Virus record (IMG/VR): IMGVR_UViG_3300017989_000071
Span: 1 to 64,000 of that record
Source: a virus
DNA: 64,000 nucleotides
Strand: one strand, 5' to 3'
Shown here: piece after piece, positions 1 through 64,000 of the stretch
How positions within the stretch are numbered: the first letter of the stretch is position 1
Layout of the letters: the number at the start of each line of letters is the position of its first letter
Made by a program: the position numbers and the translations under genes
Notes under the pieces: model-generated
Database searches by the model: none
Seen by the model: only the letters and a program-made list of their open reading frames with translations
What the model was told of the DNA's origin: nothing

Positions 1-536
1 ACGGGAAAATTCCGATCCGCCTTCAACGGATACGACCGGGAAAAAGATAGCGTGGTGTCCACACCGGGCGGAAGAGGGATATAGGGGATGCCATCCGTGA
101 ATTGCACCCGCGACATCGCGCACACCCCTTCGGGAGCCTCCGCGTCGATAATCACCGTCTCGGACAGCTTCAAATCCTCCAGAACCCCGAGCACGGTCTC
201 GCCGTGCGGAAGATCGCGCAGGACCACTTCACCGCTTCCGCATGTCGGGCAGGATGTCGGTGCCTCCAGCGCGGCCACCCTACCGAGCTCCGCACACGCC
301 AGACAATACACATACCACTCCGGGAGGGGAGTGCCGTCGTGTGCCGCCAGAACGACATCCAGCTGAGCCTCTTCGGGGCCAAGCAAATTTTCATCGAACG
401 TGCATTCCAGCACATCCGGTTCGTTCCAAACCAGCTCCTCAATCGCCTTCGGGATACCCGCATCCGCGTTGATCTCCGCTTTCAGGCGAACCAGATTGAT
501 CGGAGCGGATTTCGTCTTGATGTGCACATACGACAT
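1..536 (-). CDS. Partial virion-associated protein with a zinc ribbon (runs off left edge)
   Basis: The reading frame opens at ATG 536 and stays open to base 1, so at least 178 residues are present and the C-terminus lies outside the window. The start overlaps the TAA of the upstream fibre gene (TAATG), which suggests translational coupling. Around residues 77-98 it shows a CLAC...CPTCG pair, typical of a structural zinc ribbon. The rest has a beta-rich composition. I do not recognise the family. Its place directly after a tail-fibre gene suggests a tail or fibre-accessory role, which is inference. Confidence 0.7.
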   Translation of the reverse strand, partial: MSYVHIKTKSAPINLVRLKAEINADAGIPKAIEELVWNEPDVLECTFDENLLGPEEAQLDVVLAAHDGTPLPEWYVYCLACAELGRVAALEAPTSCPTCGSGEVVLRDLPHGETVLGVLEDLKLSETVIIDAEAPEGVCAMSRVQFTDGIPYIPLPPGVDTTLSFSRSYPLKADRNFP

Positions 537-2449
537 TAGGTCGGCACTCCTGCGGCTTCGACAGTTACACGATGAATTTCCAAACGTGCTCTACGAATAT
601 ATGCGATGACATTCGGGCTGGTGTTCGCTCGATAATCGATGTCGATGTCGTGAGAATCTTCATCCAAATCGACATAAGCAAAGCCGCCGCACGGATGCCA
701 ATCGCCCTTCATCGACGATGTGCTATCGAAATGCGCGGCATTCTCGATGCTTGCCAGCGTATCCGTATCGTCAACCTGCACACGAGCTTCGGTCACATCG
801 GTTTGCGTATTGTTGACATCGGTCTCGAAGTACCAGCCGATGCGATAACGACCAGCGGGAATCGCTCCCGTAGACAGCCTCAATTTCTGCTGCCACGTAT
901 TACTCGATGTTTGAGACTCGCCTTCGGACGCATCTTCGAGATGCCAGCCCATCGGCAAGTCTTCGATAGCTACATACTTCTTCGCACCGCTATCGTCCTG
1001 ATCCTCGATCAAGAGCAGATCGGATTCGTCCGGATCGTCCTTCTGATCGAACGACGAGAAGTCGTTGGCCGCACGCTTGAGCTGCGCATCGTCGGTCACG
1101 TTCCCCAGACTGACCTGCGTCTTGGTCACCGAATGGGGATTGTTGGTCAATCCGCGATGCGTCGTGTTCGCCGTTACCTCGGTGTTGTTCTCCACCTCGG
1201 TATCGAAGTCGGTAACCTCGGAGGCCGGGTGAGTATGCGAGGCATCCGCGAAGTCCGCCGGGGTCTCCCCACTACTTACGAGCTGGCCCGCAGCCGTGAA
1301 CAGTGGAATCTCTCCATCCGCTCCGGATACCTCGTCGATCTTCCCGTCTTCGAGCGCGTCGAGCTTGTCCGCAACGCTATTACTCGCATCGTACCTTACC
1401 TTGTCCGCCGTATTCCCGGCTTTACCGATGTCGGGCGGGCCGTTGATAAACGCGACGCTCGGCTCGTAGTAGTAATTATTCAGGTCGGTCAGGTTCCCCC
1501 CAACCGCAGAATGGTTCCACGCGAACAACTCCAGCTTCGACGTACCAGCCGGGATCAAGGTCCGCGTTGCGTCCTGAGCCAAAAGCGGATCGAGGATCGA
1601 AATGTTGTTCAACGCGACGATGTGCGTGTGGCCTTGGCCGTCCTGCTGAAAAATGGACTGGCCCGCGTTCCCCGCAACGAAGGTGTCGCCACCGACAATG
1701 GAGAGCTCGTTCAGAAACACAACCTTGGCCGCATCGTCGGCAAAGATATAAGCGTTCGCTCCCGCATCGCCCGCCAGCACGAGGCGCACGCTGACCAAAC
1801 GACACACACTTCCGACGACGTGGCCGTTCCCATTCATCAGCAAATAGGGCGGCGCAACAGCGTTCGGGACCGTCGATGCGAGGATGATCTGCGACAGATT
1901 GAGATCATCATCACCGAATGCCATCGAAGCATCGGTGAGGTAAATCGTTCCGCCGCCCTTCGCGTTCAACGCATCGACAGCGGACTTGAATGTCTCGTAG
2001 TCCTGCCCAACGCCGCAGGTGACCGTGCTGCGCTCCTCGAACGCAACCTGATCCACCTCGGGCTTCTGGTAGAGCACGGGCTGCCGGAAATAAAGCAAGT
2101 CGGCGCGGGTATCGTCGTGGTACTGAGGATGGTCGTCATTGGCAAGACCGGCCAGCGAGCTGTGATTGACCGCCGTCCCAAAGTCTTCCCAACCCGCACC
2201 CCCGAAAATCAGCACCGTACCCGAATCGTCGTTAAGTACCTGATCCCCACCTGCCGGAACGATCTCGACCCATACCGCGCCGTCCCACTGGTAGATATAA
2301 TTTTCCGTCCACCCGTTCGCCGTAGCCGATGCGATATACTGCTCGCCCACCGCGCCCGGTGTCGGCAGACCTCCGGTCGGATCGTAAAGCTCTTGGACCT
2401 CACCCTTCCAGTTGTCAGAAGAGATATTCGGATTGAATGCGTAGCTCAT
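536..2449 (-). CDS. Tail fibre / receptor-binding-like structural protein (637 aa)
   Basis: Long glycine/asparagine/aspartate-rich protein with short motifs characteristic of phage tail fibres: N-H-S-x-L-A-G-L-x(3)-D-H-P-Q-Y near residue 95-110, and H-R-G-L-T-N-N-P-H-S-V-T-K near residue 430, followed by L-G-N-V-T-D. Such motifs form the triple-stranded beta-helical shaft of fibres. The middle (residues about 150-330) looks like a beta-helix, and the C-terminal 110 residues are a separate beta-rich domain that may be the receptor-binding or decoration head. The start is ATG 2449, overlapping the stop of the upstream gene as TAATG. The fibre call is strong; the receptor is unknown. Confidence 0.85.
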   Translation of the reverse strand: MSYAFNPNISSDNWKGEVQELYDPTGGLPTPGAVGEQYIASATANGWTENYIYQWDGAVWVEIVPAGGDQVLNDDSGTVLIFGGAGWEDFGTAVNHSSLAGLANDDHPQYHDDTRADLLYFRQPVLYQKPEVDQVAFEERSTVTCGVGQDYETFKSAVDALNAKGGGTIYLTDASMAFGDDDLNLSQIILASTVPNAVAPPYLLMNGNGHVVGSVCRLVSVRLVLAGDAGANAYIFADDAAKVVFLNELSIVGGDTFVAGNAGQSIFQQDGQGHTHIVALNNISILDPLLAQDATRTLIPAGTSKLELFAWNHSAVGGNLTDLNNYYYEPSVAFINGPPDIGKAGNTADKVRYDASNSVADKLDALEDGKIDEVSGADGEIPLFTAAGQLVSSGETPADFADASHTHPASEVTDFDTEVENNTEVTANTTHRGLTNNPHSVTKTQVSLGNVTDDAQLKRAANDFSSFDQKDDPDESDLLLIEDQDDSGAKKYVAIEDLPMGWHLEDASEGESQTSSNTWQQKLRLSTGAIPAGRYRIGWYFETDVNNTQTDVTEARVQVDDTDTLASIENAAHFDSTSSMKGDWHPCGGFAYVDLDEDSHDIDIDYRANTSPNVIAYIRRARLEIHRVTVEAAGVPT

Positions 2450-2940
2450 TAGTTACCCCACCCCCGCGCAACGTGAACCTCGCAACTCGCTCCCGCCAGA
2501 TTTCCCTGTCCGTAGACGAATACCTTCAGCCACTGAAATCCGAAATTCGGCTGGGGAATAGGAAACGGTCCGTTGTCGTCACGGCGGTAAATCATATCGT
2601 TGAGCTTTACCGCGCCGCCCGCAGGAGGACTCGTATACGGGACCGGAAAGTACGGGCCGTCCTCTTTATACGAAACCTTGAGCTGGACGGCGACCCGCGT
2701 GCTTCCTGCCTTGACGTAGTTGCAATAGAGGCAAAGTTGGGTGAAGTCGCCGACGAAGATCGGCTCCACATCCTCATCGTTCGCGGGAGTATCGGAGAGC
2801 TCGCTGTCGTCCACCGCCTCGATCACATCGTGAACACCGTCAGTGAAAAAACCGACGATGCCCGCCACCTGAATCGACGCCACCTCGCGGGGAGATGCAG
2901 ACTCAAGATTCCGTCCACTGCGTTTCTTTTCGTAGGGCAT
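2449..2940 (-). CDS. Probable virion structural protein, unknown family (163 aa)
   Basis: Encodes a 163-residue protein with a basic, polar N-terminus followed by a predicted beta-sandwich-like region rich in V, Y and P. No motif is recognised. It sits 9 bases after the preceding gene and its TAA overlaps the ATG of the tail-fibre gene, so it belongs to the same late operon. A tail or baseplate-adaptor role is inferred from position only. Confidence 0.65.
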   Translation of the reverse strand: MPYEKKRSGRNLESASPREVASIQVAGIVGFFTDGVHDVIEAVDDSELSDTPANDEDVEPIFVGDFTQLCLYCNYVKAGSTRVAVQLKVSYKEDGPYFPVPYTSPPAGGAVKLNDMIYRRDDNGPFPIPQPNFGFQWLKVFVYGQGNLAGASCEVHVARGWGN

Positions 2941-2949
2941 TAAGAGCTC

Positions 2950-3696
2950 CTAGTTATCCCTAAAAACCCACTCGACGACCGCAACGGGATCGCCATGGAT
3001 CGCCCACTGAATTAAGGTGTCCGCCGACTCCTTCATCACAAGGCGCGGCGGGAAAATTTTATTGAAGTCGTTTATCATCCGGTCCAGATCGAGGTAGCCG
3101 GATGCAATCATCGCTTTGGCCTCGTTGCGTAGCATGGTGTAGTCCGCGATTTTCGCTTCGAGTAATTCGAGCTCCTGAGTACGGAGCCACGCCGTCGTCC
3201 CCTCCAGCGGAGCCTTTGCCCAGACCTTGTGGAAGCCCTTCAGAAACGTCACCGCCTGATCCAGCATCCGCAAAAGCCGCTTGGCATCCCGCATGATCTC
3301 GCGATCATGGGACTGCGCCCCCCGCTTATAAGCATTCGGGTGGAAAGTACGTATCTCGTCCTCCTCGATCCCGCTGAGCTGCCTCTTCGAGATCGCCCCG
3401 AACTCCTTGTCGATCATATTCTGCAACTCGAAGGTGTCGCCATTCCACGCCCCCTCCAAGTTATCGCGCCACTGTCGGATCGCTTCACCGATCCCTTGGT
3501 ACTGTTTGTTCCACTTCGCCGTCTGGTCATTGATCGAGAGCGCGTTCGCCGACGGCTTAACCCGGAAGCCCCCCGCGAGGATCGTACCGAGATAGTCCTC
3601 GTAGGCAATCAGCTCCTCGGTGAAGTCGTAGACGAAATCGGCCAGCTCATCGCCGACCTTGGTTGCCTGCTGGTAGAGTCCACGCACGCCCATCAT
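2950..3696 (-). CDS. Unknown helical protein in the virion cluster (up to 248 aa)
   Basis: Mostly alpha-helical protein rich in K, E, L and W, without recognisable domains, Cys pairs or membrane segments. It starts at one of two consecutive ATGs that overlap the stop of the upstream ADP-ribosyltransferase-like gene, so the two are probably co-translated. The helical, charged character would suit an internal head, scaffold or tail-chaperone protein, but nothing in the sequence decides this. Confidence 0.6.
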   Translation of the reverse strand: MMGVRGLYQQATKVGDELADFVYDFTEELIAYEDYLGTILAGGFRVKPSANALSINDQTAKWNKQYQGIGEAIRQWRDNLEGAWNGDTFELQNMIDKEFGAISKRQLSGIEEDEIRTFHPNAYKRGAQSHDREIMRDAKRLLRMLDQAVTFLKGFHKVWAKAPLEGTTAWLRTQELELLEAKIADYTMLRNEAKAMIASGYLDLDRMINDFNKIFPPRLVMKESADTLIQWAIHGDPVAVVEWVFRDN

Positions 3697-4874
3697 GCCG
3701 CTCCAAACAAACGCGCTTGTCGGGGGATACCCGGCTCGCGCTTCCGGCGTCGAATCTCGGTCGGATCGACCACCTGCTTGAACAACTGCTTCGCGTCGCT
3801 CTTCGCTTTCGACGGAAGCTTGCCGTAGATCACCTCGCCCCGTTGCGGAGAGCTGAATGCAATCACGGCCAGAATCTTGTTGCGGCCCCTGAAGTCGATC
3901 TTGTCCAGAACCCGGATCGAGAGATCGCCGTCCGGACTCTTCCCGAGAGACAGCCCCTTGAGCAGGCGGGTCATGCGGTCGATCCCCTCCCGCGAGTCCC
4001 GTTCCGCTTCAGCGGCGGACGGAATATCCAAACGGGTCTCCGGAATCAGCTCGTCCTTGATGAACTGCTCCAACTCCGAGTCGTCTTCGCTCACATCCCA
4101 ACCCATGTTCTCGACACGATCCCAATAGTGATAGGCATAAATCCCGCCGTAGAAATAGTCTGAAGCACGCTGCCGGGTGTGGCTAACCTGCCGCAAAACC
4201 TCGATCTCGAAGTGCGACTCGAAAAGCCGCCACAACAGATTATACAACTTCGGGTGCGCGTCCGACGGCGGCTCCACCTCGATCTCTCGGGCATACTGAT
4301 CGAGCCGGTCGAACAAATCCTGAGCAAACTCCGCACCCCCACCGGGGTCTTCGTTGTCGAGGTAGCTGGCGACCCAGTAACCGAGAGCCTCCCATTCGTT
4401 GAGCCGTCTCCCGTGATCGTCCTTCCACCTGTAGTAATCCGCCGTGGTTCGGATCGCATAGTCCGCCGCCTTGACCACCAGCGGGGACACCACGTCTTCG
4501 TCGAGGAAGGCGGATCGCGGCTGAATCTGCGCCACGATAATCACCTGCCGATCATCGCCGTACCGAACCTTCGACCGGGAACCGGCGTTACCGGCCTTCT
4601 CCATCTGGGGCGTGAAGTACACCCCTCCGAACGTGGTCAGGTTTTGGCGGGAAACCGTTCCCCGCACACCCTCATCTTCCTCATCGGTCCAGATCGGTTC
4701 GGCATCGGGATCGAGACCGCCCGCACGTTTGATGTGCTCCCACGCCGTCTCACTCGTACCGTGGTAGTAAATCCTCGGCTTGGCCGACTTCTGCCGCTTC
4801 TCGTACAGACGGGCCACTACCTGATCCGGGGCACAGCCGTTCAACACCTCTTGGATCAAGTCGTTTGCGTTCAT
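3693..4874 (-). CDS. ADP-ribosyltransferase-like protein, candidate internal virion effector (393 aa)
   Basis: Start ATG 4874 is chosen for its GAGGAA ribosome site; an upstream in-frame ATG (4979) has no such site. Residues 36-41 read YYHGTS and residues 83-88 GGVYFT, followed by a short beta-rich stretch ending LDED (about 124). This is the H...Y pattern of PARP/Tpt1/ART-fold enzymes, which transfer ADP-ribose from NAD. A GEVIY element at residues 346-350 could supply the third (Glu) triad position, but it lies 260 residues downstream across a helical insertion, so that assignment is tentative. The N-terminal 25 residues carry the ANDLIQEVLNG...V-V-A-R-L-Y-E signature shared with neighbouring genes (see findings). 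T4 Alt is a known packaged ART; the parallel is inference. It could also be an inactive ART fold. Confidence 0.55.
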   Translation of the reverse strand: MNANDLIQEVLNGCAPDQVVARLYEKRQKSAKPRIYYHGTSETAWEHIKRAGGLDPDAEPIWTDEEDEGVRGTVSRQNLTTFGGVYFTPQMEKAGNAGSRSKVRYGDDRQVIIVAQIQPRSAFLDEDVVSPLVVKAADYAIRTTADYYRWKDDHGRRLNEWEALGYWVASYLDNEDPGGGAEFAQDLFDRLDQYAREIEVEPPSDAHPKLYNLLWRLFESHFEIEVLRQVSHTRQRASDYFYGGIYAYHYWDRVENMGWDVSEDDSELEQFIKDELIPETRLDIPSAAEAERDSREGIDRMTRLLKGLSLGKSPDGDLSIRVLDKIDFRGRNKILAVIAFSSPQRGEVIYGKLPSKAKSDAKQLFKQVVDPTEIRRRKREPGIPRQARLFGAA

Positions 4875-4956
4875 CGTTCCTCGCAGTAGAAAATCGGTGC
4901 GTCCAACAGGAAGAGGAGGTTGTCGTCGTCTCTGCCGGACGCACCGATGGATCAAC

Positions 4957-5409
4957 TTACAGATTGGGGGCTTGGTCAATGACCATGTTCAGCCGGTCGC
5001 CGAAGGCGTCCAGCGCATCGGCCTCCGGATCGCCGATGGCCCGCAGATGCGCGGCCTGCTTCTCGATCCAGTTATTGATCCCAAGCAGCACCTCGACGTA
5101 ATCGTTCTTGGCGAGAAGCATGTCCACCGCCTTTGTGATCCGACTCGGCACCTTCGAGATCAGCGTCATCTGTCCCTCGGTCTTCGAGCGGCTTTCCTTT
5201 TTGAACTTGTCCACGTTGCGGGCAAACTTGGCGATGAGCTTCTTGCCTTCCGGCGAGTCGGGGTCTTTCCCCATGTTTTTGACCATCTTCTTCGCCGACG
5301 CGACGTTATCGGGTTCGGTCTCCTCGGACTCGTGCGCCCGCTCGATCACACTCGCCGGAGCGTCCCCCGCCAGCACTTTATCGATCATCTGATCCGCTGT
5401 TCGCAGCAT
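4957..5409 (-). CDS. Small helical protein with the shared N-terminal signature (150 aa)
   Basis: Start ATG 5409 is preceded by AAAGGAG at ideal spacing. Residues 4-24 (ADQMIDKVLAG, then A-P-x-x-V-I-E-R) match the N-terminal signature of the ART-like protein and of the 7472-7879 product. The rest is a lysine/glutamate-rich helical domain with no recognised family. It lies between two beta-rich structural genes and the ART-like gene. I infer an internal virion or scaffold-associated protein; the signature may be a targeting peptide. Confidence 0.65.
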   Translation of the reverse strand: MLRTADQMIDKVLAGDAPASVIERAHESEETEPDNVASAKKMVKNMGKDPDSPEGKKLIAKFARNVDKFKKESRSKTEGQMTLISKVPSRITKAVDMLLAKNDYVEVLLGINNWIEKQAAHLRAIGDPEADALDAFGDRLNMVIDQAPNL

Positions 5410-5433
5410 AGGATCACTCCTTTCGTTGAGAGG

Positions 5434-5463
5434 CCGGGGGGCCAAGGTGAGTCAGCCCCCCGG
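5434..5463 (-). terminator. GC hairpin between structural genes
   Basis: Perfect 9-bp inverted repeat CCGGGGGGC / GCCCCCCGG with a 12-nt loop, directly after the stop of the 5471 gene and before the ribosome site of the next. There is no U-tract on the transcript side, so this is either a weak or factor-assisted terminator or an mRNA-stabilising 3' hairpin. Confidence 0.45.
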
Positions 5464-5470
5464 TGAGCGG

Positions 5471-6142
5471 TTAATTGATGCCCGAGCTGTCGTCGGTGAT
5501 CTGCGCCTCGACCGCGATGGCCTTCGCCACGTCCACGAAGCCCTGAATACTCAGACGGCCCCAGCGCGGCAGAATCGGCAGGCGGGTGTCGGCATCGGTC
5601 GGGATCAGCGTTACGCGTCCGTTCAGCGGAATCTCGGTGGTCCAATAGAACGTCGCGTCGATGGCCTCGGAAGCCTTCACATTCTTGCTGAACGTGCCGC
5701 TCCACGCGCTCGTAAAGTAGCTGATGGACCCGGCCTCGTTGCCATCCTCATCGTACAGCACGCCGTCGCCGTAGGTGTCTTCCAGCGAGATCACCTCATC
5801 GTCGGATTCGGCCAGCGTGTGAATGTTCACGGTGCCGGGAATCACGGCGTAGGTGGCGTCACCCGCCACGGTCGCCAGCGTACCAGAAAAGGCGGCTTTG
5901 TCGCCACCGACGGCACCGGCCTTGGTCGTGTCTTCGTCCTCGACCAGCGTACCGTTGACTTGCTCCACGGTCCCGTCGTCGAGCGTGTTCGTAATCTTCA
6001 GGAGGATCGAAGCGTCGTTCGTATCATCCTCCTCGAAGGACTGCGGCCCCATCCGAAGAGAAACCGGGAGCTGATTCTCTTCCAGATTGATGATGAGGTC
6101 CTGACCTTCGTTCGGGCGCATTCCCAGAAATCTTTCAGCCAT
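5471..6142 (-). CDS. Virion structural protein, paralogue A (223 aa)
   Basis: Acidic, beta-rich protein. It aligns along its whole length with the next gene upstream (6376-6996): V-N-G-T-L-V-E-D-E-D-T near residue 60, an I-S-Y-F-T-S element near residue 140, E-I-P-L-N-G-R near residue 170 and a conserved aromatic C-terminal block. The G-x-I-x-Y-x-[TS]-G pattern is common in phage beta-sandwich structural proteins. AAAGGAGACAAGAGA precedes ATG 6142. Likely tail, baseplate or decoration protein; the function is not identified beyond that. Confidence 0.7.
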   Translation of the reverse strand: MAERFLGMRPNEGQDLIINLEENQLPVSLRMGPQSFEEDDTNDASILLKITNTLDDGTVEQVNGTLVEDEDTTKAGAVGGDKAAFSGTLATVAGDATYAVIPGTVNIHTLAESDDEVISLEDTYGDGVLYDEDGNEAGSISYFTSAWSGTFSKNVKASEAIDATFYWTTEIPLNGRVTLIPTDADTRLPILPRWGRLSIQGFVDVAKAIAVEAQITDDSSGIN

Positions 6143-6375
6143 TCTCTTGTCTCCTTTCGTTCGTCACGTTGAACGATTATGATAACCGCCCCTCGCATTG
6201 AACGGCTGCGACGAGGAGCTACTCGTGGTTGCCCGGCCACTCCGGGCGATTCACTGTCGGGGTACGGGGGGCTTACGAGCCGAGGGAGTAACGACCACTG
6301 CTGCGTCCATCATGGTAGAGCACCAAGGCATCCATGCCGAGGTTGTCGGTTACGGCCCGCCGCCCCCCGATCAGG
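6143..6375. other. Intergenic region with hairpins
   Basis: This 233-bp gene-free stretch separates the two paralogous structural genes. It contains a perfect 6-bp stem GCCCGG-CCACT-CCGGGC at 6231-6247 and a weaker ACGAG...CTCGT stem just beside it. No sigma70 promoter, tRNA or convincing small gene was seen. It is the longest gap within the left structural block after the giant gene, so a processing site, small RNA or 3' hairpin is possible. Confidence 0.4.
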
Positions 6376-6996
6376 TTATGGGACTTGCGCCCCGGAGAAC
6401 ACATCTTCGTCCACTTCCGCGAACGACTCCACAACCTGATCGGCGTAAGCAAAAAACTTGACCTCCTCCCAGAACCCGATGGGCGGGAAGTATTGGTCGC
6501 CGGTCGCCGGAGCAACCGCGAAAACGCCGCGAAGTGGAATCGCGTCTTGGTAGCTGTAAGAAACCAGAATCGCGGCCAGATTGTCGGGGGCGGCGGGGTA
6601 GGTGATCGCCGCATCCCCGGTATAGTAGTCGATAGTCCCGACTTCATCTTCGCCGATGTAGAGCTTGCCGGTCCCCCGATCCTCGGCCACCACGGTCTCG
6701 CCACCCACATCCGTACTGATCCGAACGCTGAATGGCAGCACCGACGTTTCGGCCAAAGTAAACTCGAAAGCGGTCTCCGCATCGTCGCCCGCCTCGCCGG
6801 TATCCTCATCGACCACGGCGGTCCCGTTTATCACCACTCCGTTCTTGACCATCGAGAGCAGGACGTTCGGTACGCCCGTGCGGTCCTCGCGGAGCACCTG
6901 CCCCACCCGCAAGGCGGTCGGACGCTCACTCTCGACGAAGCTGAACAGGAGCTTCGCCCGCTCGGGTTCGAGACTGCGAAATACCCTGCTGCTCAT
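6376..6996 (-). CDS. Virion structural protein, paralogue B (206 aa)
   Basis: Beta-rich acidic protein, a diverged tandem paralogue of the 5471-6142 product. Shared blocks are I-N-G-T-A-V-V-D-E-D-T (about residue 57), V-G-T-I-D-Y-Y-T-G (about 117) and D-A-I-P-L-R-G-V (about 148), plus a matching C-terminal block ending S-F-A-E-V-D-E-D-V-F-S-G. The start overlaps the stop of the upstream coiled-coil gene by 4 bases (ATGA). Two copies side by side suggest heteromeric partners or successive rings in the tail or baseplate, which is inference. Confidence 0.7.
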   Translation of the reverse strand: MSSRVFRSLEPERAKLLFSFVESERPTALRVGQVLREDRTGVPNVLLSMVKNGVVINGTAVVDEDTGEAGDDAETAFEFTLAETSVLPFSVRISTDVGGETVVAEDRGTGKLYIGEDEVGTIDYYTGDAAITYPAAPDNLAAILVSYSYQDAIPLRGVFAVAPATGDQYFPPIGFWEEVKFFAYADQVVESFAEVDEDVFSGAQVP

Positions 6997-7475
6997 GGAT
7001 GATCTCCTTGCCGTTGTACGGCCTGCTCGATTCTCCGGACGGATCGGCCAATCTCCTTCACGTCCTCTTGAACCTCGCCCACCGATTCCTTGATCGTTTC
7101 CATTTCCGTCCTGATCCGCGTCTGCTCGATGCGCAGGCCGTCTACGTGATTGACCAACTTATCCACGTTTTCCTTCTGCGTGTCGATCTTAACCTTCAAG
7201 GTCGTCGTCTCGGTTCCCTGAGCATGACGGTCCTCTTCGTTCTCCCGGCGAAGCCGCTCGGCCTTCGCGGCGGCACTCTCGACCTGCTCGTCGAGCTTAT
7301 CCACCGCCTTCTCCACCGACCCGACACGGCTGTTCAACCCCGCATCGCTGCGGGAGTACGCCATCGCACCACCAATAAGAGCGAGGAGAACCGTGAAAAT
7401 AAACGGGAGCCATCTCGCGAATCCTTCAGTCACTTTCCACTTCCCGTTACCGTTGGCATTTCCATTCGCCATCAC
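6993..7475 (-). CDS. Single-pass membrane, coiled-coil protein (160 aa), possible i-spanin
   Basis: Short polar N-terminus (N/G-rich), one hydrophobic segment at about residues 21-42, then about 110 residues of heptad-like coiled coil rich in E, K, V and R. This topology (N-in, periplasmic coiled coil, about 160 aa) is that of inner-membrane spanins and of some membrane-anchored virion proteins. It overlaps both neighbours by 4 bases, and ATG 7475 lies inside the TGA of the upstream gene. No lysin or holin is evident next to it, so the lysis role is only a possibility. Confidence 0.6.
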   Translation of the reverse strand: MMANGNANGNGKWKVTEGFARWLPFIFTVLLALIGGAMAYSRSDAGLNSRVGSVEKAVDKLDEQVESAAAKAERLRRENEEDRHAQGTETTTLKVKIDTQKENVDKLVNHVDGLRIEQTRIRTEMETIKESVGEVQEDVKEIGRSVRRIEQAVQRQGDHP

Positions 7476-7879
7476 GATTCTCCAGACAGGTCAGCGTATT
7501 CGACTTGGATTGCCGGGAGAACCGTCTGGCGGATCAGCTTGAAGATTTCCGCTGCGTCGCCTTCGACTACTCTCTTATAGCCCGTGGTGATACATTCCAC
7601 CCGGACCTTCGAGGGCAGGCCGTCCACCGACTCTACCCGGACCTTGTAATGCCGACGCTGGCCGTTCACGCACTCCGTAATGAAGGTTGAATGGCCGCGC
7701 TTCGGTTGAAACCGTTCGTTGCGGAACATCCGCACCCCGTGCGACTGCATGAACCCGATCAACAGCCCGGAGAAGCCCCCGTCCTCGTAGTCGCCAACGA
7801 GGCAGGCTTCAACCATGTCGGCGGGGTGCGCCCCGTCCATGACCTTCTGAATCAGGCTGTCAGCGGAGTAGTCGCTCAT
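7472..7879 (-). CDS. Small protein with the shared N-terminal signature (135 aa)
   Basis: Residues 5-26 (S-A-D-S-L-I-Q-K-V-M-D-G, then H-P-A-D-M-V-E-A) repeat the N-terminal signature found on the ART-like and 150-aa proteins. The remaining 110 residues look like a compact alpha/beta domain with no family I recognise. It is the first gene after the repeat-rich intergenic region 7880-8094, so it may open a transcription unit. Internal virion protein by inference from the shared tag. Confidence 0.65.
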   Translation of the reverse strand: MSDYSADSLIQKVMDGAHPADMVEACLVGDYEDGGFSGLLIGFMQSHGVRMFRNERFQPKRGHSTFITECVNGQRRHYKVRVESVDGLPSKVRVECITTGYKRVVEGDAAEIFKLIRQTVLPAIQVEYADLSGES

Positions 7880-8094
7880 CGTTGTTTCACGTTTCCGGGG
7901 TTTCGAGAATTAAAGGTATTTTAATTGCACGATGCGTAATTAAAGATTCCGCGCTTTGCTTTAATACCGGAGCTCCGATACTTACGCCCGAAGCTCCGAT
8001 ACTTCGGGTTCGGTAGTATCGGAGCTCCGAACATTGAGGGTCACACATTGAACACAACGGGGTTTGTCGATCACGAAACCCCGGTTCGTGTCAA
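7880..8094. promoter_or_regulatory. Repeat-rich intergenic control region
   Basis: These 215 bp between the giant gene and the 135-aa gene are AT-richer than their surroundings. They hold a perfect 15-bp inverted repeat (7968-7982 / 8015-8029) whose arms contain the 10-bp palindrome CGGAGCTCCG. Nested inside is a 7-bp hairpin CCCGAAG...CTTCGGG at 7987-8008, whose loop repeats the same core AGCTCCGATACT. A second block has AATTAAA...TTTAATT at about 7911-7925 and further AATTAAAG copies. I could not find a good sigma70 -35/-10 pair. Candidate operator, attenuator or cruciform site. Confidence 0.5.
8058..8083 (-). terminator. Hairpin after the giant gene
   Basis: Stem CGGGGTTT / AAACCCCG with a 10-nt loop, 12 bases after the stop codon of the 1285-aa gene. 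On the transcribed strand it is followed by TTGTGTT, a weak U-run, so it is a plausible intrinsic terminator. Confidence 0.5.
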
Positions 8095-11000
8095 TCAAAC
8101 TCCCGCTTTGCCCGCCAGTAAACCGGTCTTCGGCTTATCGAGCGATCCACCCGCTGCTGAAGCCGGAATGTCCTTCTCGCCCCGCTGGATGCGGTTCATC
8201 AGACCGCCGTGGCCGCCGCCCCCATGCTGCGGGGTCGGGCAGTTATTGGCGATCTTGAACTCCTTCAGGGTCAGGCCCAGCTTCCGGGTGGACTCCTTGG
8301 GTTCGGTGACCGTCTCGAAATCAAAGCCGTCAACAGCCGGTCCGCCCGAAGCGTCCACCACACTCCACTGCCCCCCGTTCGGGCCAATGATCCAGAGCTG
8401 ACCGTGCTCGAACGCCCAATCATATCCCTTGCCCTTCGATCCCGAGATGCCCTGCTGCTTCAAAAACGCTTTGACGGCATCGTATCCATACGAGGGGTCC
8501 GCGCTCTTCAGCTCCGCTTCTCCGAGCCGCTTCATGGCGGTCCCGGTGACCCTGACCAACTGATCGAGGGGCAGGGCCAGATACTTCTTCTGATCGGATG
8601 CGGAGAGGTTGCCGTAAACCGTCAGCACGTTCGCGGCCACCTTCTTGTCGAGGCCGTCGTGAACCACCTCCCCGGCGGCGATCTTCTTCAGCGTCCCCAC
8701 ATCGAAGCCTTGCGCTTCCTCTTCCACCGACTCCAGAGCCTTCATGTCAATCATCGAGAGGATGTCGTAAACCTCGCTGGGGTTTATCGTCCAAGCACCG
8801 TAGCGATTGGACGCCTCATCTCTGATCCAGTCTTCGACATCACCCCGCCGCCGCACACCTGTTTTCCCGAAGTACAATCTCGCGGCTGAGGCAATCTTCT
8901 CTTTTTGTCGCTGCGTTAGACGCTTCGGCTCCCGAGAGGTACGAAATTCCTCAACCGCCTCGTACTGATAGGTGCCGGGGTTGGCGAGCGCGGCGACGGC
9001 GATCTTCTGCTGTTCGGGGGTCAGGTCTTCCCAATTCATCGCCTTGGCATTGCTCGGGATCGTGTTGCTCTCGTCGCCAACCACGACGGGAACCTGAGAC
9101 GTACCCTTTTTGATCGTGGTCGGGATCGCCACGGCGTTGTACGCCCCGTGCCGGTTCTTCGTCTTCCCGGTAACGGTGATCTCACCACCCTTCCGATAGA
9201 CCGCCATGACCGAAGCGGGTTTGGATGCTTCCTCGACCCGCTCGCCCTTCATCTTGCGAATCCGTTTGACCAGATCGACCAGACCGGCCCACCGCTTCTT
9301 ACCCCACGGGGTACTGACCATCTTCTCGTGATCGTCGGCGGCGGTCGGCCAGAGCGCACCAGCCACGGTCTCGGGGTCGCCCCCACCACGCAGCATCGAC
9401 ATGATGCCTTCGCGACTCTTCTTCCCGTAGCTGGTATCGACCTTCATCTTCCCCGACATCAGATCGTCCACGAATGCGGCGACGCTGGCCTCGGTCACCT
9501 CGGGCAACTCATCCCAATCGACATCGACCTCTTCGTCGTCATCGTCTTCTTCGTCGTCCTGCCCCATCATCACCGACTGGATGTCCATCCCGGCGATCAT
9601 GTGGGGGTACATCTTAATCGTCCCATGGCCGACCGGCATTGGAGCCGCCGCGAATCCCGTGGACATCACCGTCTCGGAAATGCCGCTCGCGAAATTCGTC
9701 ACGAACTGCATACCATCCCACGAGATAATCATCGGGTCGATCCCAGCGGACGCATCGAAGTCCATCATGTGAACCAAGCCCTTGTCCGCATCGACCTTGA
9801 TCTGCTCCATCCATGTCCGGGGGTCTTTCAGCCCCGCACCTTCGAGAGCCTTGCGGACCACCTCGTCGGTCGTCGGCTGCAACTCATCGGCGAACTGATC
9901 GCCCTTGACCTGCTTGAAACTGATCGTCGGCCCCATCGTCAGCGGCCACTGCATCGTCTCATCGAGCAGGTAGGCCGCCGCCGGGTACGCACTACCCTCA
10001 CGGGCTTCCTCGATGGCGAGATCGATGCGATCCAACTGCATCACCTCGCCGAACATCTGCCGGAGCATCGGCTTGGCGTTGTTCAGCGCACGCTTGCGGC
10101 CCATCGAGAGGTTGGACCCGGCACGGTTGATGTAGAAATTCAAGCGGCTCATCGCCTGCTTCAGACTTTCGCTTTGGTTGTGAAGAACCGTGGCGACCTC
10201 CTTGGCCGACCGGGTAAACAGACCCTTGGGCGGGGTCCACTTCGTCTTCACCTGTGCCGACCACCTCGCGCCCTGTTCCTCGATCTCCTGAACACGGCCC
10301 AACCGCCACGTCACCCGCGCATCCCACTCTTCGATCTCGGTATGCTCCTTGACACCGGCCAACTTGCGGAGCTGCGCGTCGCTCATATCGGCCAGCGGCA
10401 TAATCGTTGTGCCACCCTTGGGAGTCAGAACCAGCACCGCCGGTTTCCCCCCGTGCTTGCCCTTGTACTCGCCCGGCATCTTGGACCAAATCTTGTCCAT
10501 CCACGCCTTACGCTTCGTGTCCCGCTCGGTCTCCTCACCTATCGCCTCACCGTAAGTGTCCTGCGCCCACTTACTCATAATCGTTTTGTCATGCAAAATC
10601 GCCCTCTGGAAGTCGGACGGTACATCCTTCCACTCAATCTCCGTATCGTTTTGGAGGTTGCGGAGCCGAATCGGTCCAAGATCATACGAGATGATCCGAC
10701 CCGCGTGTTCGAGTACAAACTCCACCGCATGAACCGTATCCATCGGGGCGAGCCGATGAAACTTTGGATTCAAAGTAACGGTGTAGACATCGCGGGTAGC
10801 ACCCTCTTCGTTCTTGAAAATCTTCCCAATCGTCTTCGGCATCGCCGCCTCGAAGATCGGCTCACCCTTCATCGCCCGCTCGATCATCGCATCGGCTTCG
10901 TCGAGGGAGGACGCGGGCGCATCCCCACTCTCAGACGGGTGGTACCCGTAATCGCCGGGATTGCGGGTCATGTCTTTAATCACAGCACGGGACGCGCCGA

Positions 11001-11952
11001 TCAGCTCGTTGGCCGGGTCTCGCCGCAACTCCTCTTCGGCATCGTCCATCGTGAAGTCCTGCGGAAACACGCCGCTCATCATCGAGTCCTTCCACACCCG
11101 GTCGAGGTTGAAGACCAGCTCCACGTTCGACCCCCGGATCGTGTAATCCGTCAGGTGTCGGCTGTTCTGGTAAAGGCGTTCGATCACCGTCTCGGGATCG
11201 TACCGCTGGTAAACCGACCCGATCAGATCGGACAGCAACTTCTTGATGGGGACCGAAACCTTGACCGTGGACTTCGCCTCGGTCACATCGTCCTCATCCT
11301 CCACGACCTCGGTCACACCCTTGAACGAGGTGTAGGCACTGGCGTAGTTATTCTTCGCCGTACCCGCGCCGGACGGGCTGCTGAAGGTAAGGATCGCGGA
11401 CTTCCCCTTCACCGACCCCTTCTTGAAGCCGGTCGCATCCTTGCCGTCGGTTTTGATGTCGTCGAGAAATTCCTTGGCGTCGCCCGGACTCCCGAAATTG
11501 AAGGTCACCGTCGTTGCCTCGGTCAAATCCGATTCTCCATCCTCGACGGACTCGAAGGTCCATCCGTGTTTGTTCTCGGCCCACTGGACCATATCTCCCC
11601 ACGAGGTGAGGAGGAACTTGTTCTCGGTCGGGGAAAACACCACGGTCGTATCGTAGGTGTCCCCGAAATTGACGTACATTGCGACAACCCCCTGCCCCGC
11701 ATTCGCGCCCCAATAGCGTCCATCGACACCGCCGGGGTAGTCGTCAAGCGAAACGTCCGGGCTGGTGATCGCCTCGACGCCGTAACCGCCGATGAGCTCG
11801 TTGATCTCATCCAGCACCTTCTCGATCTGCCGACCGCCGCCACGCTTCTGCATCAGCTGAGCGACCTTCTTCGCCGTCGGGTCGTCGATCTTGAAGAGCT
11901 TCATCAACTCGGTCGGCTTGACTCGGGCTTCTTCGATTTTCGGTTTCGACAT
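8095..11952 (-). CDS. Giant 1285-aa multidomain protein, possible processed internal virion polyprotein
   Basis: Residues about 45-128 contain a small domain (G-G-Y-G-V-E-A-I ... Y-V-N-F-G-D-T-Y) that I have seen as a stand-alone phage protein of unknown function. Residues 242-265 and 352-364 carry copies of the signature otherwise found at the ends of neighbouring proteins (S-D-L-I-G-S-V..V-I-E-R-L-Y; A-D-A-M-I-E-R-A-M-K-G). Acidic linkers occur at 214-226 and 798-815. Sites of the form [LIV]-x-E/A stand at 145/146, 225/226, 368/369, 649/650, 821/822, 908/909 and 1145/1146, several in or beside linkers. This is the pattern expected for T4-type prohead protease processing. The C-terminus is a Gly/Lys-rich tail. 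No enzymatic motif was recognised. The cleavage idea is inference. Confidence 0.6.
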   Translation of the reverse strand: MSKPKIEEARVKPTELMKLFKIDDPTAKKVAQLMQKRGGGRQIEKVLDEINELIGGYGVEAITSPDVSLDDYPGGVDGRYWGANAGQGVVAMYVNFGDTYDTTVVFSPTENKFLLTSWGDMVQWAENKHGWTFESVEDGESDLTEATTVTFNFGSPGDAKEFLDDIKTDGKDATGFKKGSVKGKSAILTFSSPSGAGTAKNNYASAYTSFKGVTEVVEDEDDVTEAKSTVKVSVPIKKLLSDLIGSVYQRYDPETVIERLYQNSRHLTDYTIRGSNVELVFNLDRVWKDSMMSGVFPQDFTMDDAEEELRRDPANELIGASRAVIKDMTRNPGDYGYHPSESGDAPASSLDEADAMIERAMKGEPIFEAAMPKTIGKIFKNEEGATRDVYTVTLNPKFHRLAPMDTVHAVEFVLEHAGRIISYDLGPIRLRNLQNDTEIEWKDVPSDFQRAILHDKTIMSKWAQDTYGEAIGEETERDTKRKAWMDKIWSKMPGEYKGKHGGKPAVLVLTPKGGTTIMPLADMSDAQLRKLAGVKEHTEIEEWDARVTWRLGRVQEIEEQGARWSAQVKTKWTPPKGLFTRSAKEVATVLHNQSESLKQAMSRLNFYINRAGSNLSMGRKRALNNAKPMLRQMFGEVMQLDRIDLAIEEAREGSAYPAAAYLLDETMQWPLTMGPTISFKQVKGDQFADELQPTTDEVVRKALEGAGLKDPRTWMEQIKVDADKGLVHMMDFDASAGIDPMIISWDGMQFVTNFASGISETVMSTGFAAAPMPVGHGTIKMYPHMIAGMDIQSVMMGQDDEEDDDDEEVDVDWDELPEVTEASVAAFVDDLMSGKMKVDTSYGKKSREGIMSMLRGGGDPETVAGALWPTAADDHEKMVSTPWGKKRWAGLVDLVKRIRKMKGERVEEASKPASVMAVYRKGGEITVTGKTKNRHGAYNAVAIPTTIKKGTSQVPVVVGDESNTIPSNAKAMNWEDLTPEQQKIAVAALANPGTYQYEAVEEFRTSREPKRLTQRQKEKIASAARLYFGKTGVRRRGDVEDWIRDEASNRYGAWTINPSEVYDILSMIDMKALESVEEEAQGFDVGTLKKIAAGEVVHDGLDKKVAANVLTVYGNLSASDQKKYLALPLDQLVRVTGTAMKRLGEAELKSADPSYGYDAVKAFLKQQGISGSKGKGYDWAFEHGQLWIIGPNGGQWSVVDASGGPAVDGFDFETVTEPKESTRKLGLTLKEFKIANNCPTPQHGGGGHGGLMNRIQRGEKDIPASAAGGSLDKPKTGLLAGKAGV

Positions 11953-11983
11953 CGTGAATCTCGCTTTCGTGATTTACGGGGCG

Positions 11984-12028
11984 GACCGGGGAGGGAAACG
12001 GCTTTCGTGTAACCGCCCCTCCCCGGTC
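11984..12028 (-). terminator. 12-bp GC hairpin before the giant gene
   Basis: Perfect inverted repeat GACCGGGGAGGG (11984-11995) / CCCTCCCCGGTC (12017-12028), loop 21 nt, between the 69-aa gene and the giant gene. There is no U-tract. The inner ten bases are identical to the stem of the hairpin at 57878-57902, which points to a recurrent element. Confidence 0.45.
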
Positions 12029-12054
12029 CTAGGAGGAAGTAGAGAAACGTCCTG

Positions 12055-12264
12055 CTACAACCACGTATTCATCCGCACCCGCCGTCGGCCTGACACTGGA
12101 AGACCCAACTCTTCCAACGCCTCGATCTCCGACTGGAGCTCTCGACGCTCGCGGACCGACATCCGGACCCGCTTGCCGAAGCACTCCATCTTCTGCGGTG
12201 CGCCCATATTCCGGCCCCTCGTACTCTTCGGGCCTTTACGCTTTCGGGATTTCGGCTTTCCCAT
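12055..12264 (-). CDS. Small very basic protein (69 aa)
   Basis: Start ATG 12264 has AGGAGA at good spacing. The first 30 residues are dominated by K, R and G, followed by an amphipathic helix (about residues 38-56) and another Arg cluster. It could bind nucleic acid or the capsid interior. It sits in the group of likely internal virion proteins. No family recognised. Confidence 0.6.
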   Translation of the reverse strand: MGKPKSRKRKGPKSTRGRNMGAPQKMECFGKRVRMSVRERRELQSEIEALEELGLPVSGRRRVRMNTWL

Positions 12265-12350
12265 GACTTGTCTCCTGTTCAAGTGACAGCCATTTGGAAG
12301 CCCTCCCGCTCGTTGACGATTTCAGCCGGTGGCATCGCAGCGCACCGGGA
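12265..12350. other. Short intergenic gap
   Basis: 86 bp between the nuclease gene and the 69-aa gene. It contains only an 18-codon minus-strand frame without a good ribosome site and no promoter that I can support. Confidence 0.3.
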
Positions 12351-12704
12351 TCAATAATTCTCGCGCTTGGCGAATCCGGACTCGATCATGTGCTCCCCGT
12401 AGTCCTTGCCGGTCGGCAGGATCACGTCGCACGTCCACCGCCCGTACTTGCCGGGCTTGTAGGTCCGAACCTTCATCTTGTTTCCGAGTAGCAGGTTGAC
12501 CGCATGGGCCTTCGCCGCTTCCCCGTGAGTGCGCTCCGCTTCGTTGACCGGACGCCACGTCTCCGGGGCATCGTAGGCATTCAGACGGAAGCGCATGTGA
12601 ACCGTCACATAGAAACCGAGATCGACATCGGCGTCGAAGGTATCGGCGTCAACCACATTCGTAATCTTCGCCCAATACTCATAGCCTGCGCTTCCCGGCA
12701 TCAT
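12351..12704 (-). CDS. Staphylococcal-nuclease-like (thermonuclease) protein (117 aa)
   Basis: Shows the SNase fold signature: V-V-D-A-D-T-F-D (about residues 17-24), R-F-R-L-N-A-Y-D-A-P-E-T (about 38-49, with the catalytic-type Arg and Glu) and G-K-Y-G-R-W (about 85-90, second Arg). SNases are Ca-dependent nucleases cutting DNA and RNA. Phage homologues of this length are usually single-domain. There is no signal peptide, so it acts in the cell or is packaged in the virion. It lies between the HAD-metallopeptidase gene and the likely internal-protein genes, so packaging with the genome is conceivable. Confidence 0.8.
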   Translation of the reverse strand: MMPGSAGYEYWAKITNVVDADTFDADVDLGFYVTVHMRFRLNAYDAPETWRPVNEAERTHGEAAKAHAVNLLLGNKMKVRTYKPGKYGRWTCDVILPTGKDYGEHMIESGFAKRENY

Positions 12705-12710
12705 CCGCTC

Positions 12711-13628
12711 CTATATCGTGTCGTCGTACTTGCTCTTCTTCGTCTTCCCCGCCTCGGTCACCTCCTGCTCGATCAATTCGTCGGCTCGGCTCATCTCACT
12801 CTCCGGTAGGGGGTTGTTCTGGATCGCGGCCATAAACCGATTCGCCGCTTCCGGGGGCAACTTCTTCCCCTTGGGCGAAACGAAGTGCATGAAATTCTCG
12901 GCGAAATCTTCCTCGTGGTCGCTCTTGGCATAGGACGAGACAAACTGATTCGACTTCTTCCACTCTTCCCTATACCACACCCGCGCTTCACCGGAGAGGT
13001 GGCGACCCCACACATAGTGCGCGAGCTCGTGAAACAGCGAATCCTTCTCGGCTTCGCGAATCCGAATCACCCCGCCCCTGTGCTCCAAGAAGTTGTCCGC
13101 GTAGATCGCAAATTGTCCGAACGTCCTATCGAAAGCCGCAACCGCCGACGGGGGCGCACCGAGATGTATGGGGGGCTTCCTCCACACATGAACGCGCCAC
13201 AACTGATCGGAGAGCCATCCCAACCCCGCACGCTTCAAGTAATTCCGAAGCTGCGAGATGTGGTAGTTAATGACATCGGTTTCTTGCGGATTCTCGGAAT
13301 CCTTATTCCCCCAATGCACCTCATTCCGCTCGCTCACCTCGGGTAGATCGTTCGTTATGAGATGGGGGTGATCGTCGATCCAAATATCCACCTCGTATCC
13401 CGCATCGGCAGCGGCCTTGTCATTGCGCCGCTGGCCGCAGAAGACGATGGGGCACAGGCCGTCGATCTCATCCTTGACGGGTTGGGCCTCGAAGCCCGGA
13501 TCGCCGGGATCGCCGCGCCGGGTTACCACCACCGCATCGTGGCCGTGTGACCGAACCATCCCCACAAACCACTTGAAGAGCTCGGGGGCTTCGGTCCACG
13601 TCCCATCGTAGTCGATTCCGAAAAGCAT
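12711..13628 (-). CDS. Fusion of HAD-like domain and HExxH metallopeptidase-like domain (305 aa)
   Basis: Residues 3-11 (F-G-I-D-Y-D-G-T-W) and 80-86 (V-D-I-W-I-D-D) are the DxD and acidic motifs of a HAD phosphatase. This part is a paralogue of the 40897-41529 product. From residue about 140 a second domain begins, with H-E-L-A-H at 200-204 and D-H-E-E-D-F-A-E at 238-245, the zinc ligands expected of a gluzincin-type peptidase. The last 27 residues carry M-S-R-A-D-E-L-I-E-Q with a V-T-E/A site at 292/293, the same signature seen at the N-termini of neighbours. Its presence in the virion cluster suggests a packaged hydrolase; targets are unknown. Confidence 0.65.
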   Translation of the reverse strand: MLFGIDYDGTWTEAPELFKWFVGMVRSHGHDAVVVTRRGDPGDPGFEAQPVKDEIDGLCPIVFCGQRRNDKAAADAGYEVDIWIDDHPHLITNDLPEVSERNEVHWGNKDSENPQETDVINYHISQLRNYLKRAGLGWLSDQLWRVHVWRKPPIHLGAPPSAVAAFDRTFGQFAIYADNFLEHRGGVIRIREAEKDSLFHELAHYVWGRHLSGEARVWYREEWKKSNQFVSSYAKSDHEEDFAENFMHFVSPKGKKLPPEAANRFMAAIQNNPLPESEMSRADELIEQEVTEAGKTKKSKYDDTI

Positions 13629-13631
13629 GAA

Positions 13632-14051
13632 TCAGTAAACGGGCTTGAAGTCGCTCTCGCCCATCAACTTCTCGACCGACTGATCGAGCTGTTCGATAAG
13701 GGCCATAATCTTCGGCTTCAGCTCGCGGGCCATCGCCTGCATCTGCATCTCGACCTCGGCCTTCTGCTCCGGGGTCAGCGGCTCGTTGCTCGAATAGGGG
13801 AGCTGCTTTTCGTAGCAGCGCATCGGACCGCCGCAGGACATCGGGCCGTATCCGGACGCTCCCTCCATCTTGCAACGGATCGACCACTTCCGCCCCGCGC
13901 TGTACTGGCACAGGACCATCTTGAGCTCGATGTCCACGGGAGCCGCATCGGACCTCACGGACACGCCGGAGCGCAGATCGCTCGTGGCTTCATTCAGGGG
14001 ATTCCGCGTCCCCTTCAACTCCCGTTCGATCAACTTGTCCGCTCTGTTCAT
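13632..14051 (-). CDS. Protein with the shared N-terminal signature and an LNE/A site (139 aa)
   Basis: ATG 14051 is preferred because it puts the signature N-R-A-D-K-L-I-E-R-E-L-K-G at residues 2-14 and follows GGAG at 6 bases; ATG 14063 is an alternative. L-N-E/A at residues 19-22 resembles a T4-type prohead protease site that would remove the signature peptide. The remainder has four Cys (about 46-79) and a C-terminal helix. No known family. Likely an internal virion protein by inference. Confidence 0.65.
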   Translation of the reverse strand: MNRADKLIERELKGTRNPLNEATSDLRSGVSVRSDAAPVDIELKMVLCQYSAGRKWSIRCKMEGASGYGPMSCGGPMRCYEKQLPYSSNEPLTPEQKAEVEMQMQAMARELKPKIMALIEQLDQSVEKLMGESDFKPVY

Positions 14052-14157
14052 GCTCGGCTCCATTCTGCTCCCCGTCGCAATGACAAGTCGCATAATACAT
14101 TGTCGTCAGGACCATGAAGATCAGGCACCCGATTGTCGTCTTCGTCTGCCACTTCAT
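13990..14157 (-). CDS. Small membrane-anchored protein overlapping the next gene (55 aa)
   Basis: ATG 14157 has AAAGGAAG six bases upstream. The product begins MKWQTKTT, has one hydrophobic segment at about residues 9-24 (with M, L, I, T, Y) ending in C-H-C, then an acidic polar tail ending S-P-E. The last 62 bases overlap the start of the 139-aa gene out of frame. The topology suits a membrane or lipoprotein-like lysis component (o-spanin style), but the lipobox is poor. Small size and overlap keep confidence modest. Confidence 0.45.
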   Translation of the reverse strand: MKWQTKTTIGCLIFMVLTTMYYATCHCDGEQNGAEHEQSGQVDRTGVEGDAESPE

Positions 14158-14240
14158 CGGCACTTCCTTTGAACCGGGGTTTCGTCAGACGGGCACCCCG
14201 GAAGCCTTTTTGAACCACGCTCTACCGCTGGTAGGTGGCG

Positions 14241-14268
14241 GACACCCCCACCCCGAGGTGAGGGTGTC
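14241..14268 (-). terminator. 12-bp hairpin after the 95-aa gene
   Basis: Stem of 12 pairs (one G-U on RNA) closing a 4-nt loop, beginning one base after the stop at 14270. A second GC stem CCGGGG/CCCCGG lies at 14174-14201. No U-tract follows, so it may be a stabilising 3' hairpin or a weak terminator. Confidence 0.5.
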
Positions 14269-14269
14269 G

Positions 14270-14557
14270 TTACTCCTTCGGCAGCTTGGCCGATGAGCTA
14301 TTGAGGGACGCGATGTTCAACTCCATCGCCCCCTCGGACAGGAACTTGTAGGTGTCCGGCTTCGGATCGAGGGGATCGAAGGGGGTCAGCCCCTTCCCCT
14401 CCAGAAACGCGGTCACCGTCGCCTCGGTCACCGGGAACTCCCCGTCGTACTCTTCGGACACGACCTCCATGTCCACCGAGGGAATCTGCTCGGAGTGGCC
14501 CCTCCTGACCCGGCTGATCCGGATGAAAAAGAGCTTCGTCGCCATCTCGCCGTTCAT
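14270..14557 (-). CDS. Small structural-cluster protein, tandem paralogue 2 (95 aa)
   Basis: Aligns with the preceding 104-aa protein: S-V-D-M-E-V...Y-D-G-E-F-P-V-T...F-L-E-G-K-G-L and F-L-S-E-G-A-M-E-L-N-I-A-S-L-N. ATG 14557 overlaps the upstream TGA as ATGA; ATG 14545 (MATKLFF) is an equally good start. Beta strands at the N-terminus and a short helix in the middle. No known function. The pair follows the acidic-linker protein and probably works with it. Confidence 0.65.
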   Translation of the reverse strand: MNGEMATKLFFIRISRVRRGHSEQIPSVDMEVVSEEYDGEFPVTEATVTAFLEGKGLTPFDPLDPKPDTYKFLSEGAMELNIASLNSSSAKLPKE

Positions 14558-14868
14558 TGCTGCGCGTTGAGCGAGAGCAGGTTGGCCTCGACCGCCGGGG
14601 GCGAGAGGAAGCTGAAGGCCGGAGCCTTCCCGTCCCACGTCGGCGTCCACTCGACCATCCCCTTTTCGGTCAGAAATTGCTTCAGCGTGTCGCGGGTGGC
14701 GGGCAGCGGCCCGTCATACTTCGCACTCGCGATGTTCATATCCATCGGGGGGAGCGGAGAACCCGGAACCGTCTCGCCGATCCGCTTGTATTCGATGTAG
14801 AAGATAATATCCGAGGGCTTGACGCCTCCAACCGGAATCTGTGGGTCGATGAAGTCACCCGACATCAT
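14554..14868 (-). CDS. Small structural-cluster protein, tandem paralogue 1 (104 aa)
   Basis: Start ATG 14868 follows AAAGGAG and overlaps the TGA of the 284-aa gene. It shares with its downstream neighbour the block P-P-M-D-M-N-I-A-S-A-K-Y-D-G-P-L-P, the F-L-T-E-K-G turn and the C-terminal F-L-S-P-P-A-V-E-A-N-L-L-S-L-N. Possible small decoration or baseplate subunit; family unknown. Confidence 0.65.
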   Translation of the reverse strand: MMSGDFIDPQIPVGGVKPSDIIFYIEYKRIGETVPGSPLPPMDMNIASAKYDGPLPATRDTLKQFLTEKGMVEWTPTWDGKAPAFSFLSPPAVEANLLSLNAQQ

Positions 14869-15719
14869 GCACTCCTTTCGCTGTTGGCCGCCTCGTAGGT
14901 TTCGTACCACTCGTCTCGGAACTCGGAGTCCACTTCGAGATCGTCGTACCCGGCGGCTTCGAGGGCATCGCGGAGAGCGGCCACGGTCGGGGCACCGGAG
15001 CTCACCGTATCCTTCGCCTTCAGACACTTCCCGATGGCGGCGAACACGTCGGCCCGGAAGGTCTCTTCGTCGGCCTCTTCCTCTTCGGCCTCTTCTTCGA
15101 GCTCACCGTCTTCCTCGGCGGCTTCCTCTTCGGCCTCTTCCTCGGCGTCCTCGTTCTCCGTTTCCGGGGTCTCCACCTCGGGCGTTTCCGGCACGCTGGG
15201 AGACGTATCCGGCTCCTGTGGCGTCTCGGGCGTCTCGGGGGCACTCTCCCCCTCGGTTTCCGTCTCGGGCTTCTCCTGCGGCAATTCCGTGAGCGGCGGG
15301 GGCCGTTTCTTGGACTTCTTCTTGGGTTGGGCGGCCTGCATCGCCGGAGTATCGGCGGGAAGCCCGGAGTCCACGTCCCGTCCCACCCCCTCGGCCCGGA
15401 CGTACCACTCGCCCCCCTGAAGAGCCTTGCCCTTTTCGAGCGACCCGGAGAAGAGCTTGTAGACCACCCCTCGGGGCGGCTGCGGGCGGTTGAGACCCCA
15501 CCCCTCGCTCATCGAGACCACACCGTTCGCCAGCACGTAGCCGCTGAAGGTTCGGTCGAGATCGCTCGGGCTGACCCGGAAGCCTTGGCGGGCGACCCGG
15601 ATGCGCTGTCCACGCAGGGTCAAGATGCCCTCGCTCACCACGATCTGCGTCGGGGTGAAGGAAACTTTGAGTCCCTTGACGTTGACCCCCGGCTGGTGGC
15701 TTTTGAAATGCACTGCCAT
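14865..15719 (-). CDS. Structural protein with long acidic Glu/Pro/Thr linker (284 aa)
   Basis: Residues 1-115 form a beta-rich domain, residues about 130-220 are a low-complexity linker of E, P, T, S and A with a run of acidic residues, and residues about 222-284 are a helical C-terminal domain. The linker GA-skew produces long spurious frames on both strands. Two globular domains tethered by an acidic linker suit a bridging role in the virion. No family recognised. Confidence 0.6.
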   Translation of the reverse strand: MAVHFKSHQPGVNVKGLKVSFTPTQIVVSEGILTLRGQRIRVARQGFRVSPSDLDRTFSGYVLANGVVSMSEGWGLNRPQPPRGVVYKLFSGSLEKGKALQGGEWYVRAEGVGRDVDSGLPADTPAMQAAQPKKKSKKRPPPLTELPQEKPETETEGESAPETPETPQEPDTSPSVPETPEVETPETENEDAEEEAEEEAAEEDGELEEEAEEEEADEETFRADVFAAIGKCLKAKDTVSSGAPTVAALRDALEAAGYDDLEVDSEFRDEWYETYEAANSERSA

Positions 15720-15752
15720 GATGTTTCTCCCTTACCGACTGTGCGTTGACTG

Positions 15753-17762
15753 TTACGCCGCGAGGAGGTTGTCGATCCAGCACAGGCTGGTCGCCACCTT
15801 CGAGCGGTTCGCGAATTTGACCCGGATTACCTGATCGTGGTCCGGCTCGACTTCGACCGTCACGCCCTCCCACGTATCGTCCACGTCGGAAATGTAGTCG
15901 CTGACGGTATGCTCGGTCAGAGCACCGTCGTCCCATGTGAAGTAGGTCACCTCGATACCGGGCGGGTTGCTCGATCCGTAAGCGGCGTATCCACCCCCCG
16001 CGCTGTTCTTGCGGATCATGGCCGTAACCGCACGCTGACCCGCGCCGAGGGGAATGTCGAAGTAGACCGCCGCGTCGTCGTCGGTCGAATACTGCTCGAT
16101 CCGCGCCGAGTGGTCCAAGCTCAACTTCGTGGAGGGATCGGGTTCGACGTACCCGGCCATCTGGTACAGCTCGGTCGTTTCGTCGTAGGCCGCAACAATC
16201 TGTTTCTCTGCGCCCGGCAGAGCGGTCACCCCGTCGGTGTAGATAAACCGCAAGCGGCTCTCGCTGTCCCGCTGGAGCGTGGTTCCCAAGGCCACGATAT
16301 TGAAGAGCAGAATATCGGTATCGATCAGGGGATCGTCGATGGAGCAGTCGATCAGCATCGCGTCCCCCACCCCCGACCAGCTGATCGTCGCATCCGATGT
16401 CAGAAGCCGCTGAGCGATCTGAAGATTGACGATGGGGACCGGGCCACGGCACCGGCTCGGATCGAGGGACAGCACCACCGCCCCCGCCTCGCCCTCGGCC
16501 ATGTCCACTTGCACGTTGTCGATGCGCAGCTTCTCGGACCCTTGGAAGACCACAATGCCGAATCCGCCGATGAAGAAGGATTCGATGTCGTACAGGTCGA
16601 TGTCGGCGATCCGGTTCTCCACACTCGAAGATGAGCGCGGCATCAAAATCGCCTCGGGGACGAATGCGACACCGCCGCAACCCACGCCCCGGATATTCTC
16701 CCACTCGAAGCCTCGGAAATTTCCGCCGATCACCGAAACCACGCCGAACGTCTGGCTGCCGTAGCCATTGTCCGTCACCACGCAATCGGTGACCTTCAGG
16801 TCGTAGTCGATGGCGGGCAGGCGGTCGAGATAATTGATCGCGGCCAGCCCCGCATCCTGCCCCCGGCAATTCGAGATCGTCAAACCGTCGATGGTATGAT
16901 CGGCGTCCGTCGATCCGAGATTCAGAAGATTCCCGGTCGAGAGCAGACCGTACATCCCGTGCGCCGCGCACTCGTTGAGGAGGAAGCTATCCGCATCCTT
17001 CGTCTCCAGTAGAGCGTGCAACCCGTAGGCATGGCAATTCTGGAGGGTGACGTTATCCGACTCCGGCGCGTTGCCGAGGGAAACCGTATGCCCGCCCGGC
17101 GTACCCGAAAGGGGAAGCCCGAACGCAATGTCGCGGAAGGTCACATAGGAAACCGCCGAGGAAGGTGCCCAAAAATCGTTGTCCTCGTCATTCGTCAGCA
17201 ACAGCGTCGGGACCGTCCGGCCATTCACCGTCTCTTGCGCCGGAGTCCCCCCGCCGGAGTCGTACCACCCACCCGTAATCAGGGCCGGGTTGCCGCTCGA
17301 TCCGCTGAAGGCATCCGTGCCGATCACCCTCCCGGCTGCATCGACCGGGGTAACAACCCGCACGTAACCCGCGCCGGTATCGCTCACGTCCTCGGATTCG
17401 GTCTCGCCGACGTACCGCCCGTAGATCGCGATCCGACCGTTCGCGACGATGGATTGAGACTTGACGATGTAGAGCCGACCGTCGGGACCGATGAGGCCCA
17501 AGCCGTCCACGAAGTCTCCCGGATTTTCGAGATCGGTCGGGACTTCGATATAGCCCTGATCCTTCGTATAGACCGCATTGCCGCCACCCGGCGACTGCGA
17601 CCCGTCGAGCTGGGAACCGAGGATGCGGATTTCGTCCCCCGCCGTGGGCACACCTCCCAACTCCGTCTTGATCTGCGCCCACGTCAGTAGCGGATCGTCC
17701 ACTCCGGTTCCGCCACCGGGCGCGTCCACCCCATTTTCCAAGTCCCAATAGAGCGTTGCCAT
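15753..17762 (-). CDS. Fibre/spike-like beta-helix protein, tandem copy 2 (669 aa)
   Basis: Starts M-A-T-L-Y-W-D-L-E-N-G-V-D-A-P and ends W-I-D-N-L-L-A-A. The N-terminal about 120 and C-terminal about 200 residues closely match the 689-aa product immediately upstream, while the middle is diverged. The middle has repeating short strands with N, G, D and C turns (C-H-A-Y-G, C-A-A-H-G, C-R-G-Q) typical of right-handed parallel beta-helices as in phage tailspikes. The C-terminal block could be a carbohydrate-binding or trimerisation domain. Adsorption or capsid-decoration role is inferred. Confidence 0.7.
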   Translation of the reverse strand: MATLYWDLENGVDAPGGGTGVDDPLLTWAQIKTELGGVPTAGDEIRILGSQLDGSQSPGGGNAVYTKDQGYIEVPTDLENPGDFVDGLGLIGPDGRLYIVKSQSIVANGRIAIYGRYVGETESEDVSDTGAGYVRVVTPVDAAGRVIGTDAFSGSSGNPALITGGWYDSGGGTPAQETVNGRTVPTLLLTNDEDNDFWAPSSAVSYVTFRDIAFGLPLSGTPGGHTVSLGNAPESDNVTLQNCHAYGLHALLETKDADSFLLNECAAHGMYGLLSTGNLLNLGSTDADHTIDGLTISNCRGQDAGLAAINYLDRLPAIDYDLKVTDCVVTDNGYGSQTFGVVSVIGGNFRGFEWENIRGVGCGGVAFVPEAILMPRSSSSVENRIADIDLYDIESFFIGGFGIVVFQGSEKLRIDNVQVDMAEGEAGAVVLSLDPSRCRGPVPIVNLQIAQRLLTSDATISWSGVGDAMLIDCSIDDPLIDTDILLFNIVALGTTLQRDSESRLRFIYTDGVTALPGAEKQIVAAYDETTELYQMAGYVEPDPSTKLSLDHSARIEQYSTDDDAAVYFDIPLGAGQRAVTAMIRKNSAGGGYAAYGSSNPPGIEVTYFTWDDGALTEHTVSDYISDVDDTWEGVTVEVEPDHDQVIRVKFANRSKVATSLCWIDNLLAA

Positions 17763-17774
17763 GATCGTCCCTTA

Positions 17775-19844
17775 TTATGCCGCGAGCAGATTATCGATCC
17801 AGCACAGGCTGGTCGGCACCTTGGAACGGTTCGCGAATTTGACCCGCACGATCTGATCGTGATCGGGATCGACCACCGCCGTCACCGTCTCCCACGAATC
17901 GTCCACATCGGACATGTAGTCGCTGACCACGTTCTCGGTCAAGGCACCGCCATCCCATGTGTAGTAGGTCACCTCGATACCGGGGAGGTTGCTCGACCCG
18001 TAAGGCGCATAGCCGCCACCCCCGCCATTCTTGCGGACCGAAGCGGTGATCGCCCGCTGCCCCGCCGGAAGCGGAATCAGAAACACCACCGGAGTATCGT
18101 CGTCCGCCGAAATCTGATTGATGCGGGTGGACTGAACGAGGCTCACCTTCGTCCCGGCATCCGGCTCCACGTACCCGACCAACTGCGCCTCGCCGGTCGG
18201 GCCGTTGAACCCGGAAACGATCTGCTTCTCGTTCTCGGGCAGCTGCGAAGTCGGGTTGGTATAGAGGAAGCGCATCCGGTTCGGCGCATCGCGTTTGATG
18301 AGGGAAGCAAAGTTGAATTGGGGAGGAAGAGTAAGAATCGTGACATCGGTGCCGATCACCGGATCGGTGATCGAGCAGTCGATCAGCATCATGTCGCCCA
18401 CACCGTCCCACATGATGTTCGTCGGGGTTCCGGGAACGCGCTGACCGAGCGTCACATCGACCACGGGGATCGGCTTGGGATCGCCGCGATCCGGGTCGAA
18501 GGAGATGAACAGGGGGGCACCCGTCGCGCCCTCAATCGTGTCGATCTCGATATTATCCATTCGGAAGCGTTCGCACGACTCCCGAATCCAGACAACCATC
18601 GTTCCGAGCAGGGGATTGTCGTTGCCGCCGAGGATGTCCACGTCGCGAATGTAATTCTCGGTCAGGGCCGAATCCGCGAGCGGGCTGAAAATCGAAGTCA
18701 CCTGAATATCCGGGCCGTAGATGCCAAAAGTCGCGTCCGTCGGGCAGACCATCGTAACCCCGTCGATAGCAAGACCGCGAGCGACGCCCGAGGTTTTGAT
18801 ATAGCCGAAGCCGAAGTTGCCGCCGCCGATCACACCGTTGGAGCTGCAATACACGTCCGAGATCACGATGTCCTCGAAGTAGGACGACTGCGAGGAATCC
18901 CCAAGCGCGACGAGGTAGCCGTTCTGCGCCCGGCAATTCGTAATCGTCAGGCCGCAAATCCATTGCGGGTTCGTGGTGTAGGACTCCTCGGGATACACGT
19001 CGATCATCGAGCCGCTGCTCCCGTTGGGATTACCCTGCCGGGAGCACTCGGTCAACGAGAACTGATCGGTCGCATGGGCGAAGATCAGAGCCTTCGTATC
19101 CTTGGCGTGGCAGTTATGCAGGATGATGTTCGAGGTGGGCACCACGTCTTCGTTCGTCCGCAGGTGAACCAGCGCACCCTCGGCGGTCAGGCCGCCATCC
19201 GGGAAATACCCGATATTCCGGAAGGTGACATAGGAGCTCTCGTCGCTCGGAATCCAGAACGAGTCGTCCACGTCCGCCGCGTCGATCAGGGTCGGGACGA
19301 TGCGCCCGTTCACGGTCTCCTGCGCCGGAGAGCCGCCGTTGTTGTACCACCCGCCCGTAATCGTAACCGGGCTGCCGTCGGAGCCGTTGATCGGATCGGT
19401 GCCGATGTCGCGCCCGGATGTCTGGACCACCTGCAACCGGCGAACCACACCCGCACCCGTATCGGTCACATCCTCGGACACCGTGGCCCCTTGGTACAGG
19501 CCGTAGATCGTGATCTCGCCGCTGGCAACGATGTCCTGATCGTAAACCCGGTACAGCCGACCGTCGGGTCCGATGATCGCCATATCCTCATCGTAGAGCG
19601 TCGGGTTGGTCAGGTCGTTCGGAACCTGAATGACAGCGGAGCCTTGGGTATAGACCGCATTGCCGCCGCCGTTGGAATTGTCGCCCTGAATCTGGGGAGA
19701 CATGATGCGGATTTCGTCGCCGGGTCCGGGCACACCCCCCAACTCGGTCTTGATCTGTGCCCACGTCAGAAGCGGATCGGCGGGGGTCGTCCCACCCGCA
19801 GGCGCATCCACTCCGTTTTCCAAATCCCAATATAGAATCGACAT
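17775..19844 (-). CDS. Fibre/spike-like beta-helix protein, tandem copy 1 (689 aa)
   Basis: Begins M-S-I-L-Y-W-D-L-E-N-G-V-D-A-P and shares conserved ends with the 669-aa copy, 12 bases away. The diverged centre contains beta-helix-like repeats (N-C-H-A-K-D-T, E-C-S-R-Q-G, N-C-R-A-Q-N). Conserved ends and variable middle suggest two proteins sharing an attachment and an assembly domain but differing in surface, as in receptor-binding or glycan-cutting spikes. No catalytic motif was identified. Confidence 0.7.
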   Translation of the reverse strand: MSILYWDLENGVDAPAGGTTPADPLLTWAQIKTELGGVPGPGDEIRIMSPQIQGDNSNGGGNAVYTQGSAVIQVPNDLTNPTLYDEDMAIIGPDGRLYRVYDQDIVASGEITIYGLYQGATVSEDVTDTGAGVVRRLQVVQTSGRDIGTDPINGSDGSPVTITGGWYNNGGSPAQETVNGRIVPTLIDAADVDDSFWIPSDESSYVTFRNIGYFPDGGLTAEGALVHLRTNEDVVPTSNIILHNCHAKDTKALIFAHATDQFSLTECSRQGNPNGSSGSMIDVYPEESYTTNPQWICGLTITNCRAQNGYLVALGDSSQSSYFEDIVISDVYCSSNGVIGGGNFGFGYIKTSGVARGLAIDGVTMVCPTDATFGIYGPDIQVTSIFSPLADSALTENYIRDVDILGGNDNPLLGTMVVWIRESCERFRMDNIEIDTIEGATGAPLFISFDPDRGDPKPIPVVDVTLGQRVPGTPTNIMWDGVGDMMLIDCSITDPVIGTDVTILTLPPQFNFASLIKRDAPNRMRFLYTNPTSQLPENEKQIVSGFNGPTGEAQLVGYVEPDAGTKVSLVQSTRINQISADDDTPVVFLIPLPAGQRAITASVRKNGGGGGYAPYGSSNLPGIEVTYYTWDGGALTENVVSDYMSDVDDSWETVTAVVDPDHDQIVRVKFANRSKVPTSLCWIDNLLAA

Positions 19845-19859
19845 CTTGCTCTCCGTTCG

Positions 19860-21581
19860 TTAGGGCGTACACCCATTGACGAGGGTGAAGTTGATCCGGC
19901 CCGAGAGCCGCGATCCTTTGGTCTGTTCTCCCTTGGCAACCGCCCGGTAGGTTCCACTAGGCGGGCAAACCACGGTGTAGGTATCGCTGGCCGATGGAAC
20001 GGAGAAATCGCTATCCACCGGCTCGACTTTGAAACTGTACTGAATCGGCGATCCGCCGAAGCACTCGGTCGATCCCGCTCCCACGGTCAACTCCAGACCC
20101 GGATCGCTCGCACCGTCCACATAGCAGCTCCGCACTTCGTACCCCTCGTTCAGCGGATCGGGGTAGCAGCGCGTCACGCTCCCTGCATTCGTGGTGATCG
20201 ACTCGATCCACACCTCTTGGGGAATATCGTCGCAGGGGATCACCGCCTGATCGAGCACGATGTCCCGATAGTAGGCTCCACCCGACGCCAAGGCCGGATC
20301 GAGGAGCTGGTCGATCTGCCCGAACCGGCTCCCATCGAAATTGATGAAGCGGATATTGATCGTGTCCCACGGCGGCCCGCTGATCGGGGGGTCGATGCAG
20401 AAGCCCGTCGTCGTCACCGCGTACAGCCCGTAGCTGTACGGATTGCGGGGATGCTCCGGGGCGAGGTAGGAAACGTAGGTCTCCGCATTCACCCGCCAGT
20501 GCATCACATCGTCGGCCTCTTCGTCCCGCCACGTCAGCATGACCAAGTTATCGCTGAAGGCTGGAGAGATGCCGTCCTCGTCCACTACCAACCCCCACAG
20601 GAAATACTCTTGGGGATAGTCCACCTCGGAATCGCATCCGCGAACCCAGCGGGCCGTGAACGAGCTCTCGGTCGTCTGGTAGGGCATCCCGTAGGTTCCC
20701 GCTCCCGAACCGACCGCCGGGTAGCCGAAAATGTCGTCGCCCTCCACCCGCAGGTTCAGGCTCCCCCCACCCCATTGATCCGTATCGTAGGCGGTGAGAT
20801 CGAGCCACCCGTCGATCTGGCAGAGACCGATCAGATTCAGCGATCCCGTCCCGTCCCCGGCCACCGAGAGGTACGCCGAGGGGAACGTCGCGTGCGGCCC
20901 GTCACCGAACGCGGACCCTCGGGTGATCGAGTAGTCCGGACTCGCGGCGGTTCCGCCTCGCCAGAAGGTAACCGTCTCGTAGGCCGTCGGACCGTCCAGC
21001 GAGGGGTAGTCGGGATTGCTCCCGGTTATAAACATGCCCGAGTCGAAGCGGATCACCTTCCCCGCCAGCACCGCTTCGCAGGTGCCTTCTTCGAGGATGA
21101 TGTCCGGCTGAACCGGAAGCGTGATCCCAAACCCGGCCAACGGGAAGTCCCCGTCGGCGAACAGATCAGTCTCCACCGAGTACGTCGCACCGTCCGAGGA
21201 TCGCACCGAAGAGATTTCAAGGTGCATCGCCTCTCCGCTCCACTCCCGCTGACAAAGCAGGCCGGTGTCGATGCGGAACGAGTACGCCGATCCCGTCCAG
21301 TAGTAATCCAGCGCATCGTCGGCGAGGGTGTAGGTCTCGCCGGGGTAACCGATGAGCCAGAGCGTCGCCTCGAAGGTGTCACCGGTCCCAATGTTCGGTC
21401 GGGCACCCGAGGAAGGCAAACCCGCTCCCGCCTCATCCGCCGTCCAGTAACGCACCGGGCCGTCGTAGACGATCCGCGCATCGGGAAAGGGGCAGGCGTT
21501 GGCGCAGATCACCGTCATGCAAAGCGCAAACCCGGTCATTGCCAGCGCGATAATCAGCCATGTAATCCGTTTCGGGAGCAC
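19860..21581 (-). CDS. Large protein with signal peptide (573 aa), unknown
   Basis: N-terminus M-L-P-K-R followed by a hydrophobic core (about residues 6-24) and a plausible signal-peptidase-I site A-N-A/C near residue 29. The mature part is beta-rich, with many Tyr, Gly and paired Cys, like an extracellular multidomain protein. The start overlaps the stop of the upstream 122-aa gene. Exported phage proteins are uncommon; it could coat or modify the infected cell surface, or the segment may anchor a virion protein in the membrane during assembly. No family recognised. Confidence 0.6.
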   Translation of the reverse strand: MLPKRITWLIIALAMTGFALCMTVICANACPFPDARIVYDGPVRYWTADEAGAGLPSSGARPNIGTGDTFEATLWLIGYPGETYTLADDALDYYWTGSAYSFRIDTGLLCQREWSGEAMHLEISSVRSSDGATYSVETDLFADGDFPLAGFGITLPVQPDIILEEGTCEAVLAGKVIRFDSGMFITGSNPDYPSLDGPTAYETVTFWRGGTAASPDYSITRGSAFGDGPHATFPSAYLSVAGDGTGSLNLIGLCQIDGWLDLTAYDTDQWGGGSLNLRVEGDDIFGYPAVGSGAGTYGMPYQTTESSFTARWVRGCDSEVDYPQEYFLWGLVVDEDGISPAFSDNLVMLTWRDEEADDVMHWRVNAETYVSYLAPEHPRNPYSYGLYAVTTTGFCIDPPISGPPWDTINIRFINFDGSRFGQIDQLLDPALASGGAYYRDIVLDQAVIPCDDIPQEVWIESITTNAGSVTRCYPDPLNEGYEVRSCYVDGASDPGLELTVGAGSTECFGGSPIQYSFKVEPVDSDFSVPSASDTYTVVCPPSGTYRAVAKGEQTKGSRLSGRINFTLVNGCTP

Positions 21582-21582
21582 G

Positions 21583-21951
21583 TCACCTCTTCCGCTTCGC
21601 CTTCGTCTTCATCTTCGACTTGGCCTCGGTTTTCGGTTTGCCCGGATTCACGAGGAACGACCCGCCGATCTGCTTGCTCACCTGAGCGTTCAATTCGGCA
21701 ATCGCGTCGATCTGCTCTTCGGTCAGATCGTAGGCCACGTGATCGGTACAACGCAGTTTCTCCACGCACTCGTGCCAGATCGCTTCTTCGATCAGGGCGT
21801 CCGGGAGATCGCGGTCGTAGGAAATGACCTCCTTCACCACATCGATCATCGCGTAGCAGGGCGTGCCGTCTTCCCGCTGGAGCCGCTGGACACCCTTCAG
21901 GGCGAACCACTGGTTGCCGAGCTGAAGGCGCGTCTTCTTCAGGCGAGCCAT
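21583..21951 (-). CDS. Small protein with a degenerate HExxH-like element (122 aa)
   Basis: ATG 21951 directly follows the TGA of the wHTH gene. Around residue 58 the sequence reads A-I-W-H-E-C-V-E-K, followed by L-T-E-E-Q-I-D-A-I-A-E-L-N. The layout resembles small phage minimal metallopeptidase-like proteins (L-x-H-E-x-x-H then E-E-Q-V-x-x-L-A), but the second His is replaced, so catalysis is doubtful. The C-terminal 30 residues are Lys/Arg-rich. Confidence 0.5.
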   Translation of the reverse strand: MARLKKTRLQLGNQWFALKGVQRLQREDGTPCYAMIDVVKEVISYDRDLPDALIEEAIWHECVEKLRCTDHVAYDLTEEQIDAIAELNAQVSKQIGGSFLVNPGKPKTEAKSKMKTKAKRKR

Positions 21952-21952
21952 C

Positions 21953-22216
21953 TCAGACCTCGATCCGGTAGACGGGGACAAAGCGGCGAATCCCATCCCG
22001 GCTGTTTCGGGGCACCCGCTCGCAGCGCAGCACCCCGGCCTCTTCGCACATATCGAGCAGCTTGCGAACCTTGTACTCGGTCAGCCCGAGACCTCGCATC
22101 AACTGCTTCATCGTCAGACCCCGCGATTCGCCCTCGCGGTAGTATTCGTCTTCGAGCTCTTGCAGGTATCCGGCCAACTGCTCGACCGTGAGCTCGCCAT
22201 CCGGTTTCTTCGGCAT
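21953..22216 (-). CDS. Winged-helix-like DNA-binding protein (87 aa)
   Basis: Residues about 35-60 (L-T-M-K-Q-L-M-R-G-L-G-L-T-E-Y-K-V-R-K-L-L) look like a helix-turn-helix, followed by E-E-A-G-V-L-R-C-E-R and a basic hairpin (V-P-R-N-S-R-D-G-I-R-R) as in small winged-helix regulators. GGAGG precedes ATG 22216. Together with the control region at 23.0-23.6 kb it may regulate the late operon, which is inference. Confidence 0.6.
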   Translation of the reverse strand: MPKKPDGELTVEQLAGYLQELEDEYYREGESRGLTMKQLMRGLGLTEYKVRKLLDMCEEAGVLRCERVPRNSRDGIRRFVPVYRIEV

Positions 22217-22217
22217 G

Positions 22218-23036
22218 TCACCTCCCCACCTTGTAGATTTTCGGCTGCTTCGGGGCGTAGGTGCGCTTCCGCACCGTAAACGTCCCGTCGTCGAAAATCC
22301 GGATCAGGACGCCCCCCAACTGCGAGACCGACATCGGAGCCTTCTTGTAGACCCATCCCGTCTTGACCTGCCATGCCGGAAGCGTCACCAGTGCCCGACC
22401 TCCCTCCAGCTCGGTAAACGTGTACCGGTGCCGGTGAGATCGAACCTGAAGATCGGGCTGCTTCCACCCCACCCGTCCGTACTCGATGGACTGTGCGGTG
22501 AGCTGCCCTTGGGGAGCCGAGACATCGGTGTGGGGCTGGCCCGTCCCGATGTGGTGGGTGAAGTGAATATGCACCCCACCCACTTCGAGGTTCAACTCGT
22601 AGAAACTGTTCGATCCGGTTTCCTCGTTCAACCGCGCCCCGAGGTGCCAAGCGAGGAAGTCTTCATCCTTCCCTTCGTCACCCACATGGGAGTCGGTGCC
22701 ACGAACCACGAAGAATGCCTTCGCCTTCTCGGCCAGCGGTCGGATCACCGCATCGACCATCTTGACGTGATCCTTCGTGTTCGTCGAGATCAGCTGGGTC
22801 TTCCGATGATGGACTCCCTCGATCAGGTCGCCGTTGGTAACGAGCGTGTAGGGCTGACCCTCCAACTCCTTCGGCAACCACTTCGTGTTGAAGTCTCGCC
22901 AGCATCGGTTGATCCACTGCTGAATCTTATTGGGCCGGTATCGTCCTCCATCATCCAATCGGAACTCGGGGCACAAGGCTGTCACCGAGCCAAGATGAAG
23001 GTCCGAGATGACCAGCACATTCTCTGTGACTTTCAT
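22218..23036 (-). CDS. Calcineurin-like metallophosphoesterase (272 aa)
   Basis: Carries the ordered metal-binding motifs of the family: S-D-L-H-L-G (about 11-16), N-G-D-L-I-E (about 68-73), R-G-T-D-S-H-V-G (about 112-119, a variant of GNHD/E), F-T-H-H (about 158) and S-H-R-H-R (about 200). Such enzymes hydrolyse phosphodi- or monoesters using two metals. Substrate unknown: nucleic acid, cyclic nucleotide or phosphoprotein. It is the first gene downstream of the 580-bp control region, so it is probably the first gene of the late unit. Confidence 0.8.
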   Translation of the reverse strand: MKVTENVLVISDLHLGSVTALCPEFRLDDGGRYRPNKIQQWINRCWRDFNTKWLPKELEGQPYTLVTNGDLIEGVHHRKTQLISTNTKDHVKMVDAVIRPLAEKAKAFFVVRGTDSHVGDEGKDEDFLAWHLGARLNEETGSNSFYELNLEVGGVHIHFTHHIGTGQPHTDVSAPQGQLTAQSIEYGRVGWKQPDLQVRSHRHRYTFTELEGGRALVTLPAWQVKTGWVYKKAPMSVSQLGGVLIRIFDDGTFTVRKRTYAPKQPKIYKVGR

Positions 23037-23618
23037 GCAACGTCCTCTCCGTCAAATTGGCGAAGACCGACATTGCTCTACCATCATCGGGGGTAGGCCC
23101 GAGCCGCCACGGTGCGCAACGGTTAATTGCCCGATCTGTTTGGAGGAAAGGATGCGCGGGCGGCTCGGGCATTGGGCAGCGAAAAAAGGGGCCATCCTCC
23201 CGTCGCCGGTTGGCGGCCCGAATACACACACTTGCTGGTTTGGGATCGTCGATAGGCTTCGCCCAATCGCGCTGTTCCGTACCTCAGCGCGTCGGGCTTA
23301 CTCTACTAAAGACAAATTTGCCGTAAATGTAGTGCGTAAACGCTAGAATACTAGCGATACCGAACGCCTCCGGAAATGGCCTATCCGAATATGCCCTTCC
23401 CGCGTTTCGTAGTAGTATTAACGTCTTACTTAATCCATTGTATACAATCGTCGGATTTTCCTTACCGGCATTATCGATTCGGCTTCCTCCCCCGAATCGA
23501 GTCGATCCCCGATCCGGGCACAGTAAGGCTCCCCACCGAATCGCCAACGATGGGGAGCCTGTCGGGAGGTTGGCGGCTTACGGAAAACCGCCTCGAAAAA
23601 CTCTATCCTTCGGTATCG
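23037..23618. promoter_or_regulatory. 580-bp intergenic control region with six inverted repeats
   Basis: Longest gene-free stretch of the window. It holds: 12-bp inverted repeat 23097-23108/23159-23170 (50-nt loop); CGCTAG-AATA-CTAGCG at 23341-23356; 12-bp palindrome ATTGTATACAAT at 23437-23448; 9-bp stem TCGATTCGG/CCGAATCGA at 23474-23500 with an SD-like GGGAGGAAG in the loop on the minus strand; hairpins at 23527-23559 and 23572-23592. The centre (23290-23460) is AT-rich. No coding frame is convincing. It separates the accessory block from the virion block, so a promoter/operator cluster or replication origin is likely. Confidence 0.55.
23527..23592 (-). terminator. Tandem hairpins after the accessory operon
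   Basis: Two stems on the transcript just after the stop at 23619: GGCGG...CCGCC (23572-23592) and GGCTCCCCA...TGGGGAGCC (23527-23559, 9 bp). Their position at the end of a gene run and before a gene-free region supports a terminator; neither has a long U-tract. Confidence 0.5.
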
Positions 23619-24002
23619 TCAATGGCTGTAATGCGCCGTCATCACCCATCCCGTTTCCGTTTCTCGCGGGTCCATCCCGAACACCTCCATCATCGGTTTC
23701 AGGGCATCCTTCCAATCGAGATTCACCTTGGGAATCGAGACCACCTTATGCCCCCAATCCACCACCTCCCGACTCGCCTCAACCACGAAGGCCAACCCGC
23801 AGTCTTCCTCCTCATCGTCGGCCCCTGACCACTGGTGACGCACTCCCCTTGCGAGGGCTTGCTCGATCCGGTTTCCGATCCCCTCCTCATACTCCGCTTC
23901 GCTGAAGCAGGCCACACCCCACTCCTCCAGTTTTTCGGTCGCCACTTCTGGCGGTACGATGAACCCATACCCGATGCTGGCATCCACGCACATCCCCATC
24001 AT
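23619..24002 (-). CDS. Conserved-looking small protein, unknown (127 aa)
   Basis: Acidic protein beginning M-M-G-M-C-V-D-A-S-I-G-Y-G-F. AAAGGACGGA precedes ATG 24002. The alternating hydrophobic pattern suggests a compact alpha/beta fold. Last gene of the accessory block before the control region. No family recognised. Confidence 0.6.
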   Translation of the reverse strand: MMGMCVDASIGYGFIVPPEVATEKLEEWGVACFSEAEYEEGIGNRIEQALARGVRHQWSGADDEEEDCGLAFVVEASREVVDWGHKVVSIPKVNLDWKDALKPMMEVFGMDPRETETGWVMTAHYSH

Positions 24003-24059
24003 TCCGTCCTTTCATCCTTCCTCACCTGATCGTCATCGGACTCGATCTTGATCCCCACC

Positions 24060-24419
24060 TCACGCCTCCCACATCGACGGATGGCAATCACGGACCGAGT
24101 GGAACCATGCTTCAATCGCGGCGAGCCACAGGTCGGGATCGTGCTCGCTCCAAATCTCGATTCGTCCCCTGCGATAGTCCACCTTTCCCCCCGGATGATA
24201 CACGTCCCCCACGATTGAGGAATTGCCATCGTCCGTCGCGAAGAACCCACCCTGTTCGGGGGGCACCTGTAGGGAGAGCGAGCCGGGCCGAATCTCACCC
24301 CCCACCTCGGCAATCAGATAGCGCAACTCCGGTCTCCCTAGAATCCCATCCACCTTACCCTTCTCGACAAGCCGAACGCCGCACCACCCCCGCAGATAAT
24401 TTCTCGTTGTTCGGTCCAT
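24060..24419 (-). CDS. Small unknown protein (119 aa)
   Basis: Beta-rich protein with basic N-terminus (M-D-R-T-T-R-N-Y-L-R). AAAAGGAGAAGG precedes ATG 24419. No motif recognised. Between it and the next gene is a 56-base gap that holds a possible 19-codon GTG frame, too short to call. Confidence 0.55.
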   Translation of the reverse strand: MDRTTRNYLRGWCGVRLVEKGKVDGILGRPELRYLIAEVGGEIRPGSLSLQVPPEQGGFFATDDGNSSIVGDVYHPGGKVDYRRGRIEIWSEHDPDLWLAAIEAWFHSVRDCHPSMWEA

Positions 24420-24434
24420 CTCACCCTTCTCCTT

Positions 24435-24701
24435 TTAGCCATCTCCCGTGATCCGCATGACCTGCTCCTTGATCGACTGATCCACCTCCGTCGGGGTAGG
24501 CCGAACCGGGAACGATCCCTCCTCCCCATGCAGGAAGATCGCGGCCTTGCAATCGCGAAACCGATCCTTCTCCCTCAGCGTCGTCGGGATGTCTTCCGCC
24601 GGGTAGTACCGCGTAACCGCCTTGATCTGCGTCGGGTCGAAAAACTGCCCGTCCACCTCCACCGTCAGGTAGACCGGCGGGCCTGTCAAATAGGTATACA
24701 T
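24435..24701 (-). CDS. Small unknown protein (88 aa)
   Basis: Strong AAGGAGAAGGT ribosome site before ATG 24701. Short alpha/beta protein starting M-Y-T-Y-L-T-G-P-P, with no Cys pair or membrane segment. Function unknown; it sits in a run of small accessory genes. Confidence 0.55.
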   Translation of the reverse strand: MYTYLTGPPVYLTVEVDGQFFDPTQIKAVTRYYPAEDIPTTLREKDRFRDCKAAIFLHGEEGSFPVRPTPTEVDQSIKEQVMRITGDG

Positions 24702-24730
24702 ACCTTCTCCTTATTCATACTCCTCGTCTC

Positions 24731-25102
24731 CTATCCGTTATCCGGCTCTCCATAAACCGCGATCCGATCTTCCACCGAATCAATCGCGGATCGAATGAGC
24801 TGTTCCCGGAGCTCCGCCCCGTCCGTCCGGTTCGGATACGTGCATCCCAGCTCCCGCTTGATCTCGCGGATCACTTTCGCAAACATCCGGGCATCCACAA
24901 CCGCCTCGTCAAGTCTGCCTTGCGTCTCCAAACGCCGCACGATCTCCGCCCCCTTCGCGGCGGACTCTTCCCATCGCTTCGGGTCCATCCCATCACTCAT
25001 CGCTCTTCTCCCGTTCACACACATGTTATTGCACCCCACCGCGAGCTGAATCAGCTCCCGCTCCTGTTTCCGCGTAATCCTGACCATCGACGCCTTGCTC
25101 AT
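24731..25102 (-). CDS. Small helical protein, unknown (123 aa)
   Basis: Helical, charged protein (R-K-Q-E-R-E-L-I-Q-L near residue 11, then A-K-V-I-R-E-I-K-R-E-L). ATG 25102 immediately follows the TAG of the preceding gene. No recognised domain. Confidence 0.55.
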   Translation of the reverse strand: MSKASMVRITRKQERELIQLAVGCNNMCVNGRRAMSDGMDPKRWEESAAKGAEIVRRLETQGRLDEAVVDARMFAKVIREIKRELGCTYPNRTDGAELREQLIRSAIDSVEDRIAVYGEPDNG

Positions 25103-25573
25103 CTATCGAAGCCCGTCGAGATTCAGCTGCATGTTCCCGATCAGATAAGCCATCCGCGTATCGCGCAAGCTCCGAGCATACGCGATCACCGCCTTCCGGG
25201 TCTCCGACATCACCCGTGACCGCAGCAAAAGCTCGACGTTACACGGATCGATCCACGGCGTCGCGAAGACGTGCTCCCCCTTCGCCAGATAGCTCTCCTC
25301 CGAGGGGCATCCGACATTGCGGTCCCCCCACCACCGCAGCGTCACGATCCCATCGTCGTCGTACTCCACCCGAGCTGTGATCCGGCACAGCTCCCAAAAC
25401 TCGGCATCCCGCAGATCGTCGCCTCGCATCTTCGCCGCCGTGTCCCACGTCCGGGGTCTCATATTCCCACCGTTGATGCTGTCCATCGTCGTGTCGAGGA
25501 AAACCCGCATCCGCCCCCACCACTCGCTCACCGGCTCAGCGTAAACCCGCCGAATCATCCGCTCACCCTTCAT
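25103..25573 (-). CDS. Unknown accessory protein (156 aa)
   Basis: Starts at an ATG overlapping the TGA of the gp21-like gene. Contains W-W-G and D-D-D-G segments and a C-terminal helical part. No known family; the context offers no specific role. Confidence 0.55.
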   Translation of the reverse strand: MKGERMIRRVYAEPVSEWWGRMRVFLDTTMDSINGGNMRPRTWDTAAKMRGDDLRDAEFWELCRITARVEYDDDGIVTLRWWGDRNVGCPSEESYLAKGEHVFATPWIDPCNVELLLRSRVMSETRKAVIAYARSLRDTRMAYLIGNMQLNLDGLR

Positions 25574-25971
25574 CCCTCTTCATCCTCCTTGACAGGAACC
25601 GCCTCAATCGAGAACGATTCGAGCTCCAGATCGGTCACCACCCCGCCCTCGACCGTACCGCTCCCAATGGTATAGCCCCGCGCCCCGAGACGACCCTCCT
25701 GTATCGCGGCGAAGAGCTCCTTCAATTCCCTGCTCTTCGGCGTGTCGGGCAGCAACTCCAGATCGACCTCGATCACCCCCTCCTTGAAATCGGCGCGGGT
25801 AACGAGATGCGTCACGTCCTGAAGATTCCCCAGCATCTCACGATTCCTGATCCGCTCCTGAAACTTCGGGTCGTTGACGGCCTTCTCCAGCACCTCGGGG
25901 GGATACACCCTCCCATTGCGCCTTCCCATCTCATCCGCCGGAATCGTCACCGCGATCTTGCGCTTATCCAC
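25570..25971 (-). CDS. T4 gp21-like prohead protease fold, apparently lacking catalytic Ser (133 aa)
   Basis: A GTG start at 25971 is chosen because AGGAGCGGGAAG precedes it and it overlaps the TAA of the previous gene; ATG 25989 is an alternative. N-G-R-V-Y-P-P-E-V-L-E-K-A-V-N-D (about residues 18-33) matches the N-x-R-x-Y-P-x(2)-I-L-E-K-A-V-x-D block of T4 gp21. Later L-G-A-R-G-Y-T (about 97-103) lies where gp21 has its S-S-R-G-L-G serine element, and the expected G-x-x-x-H-P segment is not conserved. So the fold looks related but catalysis is doubtful. It sits far from capsid genes, so it may be a repurposed or inhibitory paralogue. Confidence 0.5.
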   Translation of the reverse strand: MDKRKIAVTIPADEMGRRNGRVYPPEVLEKAVNDPKFQERIRNREMLGNLQDVTHLVTRADFKEGVIEVDLELLPDTPKSRELKELFAAIQEGRLGARGYTIGSGTVEGGVVTDLELESFSIEAVPVKEDEEG

Positions 25972-26179
25972 CTTCCCGCTCCTGCGCATGAAAATGCTTG
26001 TACTCCTCCCAATCCCGAAAGAGCTGGTTGAACGCCCCCTCGCTGATCTCGTGCCGTTGCCCGTAGATGTGGACATGGAACGCCCGCTCCTCCATCTCCA
26101 AAAACTGAACGTCCTCGATGGCGATATAGAAGCACCCCGGCGTGCGCGGCTTATCGACTCGCAATACACCTATGGCCAT
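25964..26179 (-). CDS. Small unknown protein (71 aa)
   Basis: ATG 26179 overlaps the upstream TGA and has AGGAGGT. Compact alpha/beta protein with H-V-H-I-Y-G and a C-terminal helix rich in aromatic and His residues. Translationally coupled to the gp21-like gene that follows. Confidence 0.6.
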   Translation of the reverse strand: MAIGVLRVDKPRTPGCFYIAIEDVQFLEMEERAFHVHIYGQRHEISEGAFNQLFRDWEEYKHFHAQEREGG

Positions 26180-26529
26180 CACATACCTCCTGTCTTCGCA
26201 TCGAGGGTATCGCAAGCGGTCTCCAGCTCCCGATCCTCGTCGTCTCCGGGTTGCGAAGAGACCCGCATGTTCCACTTCCCAACCGCCGTAACCACCAGCT
26301 CGGACAACACCTGAAGGAGGCGCATCTGGTAATCCGAGGGGTTAGGCAGCGCGGGAGCCACGACCTGCAAATCGCACTTCGGGCACACCACCGAGCCAAC
26401 GAACTCCATCCCCGCTCCATTGCTCCTCCACCCGGAGCGGATTTCGGGTCCCGCGCCGCAGCACGGGCAGGGAGCCGCCGACACCCTCAGCTGGAACTTA
26501 CTGACCGGAAACGTCAAATCTCCTAGCAT
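26179..26529 (-). CDS. Zinc-ribbon protein (116 aa)
   Basis: Start ATG 26529 has GGAGGTAACGGG upstream. C-P-C-C-G (about residues 21-25) and V-C-P-K-C (about 47-51) form a four-cysteine zinc ribbon, followed by a helical C-terminal half. One of about 14 small CxxC proteins in this region. Role unknown; such ribbons often bind nucleic acid or RNA polymerase. Confidence 0.65.
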   Translation of the reverse strand: MLGDLTFPVSKFQLRVSAAPCPCCGAGPEIRSGWRSNGAGMEFVGSVVCPKCDLQVVAPALPNPSDYQMRLLQVLSELVVTAVGKWNMRVSSQPGDDEDRELETACDTLDAKTGGM

Positions 26530-26822
26530 CCCGTTACCTCCTTCGGTTTGGATTCTATTTCGGAAGTCTCGATCACGATGTAATGCACCGTGTCGCCCGA
26601 CCCCACCTCCTCGCCCATCCGATGATGAACGCGAATCCGGGCATCGCACTTCGGGCACTCCCACATCTCGAACAGGTACGCCTGCCTGCTCCGCAACGTT
26701 CCGAGAAACAGCTCCTCGAAGGTCTTCGCAAGCCGACCCGATCCGCACTCCGGGCACATCCCGGTCCGGTTCATCCACCGCTCGTAACGGTCTCGGGCCT
26801 GATCGCCGTCAAGGAGCCGCAT
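26523..26822 (-). CDS. Zinc-ribbon protein (99 aa)
   Basis: ATG 26822 is taken as start since it overlaps the end of the previous gene by 14 bases; the reading frame extends further up without a ribosome site. C-P-E-C-G (about 23-27) and E-C-P-K-C (about 56-60) are the zinc ligands. No further domain. Confidence 0.6.
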   Translation of the reverse strand: MRLLDGDQARDRYERWMNRTGMCPECGSGRLAKTFEELFLGTLRSRQAYLFEMWECPKCDARIRVHHRMGEEVGSGDTVHYIVIETSEIESKPKEVTGC

Positions 26823-27219
26823 GGGTCTCTGTATCCTCTTCGTCCCCTTCCGGGCCGTAGAACGCATCGTGGACCCGCCGCTTCAGCCGCTCCGCGAGCT
26901 CGTTATCGTTGCAGCGGTTCAGCTCGTCGATCATGTCGATAACCTCGTTGTAGATCATCTCCCGCGCCGTAACGATTCCTTCCACCTCTTCCTCAACCGA
27001 CTTCAACGCCTTCTCCCGATCCGCGATCACCGAGTACAGATGCTTGATCTCCTCGGCCTGTTGATTGACCAAACAGCTCGTCCCCTGCCGCAACTCGCCG
27101 GGAAACCGGTCCCCGCTCCGATGCGTCCCACAGACATAGACTACTCCGTGCTCCCGCTTCGACATCGCACTCGGGTCCAGCGGCGAACCGCAGAGTGGAC
27201 ACGTCGTTCCTTTCATCAT
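26809..27219 (-). CDS. Zinc-finger plus coiled-coil protein (136 aa)
   Basis: N-terminal C-P-L-C-G (about residues 7-11) with Y-V-C-G-T-H (about 28-33), then a long helix from about 48 to 118 rich in E, K, I and L, probably coiled coil. The acidic C-terminus ends D-E-E-D-T-E. The start overlaps the TGA of the preceding gene. Unknown role. Confidence 0.65.
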   Translation of the reverse strand: MMKGTTCPLCGSPLDPSAMSKREHGVVYVCGTHRSGDRFPGELRQGTSCLVNQQAEEIKHLYSVIADREKALKSVEEEVEGIVTAREMIYNEVIDMIDELNRCNDNELAERLKRRVHDAFYGPEGDEEDTETHAAP

Positions 27220-27419
27220 CCTCGTCTTCCTTCCCCGGTCGGGAACCCGGCCTGTTCCCACAGCTCCTCGACCAGATAATTATCGCCGGTCAGCTGGCCG
27301 ACGGAATACTCGAATCCTTTATCCTCCACCGACAAGACCTGAGCCTGCAACCGCGCCGACTCCAGCGAGGACGCCCACGCCGCGATCTGATCCCCCCGAA
27401 TGACGAAATACCGATTCAC
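27216..27419 (-). CDS. Small protein starting at GTG (67 aa)
   Basis: GTG 27419 is coupled to the upstream stop (GTGA) and preceded by GGGAGGGAA. Starts with N-R-Y-F-V-I-R-G-D-Q and has a helix in the middle. Unknown. Confidence 0.55.
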   Translation of the reverse strand: MNRYFVIRGDQIAAWASSLESARLQAQVLSVEDKGFEYSVGQLTGDNYLVEELWEQAGFPTGEGRRG

Positions 27420-28192
27420 TCGGGTTCCCTCCCTCGCACCGTTTCCAATACCAGCCGCTCGGCCCATGACTCGACATCCTTCGGAGCCATCGGCGTAGCC
27501 TGCTTCATCTTCGCCGCCAGATTCACGGCGAGCTCGCGCAACTTCTCCATCCCCGGAGACGGACGAAGCAGCATTTTTCCCCCCGCATGGTAAGCAGGAG
27601 TAAACTCGTTCGTCCGCCCACACAACGGACACTCGCTGTGAACAGTCATCAGCTCCGAGCGCGGCCCAAGGTCTTCGGCGACCAACGGGAACCCACATTC
27701 CCAGCACGAAAAATGATGAACCCGTAGCACCCGATCCGCAACCAACTGCATCGTCCTCATTCGAGGTTGAAACTGGTCGGTAAGACCGCATGGAAACGCA
27801 CCGAGAAACAGGTAACCCCGCAACACCTCGGAACCGAGAACGAGCACGTTCCGCTTGTAGCTCGCCGCCGTGCCGGTCACCTGATCGAACCAGAAACCCA
27901 GCCACTCGGCAACCTGAGTGTCGTCGCACGGAACCGAGAAATCCAACCGGGCCGCCTCGCGATCCTCCCAAACCGGGAACCCGTTAGGATCGGGAACCAG
28001 CACTTTCACATACTTCGGGGGAATACCGAGCAAACGGCGAAACACCCCTCTCGGAGAGGGCTGCATCTCGTACCGAAACCGCTCCCCGTAATGATTCGGC
28101 AGACGATACCCGCCGCGCTGGACGAGAAACCTCCCCAACGCCCTCGGCGTATCGCCGTAGACCACAACCTCGCACAACCTGTCCTCGCTCAT
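27416..28192 (-). CDS. Zinc-finger-containing unknown protein (258 aa)
   Basis: The N-terminal 150 residues form an alpha/beta domain without recognised motif. At about 158-185, C-W-E-C-G and C-P-L-C-G form a zinc ribbon, followed by a helical tail. ATG 28192 overlaps the TGA of the HNH gene. Larger than its neighbours; function unknown. Confidence 0.6.
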   Translation of the reverse strand: MSEDRLCEVVVYGDTPRALGRFLVQRGGYRLPNHYGERFRYEMQPSPRGVFRRLLGIPPKYVKVLVPDPNGFPVWEDREAARLDFSVPCDDTQVAEWLGFWFDQVTGTAASYKRNVLVLGSEVLRGYLFLGAFPCGLTDQFQPRMRTMQLVADRVLRVHHFSCWECGFPLVAEDLGPRSELMTVHSECPLCGRTNEFTPAYHAGGKMLLRPSPGMEKLRELAVNLAAKMKQATPMAPKDVESWAERLVLETVRGREPE

Positions 28193-28620
28193 TGCAACTC
28201 CTCCTGCGCTGGCGCAGATTTACCGTTTTCGTTCTTACCGTTCCTCTTCCCGTGCCCCCGCCTCTTCCACAACCCCTCGGCCATCGCGTGAAGCAGGTTA
28301 CCGTTCCCCTTCAGCCATTCGAGGTTCGAGAGGCGAGTGTTGTCCTTGTTCCCGTCCTTGTGGTTGACGACGATATACTGATCGGGGTGATCGAGCTCCG
28401 GGGCGGGAAGGAACGTCTCGGCAACCAGCACATGACATCCCACCTTGCGCTCCCTCCCGCTGTCCCGGAGTGTCCAGTAGGGGTATCCGTTCCCCGACTT
28501 CCATCGTTTGAGCTCCTTGATCTTCCCGTTCTTGTACTGCTTCCACAGATGCCCGTGATCGCTCACGTAGTACCTCGGCCAGTCCTTCACCGACCGGAAG
28601 GTCACCGTCAGATCACTCAT
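28189..28620 (-). CDS. HNH homing endonuclease with NUMOD4-like domain (143 aa)
   Basis: W-x-Y-x-V-S-D-x-G-H (about residues 14-24) is a NUMOD4-like DNA-contact motif. V-N-H-K-D-G-N-K-D-N (about 85-94) with L-S-N-L-E-W-L is the HNH_3 core. These free-standing enzymes cut DNA at a cognate site and spread themselves by recombination. The Lys/Asn-rich tail is poorly conserved. It overlaps both neighbours, so insertion has not visibly broken a gene. Confidence 0.85.
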   Translation of the reverse strand: MSDLTVTFRSVKDWPRYYVSDHGHLWKQYKNGKIKELKRWKSGNGYPYWTLRDSGRERKVGCHVLVAETFLPAPELDHPDQYIVVNHKDGNKDNTRLSNLEWLKGNGNLLHAMAEGLWKRRGHGKRNGKNENGKSAPAQEELQ

Positions 28621-28864
28621 CGTTCACCATCCTGAGCAACACATCCCCATGACAGGGCTTCGGAGCGCACCAGCAACCCAACACCTTCCCCCGCAACTCC
28701 GAGAGCGAAGCCATCAACTCGGGCTGGGTCTTGACCCACTCTTCATACTTCTCGATCACCTCCCGGCGGGTACCGTCCTTGCCAATCTCGAAGGGATTCC
28801 CCCACTTCGAGGAGCGACCAATGTAAACGTCGTAATCGTCTCGTTTGCAATGAACAACGCGCAT
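28613..28864 (-). CDS. DUF4326 family protein (83 aa)
   Basis: ATG 28864 follows AAGGGGTGATCGGG. D-V-Y-I-G-R-S-S-K-W-G-N-P-F (about residues 12-25), L-R-G-K-V-L-G-C-W-C and C-H-G-D-V-L are hallmarks of DUF4326, a small family common in phages and bacteria. The conserved Cys/His set suggests metal binding; the biochemical role is unknown. Confidence 0.8.
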   Translation of the reverse strand: MRVVHCKRDDYDVYIGRSSKWGNPFEIGKDGTRREVIEKYEEWVKTQPELMASLSELRGKVLGCWCAPKPCHGDVLLRMVNDE

Positions 28865-28869
28865 CCCGA

Positions 28870-29139
28870 TCACCCCTTCAAAAACCACCAGAACCGTTGT
28901 CTCGCCTCAGCAACGTGGGCCTTCCACCGCGCAATCACATCCGCGTTCTCCCCATCGCACTTCTCGCAAACCGTCACGTTTACCGTATCACCACTGTACA
29001 CCCACCTCCATTGATCCCCCGGCTGAAAACGATGTCCGCACAGCATACAGCGAAACCGCTCCCCGTTCGGAGCACCACCCCACGAGAGGGTACATTCCTC
29101 GGCAGTCGCAATCCGTGGCTTCTGATCGGTGAAACTCAT
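28870..29139 (-). CDS. Zinc-finger protein (89 aa)
   Basis: C-M-L-C-G-H (about 31-36) and V-C-E-K-C (about 57-61) form a zinc site flanked by W and R residues. The C-terminal helix ends W-W-F-L-K-G. The start overlaps the previous stop as ATGA. Unknown. Confidence 0.6.
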   Translation of the reverse strand: MSFTDQKPRIATAEECTLSWGGAPNGERFRCMLCGHRFQPGDQWRWVYSGDTVNVTVCEKCDGENADVIARWKAHVAEARQRFWWFLKG

Positions 29140-29462
29140 AATGGCTCCCTCGACGGATTGACCAACGACTCCGACCCGTCCAACTCCCGCGCCCGCCCGT
29201 TCTTAATCGCCGTCAATGCCGCCTCGGCGACCTTCGACCTGTCCTCAAGGATTTCGCCGTTCTCTCCTCCCCCGCAGCATTTGAATACCTGAACCAGCAC
29301 CACCTCCTCGGGCAACCCGGCAGGGAGATCGTCGCCCTTGAACTCCTCCTCCATATCCGAGCAATCACCGTACCCCTCATGCCAATCGTCGTGGCAGCTG
29401 GAGCAACACCTCCAGCCCCACTTCTCGAAATCACTGCAATAGAGGCGGACATACTTGCTCAA
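29136..29462 (-). CDS. Cys-rich protein starting at TTG (108 aa)
   Basis: TTG 29462 overlaps the upstream TGA (TTGA) and has GGAGGATATAAC before it. It shows C-C-S-S-C, W-H-E-G-Y-G-D-C and K-C-C-G-G-G within the first 65 residues, an apparent zinc cluster, then a helix. The TTG start is inferred from the ribosome site and coupling. Confidence 0.55.
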   Translation of the reverse strand: MSKYVRLYCSDFEKWGWRCCSSCHDDWHEGYGDCSDMEEEFKGDDLPAGLPEEVVLVQVFKCCGGGENGEILEDRSKVAEAALTAIKNGRARELDGSESLVNPSREPL

Positions 29463-29728
29463 GTTATATCCTCCGGGCCGTCGCGTTTGGCTTCCTTCTC
29501 CCACACCATCAGGAGGAACGCACCCATCCGGCGAACCTCTTCGAGGGTCTGAACCTCCAATGCCAACGACTCCCCCTGAAAGAAGGCGAAGTGATCCCCT
29601 GCCGGATTGCACTCTGCCGACAGGGAATCGTCCTTGGTCTTGTAGAACATCGCCATCGGAGCCTCTTCGATCTCCTCACGCTCGAAGGAAATCGGCTCCG
29701 GTTCGGGTGTCTTCTTCTTCGCCGTCAT
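29459..29728 (-). CDS. Small acidic protein (89 aa)
   Basis: Starts M-T-A-K-K-K-T-P-E-P-E-P, followed by an alpha/beta segment and a C-terminal helix. No motif recognised. Ribosome site is weak. Unknown. Confidence 0.5.
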   Translation of the reverse strand: MTAKKKTPEPEPISFEREEIEEAPMAMFYKTKDDSLSAECNPAGDHFAFFQGESLALEVQTLEEVRRMGAFLLMVWEKEAKRDGPEDIT

Positions 29729-29732
29729 CGGA

Positions 29733-30116
29733 CTACTCGTCGTCCTTACACGCCGCCATGTTCCGCTCGACCGCCGAAATCGCCGCGACGCCGATGCGGG
29801 TCTGCGCCTCTTCCCGCGCCAACTGCCCTTCGAGGGCGGCGCGGGCGATCAGGACCACGTAGTTATCGGTGGACACCTCGGCCAGCGAACGGAGATCGTC
29901 TTCCGACCACAGCCGGAAAGGCACGTGCTCCACGGCCCACCCCACCGCGTTCCGCCGTTCCTCGAAGAGAGCCTTCAGGGAAACGAACCGGTGGATCGTC
30001 GCCACCTCCGAGCACCCCCGAGACGCCCCGCACTCGGAAGCGATCTTCTTGATGCGGCGGTGCCACTCCATATCATCGGCGTGAAACGCCCAATCGTGAT
30101 TCTGCTCTTCGTTCAT
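29733..30116 (-). CDS. Small helical protein (127 aa)
   Basis: Begins M-N-E-E-Q-N-H-D-W-A-F-H. Two Cys (G-A-S-R-G-C) and a long C-terminal helix. No known family. Placed 3 bases after the 407-aa gene. Confidence 0.5.
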   Translation of the reverse strand: MNEEQNHDWAFHADDMEWHRRIKKIASECGASRGCSEVATIHRFVSLKALFEERRNAVGWAVEHVPFRLWSEDDLRSLAEVSTDNYVVLIARAALEGQLAREEAQTRIGVAAISAVERNMAACKDDE

Positions 30117-30119
30117 TCG

Positions 30120-31343
30120 TTACTCCTTTTCATAATCCAGATTCGTAACCGTAATCGGAAACGGCCCCTCGACAACCGAAGGCCGTGGCCGACGATCCAG
30201 CCTCGTAACTTTTCGATTCCGCTTCCCGTAAACAAACTCGGTGAAATAGATACTACCGGGAACGATCTGCCTCATCGGTTGAACACTGACCAGCTCCCGC
30301 GCACGTAGATCAGGTAACGCCGCCCGAACCAGTGAAAACGCCAAACGGCGAAACGTACCCCGGTCAAAAACCGGAGAATCGAGACTCGTTACCGGCGACA
30401 CCCTGATCCCCACCTCCTCGTAGAACTCCGCATTCTGAGGGGTGATCGAGAAGTCCATCGAAATCGACTCCGGCACGATCCTCGGCGCGACATCCACCTT
30501 GATCCGCTTCGGATAATTCTCGATGTCCACCTCACGGACATGCACACCGGGGCGAGACGGCCTCGGCGACCCCGAAAACACGTTGTCGTAAAACGCCTGC
30601 AACCGCGCCCGCGCCGTCTCGTTATCCGTTTCGTCGAAAATCAAATGATCGTTGGCATTCTTCACCACACCTTTAGCATGATGAAGTAACCGGCGGACGT
30701 TCACTCGATCAAGGGTCGTCACGGGGCTAGAATCAAACCGCGTAACAGGCCGCACAATCCGGTCTCTCCGAACACCCAGCTGCGGAATGTCCGCCTCGTC
30801 CAGTATCGCCGACGACGCCTGAAAGAAACGCGGCTCGACCGTCTTCACCCCATACCACTCGGCGAACGACCACATCTTCCGCGCCTGACGCTGAGCACCC
30901 GGCGACAGGCCGCTCCGCTGATCCAGACACGTCGGAAACCCCCGGCGGTGGGGACGCCCCGGAACGCCGAACTCCTCGATGAGCTCCCGCTCGCTTCCGA
31001 TGAACTTCGGGGGTCGGAACACCGGCACGTAAGGGGCCACGAAGTACCCCGGATCGCGAGAAGCCTCTTTCCGAAAGTCAAACTTCGTAACCGGTCGGCA
31101 CTGAATCCCCAGCCGCAAGCTCTCGGACAGCGCAGCGGGAAGACCATCAAAACTCGCCTCGATGTCCTCAGCCGACTCTACGGTCCACTCCGCTCGCAGT
31201 CGATTCTTGTGAATCTGCGACTGGATCGCCCGAGAAATTCCGATGCCCTTGTAGACCGGCTCCGACCGAACCTCGATCAGCTCCGTCGCATCGCCGGAGA
31301 TATTGACCTCGCCGGTATCGAGGTTGACGTAGGCTTCGCTCAC
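30120..31343 (-). CDS. Unknown protein with six VTx[FL]D repeats (407 aa)
   Basis: GTG 31343 is chosen: GGAGG lies 5 bases upstream and it overlaps the previous TGA (GTGA). The pentapeptide V-T-x-[FL]-D occurs six times, at 85-89, 200-204, 208-212, 318-322, 379-383 and 399-403. It is usually preceded by R/P or S/P and twice followed some residues later by R-R-L-L/A-x-x-x-V. Otherwise alpha/beta, Arg-rich. The repeat may mark a repeated beta-turn or a peptide ligand; I do not recognise the family. Confidence 0.55.
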   Translation of the reverse strand: MSEAYVNLDTGEVNISGDATELIEVRSEPVYKGIGISRAIQSQIHKNRLRAEWTVESAEDIEASFDGLPAALSESLRLGIQCRPVTKFDFRKEASRDPGYFVAPYVPVFRPPKFIGSERELIEEFGVPGRPHRRGFPTCLDQRSGLSPGAQRQARKMWSFAEWYGVKTVEPRFFQASSAILDEADIPQLGVRRDRIVRPVTRFDSSPVTTLDRVNVRRLLHHAKGVVKNANDHLIFDETDNETARARLQAFYDNVFSGSPRPSRPGVHVREVDIENYPKRIKVDVAPRIVPESISMDFSITPQNAEFYEEVGIRVSPVTSLDSPVFDRGTFRRLAFSLVRAALPDLRARELVSVQPMRQIVPGSIYFTEFVYGKRNRKVTRLDRRPRPSVVEGPFPITVTNLDYEKE

Positions 31344-31681
31344 CACACCCTCCTTCGCTTTTCGACATAATCGCCGTCGCATAAACGAAATTCTTTATTC
31401 CATTTCCAGCCGCGACGCTGTTTACCGATCCGAAAAAATCGAATACGACCGAGCACTTCGCCATCTTCCCAATAATCGGTAGCCAAGTAATACCCGATCT
31501 TCGATAGCCACGGATTCACCATAAGCTTGATGAGCGAACGATGCGCGACGATCTTGCCCGTCCGGTCCCGAACCACCCCGAGCGTATGCACATGGGACCA
31601 CCCGCCTGTATAGCGATACATCGCCACCGCGACAACGGCGAAGAACCCCAACGCCGCAATATCACGCCAACTACTCGCCAT
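31340..31681 (-). CDS. Membrane-anchored small protein (113 aa)
   Basis: ATG 31681 has ATAGGAGGAAG. A hydrophobic segment at about residues 8-22 suggests one membrane pass; the rest is basic and aromatic with W-K-W-N-K and an Arg-rich C-terminus. Unknown role. Confidence 0.6.
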   Translation of the reverse strand: MASSWRDIAALGFFAVVAVAMYRYTGGWSHVHTLGVVRDRTGKIVAHRSLIKLMVNPWLSKIGYYLATDYWEDGEVLGRIRFFRIGKQRRGWKWNKEFRLCDGDYVEKRRRVW

Positions 31682-31814
31682 CGTTCTTCCTCCTATCCTT
31701 CTTCGGCTTCTTGCACTTACCGGCGGTCTCCGCACCCTGCATCTGAGAGACGCCGCGAACGGTAAATATCGGAAGCGGCCTATACACCGCCCGCACGTCC
31801 TTCTTCCTTCCCAT
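31671..31814 (-). CDS. Small basic protein (47 aa)
   Basis: ATG 31814 has AAAAGGAGAGTCTG upstream. M-G-R-K-K-D-V-R start and K-C-K-K-P-K-K-D-R-R-K-N end; the gene overlaps the following gene by 11 bases. Strong ribosome site and coupling support it despite its size. Confidence 0.55.
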   Translation of the reverse strand: MGRKKDVRAVYRPLPIFTVRGVSQMQGAETAGKCKKPKKDRRKNDGE

Positions 31815-32004
31815 CAGACTCTCCTTTTAATTTTCGGTCGATCTTCCACTTGATCGGCAGGGTAGCCAGCCAAACCGCCTTGTACCAGAGCCAGCGACCG
31901 ACCCACGCCGTGCGAGCCATCCCGTAGCGATCCTCGATGTGGAGCATCTTCCGGTTCCACCACACCTGAAACAGCATAAATGCTGTATTAAACTTTTTCC
32001 TCAT
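31780..32004 (-). CDS. Small Trp-rich protein (74 aa)
   Basis: ATG 32004 lies within the end of the metallopeptidase gene, with GGAG 7 bases upstream. Aromatic, basic helices (F-Q-V-W-W-N-R-K, W-L-W-Y-K-A-V-W-L) suggest interaction with a membrane surface. Overlaps the 47-aa gene by 35 bases. Confidence 0.5.
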   Translation of the reverse strand: MRKKFNTAFMLFQVWWNRKMLHIEDRYGMARTAWVGRWLWYKAVWLATLPIKWKIDRKLKGESDGKEEGRAGGV

Positions 32005-32578
32005 CTTCCTGCTCCAGCCCCGCCTTGCGCTTCATCCGTCCAAGCTGAGCATTAAGCACAGCCCCCGAGCTTCGGATCGACTCAATCGTTGGGGACGGCG
32101 GACCGCCACTCTTCGCCAGCTTCGCCATCGCCACAGCCCACGCCTCGTGCAGCTCGGGGGAGACCCCGAAGCGACCCGAGGCGATCCGAATGATGAAAAA
32201 GTGCGCGAGCTCGTGGTACACGTAATCGTCCGACAGGTCGCAGAGATAGATTCTGATCGGCCCATCGCTGCTCGGGACCGTCATGCCGTACATGTCGTAG
32301 TGCCCGAGCGGGTTACCGAAATTCAGATTCAGCCAACCCCGACCGACGAGGTTGATCTCGACCCCTTCGTACTTGACCATCGTATGACCGTAGGCTGCCA
32401 TCCGGGTTGCGTGGATGAACCGCTCGAAGAGGATGTCGAGACGTTTGATGTACTTCTCCTTCATCCCCTGCGGGTACTTCACGGTGAAATAACGGGTCTT
32501 CATCGTCTCGGTCACCTCGCCGTTCGGAACCGCCCGCTCGATGCCGAAGACCTCCTTGAACCATTCCCAAACCCTCAT
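31988..32578 (-). CDS. Small zinc metallopeptidase, minizincin type (196 aa)
   Basis: H-E-L-A-H at residues 122-126 and a Glu at about 145 in H-E-A-W-A provide the classic gluzincin ligands. The preceding 120 residues form the beta-sheet half of the fold. No signal peptide, so it acts in the host cytoplasm or as a packaged enzyme. Similar in motif but not in overall sequence to the metallopeptidase half of the 12711-13628 product. Start ATG 32578 overlaps the previous TGA. Confidence 0.7.
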   Translation of the reverse strand: MRVWEWFKEVFGIERAVPNGEVTETMKTRYFTVKYPQGMKEKYIKRLDILFERFIHATRMAAYGHTMVKYEGVEINLVGRGWLNLNFGNPLGHYDMYGMTVPSSDGPIRIYLCDLSDDYVYHELAHFFIIRIASGRFGVSPELHEAWAVAMAKLAKSGGPPSPTIESIRSSGAVLNAQLGRMKRKAGLEQEDEEKV

Positions 32579-32976
32579 CGCTTCGTCTCCCGGTCCACCT
32601 CGGAAAAGAACAGCCGCAGCAGCTCGGTCACCGCATCCTCTCCGAACTCCCACATCTGCGCCTCGGCCTCGCGGCTCCAATTCGCCCGCAGTCCCCGGCC
32701 CTGCATCTGACCCAACAGCGCATCCACCTTATCGTTTTTCTTCCCCATCACCGCTGACGAGAACTCGGCCTTCCACACCCCGATGTCGAACGCCTCGACA
32801 TTCACCGCCGGATTCGGCTCCGGAGCCGTCTCCCCGGCGACACGTTCCAACCCCGCGATGTTCACCGCCGGGATCGAACCGCACTTCGGGCACAGCAGCG
32901 TCCCGACATCATCGCCACATCCGGCGCAGGACACAACCCGCGCCACCGTACCGCACTGCGGACACTTAGCGTGCAT
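32575..32976 (-). CDS. Double zinc-ribbon protein (133 aa)
   Basis: C-P-Q-C-G, C-A-G-C-G and C-P-K-C-G within the first 35 residues form one or two zinc ribbons, followed by a proline/alanine linker and a helical C-terminal domain. TAGGAGC precedes ATG 32976. Possible nucleic-acid or protein adaptor. Confidence 0.65.
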   Translation of the reverse strand: MHAKCPQCGTVARVVSCAGCGDDVGTLLCPKCGSIPAVNIAGLERVAGETAPEPNPAVNVEAFDIGVWKAEFSSAVMGKKNDKVDALLGQMQGRGLRANWSREAEAQMWEFGEDAVTELLRLFFSEVDRETKR

Positions 32977-33739
32977 GATAAGCTCCTATAATCGACTCGA
33001 TAGCCTGCATCTGATCCGCCGTCGGCATCGCAGTCTTCGGCCACGTGAATAACTTCGGGGGATGCCCCTCGTAAGGCAACCCAACCGGAACGACCATCTG
33101 ATCGGCCTTCGCCGCATGGTACAGGCGACGAAGGTTCTCGCGCAGCGCGGTCTCCAAACAATCCGCATCCCATGTGAAATTCTGGACCGCAGTAGAAAAC
33201 GAAATCGAGACCACCACACGTACCTTGCCACACAGGTCCGAAATCAGAATTTGTAAAGGGCGAAACCACATAATCGCATCCAAGAGCTGTTGGGGAGAAA
33301 CCTTGCCCTGCTCCTCCAATTCCCCTATAGACTTTTTGACCCAACTATCGAGATGTTTGAGGTAGTCGCGGGTATCGGATGGAGTGAAGACCGGGGCGTA
33401 ATCCACACACACCAGTCGGTTACCGATGTACCCGTAGTTATCCGGATTCTCGTCCTGCGCTACCGGAACGTCGGCGAAGAACTCCCGAACCCCGATCTCC
33501 TCCACCTCGGACTCGGAATGGAGAACACGATCCACCCTCCGCATCACGAGAAAAAGACCAAGAGGAGCGCAGAACAAAACCGGGCACAGCCTCTCGTCAA
33601 AGCCCGACCACAGCCGTTCGTCCATGTTCGCAACCATCCCGAGGCAGAAGCGTCTCCAGCCATGACCGAGATGGGGAAGCTTAATTGCCCATCGGCCAAC
33701 AAGGATTACAACCCTCGATGCACCGCTCGTAATCTTCAT
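32966..33739 (-). CDS. Degenerate kinase-like fold protein (257 aa)
   Basis: R-V-V-I-L-V-G-R-W-A-I-K-L-P (about residues 9-22) resembles the beta3 Lys strand of APH/protein kinases; C-P-V-L-F-C-A-P-L-G-L-F-L-V-M (about 52-66) the hinge region; and D-N-Y-G-Y-I-G-N-R-L-V-C-V-D-Y (about 99-113) the catalytic-loop Asn and DFG-like Asp. The usual Gly loop and catalytic HxD are missing, so activity is uncertain. I have seen this pattern in other phages as a kinase-like protein; this is an inference from motif order. Confidence 0.4.
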   Translation of the reverse strand: MKITSGASRVVILVGRWAIKLPHLGHGWRRFCLGMVANMDERLWSGFDERLCPVLFCAPLGLFLVMRRVDRVLHSESEVEEIGVREFFADVPVAQDENPDNYGYIGNRLVCVDYAPVFTPSDTRDYLKHLDSWVKKSIGELEEQGKVSPQQLLDAIMWFRPLQILISDLCGKVRVVVSISFSTAVQNFTWDADCLETALRENLRRLYHAAKADQMVVPVGLPYEGHPPKLFTWPKTAMPTADQMQAIESIIGAYHAR

Positions 33740-34011
33740 CCCTTGTCCTCTTTTTTCATCCGCCGCTCTTTTGCATCTTCGGCTGACGAGATATGCCACT
33801 CGCAATCCCCGTGCGCCGGGCAGTACCCTTCGCCGTCCTCCCCGCCCGGCTCGGGGCAGGGAACCTTGTATCCCGCCTCGCAGTGTATGATCGAGTCGCC
33901 GCAGCAACACGCCATCAGATCGTCGATCTCGCACCCACATTCCTCCCCGGCCAGACCGTCGTAATCGTTCTCGATCAGATACGCCTCGACAATCTCTTTC
34001 ACGCTAGGCAT
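33736..34011 (-). CDS. Small Cys-rich phage protein (91 aa)
   Basis: V-K-E-I-V-E-A-Y-L-I-E-N-D-Y-D-G-L, then G-E-E-C-G-C-E-I-D-D-L-M-A-C, then C-C-G-D and later C-P-E-P and C-P-A-H. This D-Y-D-G-L...C-G-C-x(2)-D-D-L...C layout recurs in unannotated phage proteins and looks like a metal-binding domain. Start ATG 34011 has GGGAG. Confidence 0.65.
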   Translation of the reverse strand: MPSVKEIVEAYLIENDYDGLAGEECGCEIDDLMACCCGDSIIHCEAGYKVPCPEPGGEDGEGYCPAHGDCEWHISSAEDAKERRMKKEDKG

Positions 34012-34486
34012 CGCTGACTCCCTTCGTCCTCTCGGCCAGCAACCCCCTTCTGATCTCGGCACGATTGATCGGCGCGTCCGGATCGAGCTGCGGCTCGATC
34101 TCTCCGTGACTCGGCCAGAACCCTTCTCGGTCCGGGGTCCGGGAGGTAGGCGGATGAGGGTCGGCAGCAGCGTCGGGTGGGGGTTGGGAACCCGACGCTG
34201 AAGAGGGTGTGCCGTTTTTATCCGCCCACCTCCCGGCCTTGATGAGCTTCTTCAAACCCCGGCCTTGACGCGGACCTTGAAACCAACCCTTGTACGGCCA
34301 GAAGTGAAACTTATGGCCCTGCATCGTTCGGACCTCGAAGCTCTTGTCGTCGGGACCGGCCCCCACACGCCACCCCAGCTCTTCGAGCTCGCGCTTGGCG
34401 TTCTGCATCCGGCCATCCTCTTTCCGGCCCCGCCGCTGCCTCGCCTCACGGCGCATGAACCGGAAATCGTCTCCCATATCCCCCAC
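34004..34486 (-). CDS. Unknown protein with Pro-rich linker (160 aa)
   Basis: A GTG start at 34486 follows GGGAAGTAGCC; ATG 34477 is an alternative. The N-terminal half has R-E-L-E-E-L-G-W-R-V (about 34-43) and K-F-H-F-W-P-Y-K-G-W-F-Q-G, reminiscent of a small basic domain, followed by a Pro/Ser/Asp-rich linker. Unknown. Confidence 0.5.
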   Translation of the reverse strand: MGDMGDDFRFMRREARQRRGRKEDGRMQNAKRELEELGWRVGAGPDDKSFEVRTMQGHKFHFWPYKGWFQGPRQGRGLKKLIKAGRWADKNGTPSSASGSQPPPDAAADPHPPTSRTPDREGFWPSHGEIEPQLDPDAPINRAEIRRGLLAERTKGVSDA

Positions 34487-34488
34487 GG

Positions 34489-35103
34489 CTACTTCCCAAC
34501 CCCGAGATGTTCGGCGACGATCCCCGCAAGCGCATCCGCGACGACCTGCTCCTTCGGTCGTTTATCGAAGAAGCTGATGTACTCCAAATGCTTCTCGGCC
34601 TTCGGGGAAAGGACCAGACCTTGCGTCTGCTCACGAGCGCACAGCACGCAGGTCTCCTCACGGGTTTCCGGATGCCGGAAGGCCACCCACCCCTGCGACT
34701 CGCTGCGGTGATAACGCAGATGATGAAACGAATGCTTACCGTGGCGGCAGCATTCCGCTTTCGCCCAAAACAGCTCCAAGTCGGGGGAGATGCCGTACTC
34801 TTCGTAGATCGCCGCAATCGTCTCGGCGTCTATCATCCCCGCCTTTTCACGGCTATCCCCGGCCACCTCCCGCAGACAGAAAACGCACATCCGAGCACTC
34901 AGGTAGTAAACCGAACGCTCGCCGAAACGATGCGACTCATCGTCGCAAGGAATATCGTAGACCAGCTTCGTCCCCTTCTTGACCCAATCGAGCTCGGGGG
35001 GATACTCACTCCGGCGGATCACCTCCTCGCTCATCGGCTGCGACTTGGGGATCGCTTTCCCCTTCGGGTTCGTCCGTAACGGTGTCGGTTTCGCTGTCTC
35101 CAT
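34489..35103 (-). CDS. Unknown protein with two CxxC pairs (204 aa)
   Basis: C-V-F-C (about 73-76) and C-V-L-C (about 152-155) are about 75 residues apart and may form one zinc site with C-C-R-H. The C-terminal F-F-D-K-R-P-K-E-Q-V segment is helical. No family recognised. Confidence 0.55.
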   Translation of the reverse strand: METAKPTPLRTNPKGKAIPKSQPMSEEVIRRSEYPPELDWVKKGTKLVYDIPCDDESHRFGERSVYYLSARMCVFCLREVAGDSREKAGMIDAETIAAIYEEYGISPDLELFWAKAECCRHGKHSFHHLRYHRSESQGWVAFRHPETREETCVLCAREQTQGLVLSPKAEKHLEYISFFDKRPKEQVVADALAGIVAEHLGVGK

Positions 35104-35443
35104 TTTTCGGTTCCTTCTTGCAAGTCATGTGTAACGTGAATGGTTCCACGGTCTCGATCCCACTGTCCTTGACCGAGACCGGGTACATCGAATCAGGGTC
35201 GATCCATTCCCGGATCAGCAGCTCCCGGATGCACGAGGGCCGCCCGCATGTCGTATACTCCAGACCACCGGAACGCCGAAGAACCACCCGGTTACCGGAT
35301 GCGAGGATCGGCATCCCACAGATTTCGCACCGCTCGGGACAGAGAGCCATTTTCAGCGTCTCCAACCACCTCAGAAGGCTCCGAGGTAGGGCCAAGCCCT
35401 CCGGACCGCTCACGGCCCCGCTCCTTTGCGATTTTGGGGTCAT
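35006..35443 (-). CDS. Zinc-finger protein (145 aa)
   Basis: C-E-I-C-G (about residues 39-43) and T-C-G-R-P-S-C (about 65-71) form a zinc site; the acidic C-terminal tail overlaps the next gene by nearly 100 bases, a large out-of-frame overlap. Start ATG 35443 overlaps the previous TGA. Unknown. Confidence 0.55.
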   Translation of the reverse strand: MTPKSQRSGAVSGPEGLALPRSLLRWLETLKMALCPERCEICGMPILASGNRVVLRRSGGLEYTTCGRPSCIRELLIREWIDPDSMYPVSVKDSGIETVEPFTLHMTCKKEPKNGDSETDTVTDEPEGESDPQVAADERGGDPPE

Positions 35444-35613
35444 TTGGACTTCTTCCGGGGTGCCCGAGGCACCTGTCCGGTGCCGTTGCAGATTCGGCAG
35501 CACGCGAGGGGCCGCTCCCAGCCCTTACCCGGAACGAAGGTCTGCTTCTGGGGGTCCGGCTCCCGGCCAGTCCCCTTACAGGTCGGACACTTCTTTTTCA
35601 ACGCTGTTCCCAC
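35440..35613 (-). CDS. DnaJ-like zinc-finger miniprotein (57 aa)
   Basis: GTG 35613 follows GGAGGAG at 5 bases. Two C-x-x-C-x-G-x-G units (C-P-T-C-K-G-T-G and C-R-I-C-N-G-T-G) match the cysteine-rich module of DnaJ. In phages such miniproteins are frequent and of unknown role. It might compete with host chaperone or transcription partners, which is speculative. Confidence 0.65.
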   Translation of the reverse strand: MGTALKKKCPTCKGTGREPDPQKQTFVPGKGWERPLACCRICNGTGQVPRAPRKKSK

Positions 35614-35885
35614 TCGAACTCCTCCTCTCCGGTAACGACCGCCTCGTGAAGCGGCCCGTCTTGGAGATTGTTCTGATCCCACACCCACTTCGTGACGTAC
35701 CCCGAGAAACGATCCCCCTCGATCCGCACGTCTTCCGTCTGCGACTTCGGAACCCACGTCGCCCGGCCCTCCTCCCGGTCCACGTCGTCGGCCTTACCGC
35801 CCTCGATCCCAATCAAGTAGGCCAGCGGCGACTCGTAGAACAGGTGAGCGTCAGTCACTTCCCAATATGCTTTCATCCTCGGCAA
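35598..35885 (-). CDS. Small phage protein, unknown (95 aa)
   Basis: TTG 35885 has AGGAGG at 5 bases; ATG 35876 has no proper site. Contains A-T-W-V-P-K-S-Q and a central W-V-W-D. This V-P-K-S-Q pattern is common in small phage proteins of unknown function. Confidence 0.55.
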   Translation of the reverse strand: MPRMKAYWEVTDAHLFYESPLAYLIGIEGGKADDVDREEGRATWVPKSQTEDVRIEGDRFSGYVTKWVWDQNNLQDGPLHEAVVTGEEEFEWEQR

Positions 35886-35894
35886 GGTATCCTC

Positions 35895-36554
35895 CTATCC
35901 GTATGCGTAGCCATCGATTTTAATGTGGACCAGCGGAATGTGGTGAAGCCGGTGATCGTCGATCTTGAAAATTCGCCCACAAGGTTCGATGCTCCCCGTC
36001 GGAAGACCCGACAGCAGCGAATCGTTCACCGGCCAGACCTCGCAACCGATGCACCCCTGATGAAGCTCCCCAAGTCCGGGAAGCAAGGGGAACGGCCCGA
36101 AGACGCCGACACAACGAACCCCCAGCGGAGATTGGTGGTCTTCCGTGGGGTCCGAATTGTGTATCGCGATCCCGGCAAACGTGGTATGCTCCACACCGCG
36201 CCAGTAAGGCACATACGCCCCGGTCCCGATATAGCGACCGACGAGGTTCCCCTGAAAAATCTGAACACCCTCGCGGACGTAACCCGAGGAGTGCGACCCC
36301 GCTTCCCACTTCCGCTCCTGACCGGCCTTCGCCGGTTCGGGCATGAACACCGCATCGGGGTCCATCGGCCCGTTGACCAGCTCCGTTTCGAGTAGACATC
36401 GGTTGGAAGGAATCGGGAGGCGTTCGTGATTGTTGCCCTGTATCGTATGTATCGTACCGCACTTGAACTGGCGACCGAACAGGCGCGAGGCCACCGCCAC
36501 TCCCGCACCGCACAGCGGGCATCGCTCGGAAGGTTGATCGTCGAAAGGATTCAT
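35895..36554 (-). CDS. Unknown protein with N-terminal zinc ribbon half (219 aa)
   Basis: First gene after the promoter at 36590-36617, with AAGGAG before ATG 36554. C-P-L-C-G (about 12-16) and F-K-C-G-T (about 31-35) form a ribbon; the rest is beta-rich with G-Y-V-R and G-V-R-C-V-G-V-F-G segments. No family recognised. Confidence 0.6.
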   Translation of the reverse strand: MNPFDDQPSERCPLCGAGVAVASRLFGRQFKCGTIHTIQGNNHERLPIPSNRCLLETELVNGPMDPDAVFMPEPAKAGQERKWEAGSHSSGYVREGVQIFQGNLVGRYIGTGAYVPYWRGVEHTTFAGIAIHNSDPTEDHQSPLGVRCVGVFGPFPLLPGLGELHQGCIGCEVWPVNDSLLSGLPTGSIEPCGRIFKIDDHRLHHIPLVHIKIDGYAYG

Positions 36555-36589
36555 TGCAAGGCTCCTTCGTTGTTGAAAAACGTACTCCT

Positions 36590-36617
36590 ATTATACACCG
36601 ATTCAAGTACGTGTCAA
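36590..36617 (-). promoter_or_regulatory. Sigma70 promoter, -35 overlapping a stop codon
   Basis: On the minus strand TTGACA (36617-36612), 16-bp spacer, TATAAT (36595-36590): perfect consensus hexamers. The TGA inside the -35 is the stop codon of the gene at 36614-37312. Drives 35895-36554 and onward; predicted start of transcription about 36583. Confidence 0.85.
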
Positions 36618-37312
36618 GGCTTTTCTTCCTCCCCCCGAAACTCGAAGAATCCAGTCATCTCGGGGTGGTTTCTAATTAGCAACTTCGCATATCGCCGGAC
36701 CATCGTATTGCTGATCTTGAAACGGCCCGGACCATGGAGATCGGTATGCCAGCGGATCACGTGCATAATCGCCCGCGCACTGTACCTCTTCCTCCCGGTG
36801 TTCCACATCTCCAACGCCAGCCGCTCGAACTCCCGATAGATTTCGGGACGCCGATGATGATACATCGCGAAGGCCACATCGTGCTTTTCCGAGCCGACGC
36901 CGGGAATATAGACGCTGACCAGATTCCCCTCTTCCTCCATCGTTTCGATCATGTGGGCGGTCCCTTTACTCTTCCCGTCCCAGATCGCAATCAGACAATT
37001 CGCGTACTGCGCCATCTCTTCATTGCGGATGAAACCCGCCCGCTTTCCGTAGGTATCCCAATCCGCATGGAACACCGTAACGGGTATCCGGCACTTCACC
37101 GCCCACTGCGCCCCGAGGCGATCCACACCCCGCGCACCACCGCACACCACTTCGAGGATTGGGTGAACCAGACGCGCCGACTCCACCGCCTCGCCGACAA
37201 CAGACAAGTCCGTGATCGAGCGGCTACCGGCAATGATCGCCTTGTACCCCCATCGGTTCGGATGCTCGAAGCGCGACGGGATCACACCTAATGGGTCTTG
37301 TGGGTTTTCCAT
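36614..37312 (-). CDS. DUF2493 (SLOG-like) domain fused to a phage C-terminal domain (232 aa)
   Basis: A-I-I-A-G-S-R-S-I-T-D (about residues 25-35), V-C-G-G-A-R-G-V-D (about 56-64) and the D-W..Y-G-K-R-A-G-F-I-R-N block are typical of DUF2493, a Rossmann-like nucleotide-binding family related to DprA/LOG. From about 155 a second domain (E-I-Y-R-E-F-E-R-L-A-L-E-M ... S-A-R-A-I-M-H-V-I-R-W) follows that occurs as a separate protein in other phages. Probably senses or processes a nucleotide; substrate unknown. Confidence 0.7.
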   Translation of the reverse strand: MENPQDPLGVIPSRFEHPNRWGYKAIIAGSRSITDLSVVGEAVESARLVHPILEVVCGGARGVDRLGAQWAVKCRIPVTVFHADWDTYGKRAGFIRNEEMAQYANCLIAIWDGKSKGTAHMIETMEEEGNLVSVYIPGVGSEKHDVAFAMYHHRRPEIYREFERLALEMWNTGRKRYSARAIMHVIRWHTDLHGPGRFKISNTMVRRYAKLLIRNHPEMTGFFEFRGEEEKP

Positions 37313-37638
37313 TCTTCCAAAAACTTCTCGACTGACTCGACCATCTCATTGTCGTGCGACGATGCAAGGAAATCGCGGGCGATGTTTTCGATCAGATGCT
37401 CCAAGTAAGCCTCGTCCTTCATTGTCTGTAACATCTCCGGTCGGATTACGTGCCGGATCGCCAAACCTCTACCTCGGGTTGGCTGAATCGTCACCTCCCA
37501 CGGAGACCACGGATCGGGAACCCCGTCCGGGTTTACCCGAGACATGTGCGGAGAAGGCCCAACACGAATCTCGTACCCCTTCCGCAGCAACCAGCCAACG
37601 AAGCTGGCGAAACCAATCGGGTGACGCTTAACGCTCAA
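37288..37638 (-). CDS. Small unknown protein, TTG start (116 aa)
   Basis: TTG 37638 overlaps the upstream TGA; GGGAAGAAG precedes it. Contains a basic alpha/beta N-terminal part and a helical C-terminus ending W-K-T-H-K-T-H. Unknown. Confidence 0.5.
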   Translation of the reverse strand: MSVKRHPIGFASFVGWLLRKGYEIRVGPSPHMSRVNPDGVPDPWSPWEVTIQPTRGRGLAIRHVIRPEMLQTMKDEAYLEHLIENIARDFLASSHDNEMVESVEKFLEEWKTHKTH

Positions 37639-38297
37639 AACTTCTTCCCATGCTTGTACGGACGGGTCCGGTTATACTTCATCTTCTCCAGCAACGCCTC
37701 GGCGACCCTCCACCCTCGGGAGTGCGTGAAGTCCAGCAGCCGAATAATCGCGTCGGCCACCTCCTCCTCGATCCCGTGGAACTCGGGAATTTTGTCCGAA
37801 GCCACATCGAGACGCAACGCTTCCAAACCTTCGGCGAGCTCGCTGACAACCAGCATCAGCATCTCCCCGTCGTTGCGCTCCTCTTCCCACCACCCCTTCT
37901 GGACGGCGTTCTCGTGGATCATCAAGGAAACCTTATTTGTCACATCGACAAACTTTTCAGCCAGCTCGGGATCGGGCAGGAGATCGTCCTGACCGGCATC
38001 CAAGCAGGGCTTAACCGGCTTGCCGAGCTCGCGCCGTTGCTTCTGATCCTCGACGGCTTTCGCATAGTCCCCCGTCTTGTGAATCATCACAACCAGACAC
38101 GTCGAGCAGTAGTGCCGAATCGTATCGTAAGCGGGATTGTGGTAGGCACCTTGCGGCTCCTCCCCCTCCTTCCGGCTGTTCACCGAAAAGCGAATATCGA
38201 AATCCAGACCGGAGATGACCTGAACCGGAATAGGGTCTCCGGGAACCGCATCCCCAATTTCGCAGCCGCAGCGGTTGCAGTGAATCTTAATCGACAT
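37635..38297 (-). CDS. Zinc ribbon fused to MazG-like nucleotide pyrophosphohydrolase (220 aa)
   Basis: The N-terminal part has C-N-R-C-G-C and Y-C-S-T-C (zinc). The C-terminal half (from about 115) shows S-E-L-A-E-G-L-E-A-L (about 151-160), E-E-E-V-A-D-A-I-I-R-L-L-D (about 177-189) and K-M-K-Y-N-R-T-R-P-Y-K-H-G-K-K, the all-alpha NTP-PPase (MazG-like) motifs. Such enzymes split non-canonical NTPs or dUTP to NMP and PPi, and could complement the UDG-polymerase. The zinc fusion is uncommon. Confidence 0.75.
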   Translation of the reverse strand: MSIKIHCNRCGCEIGDAVPGDPIPVQVISGLDFDIRFSVNSRKEGEEPQGAYHNPAYDTIRHYCSTCLVVMIHKTGDYAKAVEDQKQRRELGKPVKPCLDAGQDDLLPDPELAEKFVDVTNKVSLMIHENAVQKGWWEEERNDGEMLMLVVSELAEGLEALRLDVASDKIPEFHGIEEEVADAIIRLLDFTHSRGWRVAEALLEKMKYNRTRPYKHGKKF

Positions 38298-38784
38298 TGT
38301 GAGCTCCTTGTTCCGTAAAGATAATTCCGCAGTGATCGAACAAAACCTTTTCCAGCCGCTCGATGATCGGAGACGTTCTCGGGAAGTTGTAACCGAGAAC
38401 CATCTGCTTCCGTAGGTCCATCAGGTCACCAGCCAACGTCCCTTCGGGGGGAACCAGCATGATCCTCCCGACAATATCTTCCAACCGGGCAACCCGCTCT
38501 TCGAGTCCTCCCCGTGGCTCGGCCTTCGGAGCCGCAGGTTTTTCAGGCTCAGTAATATCGGCAGGTTGAGACACCGTATTTTTCCACCGGACAACGACGT
38601 TCCTCCCATCGTACCCCTTCTCGATCTTACCGTCGCCCTCCAACTTCCGGATAACATGAGAAACCTGATTGGAGGAAAGGTCGAGGTTCCGCCGGATGTC
38701 GGCCTGCCGAACCGGATCGGGACGATGCGCAAGGATAATATCCTGTACCGCCAGCTCGATCTCTCCGTGCTTACGGCCCTTCAT
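38287..38784 (-). CDS. Winged-helix DNA-binding protein (165 aa)
   Basis: Residues about 10-65 form a MarR-like wHTH (V-R-Q-A-D-I-R-R-N-L-D-L-S-S-N-Q-V-S-H-V-I-R-K-L), with a basic wing V-V-V-R-W. The second half is a Pro/Ala linker plus a helical tail that may dimerise. Likely a phage transcription regulator; its target is unknown. Confidence 0.65.
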   Translation of the reverse strand: MKGRKHGEIELAVQDIILAHRPDPVRQADIRRNLDLSSNQVSHVIRKLEGDGKIEKGYDGRNVVVRWKNTVSQPADITEPEKPAAPKAEPRGGLEERVARLEDIVGRIMLVPPEGTLAGDLMDLRKQMVLGYNFPRTSPIIERLEKVLFDHCGIIFTEQGAHNVD

Positions 38785-39338
38785 CGCTTCCCCGCAATCA
38801 ATTCATACAGCCTCGGAGTGTACGACGTAATCGACCGCCCCGTCGCTATCGTCTTCATCCGACCGCACATCTCACACCACAGGATACGCTGACCCCCTGC
38901 CTCTCCGAGATCGAGCATCTTCCGGTCGCCGCATCCACACAGCGCATCCGAGCGAACAAACGGGTCCACGCCGTCTTCCAGATCAGTGATCTCGTAGTTG
39001 TCCGGGTCGATCAAGCGCACCGGCTTCCCGAGCCGCCGCGCCAACGCGAGCTCGGCACGCACCCCCTTGGAATCCTCCCATCCCGAAAGAGCAACGATCA
39101 GCAGTACATCGCAGAAGGCGATATACTCCTCGTCGAACTGACCCCAAAAACTCCAGTCACCCGGCAACTTCCCGATCACCGCCATTGGATGAGTCATTGA
39201 GATCGGAGAGAAGACATTCCACCGATGCGTTTGAATCAGATGAGCCGCCACGCGATTCACCGTCTCAAAAGAGAGCTGCGGGTCAGCTGTGTACGGAATT
39301 GCCAGATAGACCCGGAGAAGCGGCGTTGGAGACGCCAT
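38781..39338 (-). CDS. DUF1937-like (deoxyribosyltransferase-like) protein with zinc tail (185 aa)
   Basis: V-Y-L-A-I-P-Y-T (about 10-17), V-F-S-P-I-S-M-T-H (about 42-50), W-G-Q-F-D-E and S-x-G-V-R-A-E-L-A-L-A are DUF1937/nucleoside 2-deoxyribosyltransferase-like motifs. C-G-C-G and C-E-M-C-G in the last 60 residues form an added zinc site. Probably acts on nucleosides or nucleotides. Start ATG 39338 has GGGGGAGG. Confidence 0.7.
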   Translation of the reverse strand: MASPTPLLRVYLAIPYTADPQLSFETVNRVAAHLIQTHRWNVFSPISMTHPMAVIGKLPGDWSFWGQFDEEYIAFCDVLLIVALSGWEDSKGVRAELALARRLGKPVRLIDPDNYEITDLEDGVDPFVRSDALCGCGDRKMLDLGEAGGQRILWCEMCGRMKTIATGRSITSYTPRLYELIAGKR

Positions 39339-39799
39339 CAGACCACCTCCCCCTTCTCCAACAGCTTCCGCATCACCGAAGAAAAGGTCCGAGGCTCCAA
39401 CCACCCCACCACTTCGGCACGGATCGGAAACTTGGAATTTTCGGTATTCTCAATCACCGCCGGAACGCCGTCCAGAACCGACAAAGTACCTAGGGGTGTC
39501 TTCACCGACCAATCCAGCTTCCCCCGAACCGGATAGTGCTCCAGCACGTCCGCCAGTAGATCAATCTTATCCGTGTGAACGTCGAAGCGTAGATGGAAAC
39601 GACCAGTCGGGGGTTTCCATCTACGCTTCGACGGCTTACGCCCCAACGACTTCAGGCATCGAAACGCCAATTCCAATTCCACCTTGTTCGCAGGGAATAC
39701 ACCGACATTCGTTTCGATACCGTCGAACGCCACCTCCCCCGACGGAAACACGATCCGCGCCAGCGATCCAACTCGGCTGATTTTGATGTCGTGGCCCAC
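39338..39799 (-). CDS. Unknown protein whose gene holds a 21-bp inverted repeat (153 aa)
   Basis: GTG 39799 follows GAGGG. Mixed alpha/beta protein; no recognised domain. The perfect inverted repeat at 39580-39633 lies in the codons for about residues 56-73, K-R-R-W-K-P ... F-H-L-R-F-D. See findings. Confidence 0.6.
   Translation of the reverse strand: MGHDIKISRVGSLARIVFPSGEVAFDGIETNVGVFPANKVELELAFRCLKSLGRKPSKRRWKPPTGRFHLRFDVHTDKIDLLADVLEHYPVRGKLDWSVKTPLGTLSVLDGVPAVIENTENSKFPIRAEVVGWLEPRTFSSVMRKLLEKGEVV
39580..39633. repeat. Perfect 21-bp inverted repeat inside a coding region
   Basis: Left arm 39580-39600 (core GTAGATGGAAAC) and right arm 39613-39633 are exact reverse complements, separated by 12 nt. 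In RNA this would form a 21-pair hairpin, the strongest in the window. Confidence 0.85.
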
Positions 39800-39811
39800 G
39801 CTTCACCCTCT

Positions 39812-39922
39812 CTATTTTTCGTAGATGATCCGACCAACCTCACCGAGAACGACGAGGCCGACCAGAATACCGAAAAACACAGCCAGACGGGATAGACCGG
39901 CAAGACCGCCCGCGCTAAGCAT
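39812..39922 (-). CDS. Tiny single-pass membrane protein (36 aa)
   Basis: Starts M-L-S-A-G-G-L-A-G-L-S-R and then one long hydrophobic helix (about residues 13-27), ending R-I-I-Y-E-K. It overlaps the previous gene by 8 bases. The ribosome site is weak, but a clean transmembrane helix in an otherwise unused gap supports it. Possible small membrane effector. Confidence 0.5.
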   Translation of the reverse strand: MLSAGGLAGLSRLAVFFGILVGLVVLGEVGRIIYEK

Positions 39923-40109
39923 CGGACTGCGACCTGAGAGGCTTCCGATGTGCCACCCGGCGAAGAACAATGTCTTTCGCGGATACCCGATGAATCTTCA
40001 TCGGCATCCCGAGGAACAGTACAACGTCCCCCACCTTCGGGGTATGAGTCGGGGGTGCGCTGGGATTCGGATACGTCCGTTTTCCCTGTGGCGGTTTTTG
40101 CTCGGCCAT
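39915..40109 (-). CDS. Small unknown protein (64 aa)
   Basis: Pro-rich N-terminus, then V-G-D-V-V-L-F-L-G-M-P-M-K-I-H-R-V, an SH3-like beta pattern, and a basic tail. Unknown role. Confidence 0.5.
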   Translation of the reverse strand: MAEQKPPQGKRTYPNPSAPPTHTPKVGDVVLFLGMPMKIHRVSAKDIVLRRVAHRKPLRSQSDA

Positions 40110-40118
40110 CCTTTACTC

Positions 40119-40322
40119 CTAGTCCAATAAAATCTGCGGGGCCGGTTTTCCGGACTCTTCCTTGTTCGTCGGGCACGAGGGGTTGATACACTTCCGACCC
40201 GCAAACCCTCGAACCGCTTCGGCGGCCTCGACCTCACTGTCGTAGCCGTCCACAATAATCTTCCCGCACTTCTCGCAAGCAATGCAGAACGATCCCTGTT
40301 TTTTCACATAGTAATTATTCAA
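40119..40322 (-). CDS. Zinc-finger miniprotein, TTG start (67 aa)
   Basis: C-I-A-C-E-K-C-G (about 13-20) and C-I-N-P-S-C (about 44-49) form a compact zinc domain. TTG 40322 is coupled to the previous stop and GGAGG lies 9 bases upstream. Unknown. Confidence 0.5.
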   Translation of the reverse strand: MNNYYVKKQGSFCIACEKCGKIIVDGYDSEVEAAEAVRGFAGRKCINPSCPTNKEESGKPAPQILLD

Positions 40323-40665
40323 GGCGTTCGTCCTCCTTGATCGTCGCCTCGTTCTCCTCCCCACGCCGCAGACTCTCACTCCAATGGAGCTGGCAGTAGT
40401 GCGCCATCTTCAGGATTTCCCCGCCCTTCCCTTTCCCATTGAGCATCCTGACCACATACTTCAGGATGTTCCCGAGGAAGAAACTGACCGGAACGAAGCG
40501 GGCCACGTCGATCTCGACGGTGCCGGTTTTATACTTGTCGATAGTCGAGGCCCGAATGTACTCCTCCATCTTCGCGGAGAACTGCCGCCACTCCAAGATG
40601 CGGGGATGCTCCTCACGCACCCGCAACGGATTCTTCGGGACCGGATGGGTCGCCTTACGCGCCAT
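40315..40665 (-). CDS. Unknown small helical protein (116 aa)
   Basis: Basic N-terminus (M-A-R-K-A-T-H-P), then F-L-G-N-I-L-K-Y-V-V-R-M-L-N-G-K, slightly reminiscent of DUF3310 (K-Y-x-x-R) phage proteins, but too short to assign. Helical. Confidence 0.45.
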   Translation of the reverse strand: MARKATHPVPKNPLRVREEHPRILEWRQFSAKMEEYIRASTIDKYKTGTVEIDVARFVPVSFFLGNILKYVVRMLNGKGKGGEILKMAHYCQLHWSESLRRGEENEATIKEDERLE

Positions 40666-40667
40666 CG

Positions 40668-40904
40668 TCAACTACCTTCGACGAGCTTCTGATGCTCGTA
40701 CTTGTCCTTGACGTTTTCGTTGAGGAACTTCCCGCTGGACGGGGAGAGAGCCAGCCGCATCGCTACCGATTCCACAACCCCGTGGTAAACGTATCGACCG
40801 CCGTTGTTGAACACCACCATCAGATCGCCCAGCGGATTGTTCGCTGCCGACTCCGTAGGCTCCCAGCCCACCGAGTCGATATTGGAACTCTGCACTTTAA
40901 TCAT
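40668..40904 (-). CDS. KTSC-domain protein (78 aa)
   Basis: S-S-N-I-D-S-V-G-W near residue 6-14, L-M-V-V-F-N-N-G-G-R-Y-V-Y (about 28-40), S-G-K-F-L-N and K-D-K-Y are the KTSC-domain pattern. The domain is frequent in phages and next to lysyl-tRNA synthetases in bacteria; its function is unknown. Confidence 0.75.
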   Translation of the reverse strand: MIKVQSSNIDSVGWEPTESAANNPLGDLMVVFNNGGRYVYHGVVESVAMRLALSPSSGKFLNENVKDKYEHQKLVEGS

Positions 40905-41529
40905 GTCTCGCTCCTCGTCTGTTGATTAACGCTTTGCGCACCTCGACGCACGGATGATCCTCGCACTCGCCCCAACGCACGTCGGGGCTATGGTACTCCC
41001 GGTGATATGACTCAGCCATCCACCGCTGAACCTCGTCCGGGCGGATGCCGACATAGGCCGAATCCTGCGGGGGAAACCCCGCAACCTGCGGACGGATGAA
41101 ACCACGCTCGAAGAGCTCTGCGAACAGGGGACCGAGATCGGTCTTCCCGGCATCTCCACTGAGCATCCCCCGTTCGCCGAGAAGTGCATAGAACTGACGG
41201 AGCAGATCGAAACCGAGATCGACCGCATCGGGAGAGATGAATCCGGGTTTGTCGTCGATCCAGATGTCCACGGGATACCCCGCCGCAATCGCCGCCTTCT
41301 CTTTATACATCGCCCCGGCGAAAACAGTCGGAATCCGGCTCCCAACCAGCGACCGCACCTCGGCTGCGGGATACGGAGTATCGTCCCGGTCCTCCCGGCC
41401 TGTGACCAGCACCGCCGAATGTCCGCGCTCCAGAATCGCGTCAAGGATTCGGTGAAACAGCCCCGGACAGGCGGCAAAGGTGCCGTCGAAGTCGATCCCG
41501 AATCGAACCTTTTCCGTCGCTTCGCTCAA
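40897..41529 (-). CDS. HAD-superfamily phosphatase-like protein (210 aa)
   Basis: R-F-G-I-D-F-D-G-T-F (about 9-18) contains the catalytic DxD; V-D-I-W-I-D-D-K-P (about 86-94) is the second acidic motif. It is a paralogue of the HAD half of 12711-13628, without the peptidase domain. TTG 41529 with GGAG 8 bases upstream is the likely start, giving an 89-base overlap with the previous gene. Substrate possibly nucleotide or nucleic-acid phosphate. Confidence 0.65.
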   Translation of the reverse strand: MSEATEKVRFGIDFDGTFAACPGLFHRILDAILERGHSAVLVTGREDRDDTPYPAAEVRSLVGSRIPTVFAGAMYKEKAAIAAGYPVDIWIDDKPGFISPDAVDLGFDLLRQFYALLGERGMLSGDAGKTDLGPLFAELFERGFIRPQVAGFPPQDSAYVGIRPDEVQRWMAESYHREYHSPDVRWGECEDHPCVEVRKALINRRGARHD

Positions 41530-41995
41530 TGTCTAATCTCCATTTAATACGCCGCACAAGATAAAAACGACTTTCGGGGTGTAGGTTGGTTGGAATCCTG
41601 AAGTCCTCCGGACTCGAATACCGCTTACCGTTCGCCAACCCCCACCCGATCCAGTCAGCGATCATCTCGTCCAAATACTTCTCCGGAACCTTCACCCGAC
41701 CCATCCCCTCCGGAACACCCCACGAAAAATCGTGGTGTTTGTTCCGGCGAAGATGAAGCGAAAAGGCATGGACAAAATCACCCGCAATATCCGGAGACTC
41801 CGACCGGCCCCACCAGTACCGCGCATACGGAAAAAACTCGTCAGGGAAGAACTTACTCAAATCGTGAGTAACCCCCCGCCACACCCGACCCATAATCAGG
41901 CACTCGATGAAGACATAATACTTATGCCGCAAAATATACAGGAGGTACTTACCGTACTGTACTCTCCCCCCGTTCGGGTCGCTGAGGTGGCTCAT
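41441..41995 (-). CDS. DUF5662-like protein (184 aa)
   Basis: Y-L-L-Y-I-L-R-H-K-Y-Y-V-F, W-R-G-V-T-H-D-L-S-K-F (about 38-48), N-K-H-H-D-F-S-W and E-M-I-A-D-W are conserved DUF5662 blocks: all-helical, with His/Asp that could bind metal as in HD-type proteins. ATG 41995 overlaps the previous TGA. Long 3' overlap with the HAD gene. Confidence 0.7.
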   Translation of the reverse strand: MSHLSDPNGGRVQYGKYLLYILRHKYYVFIECLIMGRVWRGVTHDLSKFFPDEFFPYARYWWGRSESPDIAGDFVHAFSLHLRRNKHHDFSWGVPEGMGRVKVPEKYLDEMIADWIGWGLANGKRYSSPEDFRIPTNLHPESRFYLVRRIKWRLDIERSDGKGSIRDRLRRHLCRLSGAVSPNP

Positions 41996-42336
41996 GTTTT
42001 CTTCCTTTTCCGTTTTGCTTCCGCTCGTCTTCGCGGCGTTCCTTCCGCTTTTCGAGCCGTCGCTTCAGATGCTTCCGTTTCTTTCGGGACAACGCCACAA
42101 CCTCCATCTGGATCGTAGAAGAGGGCGACCGGATCACAGTCCGTATCGACCACCACATTTGGAATCTGTCCTCGGATCGCCATCCGTAGTATCAGCGCAG
42201 CCGCGATGCCGTTATTCGCATACGAGTGATTGCACCGCCTCACCAGCTCCCCCGGAGACAGGGCAGGAACCCGCTTGACGTGCTGACGGACGAGACGCTT
42301 CAACTGCGCCCGCCTCGGATCGTTCACCACCCCCAT
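41992..42336 (-). CDS. Unknown protein with basic tail (114 aa)
   Basis: Residues 1-75 are a helical domain (Q-L-K-R-L-V-R-Q-H-V, H-S-Y-A-N-N-G-I-A-A-A), then a Lys/Arg-rich tail. Possibly nucleic-acid binding. No family recognised. Confidence 0.55.
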   Translation of the reverse strand: MGVVNDPRRAQLKRLVRQHVKRVPALSPGELVRRCNHSYANNGIAAALILRMAIRGQIPNVVVDTDCDPVALFYDPDGGCGVVPKETEASEATARKAEGTPRRRAEAKRKRKKT

Positions 42337-42467
42337 TGCTCACCCTTCTCATCGAGCCAGTCAGCGAAGGCGGCAACCCACCCCTTGCCGATTACGTAAC
42401 CGATGGGGATACCCGCCAACAGGCCGACGCCCAACGGACCGAAAAGGTATAATATGAAACTATCCAT
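42324..42467 (-). CDS. Small membrane protein (47 aa)
   Basis: ATG 42467 follows GAGGGAG. M-D-S-F-I-L-Y-L-F-G-P-L-G-V-G-L-L then a Gly-rich hydrophobic stretch forms one or two short membrane helices, followed by an amphipathic end. Possible small holin-like or membrane effector; unproven. Confidence 0.55.
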   Translation of the reverse strand: MDSFILYLFGPLGVGLLAGIPIGYVIGKGWVAAFADWLDEKGEQWGW

Positions 42468-43059
42468 CACTGAACTCCCTCGCTCGGTTTGACAGACATG
42501 TTCTGATGATCTGCGCGGGATCGGTCTGACCATCCTCAATCGCCTGCTCGACAGCAGACTTCGCATCGCCCTTCTTCCAACCCAACTTCGCCAGACCCTC
42601 AATGGAGTCCCTCGCGATCTCCTGATCCAAGCTCGGAATCGCTTCCGCACTCGCCATCCTCTTCGCGGCATCGCGTAGATCGGTGATAATCCGGTCTCGG
42701 GTCTTCTTCCCTGTACCGGCGATCTTCGACCCCGCTCCCGCCGCGATGAAATCAATCACCTGTTGCGCCGACTCGTTCTTCCCGACAATCTTCATCGCTG
42801 TCTGGGGGCCGACCCCGCTTACCCGGAGCAAGAGCTGGAATAATCGGTGATCGAGCTCTTCGAGAAAACCGTACAACTTGTACCCCGATCCCTCGCTGAA
42901 TATCGGATGCACCCGGAAGGAAAGATGGTGATTATACCGGACAGACAAGTACCGCTCGGGAACCTCCAAGCAGAACGTGATCCACTCCGCACCCGCCGGA
43001 GTCACCTCAACGGCGTTCGGCTCAACCCACTGATAACGGCCTTCTAACCGAGAGATCAC
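42460..43059 (-). CDS. ruvA: RuvA-like Holliday-junction DNA-binding protein (199 aa)
   Basis: Full RuvA architecture: N-terminal OB-like domain starting M-I-S-R-L-E-G-R; helix-hairpin-helix L-R-V-S-G-V-G-P-Q-T-A (about 78-88) and A-G-T-G-K-K-T-R-D-R-I (about 114-124); C-terminal three-helix domain (about 145-190, L-A-K-L-G-W-K-K-G-D-A). RuvA tetramers bind four-way junctions and load RuvB; no RuvB is in the window, so it may work with host RuvB or act alone with the RusA-like resolvase at 52782. Length equals bacterial RuvA. Confidence 0.8.
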   Translation of the reverse strand: MISRLEGRYQWVEPNAVEVTPAGAEWITFCLEVPERYLSVRYNHHLSFRVHPIFSEGSGYKLYGFLEELDHRLFQLLLRVSGVGPQTAMKIVGKNESAQQVIDFIAAGAGSKIAGTGKKTRDRIITDLRDAAKRMASAEAIPSLDQEIARDSIEGLAKLGWKKGDAKSAVEQAIEDGQTDPAQIIRTCLSNRAREFSDG

Positions 43060-43337
43060 TTTTTCGCTCTCCCCTGCAACAAGAAGACCTTCAGGTCCGC
43101 CGATTCCGGCTTCGCGCTCGCCAGACCCCCGGTCGTCGCTTCCTTCATCAACAACCGCAGAATCTTGCTCGCATCGAGGTTAGATTTCGTCTTGATGCGG
43201 GTCCGGAGAATCTGCTCCTCGAACTGATCGCGCAGGCCGTCCTCCACCTTGAACGAAACGATCTTCGTCTTCAGGAGCTTCCCCGTCTTCTTGTTCCGAG
43301 GCCGGGATGGCTTCTTCTTTTTCTTTACTTGTGGCAT
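43056..43337 (-). CDS. RHH-like small DNA-binding protein (93 aa)
   Basis: Very Lys-rich N-terminus, then I-V-S-F-K-V-E-D-G-L-R-D-Q-F-E-E-Q (about 26-42) and a second helix ending I-L-R-L-L-M-K-E-A: a ribbon-helix-helix pattern. The start overlaps the DinG-like gene's end closely. Possible local regulator of the DinG-RuvA transcript. Confidence 0.5.
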   Translation of the reverse strand: MPQVKKKKKPSRPRNKKTGKLLKTKIVSFKVEDGLRDQFEEQILRTRIKTKSNLDASKILRLLMKEATTGGLASAKPESADLKVFLLQGRAKK

Positions 43338-45269
43338 CTATACGCCTCCGACAAACATTCCCATATCCCGCAGCGACCCGTTGAACATTGGCGGCAGCGA
43401 CCCGACAAAAATATGGCCGTACCGCTTCGTGCGAACCCGCTCATCGAGGAGAATGACAACGCCGCGATCCTCGGTAGATCGGATCAGCCGACCCACACCC
43501 TGACGAAGAGAGATCGCAGCACGTGGAACTTGATACTGCATAAACGATTTACCCTTACCGGCAATCCGGTCGATCCGCTCCGAACGGGCCTCGTGAATCG
43601 GCTCGTTCGGCGGGGAAAAAGGAATCCGGTCGATCAGCACACACGACAGCGATTCGCCGGGAACGTCGATCCCCTCCCAGAACGAAGCCGTCGCCACCAG
43701 TACCGACGATGTTTCCTCTCGGAACTGGCGCAGCAGCTCGGTCCGGGTTGTCTCGCCCTGAATCAGAACCGTGTAACCCAGCTCCTCTCGAAGCTGGTCA
43801 CCGAACCAGCGCATATTCGCGTAGGACGTACACAGGAAGAGAGCCTTACCCCCGGTGTGCTTGATCGCCCGGCACGCCACCTCCAACGCCTTCTCCCGAT
43901 ACCCCTCGGCGTTCGGCTCCGCATCCAACTGAGGAATCACCAGCAGGGCTTGACTCTCGTAATCGAACACCTCATCCAGAATCATCGACTGCGACCAATT
44001 CGGAAGCCCGAGCCGCGCCGTCGTGTACGTAAACGAGCGGTCCACGGTCAGCGTCGCCGATGTCAGCACAAACGCCTTGTCATCAGACCACAAGTTGTCT
44101 TCGAGAAATTCGTTAATGTTCAAAGGAGTCAGATGCAACTTCACCATCCCCTTCGCATCCTTCTCAACCCACCGCACTACGTTCTCGTCGATGTCAGCCG
44201 CAATAGCGTCTACCGCCGAGGCGAGAACGCTGACCCGCTCGATCAGCTTGAACACCGCCGACTCCCCGGTCCCGTCCGGAAACGCCCGAGCGATAGCCCG
44301 TTTCAAGCCGCTCACCGCCCCGAGGAAATCGTTGCACACCCCTCGCAGATGCTCCATATCCTCGTTTCCGATCTTCGCGCTGCGGCGGTTACCCAGCCAC
44401 TTACCGAAGGCAGCGAACATCCGACCTGACAACGCCTGCATCTCCCGGCTAGACCGCGCCCACATGTGAGCCGGTGCGCTCGCGAGATAATGCTCGGCGT
44501 CCCGCACGATACCCTTGACCTTGTAGGGGAACAGATCGGTTCCGAGAAACCCACACGCCACGTCTTCGAGGTGGTGAGCTTCGTCAAAAACCACAGCATC
44601 GTAGTCAGGCAAAAACCCCTTCTCGGGGTCTTCCAAACGAACGTGAAGATCGGCGAAGAAGAGAGCATGGTTTACGACGATAATGTTTGCTGCCCGAGCC
44701 TGTTCCCTAATCATCTTGGTAAAGCTGTCGGCGAACGGACAGGATTGCCCAAGGCAGGTATCCGAACTACTCATCACCCAGCTCAGAAATTCCGCTGTGT
44801 CGGGAATGCCCCGCAACTCCTCGCGGTCCCCGGTCTCGGTGTTCTCGGCCCACGTCTTGAACGGCTTCCAGTACCCCAACTCTTCTCGCCGCTCCCACGT
44901 CGGAGACTTCTGGAAATCAAGAAATCGTTTACGGCATAAATAATTGCCCTTGCCCTTCAGGATGCAGGCTTTGATGTCACGCCCGATGATCTCTCGGACC
45001 AGCGGAATGTCCTTTTCCCAGAGCTGATGCTGAAGAGCCTTGGAGTGAGTGGAGACGATCACCTTCTTCCCTGACAGGACTGCCGGGATCAGGTACGCCA
45101 AACTCTTCCCCGTTCCCGTCGGAGCCTCGATGCACGTCACCGACCGCCCCCCTCGAAAACTCTCCAGAATCGAATTGGCAGCACGAAGCTGTCCGGGGCG
45201 GAAATGGTACGAATCCATGATCCGCGACATCCGGCCCGCCGGCTCAAAAATATCGCCTAACTCAGACAT
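43338..45269 (-). CDS. dinG: DinG/Rad3-like superfamily 2 DNA helicase (643 aa)
   Basis: Walker A A-P-T-G-T-G-K-S at 49-56, D-E-A-H-H at about 228, and C-terminal motifs S-T-H-S-K-A and Q-G-V-G-R-L-I-R. Cys in A-C-I-L-K-G-K-G-N-Y-L-C and C-L-G-Q-S-C lie where XPD/DinG helicases hold a 4Fe-4S cluster. The family unwinds 5'-3', R-loops and recombination intermediates. First gene after a strong promoter (45313-45342). RBS AAGGGAAAA. Confidence 0.85.
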   Translation of the reverse strand: MSELGDIFEPAGRMSRIMDSYHFRPGQLRAANSILESFRGGRSVTCIEAPTGTGKSLAYLIPAVLSGKKVIVSTHSKALQHQLWEKDIPLVREIIGRDIKACILKGKGNYLCRKRFLDFQKSPTWERREELGYWKPFKTWAENTETGDREELRGIPDTAEFLSWVMSSSDTCLGQSCPFADSFTKMIREQARAANIIVVNHALFFADLHVRLEDPEKGFLPDYDAVVFDEAHHLEDVACGFLGTDLFPYKVKGIVRDAEHYLASAPAHMWARSSREMQALSGRMFAAFGKWLGNRRSAKIGNEDMEHLRGVCNDFLGAVSGLKRAIARAFPDGTGESAVFKLIERVSVLASAVDAIAADIDENVVRWVEKDAKGMVKLHLTPLNINEFLEDNLWSDDKAFVLTSATLTVDRSFTYTTARLGLPNWSQSMILDEVFDYESQALLVIPQLDAEPNAEGYREKALEVACRAIKHTGGKALFLCTSYANMRWFGDQLREELGYTVLIQGETTRTELLRQFREETSSVLVATASFWEGIDVPGESLSCVLIDRIPFSPPNEPIHEARSERIDRIAGKGKSFMQYQVPRAAISLRQGVGRLIRSTEDRGVVILLDERVRTKRYGHIFVGSLPPMFNGSLRDMGMFVGGV

Positions 45270-45312
45270 GCGTTTTCCCTTCTAGGCGCAAGGTTCCAAT
45301 CGTCACGCAGGT

Positions 45313-45342
45313 ACTATAGCAAACACCGTAGTACGATGTCAA
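45313..45342 (-). promoter_or_regulatory. Sigma70 promoter before the DinG-like gene
   Basis: TTGACA (45342-45337), 18-bp spacer, TATAGT (45318-45313) on the minus strand. The TGA within the -35 is the stop of the 45339-45668 gene. Predicted transcript start about 45306. Confidence 0.8.
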
Positions 45343-45668
45343 GTCTTCACCGCATCCACCTCGACCCCAGCCAACTCCGTCAGGTTCTCCGAACAGCTCT
45401 CCGCATACTTATAGTCAATCTCGATGATCCCCTTCTGACCGGGGTTCTGGTTCAACCAACGCAGCTGGCCCATTAACTTCTTCTGCGACCGCTCGTTGAC
45501 GTTCAAATCCTTGGGCTTCTTGACGACAATGTTCTCGGTCGGATAGAAACCAACAATAGCGTTCTCCGGAACCCAAAACCGAACACCGTCATACTCGATA
45601 AGCCAACCAAGATTGCTCTTCTTGATCGCCTTGCACGGCTTCATCCGAAGAATCTTTTTTCGCTTCAT
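45339..45668 (-). CDS. Small unknown protein (109 aa)
   Basis: Basic N-terminus, I-E-Y-D-G-V-R-F-W-V-P and a mixed alpha/beta pattern. No motif recognised. Terminal gene of the upstream unit, its stop reused by the promoter. Confidence 0.55.
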   Translation of the reverse strand: MKRKKILRMKPCKAIKKSNLGWLIEYDGVRFWVPENAIVGFYPTENIVVKKPKDLNVNERSQKKLMGQLRWLNQNPGQKGIIEIDYKYAESCSENLTELAGVEVDAVKT

Positions 45669-45967
45669 CGTCGTAACGCCTTATCGAGATCAGGACCAGC
45701 AAACGCCCGAAGCAGATCAAGGTCTTCCTCGTGCATCTTCCGACCGAGCAGATACTTACGCCGTAGAAAATCCAACCGAGACGAAACAGTATTCACCACA
45801 ACACCGACCATGAAGACAAACAGGTGGAGTGGAGTCGGGGGTACACTCTCCCCCTCCATAAACGTGACGCGGATCATCCGACACTGAGGGTAGGACAAAA
45901 AGATCGTTATCCGATCATCCTCCATCGCCCACTGGTCGATCTCAATCCGGTCGATCTCCCACCTCAT
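45665..45967 (-). CDS. Small unknown protein with a short hydrophobic segment (100 aa)
   Basis: L-F-V-F-M-V-G-V-V-V (about 48-57) is hydrophobic but short; the rest is charged. It overlaps the methyltransferase stop. Unknown. Confidence 0.5.
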   Translation of the reverse strand: MRWEIDRIEIDQWAMEDDRITIFLSYPQCRMIRVTFMEGESVPPTPLHLFVFMVGVVVNTVSSRLDFLRRKYLLGRKMHEEDLDLLRAFAGPDLDKALRR

Positions 45968-47274
45968 TCGATCACCTCACGACTCCGGTGAATGCGACGC
46001 CCTCTCAGCTCCTTCCGGATACGCTTCCGGGCCATGTCGCAGTATTCCCTGCTCAGCTCGACCCCGACACACTCTCGACCGTAGGTTCTCGACGCGATGA
46101 TCGTCGTCCCTGTCCCAACAAACGGATCGAGCACACGACACGGAATCGGATCGTGATCGGAGCAATCGCAGGAGGGAACCCAACCAATCGTCTTCCGGGT
46201 CACCTCCCACCCGCGTTCGGGCGGCGGGGATTTCCCCATCCGCTGCTCCGCAAGACTCGACTTCCGCCCTCGGTCGTCCCGCGCCTTCGGGTACGTTTTC
46301 TCCATCACCCGCACCCACGCCGCGCCGCACGTCGGGCAGCACCCCACATCCGATGTCGCCGACAGAATCGGATTGACAATCAAGCCTTCCGAGTAAACCG
46401 CAAAATGCGCTTCCTTGAACGGGTACGTCGCATGGGTCCATACACTCCGGGGATTACGTCCAGTCGTGTCGTCCGGATCGACCGGGCGGTTAGCCTTATC
46501 CTCGACGCGACGACCCCCTTTGAACTTCGACCTCTCCATCTCCTCCCGCACCGCTTCCTGATCGCAAAAGTACGTTCGGCTCGGGGTGAGCATCAAAACA
46601 TATTCGTGCGACTTCGTAGGACGCCACGACGCCCGCCGGGTGCGAACTTCCCAACCATCCCAACACTCCCCGCAGGAACCATCCTCGCACTTTTCGCATG
46701 GAACCTTCTTGCGGTTCTTATCCAGAACGAGCTCGTTCGACCATCCCGACACAGATTCCGGGGTAGGATTCTTTTTGGAGTAAATAATGTCGCACCGTAG
46801 ATACCACCCATCGGCTTGCAACGCCATCCCCAATCGCCACGGGATTCCGATCAGGTCGCCCGGCTTGATACCGCCCCTCGATCCCTGATCCCAATACGAA
46901 TCTCCGATAACGATGTAGCAAACCCCGTCCTTCCGCAGCACCCGCCGAACGGACCGCATCACCTCGACGAAGTGCTCCACGAACAAATCAGGAGTAGGCT
47001 CCAGTCCAAGAGAACCCTCCCACGCTTCACACTGCTTACAGAAACGACCGAGCCGCATCGAAGAACCCGTAGCCACCTTCCGCGTGATCTGTGGACCCCA
47101 TTGATGCTTACACTTCGCATCCCCACCCCACACCTGCCGAGGAAGATCGTAGTCACGCAACTGGAAGTACGGCGGACTCGTTACCATGCAGTGAAAATGA
47201 TGCGGCGGCAGCTTCGACAGCTCCTTCCGAACATCGCCGCAGGCTATCTTCCACCCATCATCGGCCTTAGCCAT
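45964..47274 (-). CDS. Beta-class DNA methyltransferase, N4-cytosine/N6-adenine type (436 aa)
   Basis: T-S-P-P-Y at residues 32-36 is the catalytic motif IV, preceding the SAM-binding V-L-D-P-F-V-G-T-G-T-T near residue 390, the motif order of the beta class. Zinc-like C-P-T-C-G and C-E-K-C...C-G-E-C insertions lie between. T-S-P-P-Y favours N4-cytosine but N6-adenine is possible. No restriction enzyme adjoins it, so host-restriction evasion or epigenetic control is likely. The inserted Cys pairs may aid target recognition. Confidence 0.85.
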   Translation of the reverse strand: MAKADDGWKIACGDVRKELSKLPPHHFHCMVTSPPYFQLRDYDLPRQVWGGDAKCKHQWGPQITRKVATGSSMRLGRFCKQCEAWEGSLGLEPTPDLFVEHFVEVMRSVRRVLRKDGVCYIVIGDSYWDQGSRGGIKPGDLIGIPWRLGMALQADGWYLRCDIIYSKKNPTPESVSGWSNELVLDKNRKKVPCEKCEDGSCGECWDGWEVRTRRASWRPTKSHEYVLMLTPSRTYFCDQEAVREEMERSKFKGGRRVEDKANRPVDPDDTTGRNPRSVWTHATYPFKEAHFAVYSEGLIVNPILSATSDVGCCPTCGAAWVRVMEKTYPKARDDRGRKSSLAEQRMGKSPPPERGWEVTRKTIGWVPSCDCSDHDPIPCRVLDPFVGTGTTIIASRTYGRECVGVELSREYCDMARKRIRKELRGRRIHRSREVIE

Positions 47275-47464
47275 CGGACCCGACCTGATTCGGGGGATAG
47301 TAACCGGCCTGTGCGAGGGCGTGCTCGGGGAGCTGGCGGATCATCTCAGCCAACTCCTCCGGGGTCATTTCGATCTTCGTGCGGCGAACCGACAGCACCC
47401 AATTCCCGGTGCGCGTACCGGCTCCTTTCCCGATTCGTTCGAGACTAACCTGTTCCTTCGGCAT
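47267..47464 (-). CDS. Small unknown protein (65 aa)
   Basis: ATG 47464 has GGAGAAACCG. M-P-K-E-Q-V-S-L-E-R start, T-P-E-E-L-A-E-M-I-R-Q-L helix. Unknown; overlaps both neighbours. Confidence 0.55.
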   Translation of the reverse strand: MPKEQVSLERIGKGAGTRTGNWVLSVRRTKIEMTPEELAEMIRQLPEHALAQAGYYPPNQVGSDG

Positions 47465-47819
47465 CGGTTTCTCCGTTATCGGTGGCTGCGGGCATAAGAG
47501 AGTCGTAAGCCTGAGCAGCCGCGTTCTCGATAGCTTCAAGGTTGAACGGCGACGCCCGGCGAAGCTCTTCCCGAGCGAGCGAAAACCCGTAAGGTAGCGA
47601 CTCCAGCGGATGTGCCAGCTTCGGTATTTCCAATTTGAAACGATCCACATCGGTCTTCCCTTCTGAATAGGCCATGATCGCAGCGATCAGGTCGTAGAAG
47701 GCGTGGTAAACCACCTGCGCCTCTTCAGCGATCTCCCGCTTCCGGATCGCTTCTCGACGCCGCTGAAGAAGACCCGTCTTCGGCTTCTTATCGCGCCGTG
47801 ATTTCTTCCCCTTACTCAT
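47445..47819 (-). CDS. Small helical protein with basic N-terminus (124 aa)
   Basis: K/R-rich first 30 residues, then a helical domain (V-V-Y-H-A-F-Y-D-L-I-A-A-I-M). The start lies within the end of the epimerase-like gene. Unknown. Confidence 0.55.
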   Translation of the reverse strand: MSKGKKSRRDKKPKTGLLQRRREAIRKREIAEEAQVVYHAFYDLIAAIMAYSEGKTDVDRFKLEIPKLAHPLESLPYGFSLAREELRRASPFNLEAIENAAAQAYDSLMPAATDNGETDAEGTG

Positions 47820-48795
47820 CGACCCGTTCCCGCTTCGTAAAGATGCCGATCTGTTTGTCGTTGTGGAAGAAGGGGTCGGTCCACTCGATCTCCGAAGGGA
47901 TTTCCTTGGCCGCTTTGATCGTCTCACGGATGCCGTCGGTCAAATTCGTACAGGAAATCCCCGGATCGGGAACGCCGATCTCAAAACTCTCCCCATCCTC
48001 GGGAGTAGTCGGTTGGTGAATCTCTACTCCCGGAAGCAGCTCGACGATCATCTCCGCAACGGCACGGTCACTCCTCACCGTATCCGAGCCGAAGGGACGC
48101 ACGACCTTCGATCCCACATCCTTCTCCGACAGGAGACTCTTCAGATACCTCGCCGCATCCTCGACGAAAAGATGAACGCCGATGCGATGCGGATCGGCGA
48201 GCGTAATCATCCGCTCCTTCACCGCCTGACCAACCATCATATTGATCCCGCGATCCATCCGGAAGCGACAGCTCCTATAGGGGCCGAAGAGCTCGGGCAA
48301 TTCGACGTAACGAAACACCGCATCCGTAATCTGCCGACCCGAAATACCGTACTCGTAAGCCTCCCGCCGGGCGGTGCAAACCGCGCCGTACACCCCGTCG
48401 TCGAACTTACCCATCATATCCCCCACCACGAACACCCGAGGCACCTCGTGGTCAAAAACGGCCCGGAGCATCTGCGAAACCGTCGTCGCGTTCACGTCGA
48501 AAAGCATAGCGCGTCCCGATCCCGTTTCCGCAACCCGCCGCGCCGCGCTCGCCCCGTTAATATCAACGAGGTGGTAAACCGCATCGCAATGCTGCAAATT
48601 TCGATACCACTGTTCGACCAGACGAACATCCATCGGGAGGGGGAAGAAATTCTTCGACCCGTGCCACGCCGCACCGCTCGGCACCGACATGTAGTGACCC
48701 GCATCCATCCCGACGACAGTGTGACCCGCTTCGAGGAGCATCCGCGTCAACGCAGACCCCAAGTACCCTTGCCAACCAGCAACAACAACTCTCAT
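47812..48795 (-). CDS. NAD-dependent epimerase/dehydratase-like (extended SDR) protein (327 aa)
   Basis: N-terminal V-V-A-G-W-Q-G-Y-L-G-S (about 4-14) is the Rossmann G-x(2)-G-x(2)-G loop. Later V-Y-G-A-V-C-T-A-R-R-E corresponds to the catalytic YxxxK helix of nucleotide-sugar epimerases, but the Tyr and Lys are not retained at the usual positions, so catalysis is uncertain. It may bind a nucleotide-sugar, or act in glycosylation or DNA-base sugar modification. Isolated from other sugar genes in this window. Confidence 0.7.
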   Translation of the reverse strand: MRVVVAGWQGYLGSALTRMLLEAGHTVVGMDAGHYMSVPSGAAWHGSKNFFPLPMDVRLVEQWYRNLQHCDAVYHLVDINGASAARRVAETGSGRAMLFDVNATTVSQMLRAVFDHEVPRVFVVGDMMGKFDDGVYGAVCTARREAYEYGISGRQITDAVFRYVELPELFGPYRSCRFRMDRGINMMVGQAVKERMITLADPHRIGVHLFVEDAARYLKSLLSEKDVGSKVVRPFGSDTVRSDRAVAEMIVELLPGVEIHQPTTPEDGESFEIGVPDPGISCTNLTDGIRETIKAAKEIPSEIEWTDPFFHNDKQIGIFTKRERVDE

Positions 48796-49115
48796 TGGAC
48801 CGACCTCCCGATGAACTGATGGTTTATCTTACGCAGTAAATAATCGCTTGGTTTATACCGGACAACAAAACGATCCGGCATCTCAACGACATTCCCATCC
48901 AGATTGCTTCTCATCCGCCGACCGCGCCGCCGGACAGGGGTAAATTTTCCGAAACACCGTATCCCAACCGCCCGGCCAAGAACAAGCGAACGGCTGATCT
49001 CCTCGAAGGTAGCCTTGAACACCACCCGTACAACGTCGCGGTCAACCCCGGAGCGAGCCGCGATGCGGCGAACCAGCCCCTTGTTCCAATCGACACCTCC
49101 ATCAATTTTGACCAC
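48792..49115 (-). CDS. HU/IHF-like DNA-binding protein (107 aa)
   Basis: A GTG start at 49115 has AGGAGG. L-V-R-R-I-A-A-R-S-G-V-D-R-D-V-V (about 14-29), F-K-A-T-F-E-E-I and V-G-I-R-C-F-G-K-F (about 51-59) match the HU fold, with an Arg-rich arm after. Phage HU-type proteins bend DNA (SPO1 TF1 is a known example). Fourteen-base overlap with terL. Confidence 0.75.
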   Translation of the reverse strand: MVKIDGGVDWNKGLVRRIAARSGVDRDVVRVVFKATFEEISRSLVLGRAVGIRCFGKFTPVRRRGRRMRSNLDGNVVEMPDRFVVRYKPSDYLLRKINHQFIGRSVQ

Positions 49116-51069
49116 TGAATACCTCCTGCAACTGCCCCACAACCGGATCGGGACGCTCCTCGATCAGGCCGGGGTCGGGACCGGAAACCTGCACCGTAGG
49201 AACCGCCGACGGTTTCAACGCAGCGGCGGCCTCGGGAGAATTGAGTGCGCTGAATACACAGCCACACAACGCATCGGAAACATCCTTCGATTTCGTCGGC
49301 GGATGATCCACCTTCACCTTCTTCAGGTTTCCGGTAAAGAACCGCTCCAGACTCGATAACTCATCGAGCAGCACATCGTGCTTCGGATACTCGATACGCA
49401 ATTCGAGGATCGCCTGCTTCAGCGTCTCGTAGGGGTCCATCGTCCGGTCCACGCTTTGCAGGGACGTATTAAAACCCTCCTTCGCCAACTTCTGCAACGA
49501 ATGCGCCGATTGAAAACCATCGTAGGTCACAAGTTGAATCGGCAACCCCGAGTCGCGAAGGTAGTGAATGAACTCGATGATCCGGTCGTAGTCGATCTCG
49601 GCATACTGCGTGTTTACAACCCGCGCCACGAAATCGACGTGAACCCGATAATCTCGGGTATCGTACTTATGGCCGTACTGGTCGTACCGTGTCACCGTAC
49701 TTACATCGCTTAGGCAGCAACACGCGATTCCCGCCGCATCGTTGTTCAGCGCAAGGTCCACGTGAATAAACCTCAACGACATCGGGTGGTCACGAACCGC
49801 CCACCGATCCCTCACCTTGTCCCGCAGAACGAATACCTCGTTCCGCTTGAAGTCGAGAATCAAATTATTCTTGTCGTCGTCCGTCCCGAGCAACACCGTC
49901 GGGTGAGTAAACGGATTCTGCCGAACTTCTGAAACGCACCCTTGAATCCGATCCCGCCGATAGATGTACGAATTATACCCGTAGGTCGATACCCCACCGA
50001 TGTCGCGGATCGAACCCTCCAAATCAGACTCGAACAGCGGCCACAACGACACGGGCGGGCAAATCAACTGACAGTCTTCCGGAACCGACTGCGGCTTCCG
50101 TTTGTGCATCGAAGATCGCCGCGTCTGCGAACCGACCACCACATAAAACCGCCGCTCCTTCTTCAAGTCCTCCCGCACATCCCACAGCGAATAATCACTG
50201 ACATGGACATTCGCCTCGCCCTCGTGCTCCCGGCGGTGAGTGGTCAACCACGCCGATTCATCCCTCTTCTGCGACAACAGGCATAGTAAACCTCGGGGTC
50301 CGCCCTTCCCGTGAAAGCGCGAAACGATCCTGCCGCGCACCTCCTTGTAGGTCTCCTGAATCACCGGACCGGCGGCTCCCATCTTCGAGAAATTGGCCTC
50401 GTCCAACAGCCCCCCGTACACCGCCTGACCCAGCGCATGTGTCGCCGTACTCCCGACGGTGAAAACCAGATTCTTCGGAAGCTTTCCGTACCTCGCGTTC
50501 GGATGTCGTGTCATAATCCGCTTGAAGTACCGAGACCGCTGCATCGTCTCGCGTATCCGATGAAACGCCACCGAATCGGACAGGCGAATCGTGATATTGA
50601 AAAGTATAATTGCGATCTGGGTGTCCGGAGTAAGACCGAACATGTGCTGAGGATTGCGGATCATCGTCAGAGAATAGATTTTGTAGAGCTGCGCCACCAC
50701 CGCCGCCGTGGTCTTCCCGGTTCCAATCGCACCCTCGATGATCCACTCGCGGATGTCGTTCGCCGGGTCGCACACGTAGCGCAGCTCATCTCGCCAGATC
50801 GGCCAGATGTCGTCACGCATCCCCATATAATCGTCGCTCTCGATAAAAGTGTCGATGTCAACCGGCTTCGTTTCGTAGTCCTCCTCCCACGTGCTCGCCA
50901 GTAAGGGAGAATGCGCCTTCTCCTTCAACTCTTGTATGATATTGAGGATCAACTCACGCTCGGGGCGGGAGTACACGTCCAACACAGCAAGGTTCCCCCG
51001 CTCCAGCTCATCCCATATCGAGCGGATTCCAAGAGCAGTGTCCGGACTGAATTGCGCAGGAGCGAACAT
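49102..51069 (-). CDS. terL: Terminase large subunit, DNA-packaging ATPase/nuclease (655 aa)
   Basis: Walker A G-A-I-G-T-G-K-T-T at 113-121, Walker B G-G-L-L-D-E-A-N at 219-226 (D223 E224), and nuclease acidic residues in H-V-D-L-A (D438), V-T-Y-D-G-F (D517) and D-V-S-D (D596, D599). It cuts the concatemer and pumps DNA into the prohead. Full length for the family. Its neighbours are a Lys-tailed protein and the sigma-like gene, so packaging is placed with replication, away from the left virion genes. Confidence 0.9.
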   Translation of the reverse strand: MFAPAQFSPDTALGIRSIWDELERGNLAVLDVYSRPERELILNIIQELKEKAHSPLLASTWEEDYETKPVDIDTFIESDDYMGMRDDIWPIWRDELRYVCDPANDIREWIIEGAIGTGKTTAAVVAQLYKIYSLTMIRNPQHMFGLTPDTQIAIILFNITIRLSDSVAFHRIRETMQRSRYFKRIMTRHPNARYGKLPKNLVFTVGSTATHALGQAVYGGLLDEANFSKMGAAGPVIQETYKEVRGRIVSRFHGKGGPRGLLCLLSQKRDESAWLTTHRREHEGEANVHVSDYSLWDVREDLKKERRFYVVVGSQTRRSSMHKRKPQSVPEDCQLICPPVSLWPLFESDLEGSIRDIGGVSTYGYNSYIYRRDRIQGCVSEVRQNPFTHPTVLLGTDDDKNNLILDFKRNEVFVLRDKVRDRWAVRDHPMSLRFIHVDLALNNDAAGIACCCLSDVSTVTRYDQYGHKYDTRDYRVHVDFVARVVNTQYAEIDYDRIIEFIHYLRDSGLPIQLVTYDGFQSAHSLQKLAKEGFNTSLQSVDRTMDPYETLKQAILELRIEYPKHDVLLDELSSLERFFTGNLKKVKVDHPPTKSKDVSDALCGCVFSALNSPEAAAALKPSAVPTVQVSGPDPGLIEERPDPVVGQLQEVFSGQN

Positions 51070-51737
51070 TATTTACTCTCCCTTTTCTTCTGGGGAAGAC
51101 GTTTGCGTTTATTGACCGCCTTCTTCCGCTTCGCCGCCTTCTGTTTCTTCTTCTTCTTCTTCTTCGGTGGCGTGGAAGACTGAGGGGAAACAGGTTTCGG
51201 GGCGGGTGTAACATCAACGACATCCGCCATCTCGAACAGTCTGCGAACCCGCTCTCGCCCCTGCGCCCCGAGCTCTTGCATTTTGACCAACTGATCCTGC
51301 ATGGTCCGCCCGCTAATACCCGCAGCCAACTCTCGTGGGTCGCCAAGAGCATCAGGGTTCCGCGACGCACCGTCGAGCATCTTCTGAAGATTGGCGACGC
51401 TGTTCTGGATATTCCCGTTGTACTCCTTGGCTAACATAATCAGCTCTTCGGTCGTGCTGTTCCTGATCCGTTCCTCGTCGAACAGCTCCGCCTCCACACT
51501 CATCAGCGCACGGAAGACACGAACGATTCGCTCCTGACTCACCGATCCGTAGGCCATCAGGAATGTTCGCGCCTTCTCCTCGAAGTGCGACACCGATTCG
51601 CGGATCACGGTCAATGCCAAACCCGGATCGGGGTTTTCCGCGTGCAACACCTCGACAAGCGGGGCCAGCAGGCGGTCTACCTGCTCCGTCCGCTCGTGAT
51701 AAGTCGGCGGCTTCGGTTCTTCAGGCCGACCGCGCAT
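51069..51737 (-). CDS. Helical protein with Lys-rich tail next to terL, possible small terminase (222 aa)
   Basis: ATG 51737 has TTGGAG 5 bases upstream; ATG 51752 is in frame. Helical body, then a C-terminal stretch of more than 40 residues of mainly K, R and P. It sits directly upstream of terL and overlaps it by one base. Position and DNA-binding-type tail suggest a terminase small subunit or DNA-condensing protein; no HTH is recognised. Confidence 0.5.
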   Translation of the reverse strand: MRGRPEEPKPPTYHERTEQVDRLLAPLVEVLHAENPDPGLALTVIRESVSHFEEKARTFLMAYGSVSQERIVRVFRALMSVEAELFDEERIRNSTTEELIMLAKEYNGNIQNSVANLQKMLDGASRNPDALGDPRELAAGISGRTMQDQLVKMQELGAQGRERVRRLFEMADVVDVTPAPKPVSPQSSTPPKKKKKKKQKAAKRKKAVNKRKRLPQKKRESK

Positions 51738-52803
51738 CGAACTCCAACCCATCTAAGTCGAACTCCAACCCGTCTAAGTCGATAACTCCACCCAACACCG
51801 CCGCCACATCCCGGTAGATCATCCCTAACCGCTGAGGGGTCAAGCCGTATTGCTCGGACAGAGCCTTTCGCACTTCAGGATTGTCCTCCTTAGTTAATGC
51901 AGCGAATATAAGAATATCGCGGTAAGCCTGTTGCAACTCCTCGAAGCGAGGGATCGGGAACACCGCCCCCTCGCGGCTGGTCAAGGACATCCCCCCGAAA
52001 CGGAAGAGAAAATCCGCGAACCGCTCAGTCCCGATACACTCATGGAGAAGGGGAAGAACACCGATCTTGTCGTTCAGTAGCATCAGCAGGTTCGCCCCGT
52101 CGATCCGTACTCCATCTTTCGTCACCATAGAAATCGGTCTCCCGCCCACCCCCTCAGATCGTAGATTTTCGCGCTCAGCAATACGCCACAAAATCCGGCA
52201 GTACGCCGCGATGCGGGCAGCCCCCCGAGGCGATAGTCCGTAAATCGTCTGCAACCCGTGTAGGGGACTCCACTCCCCGCCGACAATCGAGTCGAGAACA
52301 TAGAGGCACGCCTCACGTCCTTGACCTTGAAGCGCAACCCGATCCGCCGCCCTCGCCCGGATGTCCCGCGTCCGGTATTGCCGGTCCAGCTCCCGGTCAA
52401 CCTGTTCCTGACCCCCGCGCACCGCACAGTGAATCCCCTCCGAAAGCTCTTCGTGGACCTCGATCCTTGTAATTTTTGATCTCTCGCGCTCCATCGCCCC
52501 GACGATAAACTGCTCAATATAGGAAACAAACGCTGAGGGGTTAGTGGCCCTCGCCTTGGAACTACCCCTCCGCACCAGCAAAACAAACTCCGTGATCCCT
52601 GCCGAGAACAAGTCCTCCCGGTCCGCCGGGTCGTAGTACCTGTAGTCGTGGTTGACAAGATACCGAACAAAGGGCATAACCTCCATCACTAGACGGGAAA
52701 GGGCCACCGGCTTCCCGCGATTTCCTACAGCGCGATAGTCCTTGAACGCTGAAAAAATCTTGTCCCGATCAAACCGTTTCCTTACGTTCGTCGTGTCGGA
52801 CAT
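51721..52803 (-). CDS. Divergent sigma-70-like transcription factor (360 aa)
   Basis: Residues 38-108 look like sigma region 2: L-V-M-E-V-M-P-F-V-R-Y-L-V, then D-P-A-D-R-E-D-L-F-S-A-G-I-T-E-F and F-V-S-Y-I-E-Q-F-I-V-G-A. Further helical regions include R-G-A-A-R-I-A-A-Y (about 205) and L-S-E-Q-Y-G-L-T-P-Q-R-L (about 318-329, region 4-like HTH). Phage late sigma factors such as T4 gp55 are similarly divergent. The last residues repeat D-L-D-G-L-E-F twice. Confidence 0.5.
   Translation of the reverse strand: MSDTTNVRKRFDRDKIFSAFKDYRAVGNRGKPVALSRLVMEVMPFVRYLVNHDYRYYDPADREDLFSAGITEFVLLVRRGSSKARATNPSAFVSYIEQFIVGAMERERSKITRIEVHEELSEGIHCAVRGGQEQVDRELDRQYRTRDIRARAADRVALQGQGREACLYVLDSIVGGEWSPLHGLQTIYGLSPRGAARIAAYCRILWRIAERENLRSEGVGGRPISMVTKDGVRIDGANLLMLLNDKIGVLPLLHECIGTERFADFLFRFGGMSLTSREGAVFPIPRFEELQQAYRDILIFAALTKEDNPEVRKALSEQYGLTPQRLGMIYRDVAAVLGGVIDLDGLEFDLDGLEFDARSA
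51739..51780 (-). repeat. 21-bp tandem duplication at a gene junction
   Basis: Two copies of a 21-bp unit (51739-51759 and 51760-51780) differing at one base. They encode D-L-D-G-L-E-F twice and each carries a GGAG ribosome site for the following gene. Confidence 0.85.
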
Positions 52804-53306
52804 GCTGCCTCACATTCTTCCATGAATGAGTCCAGCGGGATACGATCTCCGGTCGTGTCAAGAATGCCTGCTTCCATGCTGGCCTCTTCGATCACGACAT
52901 GAATCAGAAACCCGTCTCCCGACCCGCGTGGTCGTACTCTCTTGTAGGGATGAAACTCCAGAACCTCGGAGTCGTCAGATTGAATATATCCGAGGATCGA
53001 GTCCTCGGTCAACTTAATGAAATTCGACAAGTCCTCCTTCCGGAGCCTGCCGTTTTTGTAGAACATCGCGTGTTGGGGAAGCCAGAAGATGTAGGTCACA
53101 CAGTAGAAGGGGAAATGGGGGCGGTCGAGCTTGCGGAGCGAATCTTCGACCCACATCGCCTGCTCGACCGCCTTCGAGAAACCAGATGCCGCTTTCGACT
53201 TCCGCCGACCAACAACCTTCCCTTCCCGATCTCGTTTATCCGGGTAAGCGTTGTTGAGCGAAATCGGTCTCAACTCAAAACGATATGTCCGTCTCGTGGA
53301 ATCCAT
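52782..53306 (-). CDS. rusA: RusA-like Holliday-junction resolvase (174 aa)
   Basis: S-L-N-N-A-Y-P near residue 16-22, E-D-L-S-N-F-I-K-L-T-E-D-S-I (about 91-104) and I-Q-S-D-D-S-E-V (about 108-115) are the RusA signature with its catalytic Asp residues. RusA dimers cut four-way junctions. First gene after a promoter at 53333-53362. With RuvA at 42460 it forms a possible branch-migration and resolution pair. Confidence 0.8.
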   Translation of the reverse strand: MDSTRRTYRFELRPISLNNAYPDKRDREGKVVGRRKSKAASGFSKAVEQAMWVEDSLRKLDRPHFPFYCVTYIFWLPQHAMFYKNGRLRKEDLSNFIKLTEDSILGYIQSDDSEVLEFHPYKRVRPRGSGDGFLIHVVIEEASMEAGILDTTGDRIPLDSFMEECEAACPTRRT

Positions 53307-53332
53307 TCCATTCTCCGGGTCTCCAGTCCCTA

Positions 53333-53362
53333 ATCATAATACCAAACACATACGCCAGTCAA
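53333..53362 (-). promoter_or_regulatory. Sigma70 promoter before the RusA-like gene
   Basis: TTGACT (53362-53357), 18-bp spacer, TATGAT (53338-53333) on the minus strand; TATTAT at 53341-53336 gives a 15-bp spacer alternative. The TGA in the -35 is the stop of the SbcDC-like gene. Confidence 0.7.
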
Positions 53363-56300
53363 GCCGCAAGGGCGGAAACGCCGTTCGACTTCACCACCGA
53401 AACACGATCAGGCACAAGACCACGCAGGAACGAGTGCTGCGTTACCAAAAAAACCGACAACCCTTCGTCGGCCTTCATCCGCAACACATCGGCCAATGCT
53501 TCCATCCCGGTCCGGTCGAGCTTGTCGTCGATCTCGTCGCAGACCAGAATGTTCGTTGTCAACCCGGTCGATACCCGCGCCAGCGCATTGAGAGCCAACT
53601 GGACAACCAGATCGGCCCGGCGTCGCTCCCCGGACGAACAGGCCAGATACGACTTCCCCGAAGTCAGCTCGACGGTGATCTTGTCGGTCGTCGTCTTGTC
53701 CTTCAGCTCGGTCTGCGAGTGGATCACCACCGCATCCTTCCCGATCAGCACATCCGAGTATTCGGCCAGCCGGACATTCAGGAACTCCACCGCTCCGGAA
53801 AGGAGACGCGCCCGGATACCCGTCGGAGAGAACAAACCGGCCACGATCTGCGACCGCTTCTCCTCCACCTCGGCGACCCGCTTCCGGTCCCCGGCCTTGC
53901 AACGCCGCTTATGGGCCTCTCGAACCTCCTCCTTCAGATGCTCCATCCGACTCTCAGCCGACCGGATGGACTCCCGAATCGACTGCTCCTCCTCGCCAAT
54001 CTCCGCAATCCGAGACGCACAGTCCTTCACCAGCCGCCCCAACTGATCCAAGGCAGCCTCGGCCCCGGAAACCTCCTCCATCGCCTCAGCGAGCCGATCT
54101 GACCCCTCCTCGGCGGTGTTTTCGGCATCCCTGACGGACTTATCGGCTTGCGAGATCAGTTTTTGAGCCGCTTTGACCTTCTCATCGAGGTTTTCGCGGG
54201 GTTCCACCACCTCGACCTTGATCCGGTCCTTGATGGTCTGGATCGCCTGCTCCTCCTCCTTCCACGCCGCGTTGTTCCTCGCGATCTCCTGCTCGGTGGA
54301 CTCCACGTCCCGCTTGATCCGCTCAACTTCGGCGTCGAGCTGCTCCGTGGTCTGCGGCTTCTCCGCATCCTCGGTCAACCCGGCTTCCCGATGCAGATCG
54401 TGGGCCTCGTTGAGGGGCTGAAAGCACGTCGGGCACTTCCCACCCTCGATCATCTTCCGGGCCTTCTCCTGCCGCTCGGCCAGAGCCTTGTTCGCTGTCT
54501 CGATCCGAACAACCTCCTCGCGCAGCCCATGAATCCTCAGTCGCAGATCGCCAGCCCGCTCTTGTAGATCGTTCTCTGTAACATCCAACTCCCGCTGCAC
54601 CTGCTTATGCGTCTCGATCTCCGCTTTGAGCTCTTCCTCCCGCTTGGACAGCGGACCGTATTCGAGCCTGTACTCCTCTTCCCTCTTTCGGAGATCGCTC
54701 GCCAGACCCCGCAGCCGCTCGACCTCCTTGCGATGGACCTCGGCGTGTTCCTCGCGGAGACGATTCACCTCCCCGCGTTTGGCTTCAAGCTCCTTACGGG
54801 CTTCCTCCACCCGGCCCTCGAACTCGGACCGATTGTGTTCGATGGTCTTCTTCCGTTCGGCAAGAGCTTCGACCTCCCGCCGCTTGGAATCCAAATCGCC
54901 GATCTCCTCTTCGGCGGCCTTCCACTTCTTCGTTACGCGATCCACCTCCTCATCGCGCACCTCGACCTCGGCGGAAGCAGACCCCATCTCGACCGCCGTC
55001 TTCCGCTTTCGGTCCCGCGCCAGATCGGACATTCGGTCCAGCGCGTCTAGCCCGAGGATGCTCTCGATCAGCTTCTTCCGGTCTCCATCATTCAGGTCGA
55101 TGAACCGATGCGACAGACCTTGGGTCATAATCGAAAGATGCTGTAGGGCATCGTGTGTAACCCCGAGAATCCGCAGCAGCTCGATCTGCGCATCGGCAGC
55201 CAACCGGGGAGTGATCGAATCGTCGCCGTTCTTCTCGATAGTCAAGCCGGTCTTGTAAGTCTTGTGCTTCCGGCTCCGGCGCACTAGGTAGTGATCGTCG
55301 TCGATATGAAACTCGACTTCGACCATGCAGCCCGACGCCCTCTTCGACCTCCCGTTCCGCCACCCGACATCTGCCTTAGACAACCCACGCAGCGTCCGGT
55401 CATAGAGGCACCAGAACAACGCCTCGATCAATGTGCTTTTCCCCGACCCGTTCGACATCGCACCGGGATCGTCTTGGTTCACGCCCTCGATCAGGACCAA
55501 CCCTCGGTCCCGCAAATGGAAGTAGGCTCCATCCTTGAACGACATGAAGCCCTCCATCCGCACCGAGTCGAAGCGGATATTCGAGTGCTGAACATCGCCG
55601 GTCGTGTCCTCACCGGCCTTGATAATCCCCTTGACGATCTCGACCGTTTCCTCGTCACGCCACTTCGCGTCCGTGAGGTACTGAATCGCTTCTTCCTCGA
55701 TGTTCACATCGAATCCGTACTGATCCCCCTCCTCGTCCCCCTTCTTCCGTTTGTCCTGCGAGACGCCGGGGGCGAGAATCGCCCGCTTGAACTTGGCAAG
55801 CGTTCCCTCCAGCGTTTCGATGGGATAGTTGTTATAATAATAAACCTTCACGAAGGTCCGCTTCTTGTCCTCAATCATGTCGAGGGCGTAACGCTCCTCC
55901 TCGGTCCGCACATGGACCGTCTCGTACTTCGAGTGGTGGGGACCGGGAATCCGGCGCACCTTTACCGGACCGCGCTCCTCCCACTCCACGATGTCGATCC
56001 CGCGCTCGATACCGGCGTTCTCCGAATCGGTGAAGGTGCGCGTGGTGATCGAACCGACTACCCGCGCATAGCACTCCGGCGTCGCCACCACCTGACAAGG
56101 CCGGTGGTAGTGACCGGCGAAGATGTGCTTACCGTCGGGAAACGAGTGTGGGTCGATGCCGTTGACCTCGGGAATCCCCAGATGCCGCAGCGCACCGTTG
56201 AGCGGGAGGTGCATCATCACGAGATCGTACTCGTCCGCTCGGGCGTTCGCCGCCATCACCGCCCCCTCGATGTCGTTCGTGTGGGGCATGTAGAGAATCC

Positions 56301-56679
56301 GATCCCGTATCGTCTGCGTCGGAATCACCCGATCCCGCATAAACGACAGGGTATGAATCCCCGCGTTCTCGTTGTAGACCTCGTGATTGCCGAGCAGCAG
56401 ACTGAAGTCACCGGCAGCTCCGCCCGCAACCAGCGCAACGTGCTCGCGGAAGATCATCTCCGCGACGTGCTGCGATTGCGGGTCCACGTGATCGTGGGTG
56501 TGGTAGTAGTCCCCCAACCCGATAACTAGATCGGGCTGCTCCTCGCGAATCACCTCGTGGACCCAACGGAAGATTGCCATGATCTCGTGAAGATGCGTCG
56601 TCAGCCCATCCGTTGTCGGAGACGAAAAAGCGTTATGGGGATAAATGTGGGGGTCAGCCCACAGTAATAGTTTCTTCAT
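53359..56679 (-). CDS. Single-chain Mre11/SbcD-Rad50/SbcC fusion nuclease-ATPase (1106 aa)
   Basis: Residues 1-~360 are the Mre11/SbcD (T4 gp47) part: A-D-P-H (8-11), G-L-G-D-Y-Y-H (54-60), L-L-G-N-H-E (95-100), M-M-H-L-P-L (155-160) and G-H-Y-H-R (189-193). Residues ~365-1106 are the Rad50/SbcC (gp46) part: Walker A N-G-S-G-K-S-T (410-416), long coiled coil with zinc hook C-P-T-C (749-752), signature S-S-G-E-R-R (1015-1020), Walker B I-L-V-C-D-E (1044-1049) and an H-loop V-T-Q-H (1079-1082). The complex processes DNA ends for recombination-dependent replication. In T4 and E. coli these are two genes; here they are one chain. Stop reused by a promoter. Confidence 0.9.
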   Translation of the reverse strand: MKKLLLWADPHIYPHNAFSSPTTDGLTTHLHEIMAIFRWVHEVIREEQPDLVIGLGDYYHTHDHVDPQSQHVAEMIFREHVALVAGGAAGDFSLLLGNHEVYNENAGIHTLSFMRDRVIPTQTIRDRILYMPHTNDIEGAVMAANARADEYDLVMMHLPLNGALRHLGIPEVNGIDPHSFPDGKHIFAGHYHRPCQVVATPECYARVVGSITTRTFTDSENAGIERGIDIVEWEERGPVKVRRIPGPHHSKYETVHVRTEEERYALDMIEDKKRTFVKVYYYNNYPIETLEGTLAKFKRAILAPGVSQDKRKKGDEEGDQYGFDVNIEEEAIQYLTDAKWRDEETVEIVKGIIKAGEDTTGDVQHSNIRFDSVRMEGFMSFKDGAYFHLRDRGLVLIEGVNQDDPGAMSNGSGKSTLIEALFWCLYDRTLRGLSKADVGWRNGRSKRASGCMVEVEFHIDDDHYLVRRSRKHKTYKTGLTIEKNGDDSITPRLAADAQIELLRILGVTHDALQHLSIMTQGLSHRFIDLNDGDRKKLIESILGLDALDRMSDLARDRKRKTAVEMGSASAEVEVRDEEVDRVTKKWKAAEEEIGDLDSKRREVEALAERKKTIEHNRSEFEGRVEEARKELEAKRGEVNRLREEHAEVHRKEVERLRGLASDLRKREEEYRLEYGPLSKREEELKAEIETHKQVQRELDVTENDLQERAGDLRLRIHGLREEVVRIETANKALAERQEKARKMIEGGKCPTCFQPLNEAHDLHREAGLTEDAEKPQTTEQLDAEVERIKRDVESTEQEIARNNAAWKEEEQAIQTIKDRIKVEVVEPRENLDEKVKAAQKLISQADKSVRDAENTAEEGSDRLAEAMEEVSGAEAALDQLGRLVKDCASRIAEIGEEEQSIRESIRSAESRMEHLKEEVREAHKRRCKAGDRKRVAEVEEKRSQIVAGLFSPTGIRARLLSGAVEFLNVRLAEYSDVLIGKDAVVIHSQTELKDKTTTDKITVELTSGKSYLACSSGERRRADLVVQLALNALARVSTGLTTNILVCDEIDDKLDRTGMEALADVLRMKADEGLSVFLVTQHSFLRGLVPDRVSVVKSNGVSALAA

Positions 56680-56947
56680 CGTGTGTGTCTCCTTCTACCC
56701 GAACAATCGGAACGGACGGGGGAGCATCAATCGAATACTTAACCCGCGCACCGCTTATCCGGTAGAACGTAATCCGTACAGGACCGAGCTCGATGACCGA
56801 TCCTTGAAAAAGCGTCAGGCGCATCCCGGCATAATCGACAACGACCCTCCGGTTCTCCGCGCTCAAAAACTTCAGGTAGTGCCTCCCGACCCGAACAGCG
56901 CATCCGGTCCTCCCCGTCAACCCAAGCCTACCCCGTCCGTCGTTCAT
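56654..56947 (-). CDS. Tandem CsrA-like RNA-binding protein candidate (97 aa)
   Basis: ATG 56947 overlaps the previous TGA. Residues 44-85 match CsrA: L-T-L-F-Q-G-S-V-I-E-L-G, then V-R-I-T-F-Y, V-K-Y-S-I-D-A-P-P-S-V-P-I-V-R-V-E, including the A-P-x-x-V-x-V-x-R-x-E end. Residues 10-41 (L-T-G-R-T-G-C-A-V-R-V-G ... V-V-V-D-Y-A) look like a second, more diverged unit. CsrA is a 60-aa homodimer that binds GGA sites in mRNA leaders; a single chain with two units would be a covalent dimer. Lies between exonuclease and SbcDC genes. Relation is by eye. Confidence 0.5.
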   Translation of the reverse strand: MNDGRGRLGLTGRTGCAVRVGRHYLKFLSAENRRVVVDYAGMRLTLFQGSVIELGPVRITFYRISGARVKYSIDAPPSVPIVRVEGDTHDEETITVG

Positions 56948-57861
56948 CGCCAATTCCCTCGCAAAATCCTGAACGGACCGATCCATGAAGCGAACGAATC
57001 GGAAATCTCATCCAACTCGAATCTCCGCAGAATCGGTAGCAGAGAGAGATCGACCCCGACCGACTTTCCCGCCTGAACTCGCGCCTGATACACCTCGTCG
57101 GGAGTAAACCGTTCGAGGGCGATGTCGATCAGCTTCACGTTGCGGCGGAAGATGTCTCCCTGCTCAGCAATCAGCCGAATCCGCCGGTCCTCAGACTTCG
57201 CGCAACGAGTCAGAAACCCCTCGGGGTGGTCCGCCCGAATCTCGTTGACCGCTCGGGCAGCCGTCTTCGCACCGGCACCCTTCACACCGTCAATCATATC
57301 GGACGGGTCTCCGAGAATCGCCTTGTACCAAATCAGATACTTCGGCCCCGGAACTCCGGTCCGCGTCGAGAAATCCTTCTCGGTTACCAACTCCGGCTTC
57401 ATCGGACGCCATACCGATGTCCGATCATCGACTAACTGAAGCAAGTCCTTGTCGTCGCTGACCACGATCACCTTGCCCCGCACGATGTCGCGCAGCAGGC
57501 GGATCACATCATCCCCTTCGCGGCCATCGAGGTACACCGGGCGGATTCCGAGTCGCCGGAGAATCGAGCAGCGCAGCACGGACCGCTGGAAGCTGGCCGC
57601 CTCGTACTCGGCCTGCTCCTCCTCGGTTAGCGGCGGCTTATTCTTGTAGCCGGGAAACAAGGCCAAACGGCGAGCCGAATGCCCCCGGTCGAACACCACA
57701 TAAACCTCCCGAATAGCCGGAAAACTCATCAGGAACCCATGCAGCGACCGCAGCGATCCGAGTAGCACACCCGTCTTGTAACCGTTAGAAGACAATTCCG
57801 CCAACGCCTTTACGTGCATCATTCTATACGTTAAGTAATGTCCGTCGAAGATCGCAATCAT
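56944..57861 (-). CDS. FEN/PIN-type 5'-3' exonuclease (305 aa)
   Basis: F-D-G-H-Y-L-T-Y-R (about 5-13), V-V-F-D-R-G-H-S-A-R-R (about 55-65), F-P-G-Y-K, G-R-E-G-D-D-V (about 112-118), S-D-D-K-D-L-L-Q-L (about 134-142) and D-x(3)-G-V-K-G-A-G-A-K-T-A (about 190-202, helix-hairpin-helix). Removes RNA primers and flaps in lagging-strand synthesis, like T4 RNase H. Follows the ssDNA-binding protein gene and a hairpin. Confidence 0.85.
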   Translation of the reverse strand: MIAIFDGHYLTYRMMHVKALAELSSNGYKTGVLLGSLRSLHGFLMSFPAIREVYVVFDRGHSARRLALFPGYKNKPPLTEEEQAEYEAASFQRSVLRCSILRRLGIRPVYLDGREGDDVIRLLRDIVRGKVIVVSDDKDLLQLVDDRTSVWRPMKPELVTEKDFSTRTGVPGPKYLIWYKAILGDPSDMIDGVKGAGAKTAARAVNEIRADHPEGFLTRCAKSEDRRIRLIAEQGDIFRRNVKLIDIALERFTPDEVYQARVQAGKSVGVDLSLLPILRRFELDEISDSFASWIGPFRILRGNWR

Positions 57862-57877
57862 CGTTTCATCCGTTGAT

Positions 57878-57902
57878 CCGGGGAGGGATATACCCTCCCC
57901 GG
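57878..57902 (-). terminator. 10-bp hairpin between SSB and exonuclease genes
   Basis: CCGGGGAGGG / CCCTCCCCGG with a 5-nt AT loop, directly after the SSB stop. The stem is identical to the core of the 11984-12028 hairpin. No U-tract: possible partial terminator allowing high SSB expression relative to downstream genes. Confidence 0.5.
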
Positions 57903-57909
57903 AAGCTGC

Positions 57910-59049
57910 CTATTCGCCGGTCGCCGCCATGCACCCTTCCTGATGATCGCAGGTCAGGCATTTGTCGATGACCTCGGAATACCCCCTGACCTTGGTTCCA
58001 CTGTGAGGCACCGCACCTCCGTAGCAGGCGAACTCCACCGGATCGACGCCCGGCGGGTAGGTCAAGCCCTTCCCTTTGGGTTTCTTCGGGGCCGCCTGCT
58101 TCTTGGGAACCTTTTTGGTTTTGGACTTCTTCGCGGCGGGTTTCTCCTCTTCGTCCTCTTCTTCGGTGTCTTCGGTTTCCTCCTCGTCGTCCTCCCCCTT
58201 ACCACCGAAATCCGGAATGTCGTCCGGCTCTTCTTCCTCCTCGTCGTCACCCTCACCGACCTCGTTGATGCCGACACGGGAACCCGGAGCACCCTTGGCC
58301 GCCTCGCCCTGAAAATGCTTATACAAGGCTTCGGCACCCTTCTTGATGTCCTCCATTTCCTCCTCGGTCGGGAAGTAGATCGCCGACGCCAGATCGCGGG
58401 CACCCCTAACGATCTTTTCGAGGATCGCTTCGTCCTCGTGGATCGGCTCGCGGAAGATCGCGTTCTCTCCCCGCTTCTTCGGGTCCGGAACCAGCATCAC
58501 CGAATACTCGACGCGGTTGCTCCCCTTCGACTTCTCGACCTGAAAGACGGCGGCGTTGTTCGGGTCGATGATGGTCCAGTCCTCTTGGAGCATCATCCAA
58601 ATTTTGTTGGTAACGCTGAAAGGCAGCTCGCGGATGTCGATCAGCTCGATCAGCTTCGTAACGTCCTTACCGGCATCCGCCGCCGGGTTGCGCTCCAGCA
58701 GGTTCGCATACCCTTTGTTCTGCGCCCGCGAACGCTTCAGGCTATCGGCCAGCTCGGGGTAAGACGTGGACAGCTCGGTGATCGCCGAGCAGATCGGACA
58801 CTCGGCTCTCCGATGCGTAAACGAAGCCGGACAGACCAGCGGATACTTGTAACCCGGAATCTGCCAGTGCTGCGCCATCTCGACAATCGGATCGCCTCCC
58901 TCGCCGCCGGGGGGAAGAAGCCAGAACGTCACCTTCCCGTTATCGAACCCCTTGTAGCGGGGTCGGCTGTTGAGGAACCCCCCCTCGCGGGCGGTCTCCG
59001 CTCGCTTGTTTACCCGGTCCATGTTCGGCCTGTTGAATTTCACGCCCAT
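57910..59049 (-). CDS. T4 gp32-like ssDNA-binding protein (379 aa)
   Basis: Core OB-type domain with a zinc site C73, H79, C84, C87 (C-P-A-S-F-T-H-x(4)-C-P-I-C), as in gp32. The acidic region (about 275-315) is typical of SSBs that recruit partners, but here it is followed by a Lys-rich stretch and a C-terminal Cys cluster (C-L-T-C ... C), which gp32 lacks. Coats ssDNA in replication and recombination. Placed between primase-polymerase and exonuclease genes. Confidence 0.8.
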   Translation of the reverse strand: MGVKFNRPNMDRVNKRAETAREGGFLNSRPRYKGFDNGKVTFWLLPPGGEGGDPIVEMAQHWQIPGYKYPLVCPASFTHRRAECPICSAITELSTSYPELADSLKRSRAQNKGYANLLERNPAADAGKDVTKLIELIDIRELPFSVTNKIWMMLQEDWTIIDPNNAAVFQVEKSKGSNRVEYSVMLVPDPKKRGENAIFREPIHEDEAILEKIVRGARDLASAIYFPTEEEMEDIKKGAEALYKHFQGEAAKGAPGSRVGINEVGEGDDEEEEEPDDIPDFGGKGEDDEEETEDTEEEDEEEKPAAKKSKTKKVPKKQAAPKKPKGKGLTYPPGVDPVEFACYGGAVPHSGTKVRGYSEVIDKCLTCDHQEGCMAATGE

Positions 59050-59083
59050 TGTTGCTTCTCCTGTGTATGACTGTTTATGACTT

Positions 59084-59101
59084 CTACTCGGCTGAGAGTA
59101 G
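59084..59101 (-). other. Small hairpin upstream of the SSB gene
   Basis: CTACTC / GAGTAG stem with a 6-nt loop right after the 59102 stop, in a 52-bp gap. Could be an attenuator or RNA-binding site in the SSB leader. No promoter recognised. Confidence 0.3.
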
Positions 59102-59572
59102 CTATACGCTTTGTGACATCCCCTTCATTTCGGCGCGGGCGTTGTTCGACAACTGCTCCGCTGAACGCAATCGGGAACGGATCGCCCACGACAGCTGACT
59201 GATAAACTCGTGCGCCACGTGGAACCGATCCGCCCGCTCATCCAACCCGGCAAACTCGGGATCGTTCCGTGCCGCTGTATCCACCCGCCATTGAGGATTC
59301 TTGTCGTGACGGCTACCGGCATTCGTAAAGACGATCTGATGATAGGCCAAGTCCGCCGCCCGACGAGCTTTGCGCGACATCCACAGATACTTCCCGAGGA
59401 GGTATCCCATCATCGCTTCCATCTCTCCCTGCTTTCGGAACGCCTCATCGAGGTTGTCTCCGATATAGATGTCGTCGATAAGCTGTAAGACAATTTCCCG
59501 GTCCTCTTCGAGCAGGGCGGGAATCGCCTCTTCCTCCATTAGTTTAGATTTCAACAAATCCCCGTAATTCAT
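59102..59572 (-). CDS. Helical protein between polymerase and SSB genes (156 aa)
   Basis: ATG 59572 overlaps the polymerase TGA (ATGA). Fully helical, charged (M-N-Y-G-D-L-L-K-S-K-L-M-E-E-E; S-A-I-R-S-R-L-R-S-A-E-Q-L). Size and position recall a recombination-mediator (UvsY-like) role, but there is no sequence proof. Confidence 0.55.
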   Translation of the reverse strand: MNYGDLLKSKLMEEEAIPALLEEDREIVLQLIDDIYIGDNLDEAFRKQGEMEAMMGYLLGKYLWMSRKARRAADLAYHQIVFTNAGSRHDKNPQWRVDTAARNDPEFAGLDERADRFHVAHEFISQLSWAIRSRLRSAEQLSNNARAEMKGMSQSV

Positions 59573-62500
59573 GCGGCCTCCGCTGTTTTCGGGTGCAGCC
59601 GAGGAGTGAAGCGGTACTCGTCGATGAACTCTACATTCTCCTCGAACTCGGGAATCTCGCACTCGACGATCAACTTCTCCTCGGTATGCAGATATGTAAA
59701 CTCGACATCGCAGGGCCAGCCCCGCATCACATCGAGCACCTTCTTCATATTTGACGACACGTCGTGCTCGCACTTCAGGCGCAAGCCACGGCGACCGTCG
59801 GACAGCAGCTCCGCATCAACCATCTCGCCCCACGAGGTTCCAACCTCGAAGTCGATCTCCAGCGGAACCGTCAAGTGCTCCTTGAACCGCTCGACCAAAT
59901 CGTCAACCATGCAGCGGGACGCCAGCTCGATGTAGTCAACCACCTCGGAGCCGGGGCAGTCCGCCTCGAACGAATCGTGAATGAAGCCCCAAATCACTGT
60001 CCACATATCCTCTCCCCGAACCGCATCGAAGAGCATCTGCAACGCCAGTGTCGCCCAATCGCTCGATCCCCCCTGAATTGGGGTATTCATTGCCTGACGC
60101 TCAGCCGACGACCGTTTGTATTGGTTCTTACTATAAATGTCCGGAAGCAGCCGACGCGACCCGAGGCTGGTCCACACCGCACCGTGCTCTTTCAGAATCG
60201 CGGACTGCTTGTCCCACAACTCCCTCAGCCCCGGAAACTCCCGGAAGATACCCTCTTGGAAAAGCTTGGCCTCTTCAAGAGTAATCCCGTACATGTCCGC
60301 GATCCCCGGTGGACCCGCCCCGTACATCGTCCCGAAATTGGCTGCCTTCGCACCGCGCCGCTCATCGCCCGTTACCGCCTCCAGAGCCTTCTTCAGAATC
60401 CGGGCCGCCGACGTGCGGTGAATGTCCAGACCGATCAGGAAGATTTCCATCATGTTCGCGTCGCCGGACAACCGGCAGCCGTCACGCAACTCCATCTGGC
60501 CGTAATCGACAACGACGAGCAGTCCGCCCTTGAAGCGGGTCTTGTAAACACTCTTCGCACCGCCGCGAAACGGGATCGTCTGGATCGGGGGGTCGTTCGC
60601 CGACCACCGCCCTGTACCTGTCGTCCGCACACCCCAATTCGCGTGAGCGCATCCGTCGTATCCGGTCAGGTCGGGAAGTGGCTTTAGGTAGCTCGAATAA
60701 TTCTTGCCGACCTTCTTCCACAGCAACAACTTCTCCAGCATCTCGGCGCAACGCTCGCAGAACTCCTTCACCTCGGGATCGTCGGACTTTTTCCCCCGGT
60801 CCCGAATCCAAACCTCCATCCGGGAAAGCACATCCTTCTCGGTGCTACCCTGCAACACCCGACCGTCGGGCTGGCGGAAATTTCTCCGGGTCAACGAATT
60901 TTTCGGGTCGGCGGTCTTGTCGGTAAAATGATTTCCCATATAAGGAAGACCGAGAACGCCGTGGATCAGGAAATTCAAACTGACCCACGACCCCAATCCG
61001 AGCTTGTAGTTGTACTGCTCCTCCACCGCTGCGTCGTAACCCTCATCCCGAAACCAATCCCGAATCTCGGTCAACTCCTCTACCGCCGCGTCCGCGACTT
61101 CCTTGTTTCGTTCAAGATCGACATACACCCCGGAAACGCGCATCCACAGCGCAAAGGTGTGGCTGTTCATCGTCAGCATCTCGAAAGGTTCGAGCAGATT
61201 CTCCTCCTCCAGCAGCTCCCGCTGAATCGGAACCAGACGTGCCGTAGAGATCGCATCGAAGCAGGCATACTCGACGAAGATTTCATACTCTACATCCTCG
61301 TAAGGATCAGCCCCCTTCGGCAGCTCCGCTTGCGCCTCGTGCATCCGCTCCTTCGGATGCAGCATACCCGCCCATCGCGTCGCCATGTAATCCAAATCGT
61401 GAGGCTCGGTGTCGTTCGTCAGGGACCAACCGGCCAGCATCGTATCGTGGAACAAACCGGGAGCTAGACCGCGCCCCCTCCACATCGGTATCCACACCTT
61501 CGTCCGGGCAACGAACGCCGTCTGATCGTACTGGAAATTCTGACCGGCGACAGGCACCGTCCGGAATAAACGGGTGAGGTGGTGGTCGATAGCTTGTCGG
61601 GATAGAGCATCGTTGGCGAACGGAGATAACTTATGCTGATACGGAATATAGAGCGGAACCGAGTCGGTATGCGCCTCGACTCCCCCGCCCGCCTTACCCC
61701 CGCAAACTGTCACGCACAGCATCTTCCACGTTGGGTGAAAGATTTCCAGACCTCCATCCTCGCCCTTACTCGTTGCCTCGATGTCCACCGCAACGAAGTC
61801 GATCTCGCCCTTGGCGTACCGCTCCAGATACGTGTCCACTGCCGCCTCGACCTTACCGAGCGTGTCTCCGTGGTTGATCCCCAGATCGGTCTTCTCCCCC
61901 GACACGCGGCGTCGAACCATCGCCAAGTCTTCGAGGATCATCTGCTCGTACTGCACATTCCCCCGGAGAACCGCCGAGGGATGAATCGTTGGAATGACCG
62001 TGTAGGAATGGGTGATCCCGTCGAGCTCGAACGTCAGGTCCATCTTCCGACCGTGAACCGTTGTAATCTTCTGCTTCGATCCGGTCAGCCCGTTCAACGA
62101 AACCCCGCCAACCGCAACGATCACTTCGGGATCGTGCTTAACGATCTCCCGCAACACGTAAGGCCGACACGCGCTGATCTCGCTCGGCGACGGCTTCGGG
62201 TTACTCCGCACACCCAGCGGGCAGCAGCGGACCACGTTCGAGAAGCGGACCCACTCCAGCGGTATCTCTGAATCCGCCAGATATTCCCGCAACTTCTTCC
62301 CCGCCGGGCCGACGAACGGCTCCCCTTCGCGGTCCTCTACCTGACCCGGAGCCTCCCCAATCAGCATGACCTTCGGCTTCTCCGCGCCCGATCCGTACAT
62401 CTTGATCGTCGTCGCCCCCTCGGACAACGAACACCGCTCGCACGGTCCGGGCGTCAGGTCCGGTATTTCGTCGCCGGAGCAGAAGGAGCACAAATAGGAC

Positions 62501-62661
62501 TCGTCGCGGACATCTCCGTCGAGAGGAAAAAGAAGCGGATGGGATTCGATGTAGGCCATGCAGTCCGCACAGCCGATATGGACCATCCCATCCTCGGGAA
62601 ACGGCAGGACGTTCTTTCGGCGGTCCTTCTTCGCTGCCTTCTTTTTCTTCGGTTTCGCCAT
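59569..62661 (-). CDS. polA: Family-4 uracil-DNA glycosylase fused to DNA polymerase A (1030 aa)
   Basis: N-terminal Cys pairs (C31/C34, C58/C61) then a UDG4 domain: C74/C77, G-E-A-P-G-Q-V-E-D (102-110), P-F-V-G-P-A-G (115-121), R-C-C-P (145-148), C165 and H-P-S-A-V-L (227-232); the Cys set would bind 4Fe-4S. Then 3'-5' exonuclease: D293/E295 (D-I-E-A), N-F-Q-Y-D (375-379), Y465...D469. Polymerase: motif A V-D-Y-G-Q-M-E-L-R (718-726), motif B R-R-G-A-K-A-A-N-F-G-T-M-Y-G (768-781), motif C H-D-S-F-E-A (895-900). This is the replicative polymerase. I recall a similar fusion in SPO1-type phages. The catalytic pattern appears intact in both halves. Confidence 0.9.
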   Translation of the reverse strand: MAKPKKKKAAKKDRRKNVLPFPEDGMVHIGCADCMAYIESHPLLFPLDGDVRDESYLCSFCSGDEIPDLTPGPCERCSLSEGATTIKMYGSGAEKPKVMLIGEAPGQVEDREGEPFVGPAGKKLREYLADSEIPLEWVRFSNVVRCCPLGVRSNPKPSPSEISACRPYVLREIVKHDPEVIVAVGGVSLNGLTGSKQKITTVHGRKMDLTFELDGITHSYTVIPTIHPSAVLRGNVQYEQMILEDLAMVRRRVSGEKTDLGINHGDTLGKVEAAVDTYLERYAKGEIDFVAVDIEATSKGEDGGLEIFHPTWKMLCVTVCGGKAGGGVEAHTDSVPLYIPYQHKLSPFANDALSRQAIDHHLTRLFRTVPVAGQNFQYDQTAFVARTKVWIPMWRGRGLAPGLFHDTMLAGWSLTNDTEPHDLDYMATRWAGMLHPKERMHEAQAELPKGADPYEDVEYEIFVEYACFDAISTARLVPIQRELLEEENLLEPFEMLTMNSHTFALWMRVSGVYVDLERNKEVADAAVEELTEIRDWFRDEGYDAAVEEQYNYKLGLGSWVSLNFLIHGVLGLPYMGNHFTDKTADPKNSLTRRNFRQPDGRVLQGSTEKDVLSRMEVWIRDRGKKSDDPEVKEFCERCAEMLEKLLLWKKVGKNYSSYLKPLPDLTGYDGCAHANWGVRTTGTGRWSANDPPIQTIPFRGGAKSVYKTRFKGGLLVVVDYGQMELRDGCRLSGDANMMEIFLIGLDIHRTSAARILKKALEAVTGDERRGAKAANFGTMYGAGPPGIADMYGITLEEAKLFQEGIFREFPGLRELWDKQSAILKEHGAVWTSLGSRRLLPDIYSKNQYKRSSAERQAMNTPIQGGSSDWATLALQMLFDAVRGEDMWTVIWGFIHDSFEADCPGSEVVDYIELASRCMVDDLVERFKEHLTVPLEIDFEVGTSWGEMVDAELLSDGRRGLRLKCEHDVSSNMKKVLDVMRGWPCDVEFTYLHTEEKLIVECEIPEFEENVEFIDEYRFTPRLHPKTAEAA

Positions 62662-63656
62662 TAGATCACCTGCCGTTGCATCAACTCAATCCCTGTTCGG
62701 AACGGATCGTAGTCAATCGCCTGATCGAGGTGCCGCTGCATCTCGGGTCCGAGGGATGAGGGGTCTTCGTTTTGGGGGAGAGTAACGAGACGGGCTTCGC
62801 GTTCGTGGGAGAAGAGAAACTGACAAATCTCGATGGATTGCTGCAACGCATCGGGATCGAGGGCCACAGAAAACTTAACATGTTTACCTAGTTGAAGAAG
62901 CATGTCGTACTGCTCCGCGCTGGCCCTGCTTCCGAGAATCGCCACCCCGTTCTTCCCGGTCGAGATCGCATCGAACACCCCTTCCGTTATCACCACGTGA
63001 TCGAACTTCGCCCGGCGCACCCGGTCGTAGTTGTAAACCCATCTCGATTTCCGGCTGTCGATTGGGAACTCGTACTTCCGATACTGACGAGGATTCCGGT
63101 TGACGAGATCGAGCATTTCGAGGGTGTAGGCCCGCGCCACCCAAATCCGCAGCTCGTCCTCCCCCAACACCCGCTCGTAGTCCGGGCAAACGATTCGGCC
63201 CCGGAGATCGCCCAGCCCGTCACCGAGGCCGTACCACTCCGCAATCTCCGGGGTCACCCCGCGCTTCGCGAGGTAGAATCGAATCTCCCCTTCCCAGCGA
63301 ATCGGTCGAATCATCTCCGGCTCCGGGCAGTACGCCGGTCCGCTCTCCTCCTCCTCCTCGGCGAGCTGGCCGAAACGCAGCGTCCGGATCGTCCGCGCCA
63401 TCGAGTCCTCCCAACCGACCAGTGAAGGCTTATCCGGGTCTACCCCGATCAGGAAATACAGATAAGTCAACGTCCCCGCCGCCTTACAGCGTTGACAGAT
63501 AAACATGCGCTTCCGGGTGTTGTAGTAGAGATGGTACTTCGTATCGGGCGACTTCTTCCCGTTCCGTAGACAGACCGGGCAGCAGAAACGAACTTCGTTT
63601 CTCGGGGCATTCAGCGGCGTCCCGAGACGACCAATTAGATTCGCCGGGACTACCAT
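62661..63656 (-). CDS. DnaG-like primase with CHC2 zinc finger and TOPRIM (331 aa)
   Basis: C26, C29, C54, C57 (with H42) make the N-terminal zinc finger; V-V-I-T-E-G-V-F-D-A (about 240-249) and V-A-L-D-P-D-A (about 289-295) are TOPRIM acidic motifs. Synthesises RNA primers. No helicase domain follows, so a separate helicase is expected outside the window. ATG 63656 follows AGGTGAGCG and a leader of about 100 bases from the promoter. One-base overlap with the polymerase gene. Confidence 0.85.
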   Translation of the reverse strand: MVVPANLIGRLGTPLNAPRNEVRFCCPVCLRNGKKSPDTKYHLYYNTRKRMFICQRCKAAGTLTYLYFLIGVDPDKPSLVGWEDSMARTIRTLRFGQLAEEEEESGPAYCPEPEMIRPIRWEGEIRFYLAKRGVTPEIAEWYGLGDGLGDLRGRIVCPDYERVLGEDELRIWVARAYTLEMLDLVNRNPRQYRKYEFPIDSRKSRWVYNYDRVRRAKFDHVVITEGVFDAISTGKNGVAILGSRASAEQYDMLLQLGKHVKFSVALDPDALQQSIEICQFLFSHEREARLVTLPQNEDPSSLGPEMQRHLDQAIDYDPFRTGIELMQRQVI

Positions 63657-63763
63657 CGCTCACCTGTTTGTATCATGCAAGGTTCCGTGTCTTCCGTAAC
63701 ACAGGCGACCCACCGCCGAACGAGGAGTAAGTACGATGGGCCGCCCCACAAAAGGTAAGACCG
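63657..63763 (-). other. Primase mRNA leader region
   Basis: About 100-nt 5' leader with small potential stems (GTGT...ACAC at the right, GC stem near GGGGCGGCCC). On the opposite strand a 25-codon frame (63736-63813) with GAGGAG ribosome site starts M-G-R-P-T-K-G; I do not call it a gene. Confidence 0.35.
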
Positions 63764-63792
63764 ATAATACCTCGGTCGTTAGGGGTTGTCAA
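63764..63792 (-). promoter_or_regulatory. Consensus sigma70 promoter of the replication operon
   Basis: TTGACA (63792-63787), exactly 17-bp spacer, TATTAT (63769-63764) on the minus strand. The TGA inside the -35 is the stop codon of the macro-domain gene. Drives primase, polymerase and following genes; start about 63757. Confidence 0.85.
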
Positions 63793-64000
63793 GCGAAATC
63801 TTCCTCCTTCTGAGAAATCGCCACGAAGCGGTTATCCCCGAGAATCCAGCCGATCCCTCCCTTAACGGTGGACCAGTCCAGCTCCCCAGCACCGCATCCG
63901 GGCCGGGGCAGCCAAACCTCGTCGTATTCCTCCCACACCCGGAGAACCTTCACCTTCTCGACGAGCTGTTTGGCACTACGGATAATCAGGTCCATATCGG
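63789..64000 (-). CDS. C-terminal part of a macro-domain-like (ADP-ribose-binding) protein
   Basis: Seventy codons are visible; the frame is open at the right edge. ATG 63995 is available, but the family is usually about 150 aa, so the true start is probably outside. V-W-L-P-R-P-G-C-G-A-G-E-L-D-W-S-T-V-K (about residues 27-45 of the visible part) matches the macro-domain end seen in small phage Appr-1''-P phosphatase-like proteins. Such domains bind or remove ADP-ribose. Confidence 0.6.
   Translation of the reverse strand, partial: DMDLIIRSAKQLVEKVKVLRVWEEYDEVWLPRPGCGAGELDWSTVKGGIGWILGDNRFVAISQKEEDFA

Follow-up and report, generated by a model that had tools for sequence, protein, structure and literature searches.

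The window, a 64,000-nucleotide stretch of a viral genome record, was found to carry on its minus strand, at positions 8095-11952, the 1285-amino-acid open reading frame described in an earlier note on this DNA. The frame starts with ATG, and its coding strand was confirmed by a Pfam match of residues 591-635 of the product, termed P0001, to DUF3175 (PF11373; 44.8 bits against a gathering cut-off of 27). Two more contigs from the same virus hold P0001 in identical form, and a search of viral contigs returned identical copies as the only whole-length relatives. In named phages and at 103 other loci the matches to P0001 either stayed within the DUF3175 region or were centred there, and the 17 records that matched in a 24-record search all did so around this domain. 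DUF3175 was the sole domain recognised by Pfam, and PHROGs matches were weak (best E 0.0068).

Table 1. Features of P0001 and of neighbouring genes (positions in the window; a slash marks the proposed cut)
Feature	Position	Strand	Basis
P0001, 1285 aa, several modules; proposed precursor of head cargo	8095..11952	-	ORF and translation, identical copies, sites
Residues 1-8, possible short leader MSKPKIEE/A	11929..11952	-	[LIV]xE/A at 8; candidate only
Residues 9-145, between sites 8 and 145	11518..11928	-	sites; low-confidence model
Residues 146-225, 80 aa, LTE145 to VTE225	11278..11517	-	sites; low-confidence model
Residues 226-352, alpha/beta domain 231-320 and doubtful tag 242-265	10897..11277	-	pLDDT 52-79 over 231-320
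Residues 353-368, short tag ADAMIERAMKGEPIFE, between LDE352/A and IFE368/A	10849..10896	-	motif, tag list
Residues 369-559, piece(s) ahead of DUF3175, candidate non-Ala sites within	10276..10848	-	sites
Residues 560-649, DUF3175 module, IEE559/Q to IEE649/A	10006..10275	-	Pfam PF11373, relatives
Residues 650-821, very acidic end before VTE821/A	9490..10005	-	sites; acidic fraction
Residues 822-908, 87-aa helical piece, VTE821/A to VEE908/A	9229..9489	-	pLDDT 51-64 over about 830-899
Residues 909-1002, possible module common to L011 and L233 proteins	8947..9228	-	blastp, hhalign
Residues 1003-1078, helical, VEE1002/F to VEE1078/E	8719..8946	-	pLDDT 59-76 over about 1010-1069
Residues 1079-1145, ending at LGE1145/A	8518..8718	-	sites; pLDDT 41-50
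Residues 1146-1285, C-terminal piece	8098..8517	-	sites
Neighbour, HAD-like region and zincin-like match below cut-off; close to its C-terminus a short tag (motif, tag list) ending VTE/A	12711..13628	-	
Neighbour, N-terminal short tag ending LNE/A	13632..14093	-	motif, tag list
Neighbour, N-terminal long tag	7472..7879	-	tag HMM seed, 49.3 bits
Neighbour, N-terminal long tag	4957..5445	-	tag HMM seed, 45.2 bits
ART-like neighbour, long tag	3693..4979	-	tag HMM seed, 51.8 bits; paralogues; ART-like pattern
Neighbour, C-terminal tag	2950..3696	-	position matrix 18.3, not a seed

P0001 lies within a block of tagged proteins that extends as far as the genes for head protease and capsid, and ART-like, 2H and zincin-like proteins are encoded near it (Table 1). 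The prohead protease of this virus is of the T4 gp21 type (Peptidase_S77, PF03420; 54.6 bits, cut-off 27), and its gene sits at positions 8238-9932 of contig L011, which is identical to G000 over 12,156 bases. The same virus encodes a T4-like capsid protein, in which ISE/G aligns with LHE/G and MLE/G in relatives. The real start of the ART-like gene is likely the ATG of residue 36.

The short tag was expressed as the motif [AV]Dx[LM]IE, which was written after examples had been seen and was then tested out of sample on the related virus G006 and others. The virus under study contained five matches against 0.16 expected, all of them in cargo-block proteins, while G006 contained seven against 0.07 expected; every one of the 18 tags contained or ended in [LIVM]xE. 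Of two internal tag-like segments proposed previously for P0001, the one at residues 352-364 held up, as its core motif recurs in cargo-block proteins and in G006, and sites flank residues 353-368. The other, at 242-265, is doubtful and not taken as a tag: the best place found by the tag HMM (252-262) reached only 3.5 bits (E 0.36), below the 7.2 bits of one shuffled decoy, and the segment lies within a predicted alpha/beta domain. A position matrix ranked windows 239, 352, 786 and 845 of P0001 among the dozen best places outside seeds and clear tags; windows 239 and 845 both fall within predicted folds, and only 352 was retained. A long N-terminal tag like those of the neighbours was not found in P0001 with either the tag HMM or the position matrix, and because an N-terminal tag of the family's type is absent, P0001 was not filed as a T4-type capsid targeting sequence protein, although it may work like one. 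A basic junction motif of G006, again written after seeing examples, had no match in this virus, the sole other place tested.

The sequence of P0001 contains nine [LIV]xE/A sites, at residues 8 (IEE), 145 (LTE), 225 (VTE), 352 (LDE), 368 (IFE), 649 (IEE), 821 (VTE), 908 (VEE) and 1145 (LGE). The earlier note had listed seven of these, each of which proved to be the Glu of such a site, and those at 8 and 352 are additional. The shuffling comparison that it had suggested gave an expectation of 1.6, and none of 2000 shuffles reached nine. The control motifs [LIV]xDA (1 observed, 1.6 expected), [LIV]xKA (1, 1.6) and AEx[LIV] (0, 1.5) were not in excess, and [LIV]xE followed by any residue occurred 27 times against 17.7 expected. 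The other 133 proteins of the virus also show an excess of [LIV]xEA (73, with 45.1 in shuffles), and this virus-wide bias softens the statistic for P0001, for which a fairer expectation is therefore about 2.6 (Poisson tail about 0.0015, computed by hand). The same bias speaks for a reading in which the sites are chance plus helix bias in a large protein unrelated to the head. That reading is nevertheless very improbable, given that the excess in P0001 is the largest among the 134 proteins, that the control motifs stay at chance, and that P0001 has a short tag and belongs to the tagged block that reaches the genes for head protease and capsid. The acidic fraction upstream of the sites averaged 0.25 against 0.15 overall and was 0.67 just upstream of site 821; acidic linkers, which had been noted for several sites, were present at 145, 225, 368 and 821 and not at all sites. 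The hydrophobicity of the site flanks did not differ from that of random places.

Structure models of P0001 had low overall confidence, with mean pLDDT values of 35.7 and 42.2. When site positions were compared with the more confident blocks, as had been proposed, five of six block edges lay near sites (p 0.019) and one of the 27 [LIV]xE positions lay inside a block (p 0.010). Where domains were predicted with confidence, which was the case for few, the sites tend towards their edges. Fold searches gave middling scores, the best Z of 6.1 being on a low-confidence helical stretch; residues 226-330 reached a Z of about 5 only, and the best for about 1010-1080 was 5.6. None of these is taken to assign a fold. 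The strict sites delimit pieces of at least 67 amino acids, 80 to 281 amino acids if the leader and tag are set aside. Sizes of this kind bear on whether P0001 could be an assembly protein of the core or scaffold-like kind, broken down to peptides at maturation, a fate reported for T4 core proteins, and releasing no functional modules. The 27 [LIV]xE positions would suit such a protein, and processed fragments of T4 core proteins do remain in the head according to excerpts of PMC9026906; the size of the strict pieces, the near absence of sites from confident blocks and the existence of DUF3175 as a protein in its own right all argue against it, and shredding is considered improbable.

The DUF3175 module occurs as a stand-alone protein both in other phages and in bacteria, and in other phages it is mostly a small protein with a short leader, the last residues of which match [LIVM]xE directly ahead of the domain. 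A site ahead of the domain was counted in 16 of 17 phage proteins, P0001 included, and in 6 of 79 bacterial ones. The phage count omits L111, which is ended by its contig edge, and was anchored by the script on W543 rather than W564 for P0001 and on the first Trp rather than that of the domain for L112; L116 and L117 are near-duplicates, and the match in L120 is probably just the start Met-Ser-Glu. A usable Trp was obtained for 79 of 80 bacterial loci, with a few picks that look wrong. A recount by eye, leaving aside P0001 and the duplicate and with the L120 match uncounted, found that the site is kept in 13 of 15 phage proteins; the protein of L114 has none. In G006 a single ORF combines HAD, Acb1/2H, the tag and DUF3175.

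These data were best accommodated by a precursor, on account of the site excess, the Peptidase_S77 gene, the sites at the DUF3175 borders, the module-sized fragments and the tag bracketed by sites. Counting against it are the low confidence of the models, the missing long N-terminal tag, the sites outside acidic linkers, the virus-wide bias towards [LIV]xEA and the finding of whole-length relatives as identical copies only. P0001 is probably a head-packaged chain of several modules that the prohead protease cuts into module-sized pieces, and a place as head cargo or core material is more likely than one in an outer part of the virion. The chain would enter the prohead core, perhaps via its internal tag, and as the head matures the T4 gp21-type (S77) protease encoded by the virus would cleave after [LIV]xE between modules. 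The resulting pieces, the DUF3175 protein among them, would remain in the head and reach the host together with the DNA. We infer cleavage, packaging and ejection, as well as any function of the pieces. The virion polyprotein suggested in the earlier note is thereby supported in part, in the form of a precursor that a gp21-type protease would process; its proposal that each released domain starts or ends with a tag is not supported, the only convincing tag being on the piece around 353-368.

Among the closest parallels are the internal head proteins of T4 (IPI-III and Alt), whose capsid targeting sequence is removed by gp21; both systems have a tag, an S77 protease and cut sites of the form L/I-x-E. 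Alt is ART-like, and the cargo block of this virus also includes ART-like proteins; excerpts of PMC9026906 describe a further cleavage of Alt near its C-terminus. The long tag of this virus resembles that of T4 in plan only and not in sequence. Moreover, T4 cargo has one protein per chain and terminal propeptides, whereas several modules would come from the single chain of P0001, with its internal tag. On this reading P0001 would extend the T4 way of targeting and processing cargo in a new direction, with a resemblance in concept to the polyvalent proteins discussed below; loading by tag and cut is known for single proteins and is not known to have been shown for chains of this length. Head proteins of SPN3US and phiKZ each undergo several prohead-protease cuts after a short Glu-ending motif, A-X-E, but in the excerpts of PMC10052503 these cuts take off propeptides, and release of several folded modules is not reported there. 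In some siphophages (PAJU2 type) a head chain is proposed to yield two products on cleavage (PMC8306868, in part), although that chain fuses the protease to the shell protein, whereas P0001 would consist of cargo modules.

The polyvalent proteins encoded by phages and by conjugative elements have many disparate domains per chain, are predicted to be injected with the DNA, some being packaged uncut, and are likened to polyproteins by the authors (Iyer et al. 2017, PMC5512222, in part). P0001 might likewise be a packaged multidomain effector that is injected whole or trimmed near its ends, most internal sites staying idle. The ART-like, 2H and zincin-like neighbours are of types known among polyvalent proteins, and the cutting of P0001 is something we only infer. 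Against this stand the [LIV]xE/A excess, the sites that border DUF3175 or lie close to the edges of predicted domains, and the two sites that would cut out the tag; in addition, no domain typical of polyvalent proteins was found in P0001 by Pfam. This reading is regarded as unlikely. The peptidases proposed for polyvalent proteins in the same excerpts are embedded and mostly zincin-like, whereas a separate head protease would cut P0001.

If P0001 is such a precursor, a DNA phage would employ the polyprotein strategy of RNA viruses by means of its head-maturation protease. A literature search, with most subscription papers outside its reach, found no report of a phage polyprotein under that term and nothing on DUF3175 in phages. 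A broader proposal, which we put at somewhat short of even, is that the prohead protease acts as a general polyprotein processor in a T4-like phage lineage, where portable cassettes of tag and cut site allow unrelated effector modules to be joined in long chains or kept as separate genes, and cargo is gained or lost by recombination in the DNA that encodes the tags; this virus and G006 would then have several chains of this kind, P0001 among them. Phage-injected proteins are hard to spot, as they evolve fast and mostly lack named relatives. Should tags and [LIV]xE sites mark them, packaging, cut points and host-acting modules could be predicted from sequence alone.

One further lead concerns residues 909-1002 of P0001, which may represent a module that recurs in two other proteins, one of 677 aa from L011 and one of 221 aa from L233. 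The weak similarity was seen by blastp (E 0.02-0.04), and hhalign of the module gave E 5e-4 with a probability of 31%.

The 1285-residue, multi-module protein P0001, a proposed head-cargo precursor, is encoded by a minus-strand ORF of the window, and two other contigs of this virus carry it unchanged. Residues 591-635 match DUF3175 in Pfam (44.8 bits, cut-off 27), which confirmed the coding strand, and a 954-residue plus-strand ORF lying opposite was taken to be a shadow frame. An earlier note had read P0001 as a possible virion polyprotein with repeated protease-like sites at 145, 225, 368, 649, 821, 908 and 1145, and each of these residues proved to be the Glu of a strict [LIV]xE/A site (/ marks the proposed cut); two more lie at 8 and 352. 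Comparison with shuffles of P0001 itself showed an excess, the nine sites standing against 1.6 expected and being reached in none of 2000 shuffles. Since the other 133 proteins of the virus also exceed their shuffles (73 sites versus 45.1), a fair expectation is nearer 2.6; the excess of P0001 was the largest among the 134. Control motifs in P0001 (Asp or Lys variants, reversed order) occurred at chance level.

The window belongs to the 117 644-base virus contig G000, which encodes a tail sheath and a T4-like capsid protein (PHROG major head protein, E 3.6e-52; 35% identity to that of Listeria phage LIS04) and breaks off within repeats of the scaffold gene. The sequence beyond, on the upstream side of the capsid gene, is supplied by contig L011, which matches G000 exactly over 12 156 bases and has an ORF with both a Peptidase_S77 match (54.6 bits, cut-off 27) and a scaffold-like part. 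A candidate cut in the capsid protein, ISE/G, aligns with LHE/G and MLE/G of two relatives. The virus thus possesses the enzyme, together with a plausible specificity resembling the L/I-x-E reported for T4 gp21 (PMC9026906).

The placement of the sites was explored with AlphaFold2 models of P0001 made without an alignment (mean pLDDT 35.7 and 42.2), in which three blocks were better predicted (231-320, 830-899 and 1010-1069). Five of the six block edges lay within 10 residues of one of the 27 [LIV]xE sites (p 0.019, by random placement, as for all these values) and three of six near a strict site (p 0.033); inside the blocks were found 1 of the 27 (p 0.010) and none of the nine strict sites (p 0.16). 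The idea that sites fall between domains thus gained partial support, the modelled site placement counting in favour over the roughly 220 residues covered. A rival reading is that P0001 is a core protein shredded into peptides; the pieces between strict sites would measure 80 to 281 residues, leaving aside an 8-residue leader and a 16-residue tag.

The tag was recognized in a long and in a shorter version. The long tag, resembling DQLIAQVLEGADPEKVVVDLV, is present at the start, at the end or internally in twelve proteins of this virus, eleven of them encoded in a block that starts at about 8 kb of the window and reaches the head protease, the twelfth directly after the capsid gene. These twelve seeded the HMM, and their 43.6-57.2 bits are high by construction; no decoy exceeded 7.2 bits. 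The carriers are diverse, comprising small proteins, a 2H phosphoesterase (42.7 bits, cut-off 27; Acb1 match sub-threshold) and ART-like proteins with an HGTS, Y, QPRSAxxDED pattern that weakly match, by profile, RNA 2'-phosphotransferase structures (E 0.003). The short tag, [AV]Dx[LM]IE, formulated after inspection of its five cases in this virus, occurs there 5 times in 39 550 residues versus 0.16 expected (P0001 at 353, a 677-residue protein of L011 and three neighbours). It matched the related virus G006 7 times versus 0.07 expected, and ten other groups not at all in nine and once in G008. All 18 tags listed have [LIVM]xE within the tag or at its end, and sites flank the short tag on both sides in P0001 and the 677-residue protein. 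The second internal tag once proposed for P0001, at 242-265, was not accepted because it scored poorly and lies inside a compact alpha/beta domain (blocks pLDDT 52-79). Separately, L015 and L016, two contigs of one virus, differ by 2260 bases carrying two tagged genes, both junctions sharing 29 identical bases of tag-coding sequence, as if cargo had been gained or lost by recombination there.

The most likely course is that the P0001 chain would enter the prohead core, be cleaved after [LIV]xE by the S77 protease during head maturation and lose its tag, and that the modules would stay behind and later pass into the host. In T4, a targeting sequence, gp21 cleavage and ejected Alt are described for single proteins (PMC9026906), whereas we infer release of several modules from one chain. 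It could also be that P0001 is a packaged polyvalent protein that stays uncut. Polyvalent proteins (PMC5512222) are the closest concept; the processing proposed for them is by embedded peptidases. Among the phage polyproteins in the literature covered were a protease-capsid fusion and no build like that of P0001, and the chain is therefore considered a variant on a known concept.

DUF3175 offered a comparison for the proposed S77 cleavage of P0001. Among 19 viral loci, two from the virus of P0001, the remainder mostly encode small proteins with a short leader ending in [LIVM]xE 2-4 residues ahead of the domain (LVNE/KLW, ILAE/KQW, LITE/KKW). One starts MKNFKTYEQFISEG, which we take to resemble the T4 targeting sequence. 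[LIVM]xE lay within 15 residues before the DUF3175 Trp in 16 of 17 phage proteins, P0001 counted, versus 6 of 79 bacterial ones, a comparison weakened by some doubtful choices of the Trp (that of P0001 among them) and by a near-duplicate pair of loci. In P0001, IEE559 stands four residues ahead of W564 and IEE649/A behind the module, so the embedded domain has a candidate cut at the point where, in its stand-alone relatives, the leader would come off. Of the 18 records searched, 10 have Peptidase_S77, the virus's own contig among them, and several of those without it are short fragments. A 446-residue DUF3175 protein of group G016, encoded about 1.3 kb from an S77 gene, runs on into repeated HHVKK-type segments with ELAE, ELSE and LTE between them, and is perhaps another multi-module chain.

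The related virus G006 is similar to the P0001 virus in its head and tail genes (capsid 58% identity) and yielded further candidate chains. In a single ORF of 454 residues, a HAD-like part, an Acb1/2H domain (30.4 bits for Acb1 against a cut-off of 27), the tag and DUF3175 are joined. Four more ORFs (317, 320, 530 and 781 residues; L230, L231) contain a basic junction, E[RS]...RR...[IPV]xE, a motif composed after its cases were seen, with 7 matches in total, one in the protease gene, versus 0.31 expected; it is absent from the virus of P0001. In the 781-residue chain two candidate sites flank a module that matches Kyano_Gp96 at 35.9 bits (cut-off 27). One module is common to the 677-residue protein, a 221-residue protein of locus L233 and, more weakly, P0001 909-1002; every copy has [LIV]xE close to its two ends. 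Another follows a tag in the virus of P0001, LTE/A in G006 and LSE/S in G011.

Coordinates of P0001 and of other features (window positions unless a contig is named)
Position	Strand	Feature
7880-8094		Gap after P0001; several copies of a palindromic sequence resembling GTATCGGAGCTCCG
8095-11952	-	P0001
11953-12350		Small ORF, basic protein, seemingly between an SNase-like gene and P0001
25570-26169	-	ORF with sub-threshold Peptidase_S77 (18 bits, cut-off 27; E 3e-7 to the virus's protease gene); a possible second, degenerate protease gene
53359-56679		One ORF with SbcD-like and SbcC-like parts
59569-62661		One ORF with uracil-DNA glycosylase and DNA polymerase A domains
L011:8238-9932; G000 117585-117644		60-base repeat in scaffold part of protease-scaffold gene; assembly end of G000
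L015:2675-2703		Junction, compared with L016
L239:14023-15363		446-residue DUF3175 protein (G016)

Follow-up and report, generated by a model that had tools for sequence, protein, structure and literature searches.

CsrA is the textbook example of a protein that must form a strand-swapped dimer, with two RNA sites; beta1 and beta5 of each chain lie on either side of strands beta2, beta3 and beta4 of its partner. Bridging of two GGA sites by such a dimer is held to account for strong CsrA repression. The chains of the CsrA/RsmA/RsmE family (PF02599) are ~60 aa long, with five strands and a C-terminal helix, and assemble as homodimers with two identical RNA sites. The sheet order in RsmA is beta5A-beta2B-beta3B-beta4B-beta1A (PMC3791407); in CsrA, beta1 of one monomer and beta5 of the other form the RNA surface, L4 and R44 are critical residues, and glgC is fully repressed only if the dimer has both RNA pockets (PMC7652899). 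RNA contacts involve Thr5A, Arg6A, Arg44B and Glu46B (PMC4005645). A rearranged CsrA that keeps the RNA sheet is represented by RsmN/RsmF of Pseudomonas aeruginosa (PDB 4K59, 4KJI), in which an inserted helix separates beta2 from beta3 while the protein remains a two-site homodimer (PMC3791407). CsrA is also found on mobile elements, including 30 of 2517 phages (PMC7366521), and the plasmid protein RsmQ acts directly on host mRNAs (PMC9928087).

A window of 64,000 nucleotides, part of a 117,644-base IMG/VR virus record, contains a gene for a CsrA-like protein that likewise belongs to a mobile element, but whose 97 residues are predicted to form a double unit, whereas the phage CsrAs of phrog_9500 and phrog_8397 are single-domain proteins of ~60 aa. 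Residues 42-85 align to the CsrA/RsmA/RsmE family and keep the APxxVxIxRxE strand, the beta1 Leu/Thr and the counterpart of Arg44. In place of five strands and a helix, however, nine strands are predicted in one chain, and since the first copy appears to lack beta5, one RNA site per molecule would be expected instead of two. Like RsmN, the protein would be a rearranged CsrA, but through tandem fusion; the RsmN-type helix insert is absent from the AlphaFold2 (AF2) model, in which strands 17-20/23-31 and 51-54/57-65 are joined by short turns. The protein is CsrA-derived and not a standard CsrA, as it falls short of the family cut-off and departs, by prediction, from both the domain plan and the two-site arrangement.

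Genomic context of the CsrA-like gene

The preliminary description of this DNA had proposed a covalent double CsrA-like protein encoded at this position, and the gene is a real ORF, judging from its start context and coding usage (Table 1). Positive coding potential across its extent is confined to one of the six frames, that of the CsrA-like ORF, where the two halves score 0.087 and 0.127. The gene is tightly packed between its neighbors: its ATG overlaps the stop codon of the exonuclease gene as ATGA, and its 3' end is overlapped by the start of the fused SbcD-SbcC gene by 26 nt. ANGGA is present in many Shine-Dalgarno sequences, and the AAGGAG that precedes the SbcCD start contains one such element, AAGGA, as a candidate site.

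Table 1. Features of the CsrA-like locus, in window coordinates.
Feature	Position	Strand	Basis
Single-chain double CsrA-like gene, 97 aa	56654..56947	-	ORF; coding codon usage of both halves, in this frame only
Shine-Dalgarno GAGGGA of CsrA-like gene	56955..56960	-	7 nt 5' of ATG at 56947; read directly
5'-3' exonuclease (flap nuclease), upstream neighbor	56944..57861	-	Pfam 5_3_exonuc_N E=5.4e-20
SbcD-SbcC fused in one 1106-aa ORF, downstream neighbor	53359..56679	-	phrog_77 E=4.7e-98, phrog_100 E=6e-21
Shine-Dalgarno AAGGAG of SbcCD, within CsrA-like gene end	56689..56694	-	contains AAGGA (ANGGA); candidate site
Copy 1, residues 8-41, predicted CsrA beta1-beta4, without beta5	56825..56926	-	AF2; internal repeat at offset 34
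beta1 of copy 1, L10-T11-G12-R13 (CsrA L4-T5-R6-R7); putative half of RNA site	56909..56920	-	repeat alignment
Copy 2, residues 42-85, predicted CsrA beta1-beta5	56693..56824	-	Pfam E=1.2e-5, own profile 36.3 bits, AF2
beta5 of copy 2, APPSVPIVRVE, residues 75-85; putative half of RNA site	56693..56725	-	alignments

The surrounding minus-strand run encodes a primase-like protein, a uracil-DNA glycosylase (UDG)-DNA polymerase A, a 379-aa protein that matches no Pfam or PHROG family, the 5'-3' exonuclease, the CsrA-like protein, SbcD-SbcC, a RusA-like protein and terminase. The polymerase is itself a fusion, a single ORF (59569-62661, minus strand) that joins an N-terminal uracil-DNA glycosylase domain to DNA polymerase A. 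The SbcD-SbcC fusion recurs in a distantly related contig (L014, 6960-9815).

By exonuclease and SbcCD, L014 is the nearest kin of this phage, and the same pair occurs there without a CsrA-like gene, which is thus not a fixed part of the block; no such gene adjoins the SbcCD-like pair of a further contig (L118) either. T5 D14, which lies between the SbcC-like D13 and the D15 flap nuclease, was considered as a positional counterpart and rejected, being a PDDEXK endonuclease with no similarity.

Sequence and predicted fold of the two halves

The second half is CsrA-like by sequence comparison. It matches the Pfam CsrA family (E=1.2e-5) with 25.6-26.1 bits, narrowly missing the curated cut-off of 27 bits, and reaches 36.3 bits against our own profile built from 15 CsrA sequences. 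NCBIfam CsrA gives E=0.005-0.08 for this half, and phrog_8397 ('CsrA-like regulator'), the nearest single-domain PHROG by sequence, gives E=0.0022 with the 97-aa protein and 6.7e-4 with the second half alone. In pairwise comparisons with single CsrAs, BLOSUM z-scores are 6-9, and none of 2000 shuffles reaches the observed score. The beta5 RNA-binding motif is present, and the alignments equate V79, I81, R83 and E85 with V40, V42, R44 and E46 of CsrA. The preliminary description had seen the CsrA consensus in this half and had named the lack of a CsrA profile hit as grounds for abandoning the idea; the Pfam match and the presence of A-P-x-x-V-x-I-x-R-x-E as APPSVPIVRVE uphold its reading.

The first half was described as a diverged copy, and here the evidence is divided. 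On its own it has no match in the family libraries (Pfam, NCBIfam, PHROG), scores -0.7 bits against our CsrA profile, and is no closer to CsrAs in pairwise comparisons than expected by chance. The sequence nevertheless contains an internal repeat at an offset of 34, in which residues 8-41 align ungapped to residues 42-75 with 7 of 34 positions identical (z=3.7). All 12 best repeat windows fall at this offset, for which shuffles give p=0.0006, or p=0.045 when all offsets of 20 or more are considered. The identities lie partly at positions conserved in CsrA, namely a Leu-Thr, two Gly, a Phe and an Arg-Val. Counterparts of the beta1 residues Leu4 and Thr5 are kept in both copies (L10-T11 and L44-T45), and the position of Arg6 is occupied by G12 in copy 1 and L46 in copy 2. 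With this repeat and the predicted structure combined, though unproven by sequence alone, the first half looks like a diverged CsrA copy.

Structure prediction, which had been proposed as a check, yields a CsrA-like arrangement with good confidence. The AF2 model of the 97-aa protein, made from the single sequence without homologues, has a mean pLDDT of 83.4 and a pTM of 0.73, with pLDDT of ~87-92 across copy 1. Its nine strands in the CsrA region follow a 4+5 pattern, in which beta1-beta4 of copy 1 (6-13, 17-20, 23-31 and 34-39) are followed by beta1-beta5 of copy 2 (42-47, 51-54, 57-65, 68-75 and 81-84), and the C-terminal helix is absent. Strand starts recur at the offset of the sequence repeat (17 to 51, 23 to 57 and 34 to 68). 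As a control, a 59-aa phage CsrA (L057) was modeled by the same procedure; beta2, beta3, beta4 and the C-terminal helix are formed, and beta1 and beta5 are absent, in keeping with a swapped dimer deprived of its partner chain. Unlike this control, the double chain forms beta1 and beta5 strands within one chain in its model; of all the observations, this speaks most clearly for two copies that complete each other, presumably by pairing of these strands. The idea of a covalent double CsrA is thereby retained as a predicted covalent pseudo-dimer, but not as two full copies, the predicted content being beta1-beta4 plus beta1-beta5.

Several explanations other than a pseudo-dimer have to be considered for these data. 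An ordinary CsrA, copy 2, might bear an unrelated N-terminal extension and form the usual dimer through copy 2; CsrA profiles recognize copy 2 only, and many phage CsrAs are single. This arrangement is quite unlikely, as it leaves aside the offset-34 repeat, the confidently modeled strands of copy 1, spaced as in copy 2, the absence of the C-terminal helix and the other viral proteins, described below, whose folds match over the full length. It is very improbable that translation starts internally at M42 to give a 56-aa classical CsrA, with the first half outside the product: M42 is close to the CsrA beginning, but the nearest GGAGG, at ~21 nt, is too distant to serve its ATG. The first ATG, by comparison, follows GAGGGA by 7 nt and shares bases with the stop codon of the exonuclease gene, and codon usage in the first half is that of coding sequence. 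Equally hard to credit is a chance likeness to CsrA in a small beta protein of another kind (SH3, FHA, OB or similar). The Pfam score is just under its cut-off, and the best matches in a Foldseek search of the PDB are poor and unrelated; against this stand the Pfam E-value, the shuffles that never reach the observed score, and a top viral fold match named carbon storage regulator. A fold such as FHA or SH3, which the preliminary description had named as the outcome that would overturn its interpretation, was encountered in neither Pfam nor the PDB.

A further alternative accepts the CsrA fold and assigns it another use, as a scaffold that has lost GGA-RNA binding and acts as a small partner or stabilizer of the exonuclease or SbcCD, or has another nucleic-acid role. 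The gene sits between the flap exonuclease and SbcCD genes, with which it is coupled in translation; just one RNA site would be left, with Gly as the R6 counterpart; and leaders show no enrichment of GGA sites. However, the four RNA-contact positions of beta5 (V79, I81, R83, E85) and the beta1 Leu-Thr are all kept in the predicted composite site, a retention hardly expected of a repurposed scaffold, and the exonuclease-SbcCD pair of L014 lacks the gene, which is therefore not a needed part of that machine. A scaffold role is unlikely on this evidence. The points that weigh against an RNA-binding pseudo-dimer itself are the -0.7 bits of copy 1, the repeat p-value of 0.045 over offsets, the Gly at the R6 position, the Pfam score 1.4 bits short, the derivation of the model from a single sequence and the leaders that are not enriched in GGA. 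With these included, a CsrA pseudo-dimer fold is likely, and the fold jointly with monovalent RNA binding is, on balance, just probable.

Fold neighbors and sequence relatives

Foldseek comparison of the model with the PDB returned no match at E 0.001, as expected if the protein is a pseudo-dimer, since single chains of a swapped dimer would not match one. In contrast, comparison with viral models in BFVD gave 11 matches at E<0.001 and 18 at probability 1.00, with TM (query) of up to 0.72. Most of the matched proteins are 81-118 aa in length and are aligned over nearly their whole length, and the top match is an uncultured tailed phage protein of 114 aa that is named 'Carbon storage regulator'. 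Near full-length fold matches with target TM of 0.61-0.83 and probability 1.00 include A0A6J5RUQ1, A0A6G5YD98, A0A2I7QSD7 and A0A2H4PHU8; identity between the BFVD matches and the CsrA-like protein is 19-29%, a likeness known by predicted fold only. The single-CsrA control L057 has no BFVD match at E<0.001, so other viral proteins probably have this double format as well, so far unnoticed. This points to a mostly unnamed group of viral proteins that sequence searches do not recognize as CsrA relatives. The format had been put forward as new. It has no solved counterpart structure in the PDB, and no paper on a tandem or double CsrA was found in a literature search that mostly covered sources other than subscription journals; the fold, however, is not unique, as at least 11 viral models share it, and CsrA as such is already known from phages and plasmids.

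Sequence searches were less productive. No independent relatives were identified in scans of viral contigs and genomes or by tblastn against phage and plasmid sequences. The sole match is to the same phage (L002 and others), with 100% identical DNA over 10-13 kb, and these contigs therefore add no independent evidence. Viral contigs scanned by pattern yielded single CsrAs but no double one. The family phrog_21293 (97 positions), possibly another of this kind, aligns to residues 12-89, nearly the full length, at a weak E=0.025-0.033. Its profile has no match in 399 Pseudomonadota genomes; phrog_23332, a candidate double, gave only three weak matches, inside ORFs of 818-1133 aa, and neither profile matched T4, T5, N4, KVP40, pVp-1, Ea35-70, CcrColossus or RHph. 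Among other candidates, a tblastn match in Lacusarx falls within an ORF that carries a DNA polymerase A-like motif, matches in RHph and Stenotrophomonas are antisense to an integrase gene or within a tail protein, and these were dismissed as chance; a short match in a 431-aa ORF of Pseudomonas viridiflava was taken as chance as well. Phage CsrAs align to two families of unknown function, phrog_23332 (160 positions) and phrog_34611 (87 positions), at positions ~43-84 and 38-80, respectively, with E of 0.006-0.17. By these alignments, both are possible further double CsrA-like families.

Putative origin, RNA binding and targets

A pseudo-dimer of this kind could have arisen by tandem duplication of an ancestral CsrA, after which copy 1 would have lost beta5 and the helix, with a two-residue turn linking its beta4 to beta1 of copy 2. 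Strands beta4 and beta1 are neighbors in one sheet of the CsrA dimer. The nine-stranded chain would then fold alone, as a self-contained unit. One composite RNA site may be kept, consisting of copy 1 beta1 (L10, T11, R13) and copy 2 beta5 (V79, I81, R83, E85); the second site would require beta5 of copy 1, which the turn replaces, and would be lost. We infer this sheet pairing, as well as RNA binding, monovalency in the cell and the nature of the targets.

The protein may thus function as a monovalent binder of GGA-type RNA that is made together with the replication and repair genes. It could repress single sites of phage or host, or compete with bivalent host CsrA without bridging two GGA sites. 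Given the requirement of glgC for both pockets (PMC7652899), the protein would repress targets with two sites less strongly and might compete with the CsrA of the host. A tentative and rather doubtful extension is that one-site single-chain CsrA pseudo-dimers form a scattered, unrecognized phage family of monovalent competitors that undo or redirect host Csr control in infection. A natural single-chain CsrA with one site would allow fold, valency and repression to be told apart in a single protein, and would also serve as a convenient monovalent tool.

Regulation of phage mRNAs with GGA-rich leaders, which the preliminary description had raised, finds no support in the genome, and the seizure of host post-transcriptional control that it also raised is conjectural. 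Outside the Shine-Dalgarno region, ANGGA occurs 10 times in 48 phage leaders versus 9.6 expected from genes, which is no enrichment, and the leaders of the two adjacent starts, among them that of SbcCD, fold no better than shuffles. Rfam has no match in the window.

Other phages provide additional examples of csrA arrangements. In BcepMigl, Parlo, Itty13 and PEp14 (L053, L071, L072 and L073), a divergent CsrA-like gene of phrog_8397 is located just before the major capsid gene, with a gap of ~95-112 nt to the capsid start, and this gene may control capsid synthesis. Pseudomonas phage F116 (L070) has two csrA genes, one divergent and situated among structural genes, the other host-like and located elsewhere. 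Two different csrA genes are also present in contig L088 (IMGVR_UViG_3300049009_000874), where they lie a few kb apart on opposite strands.
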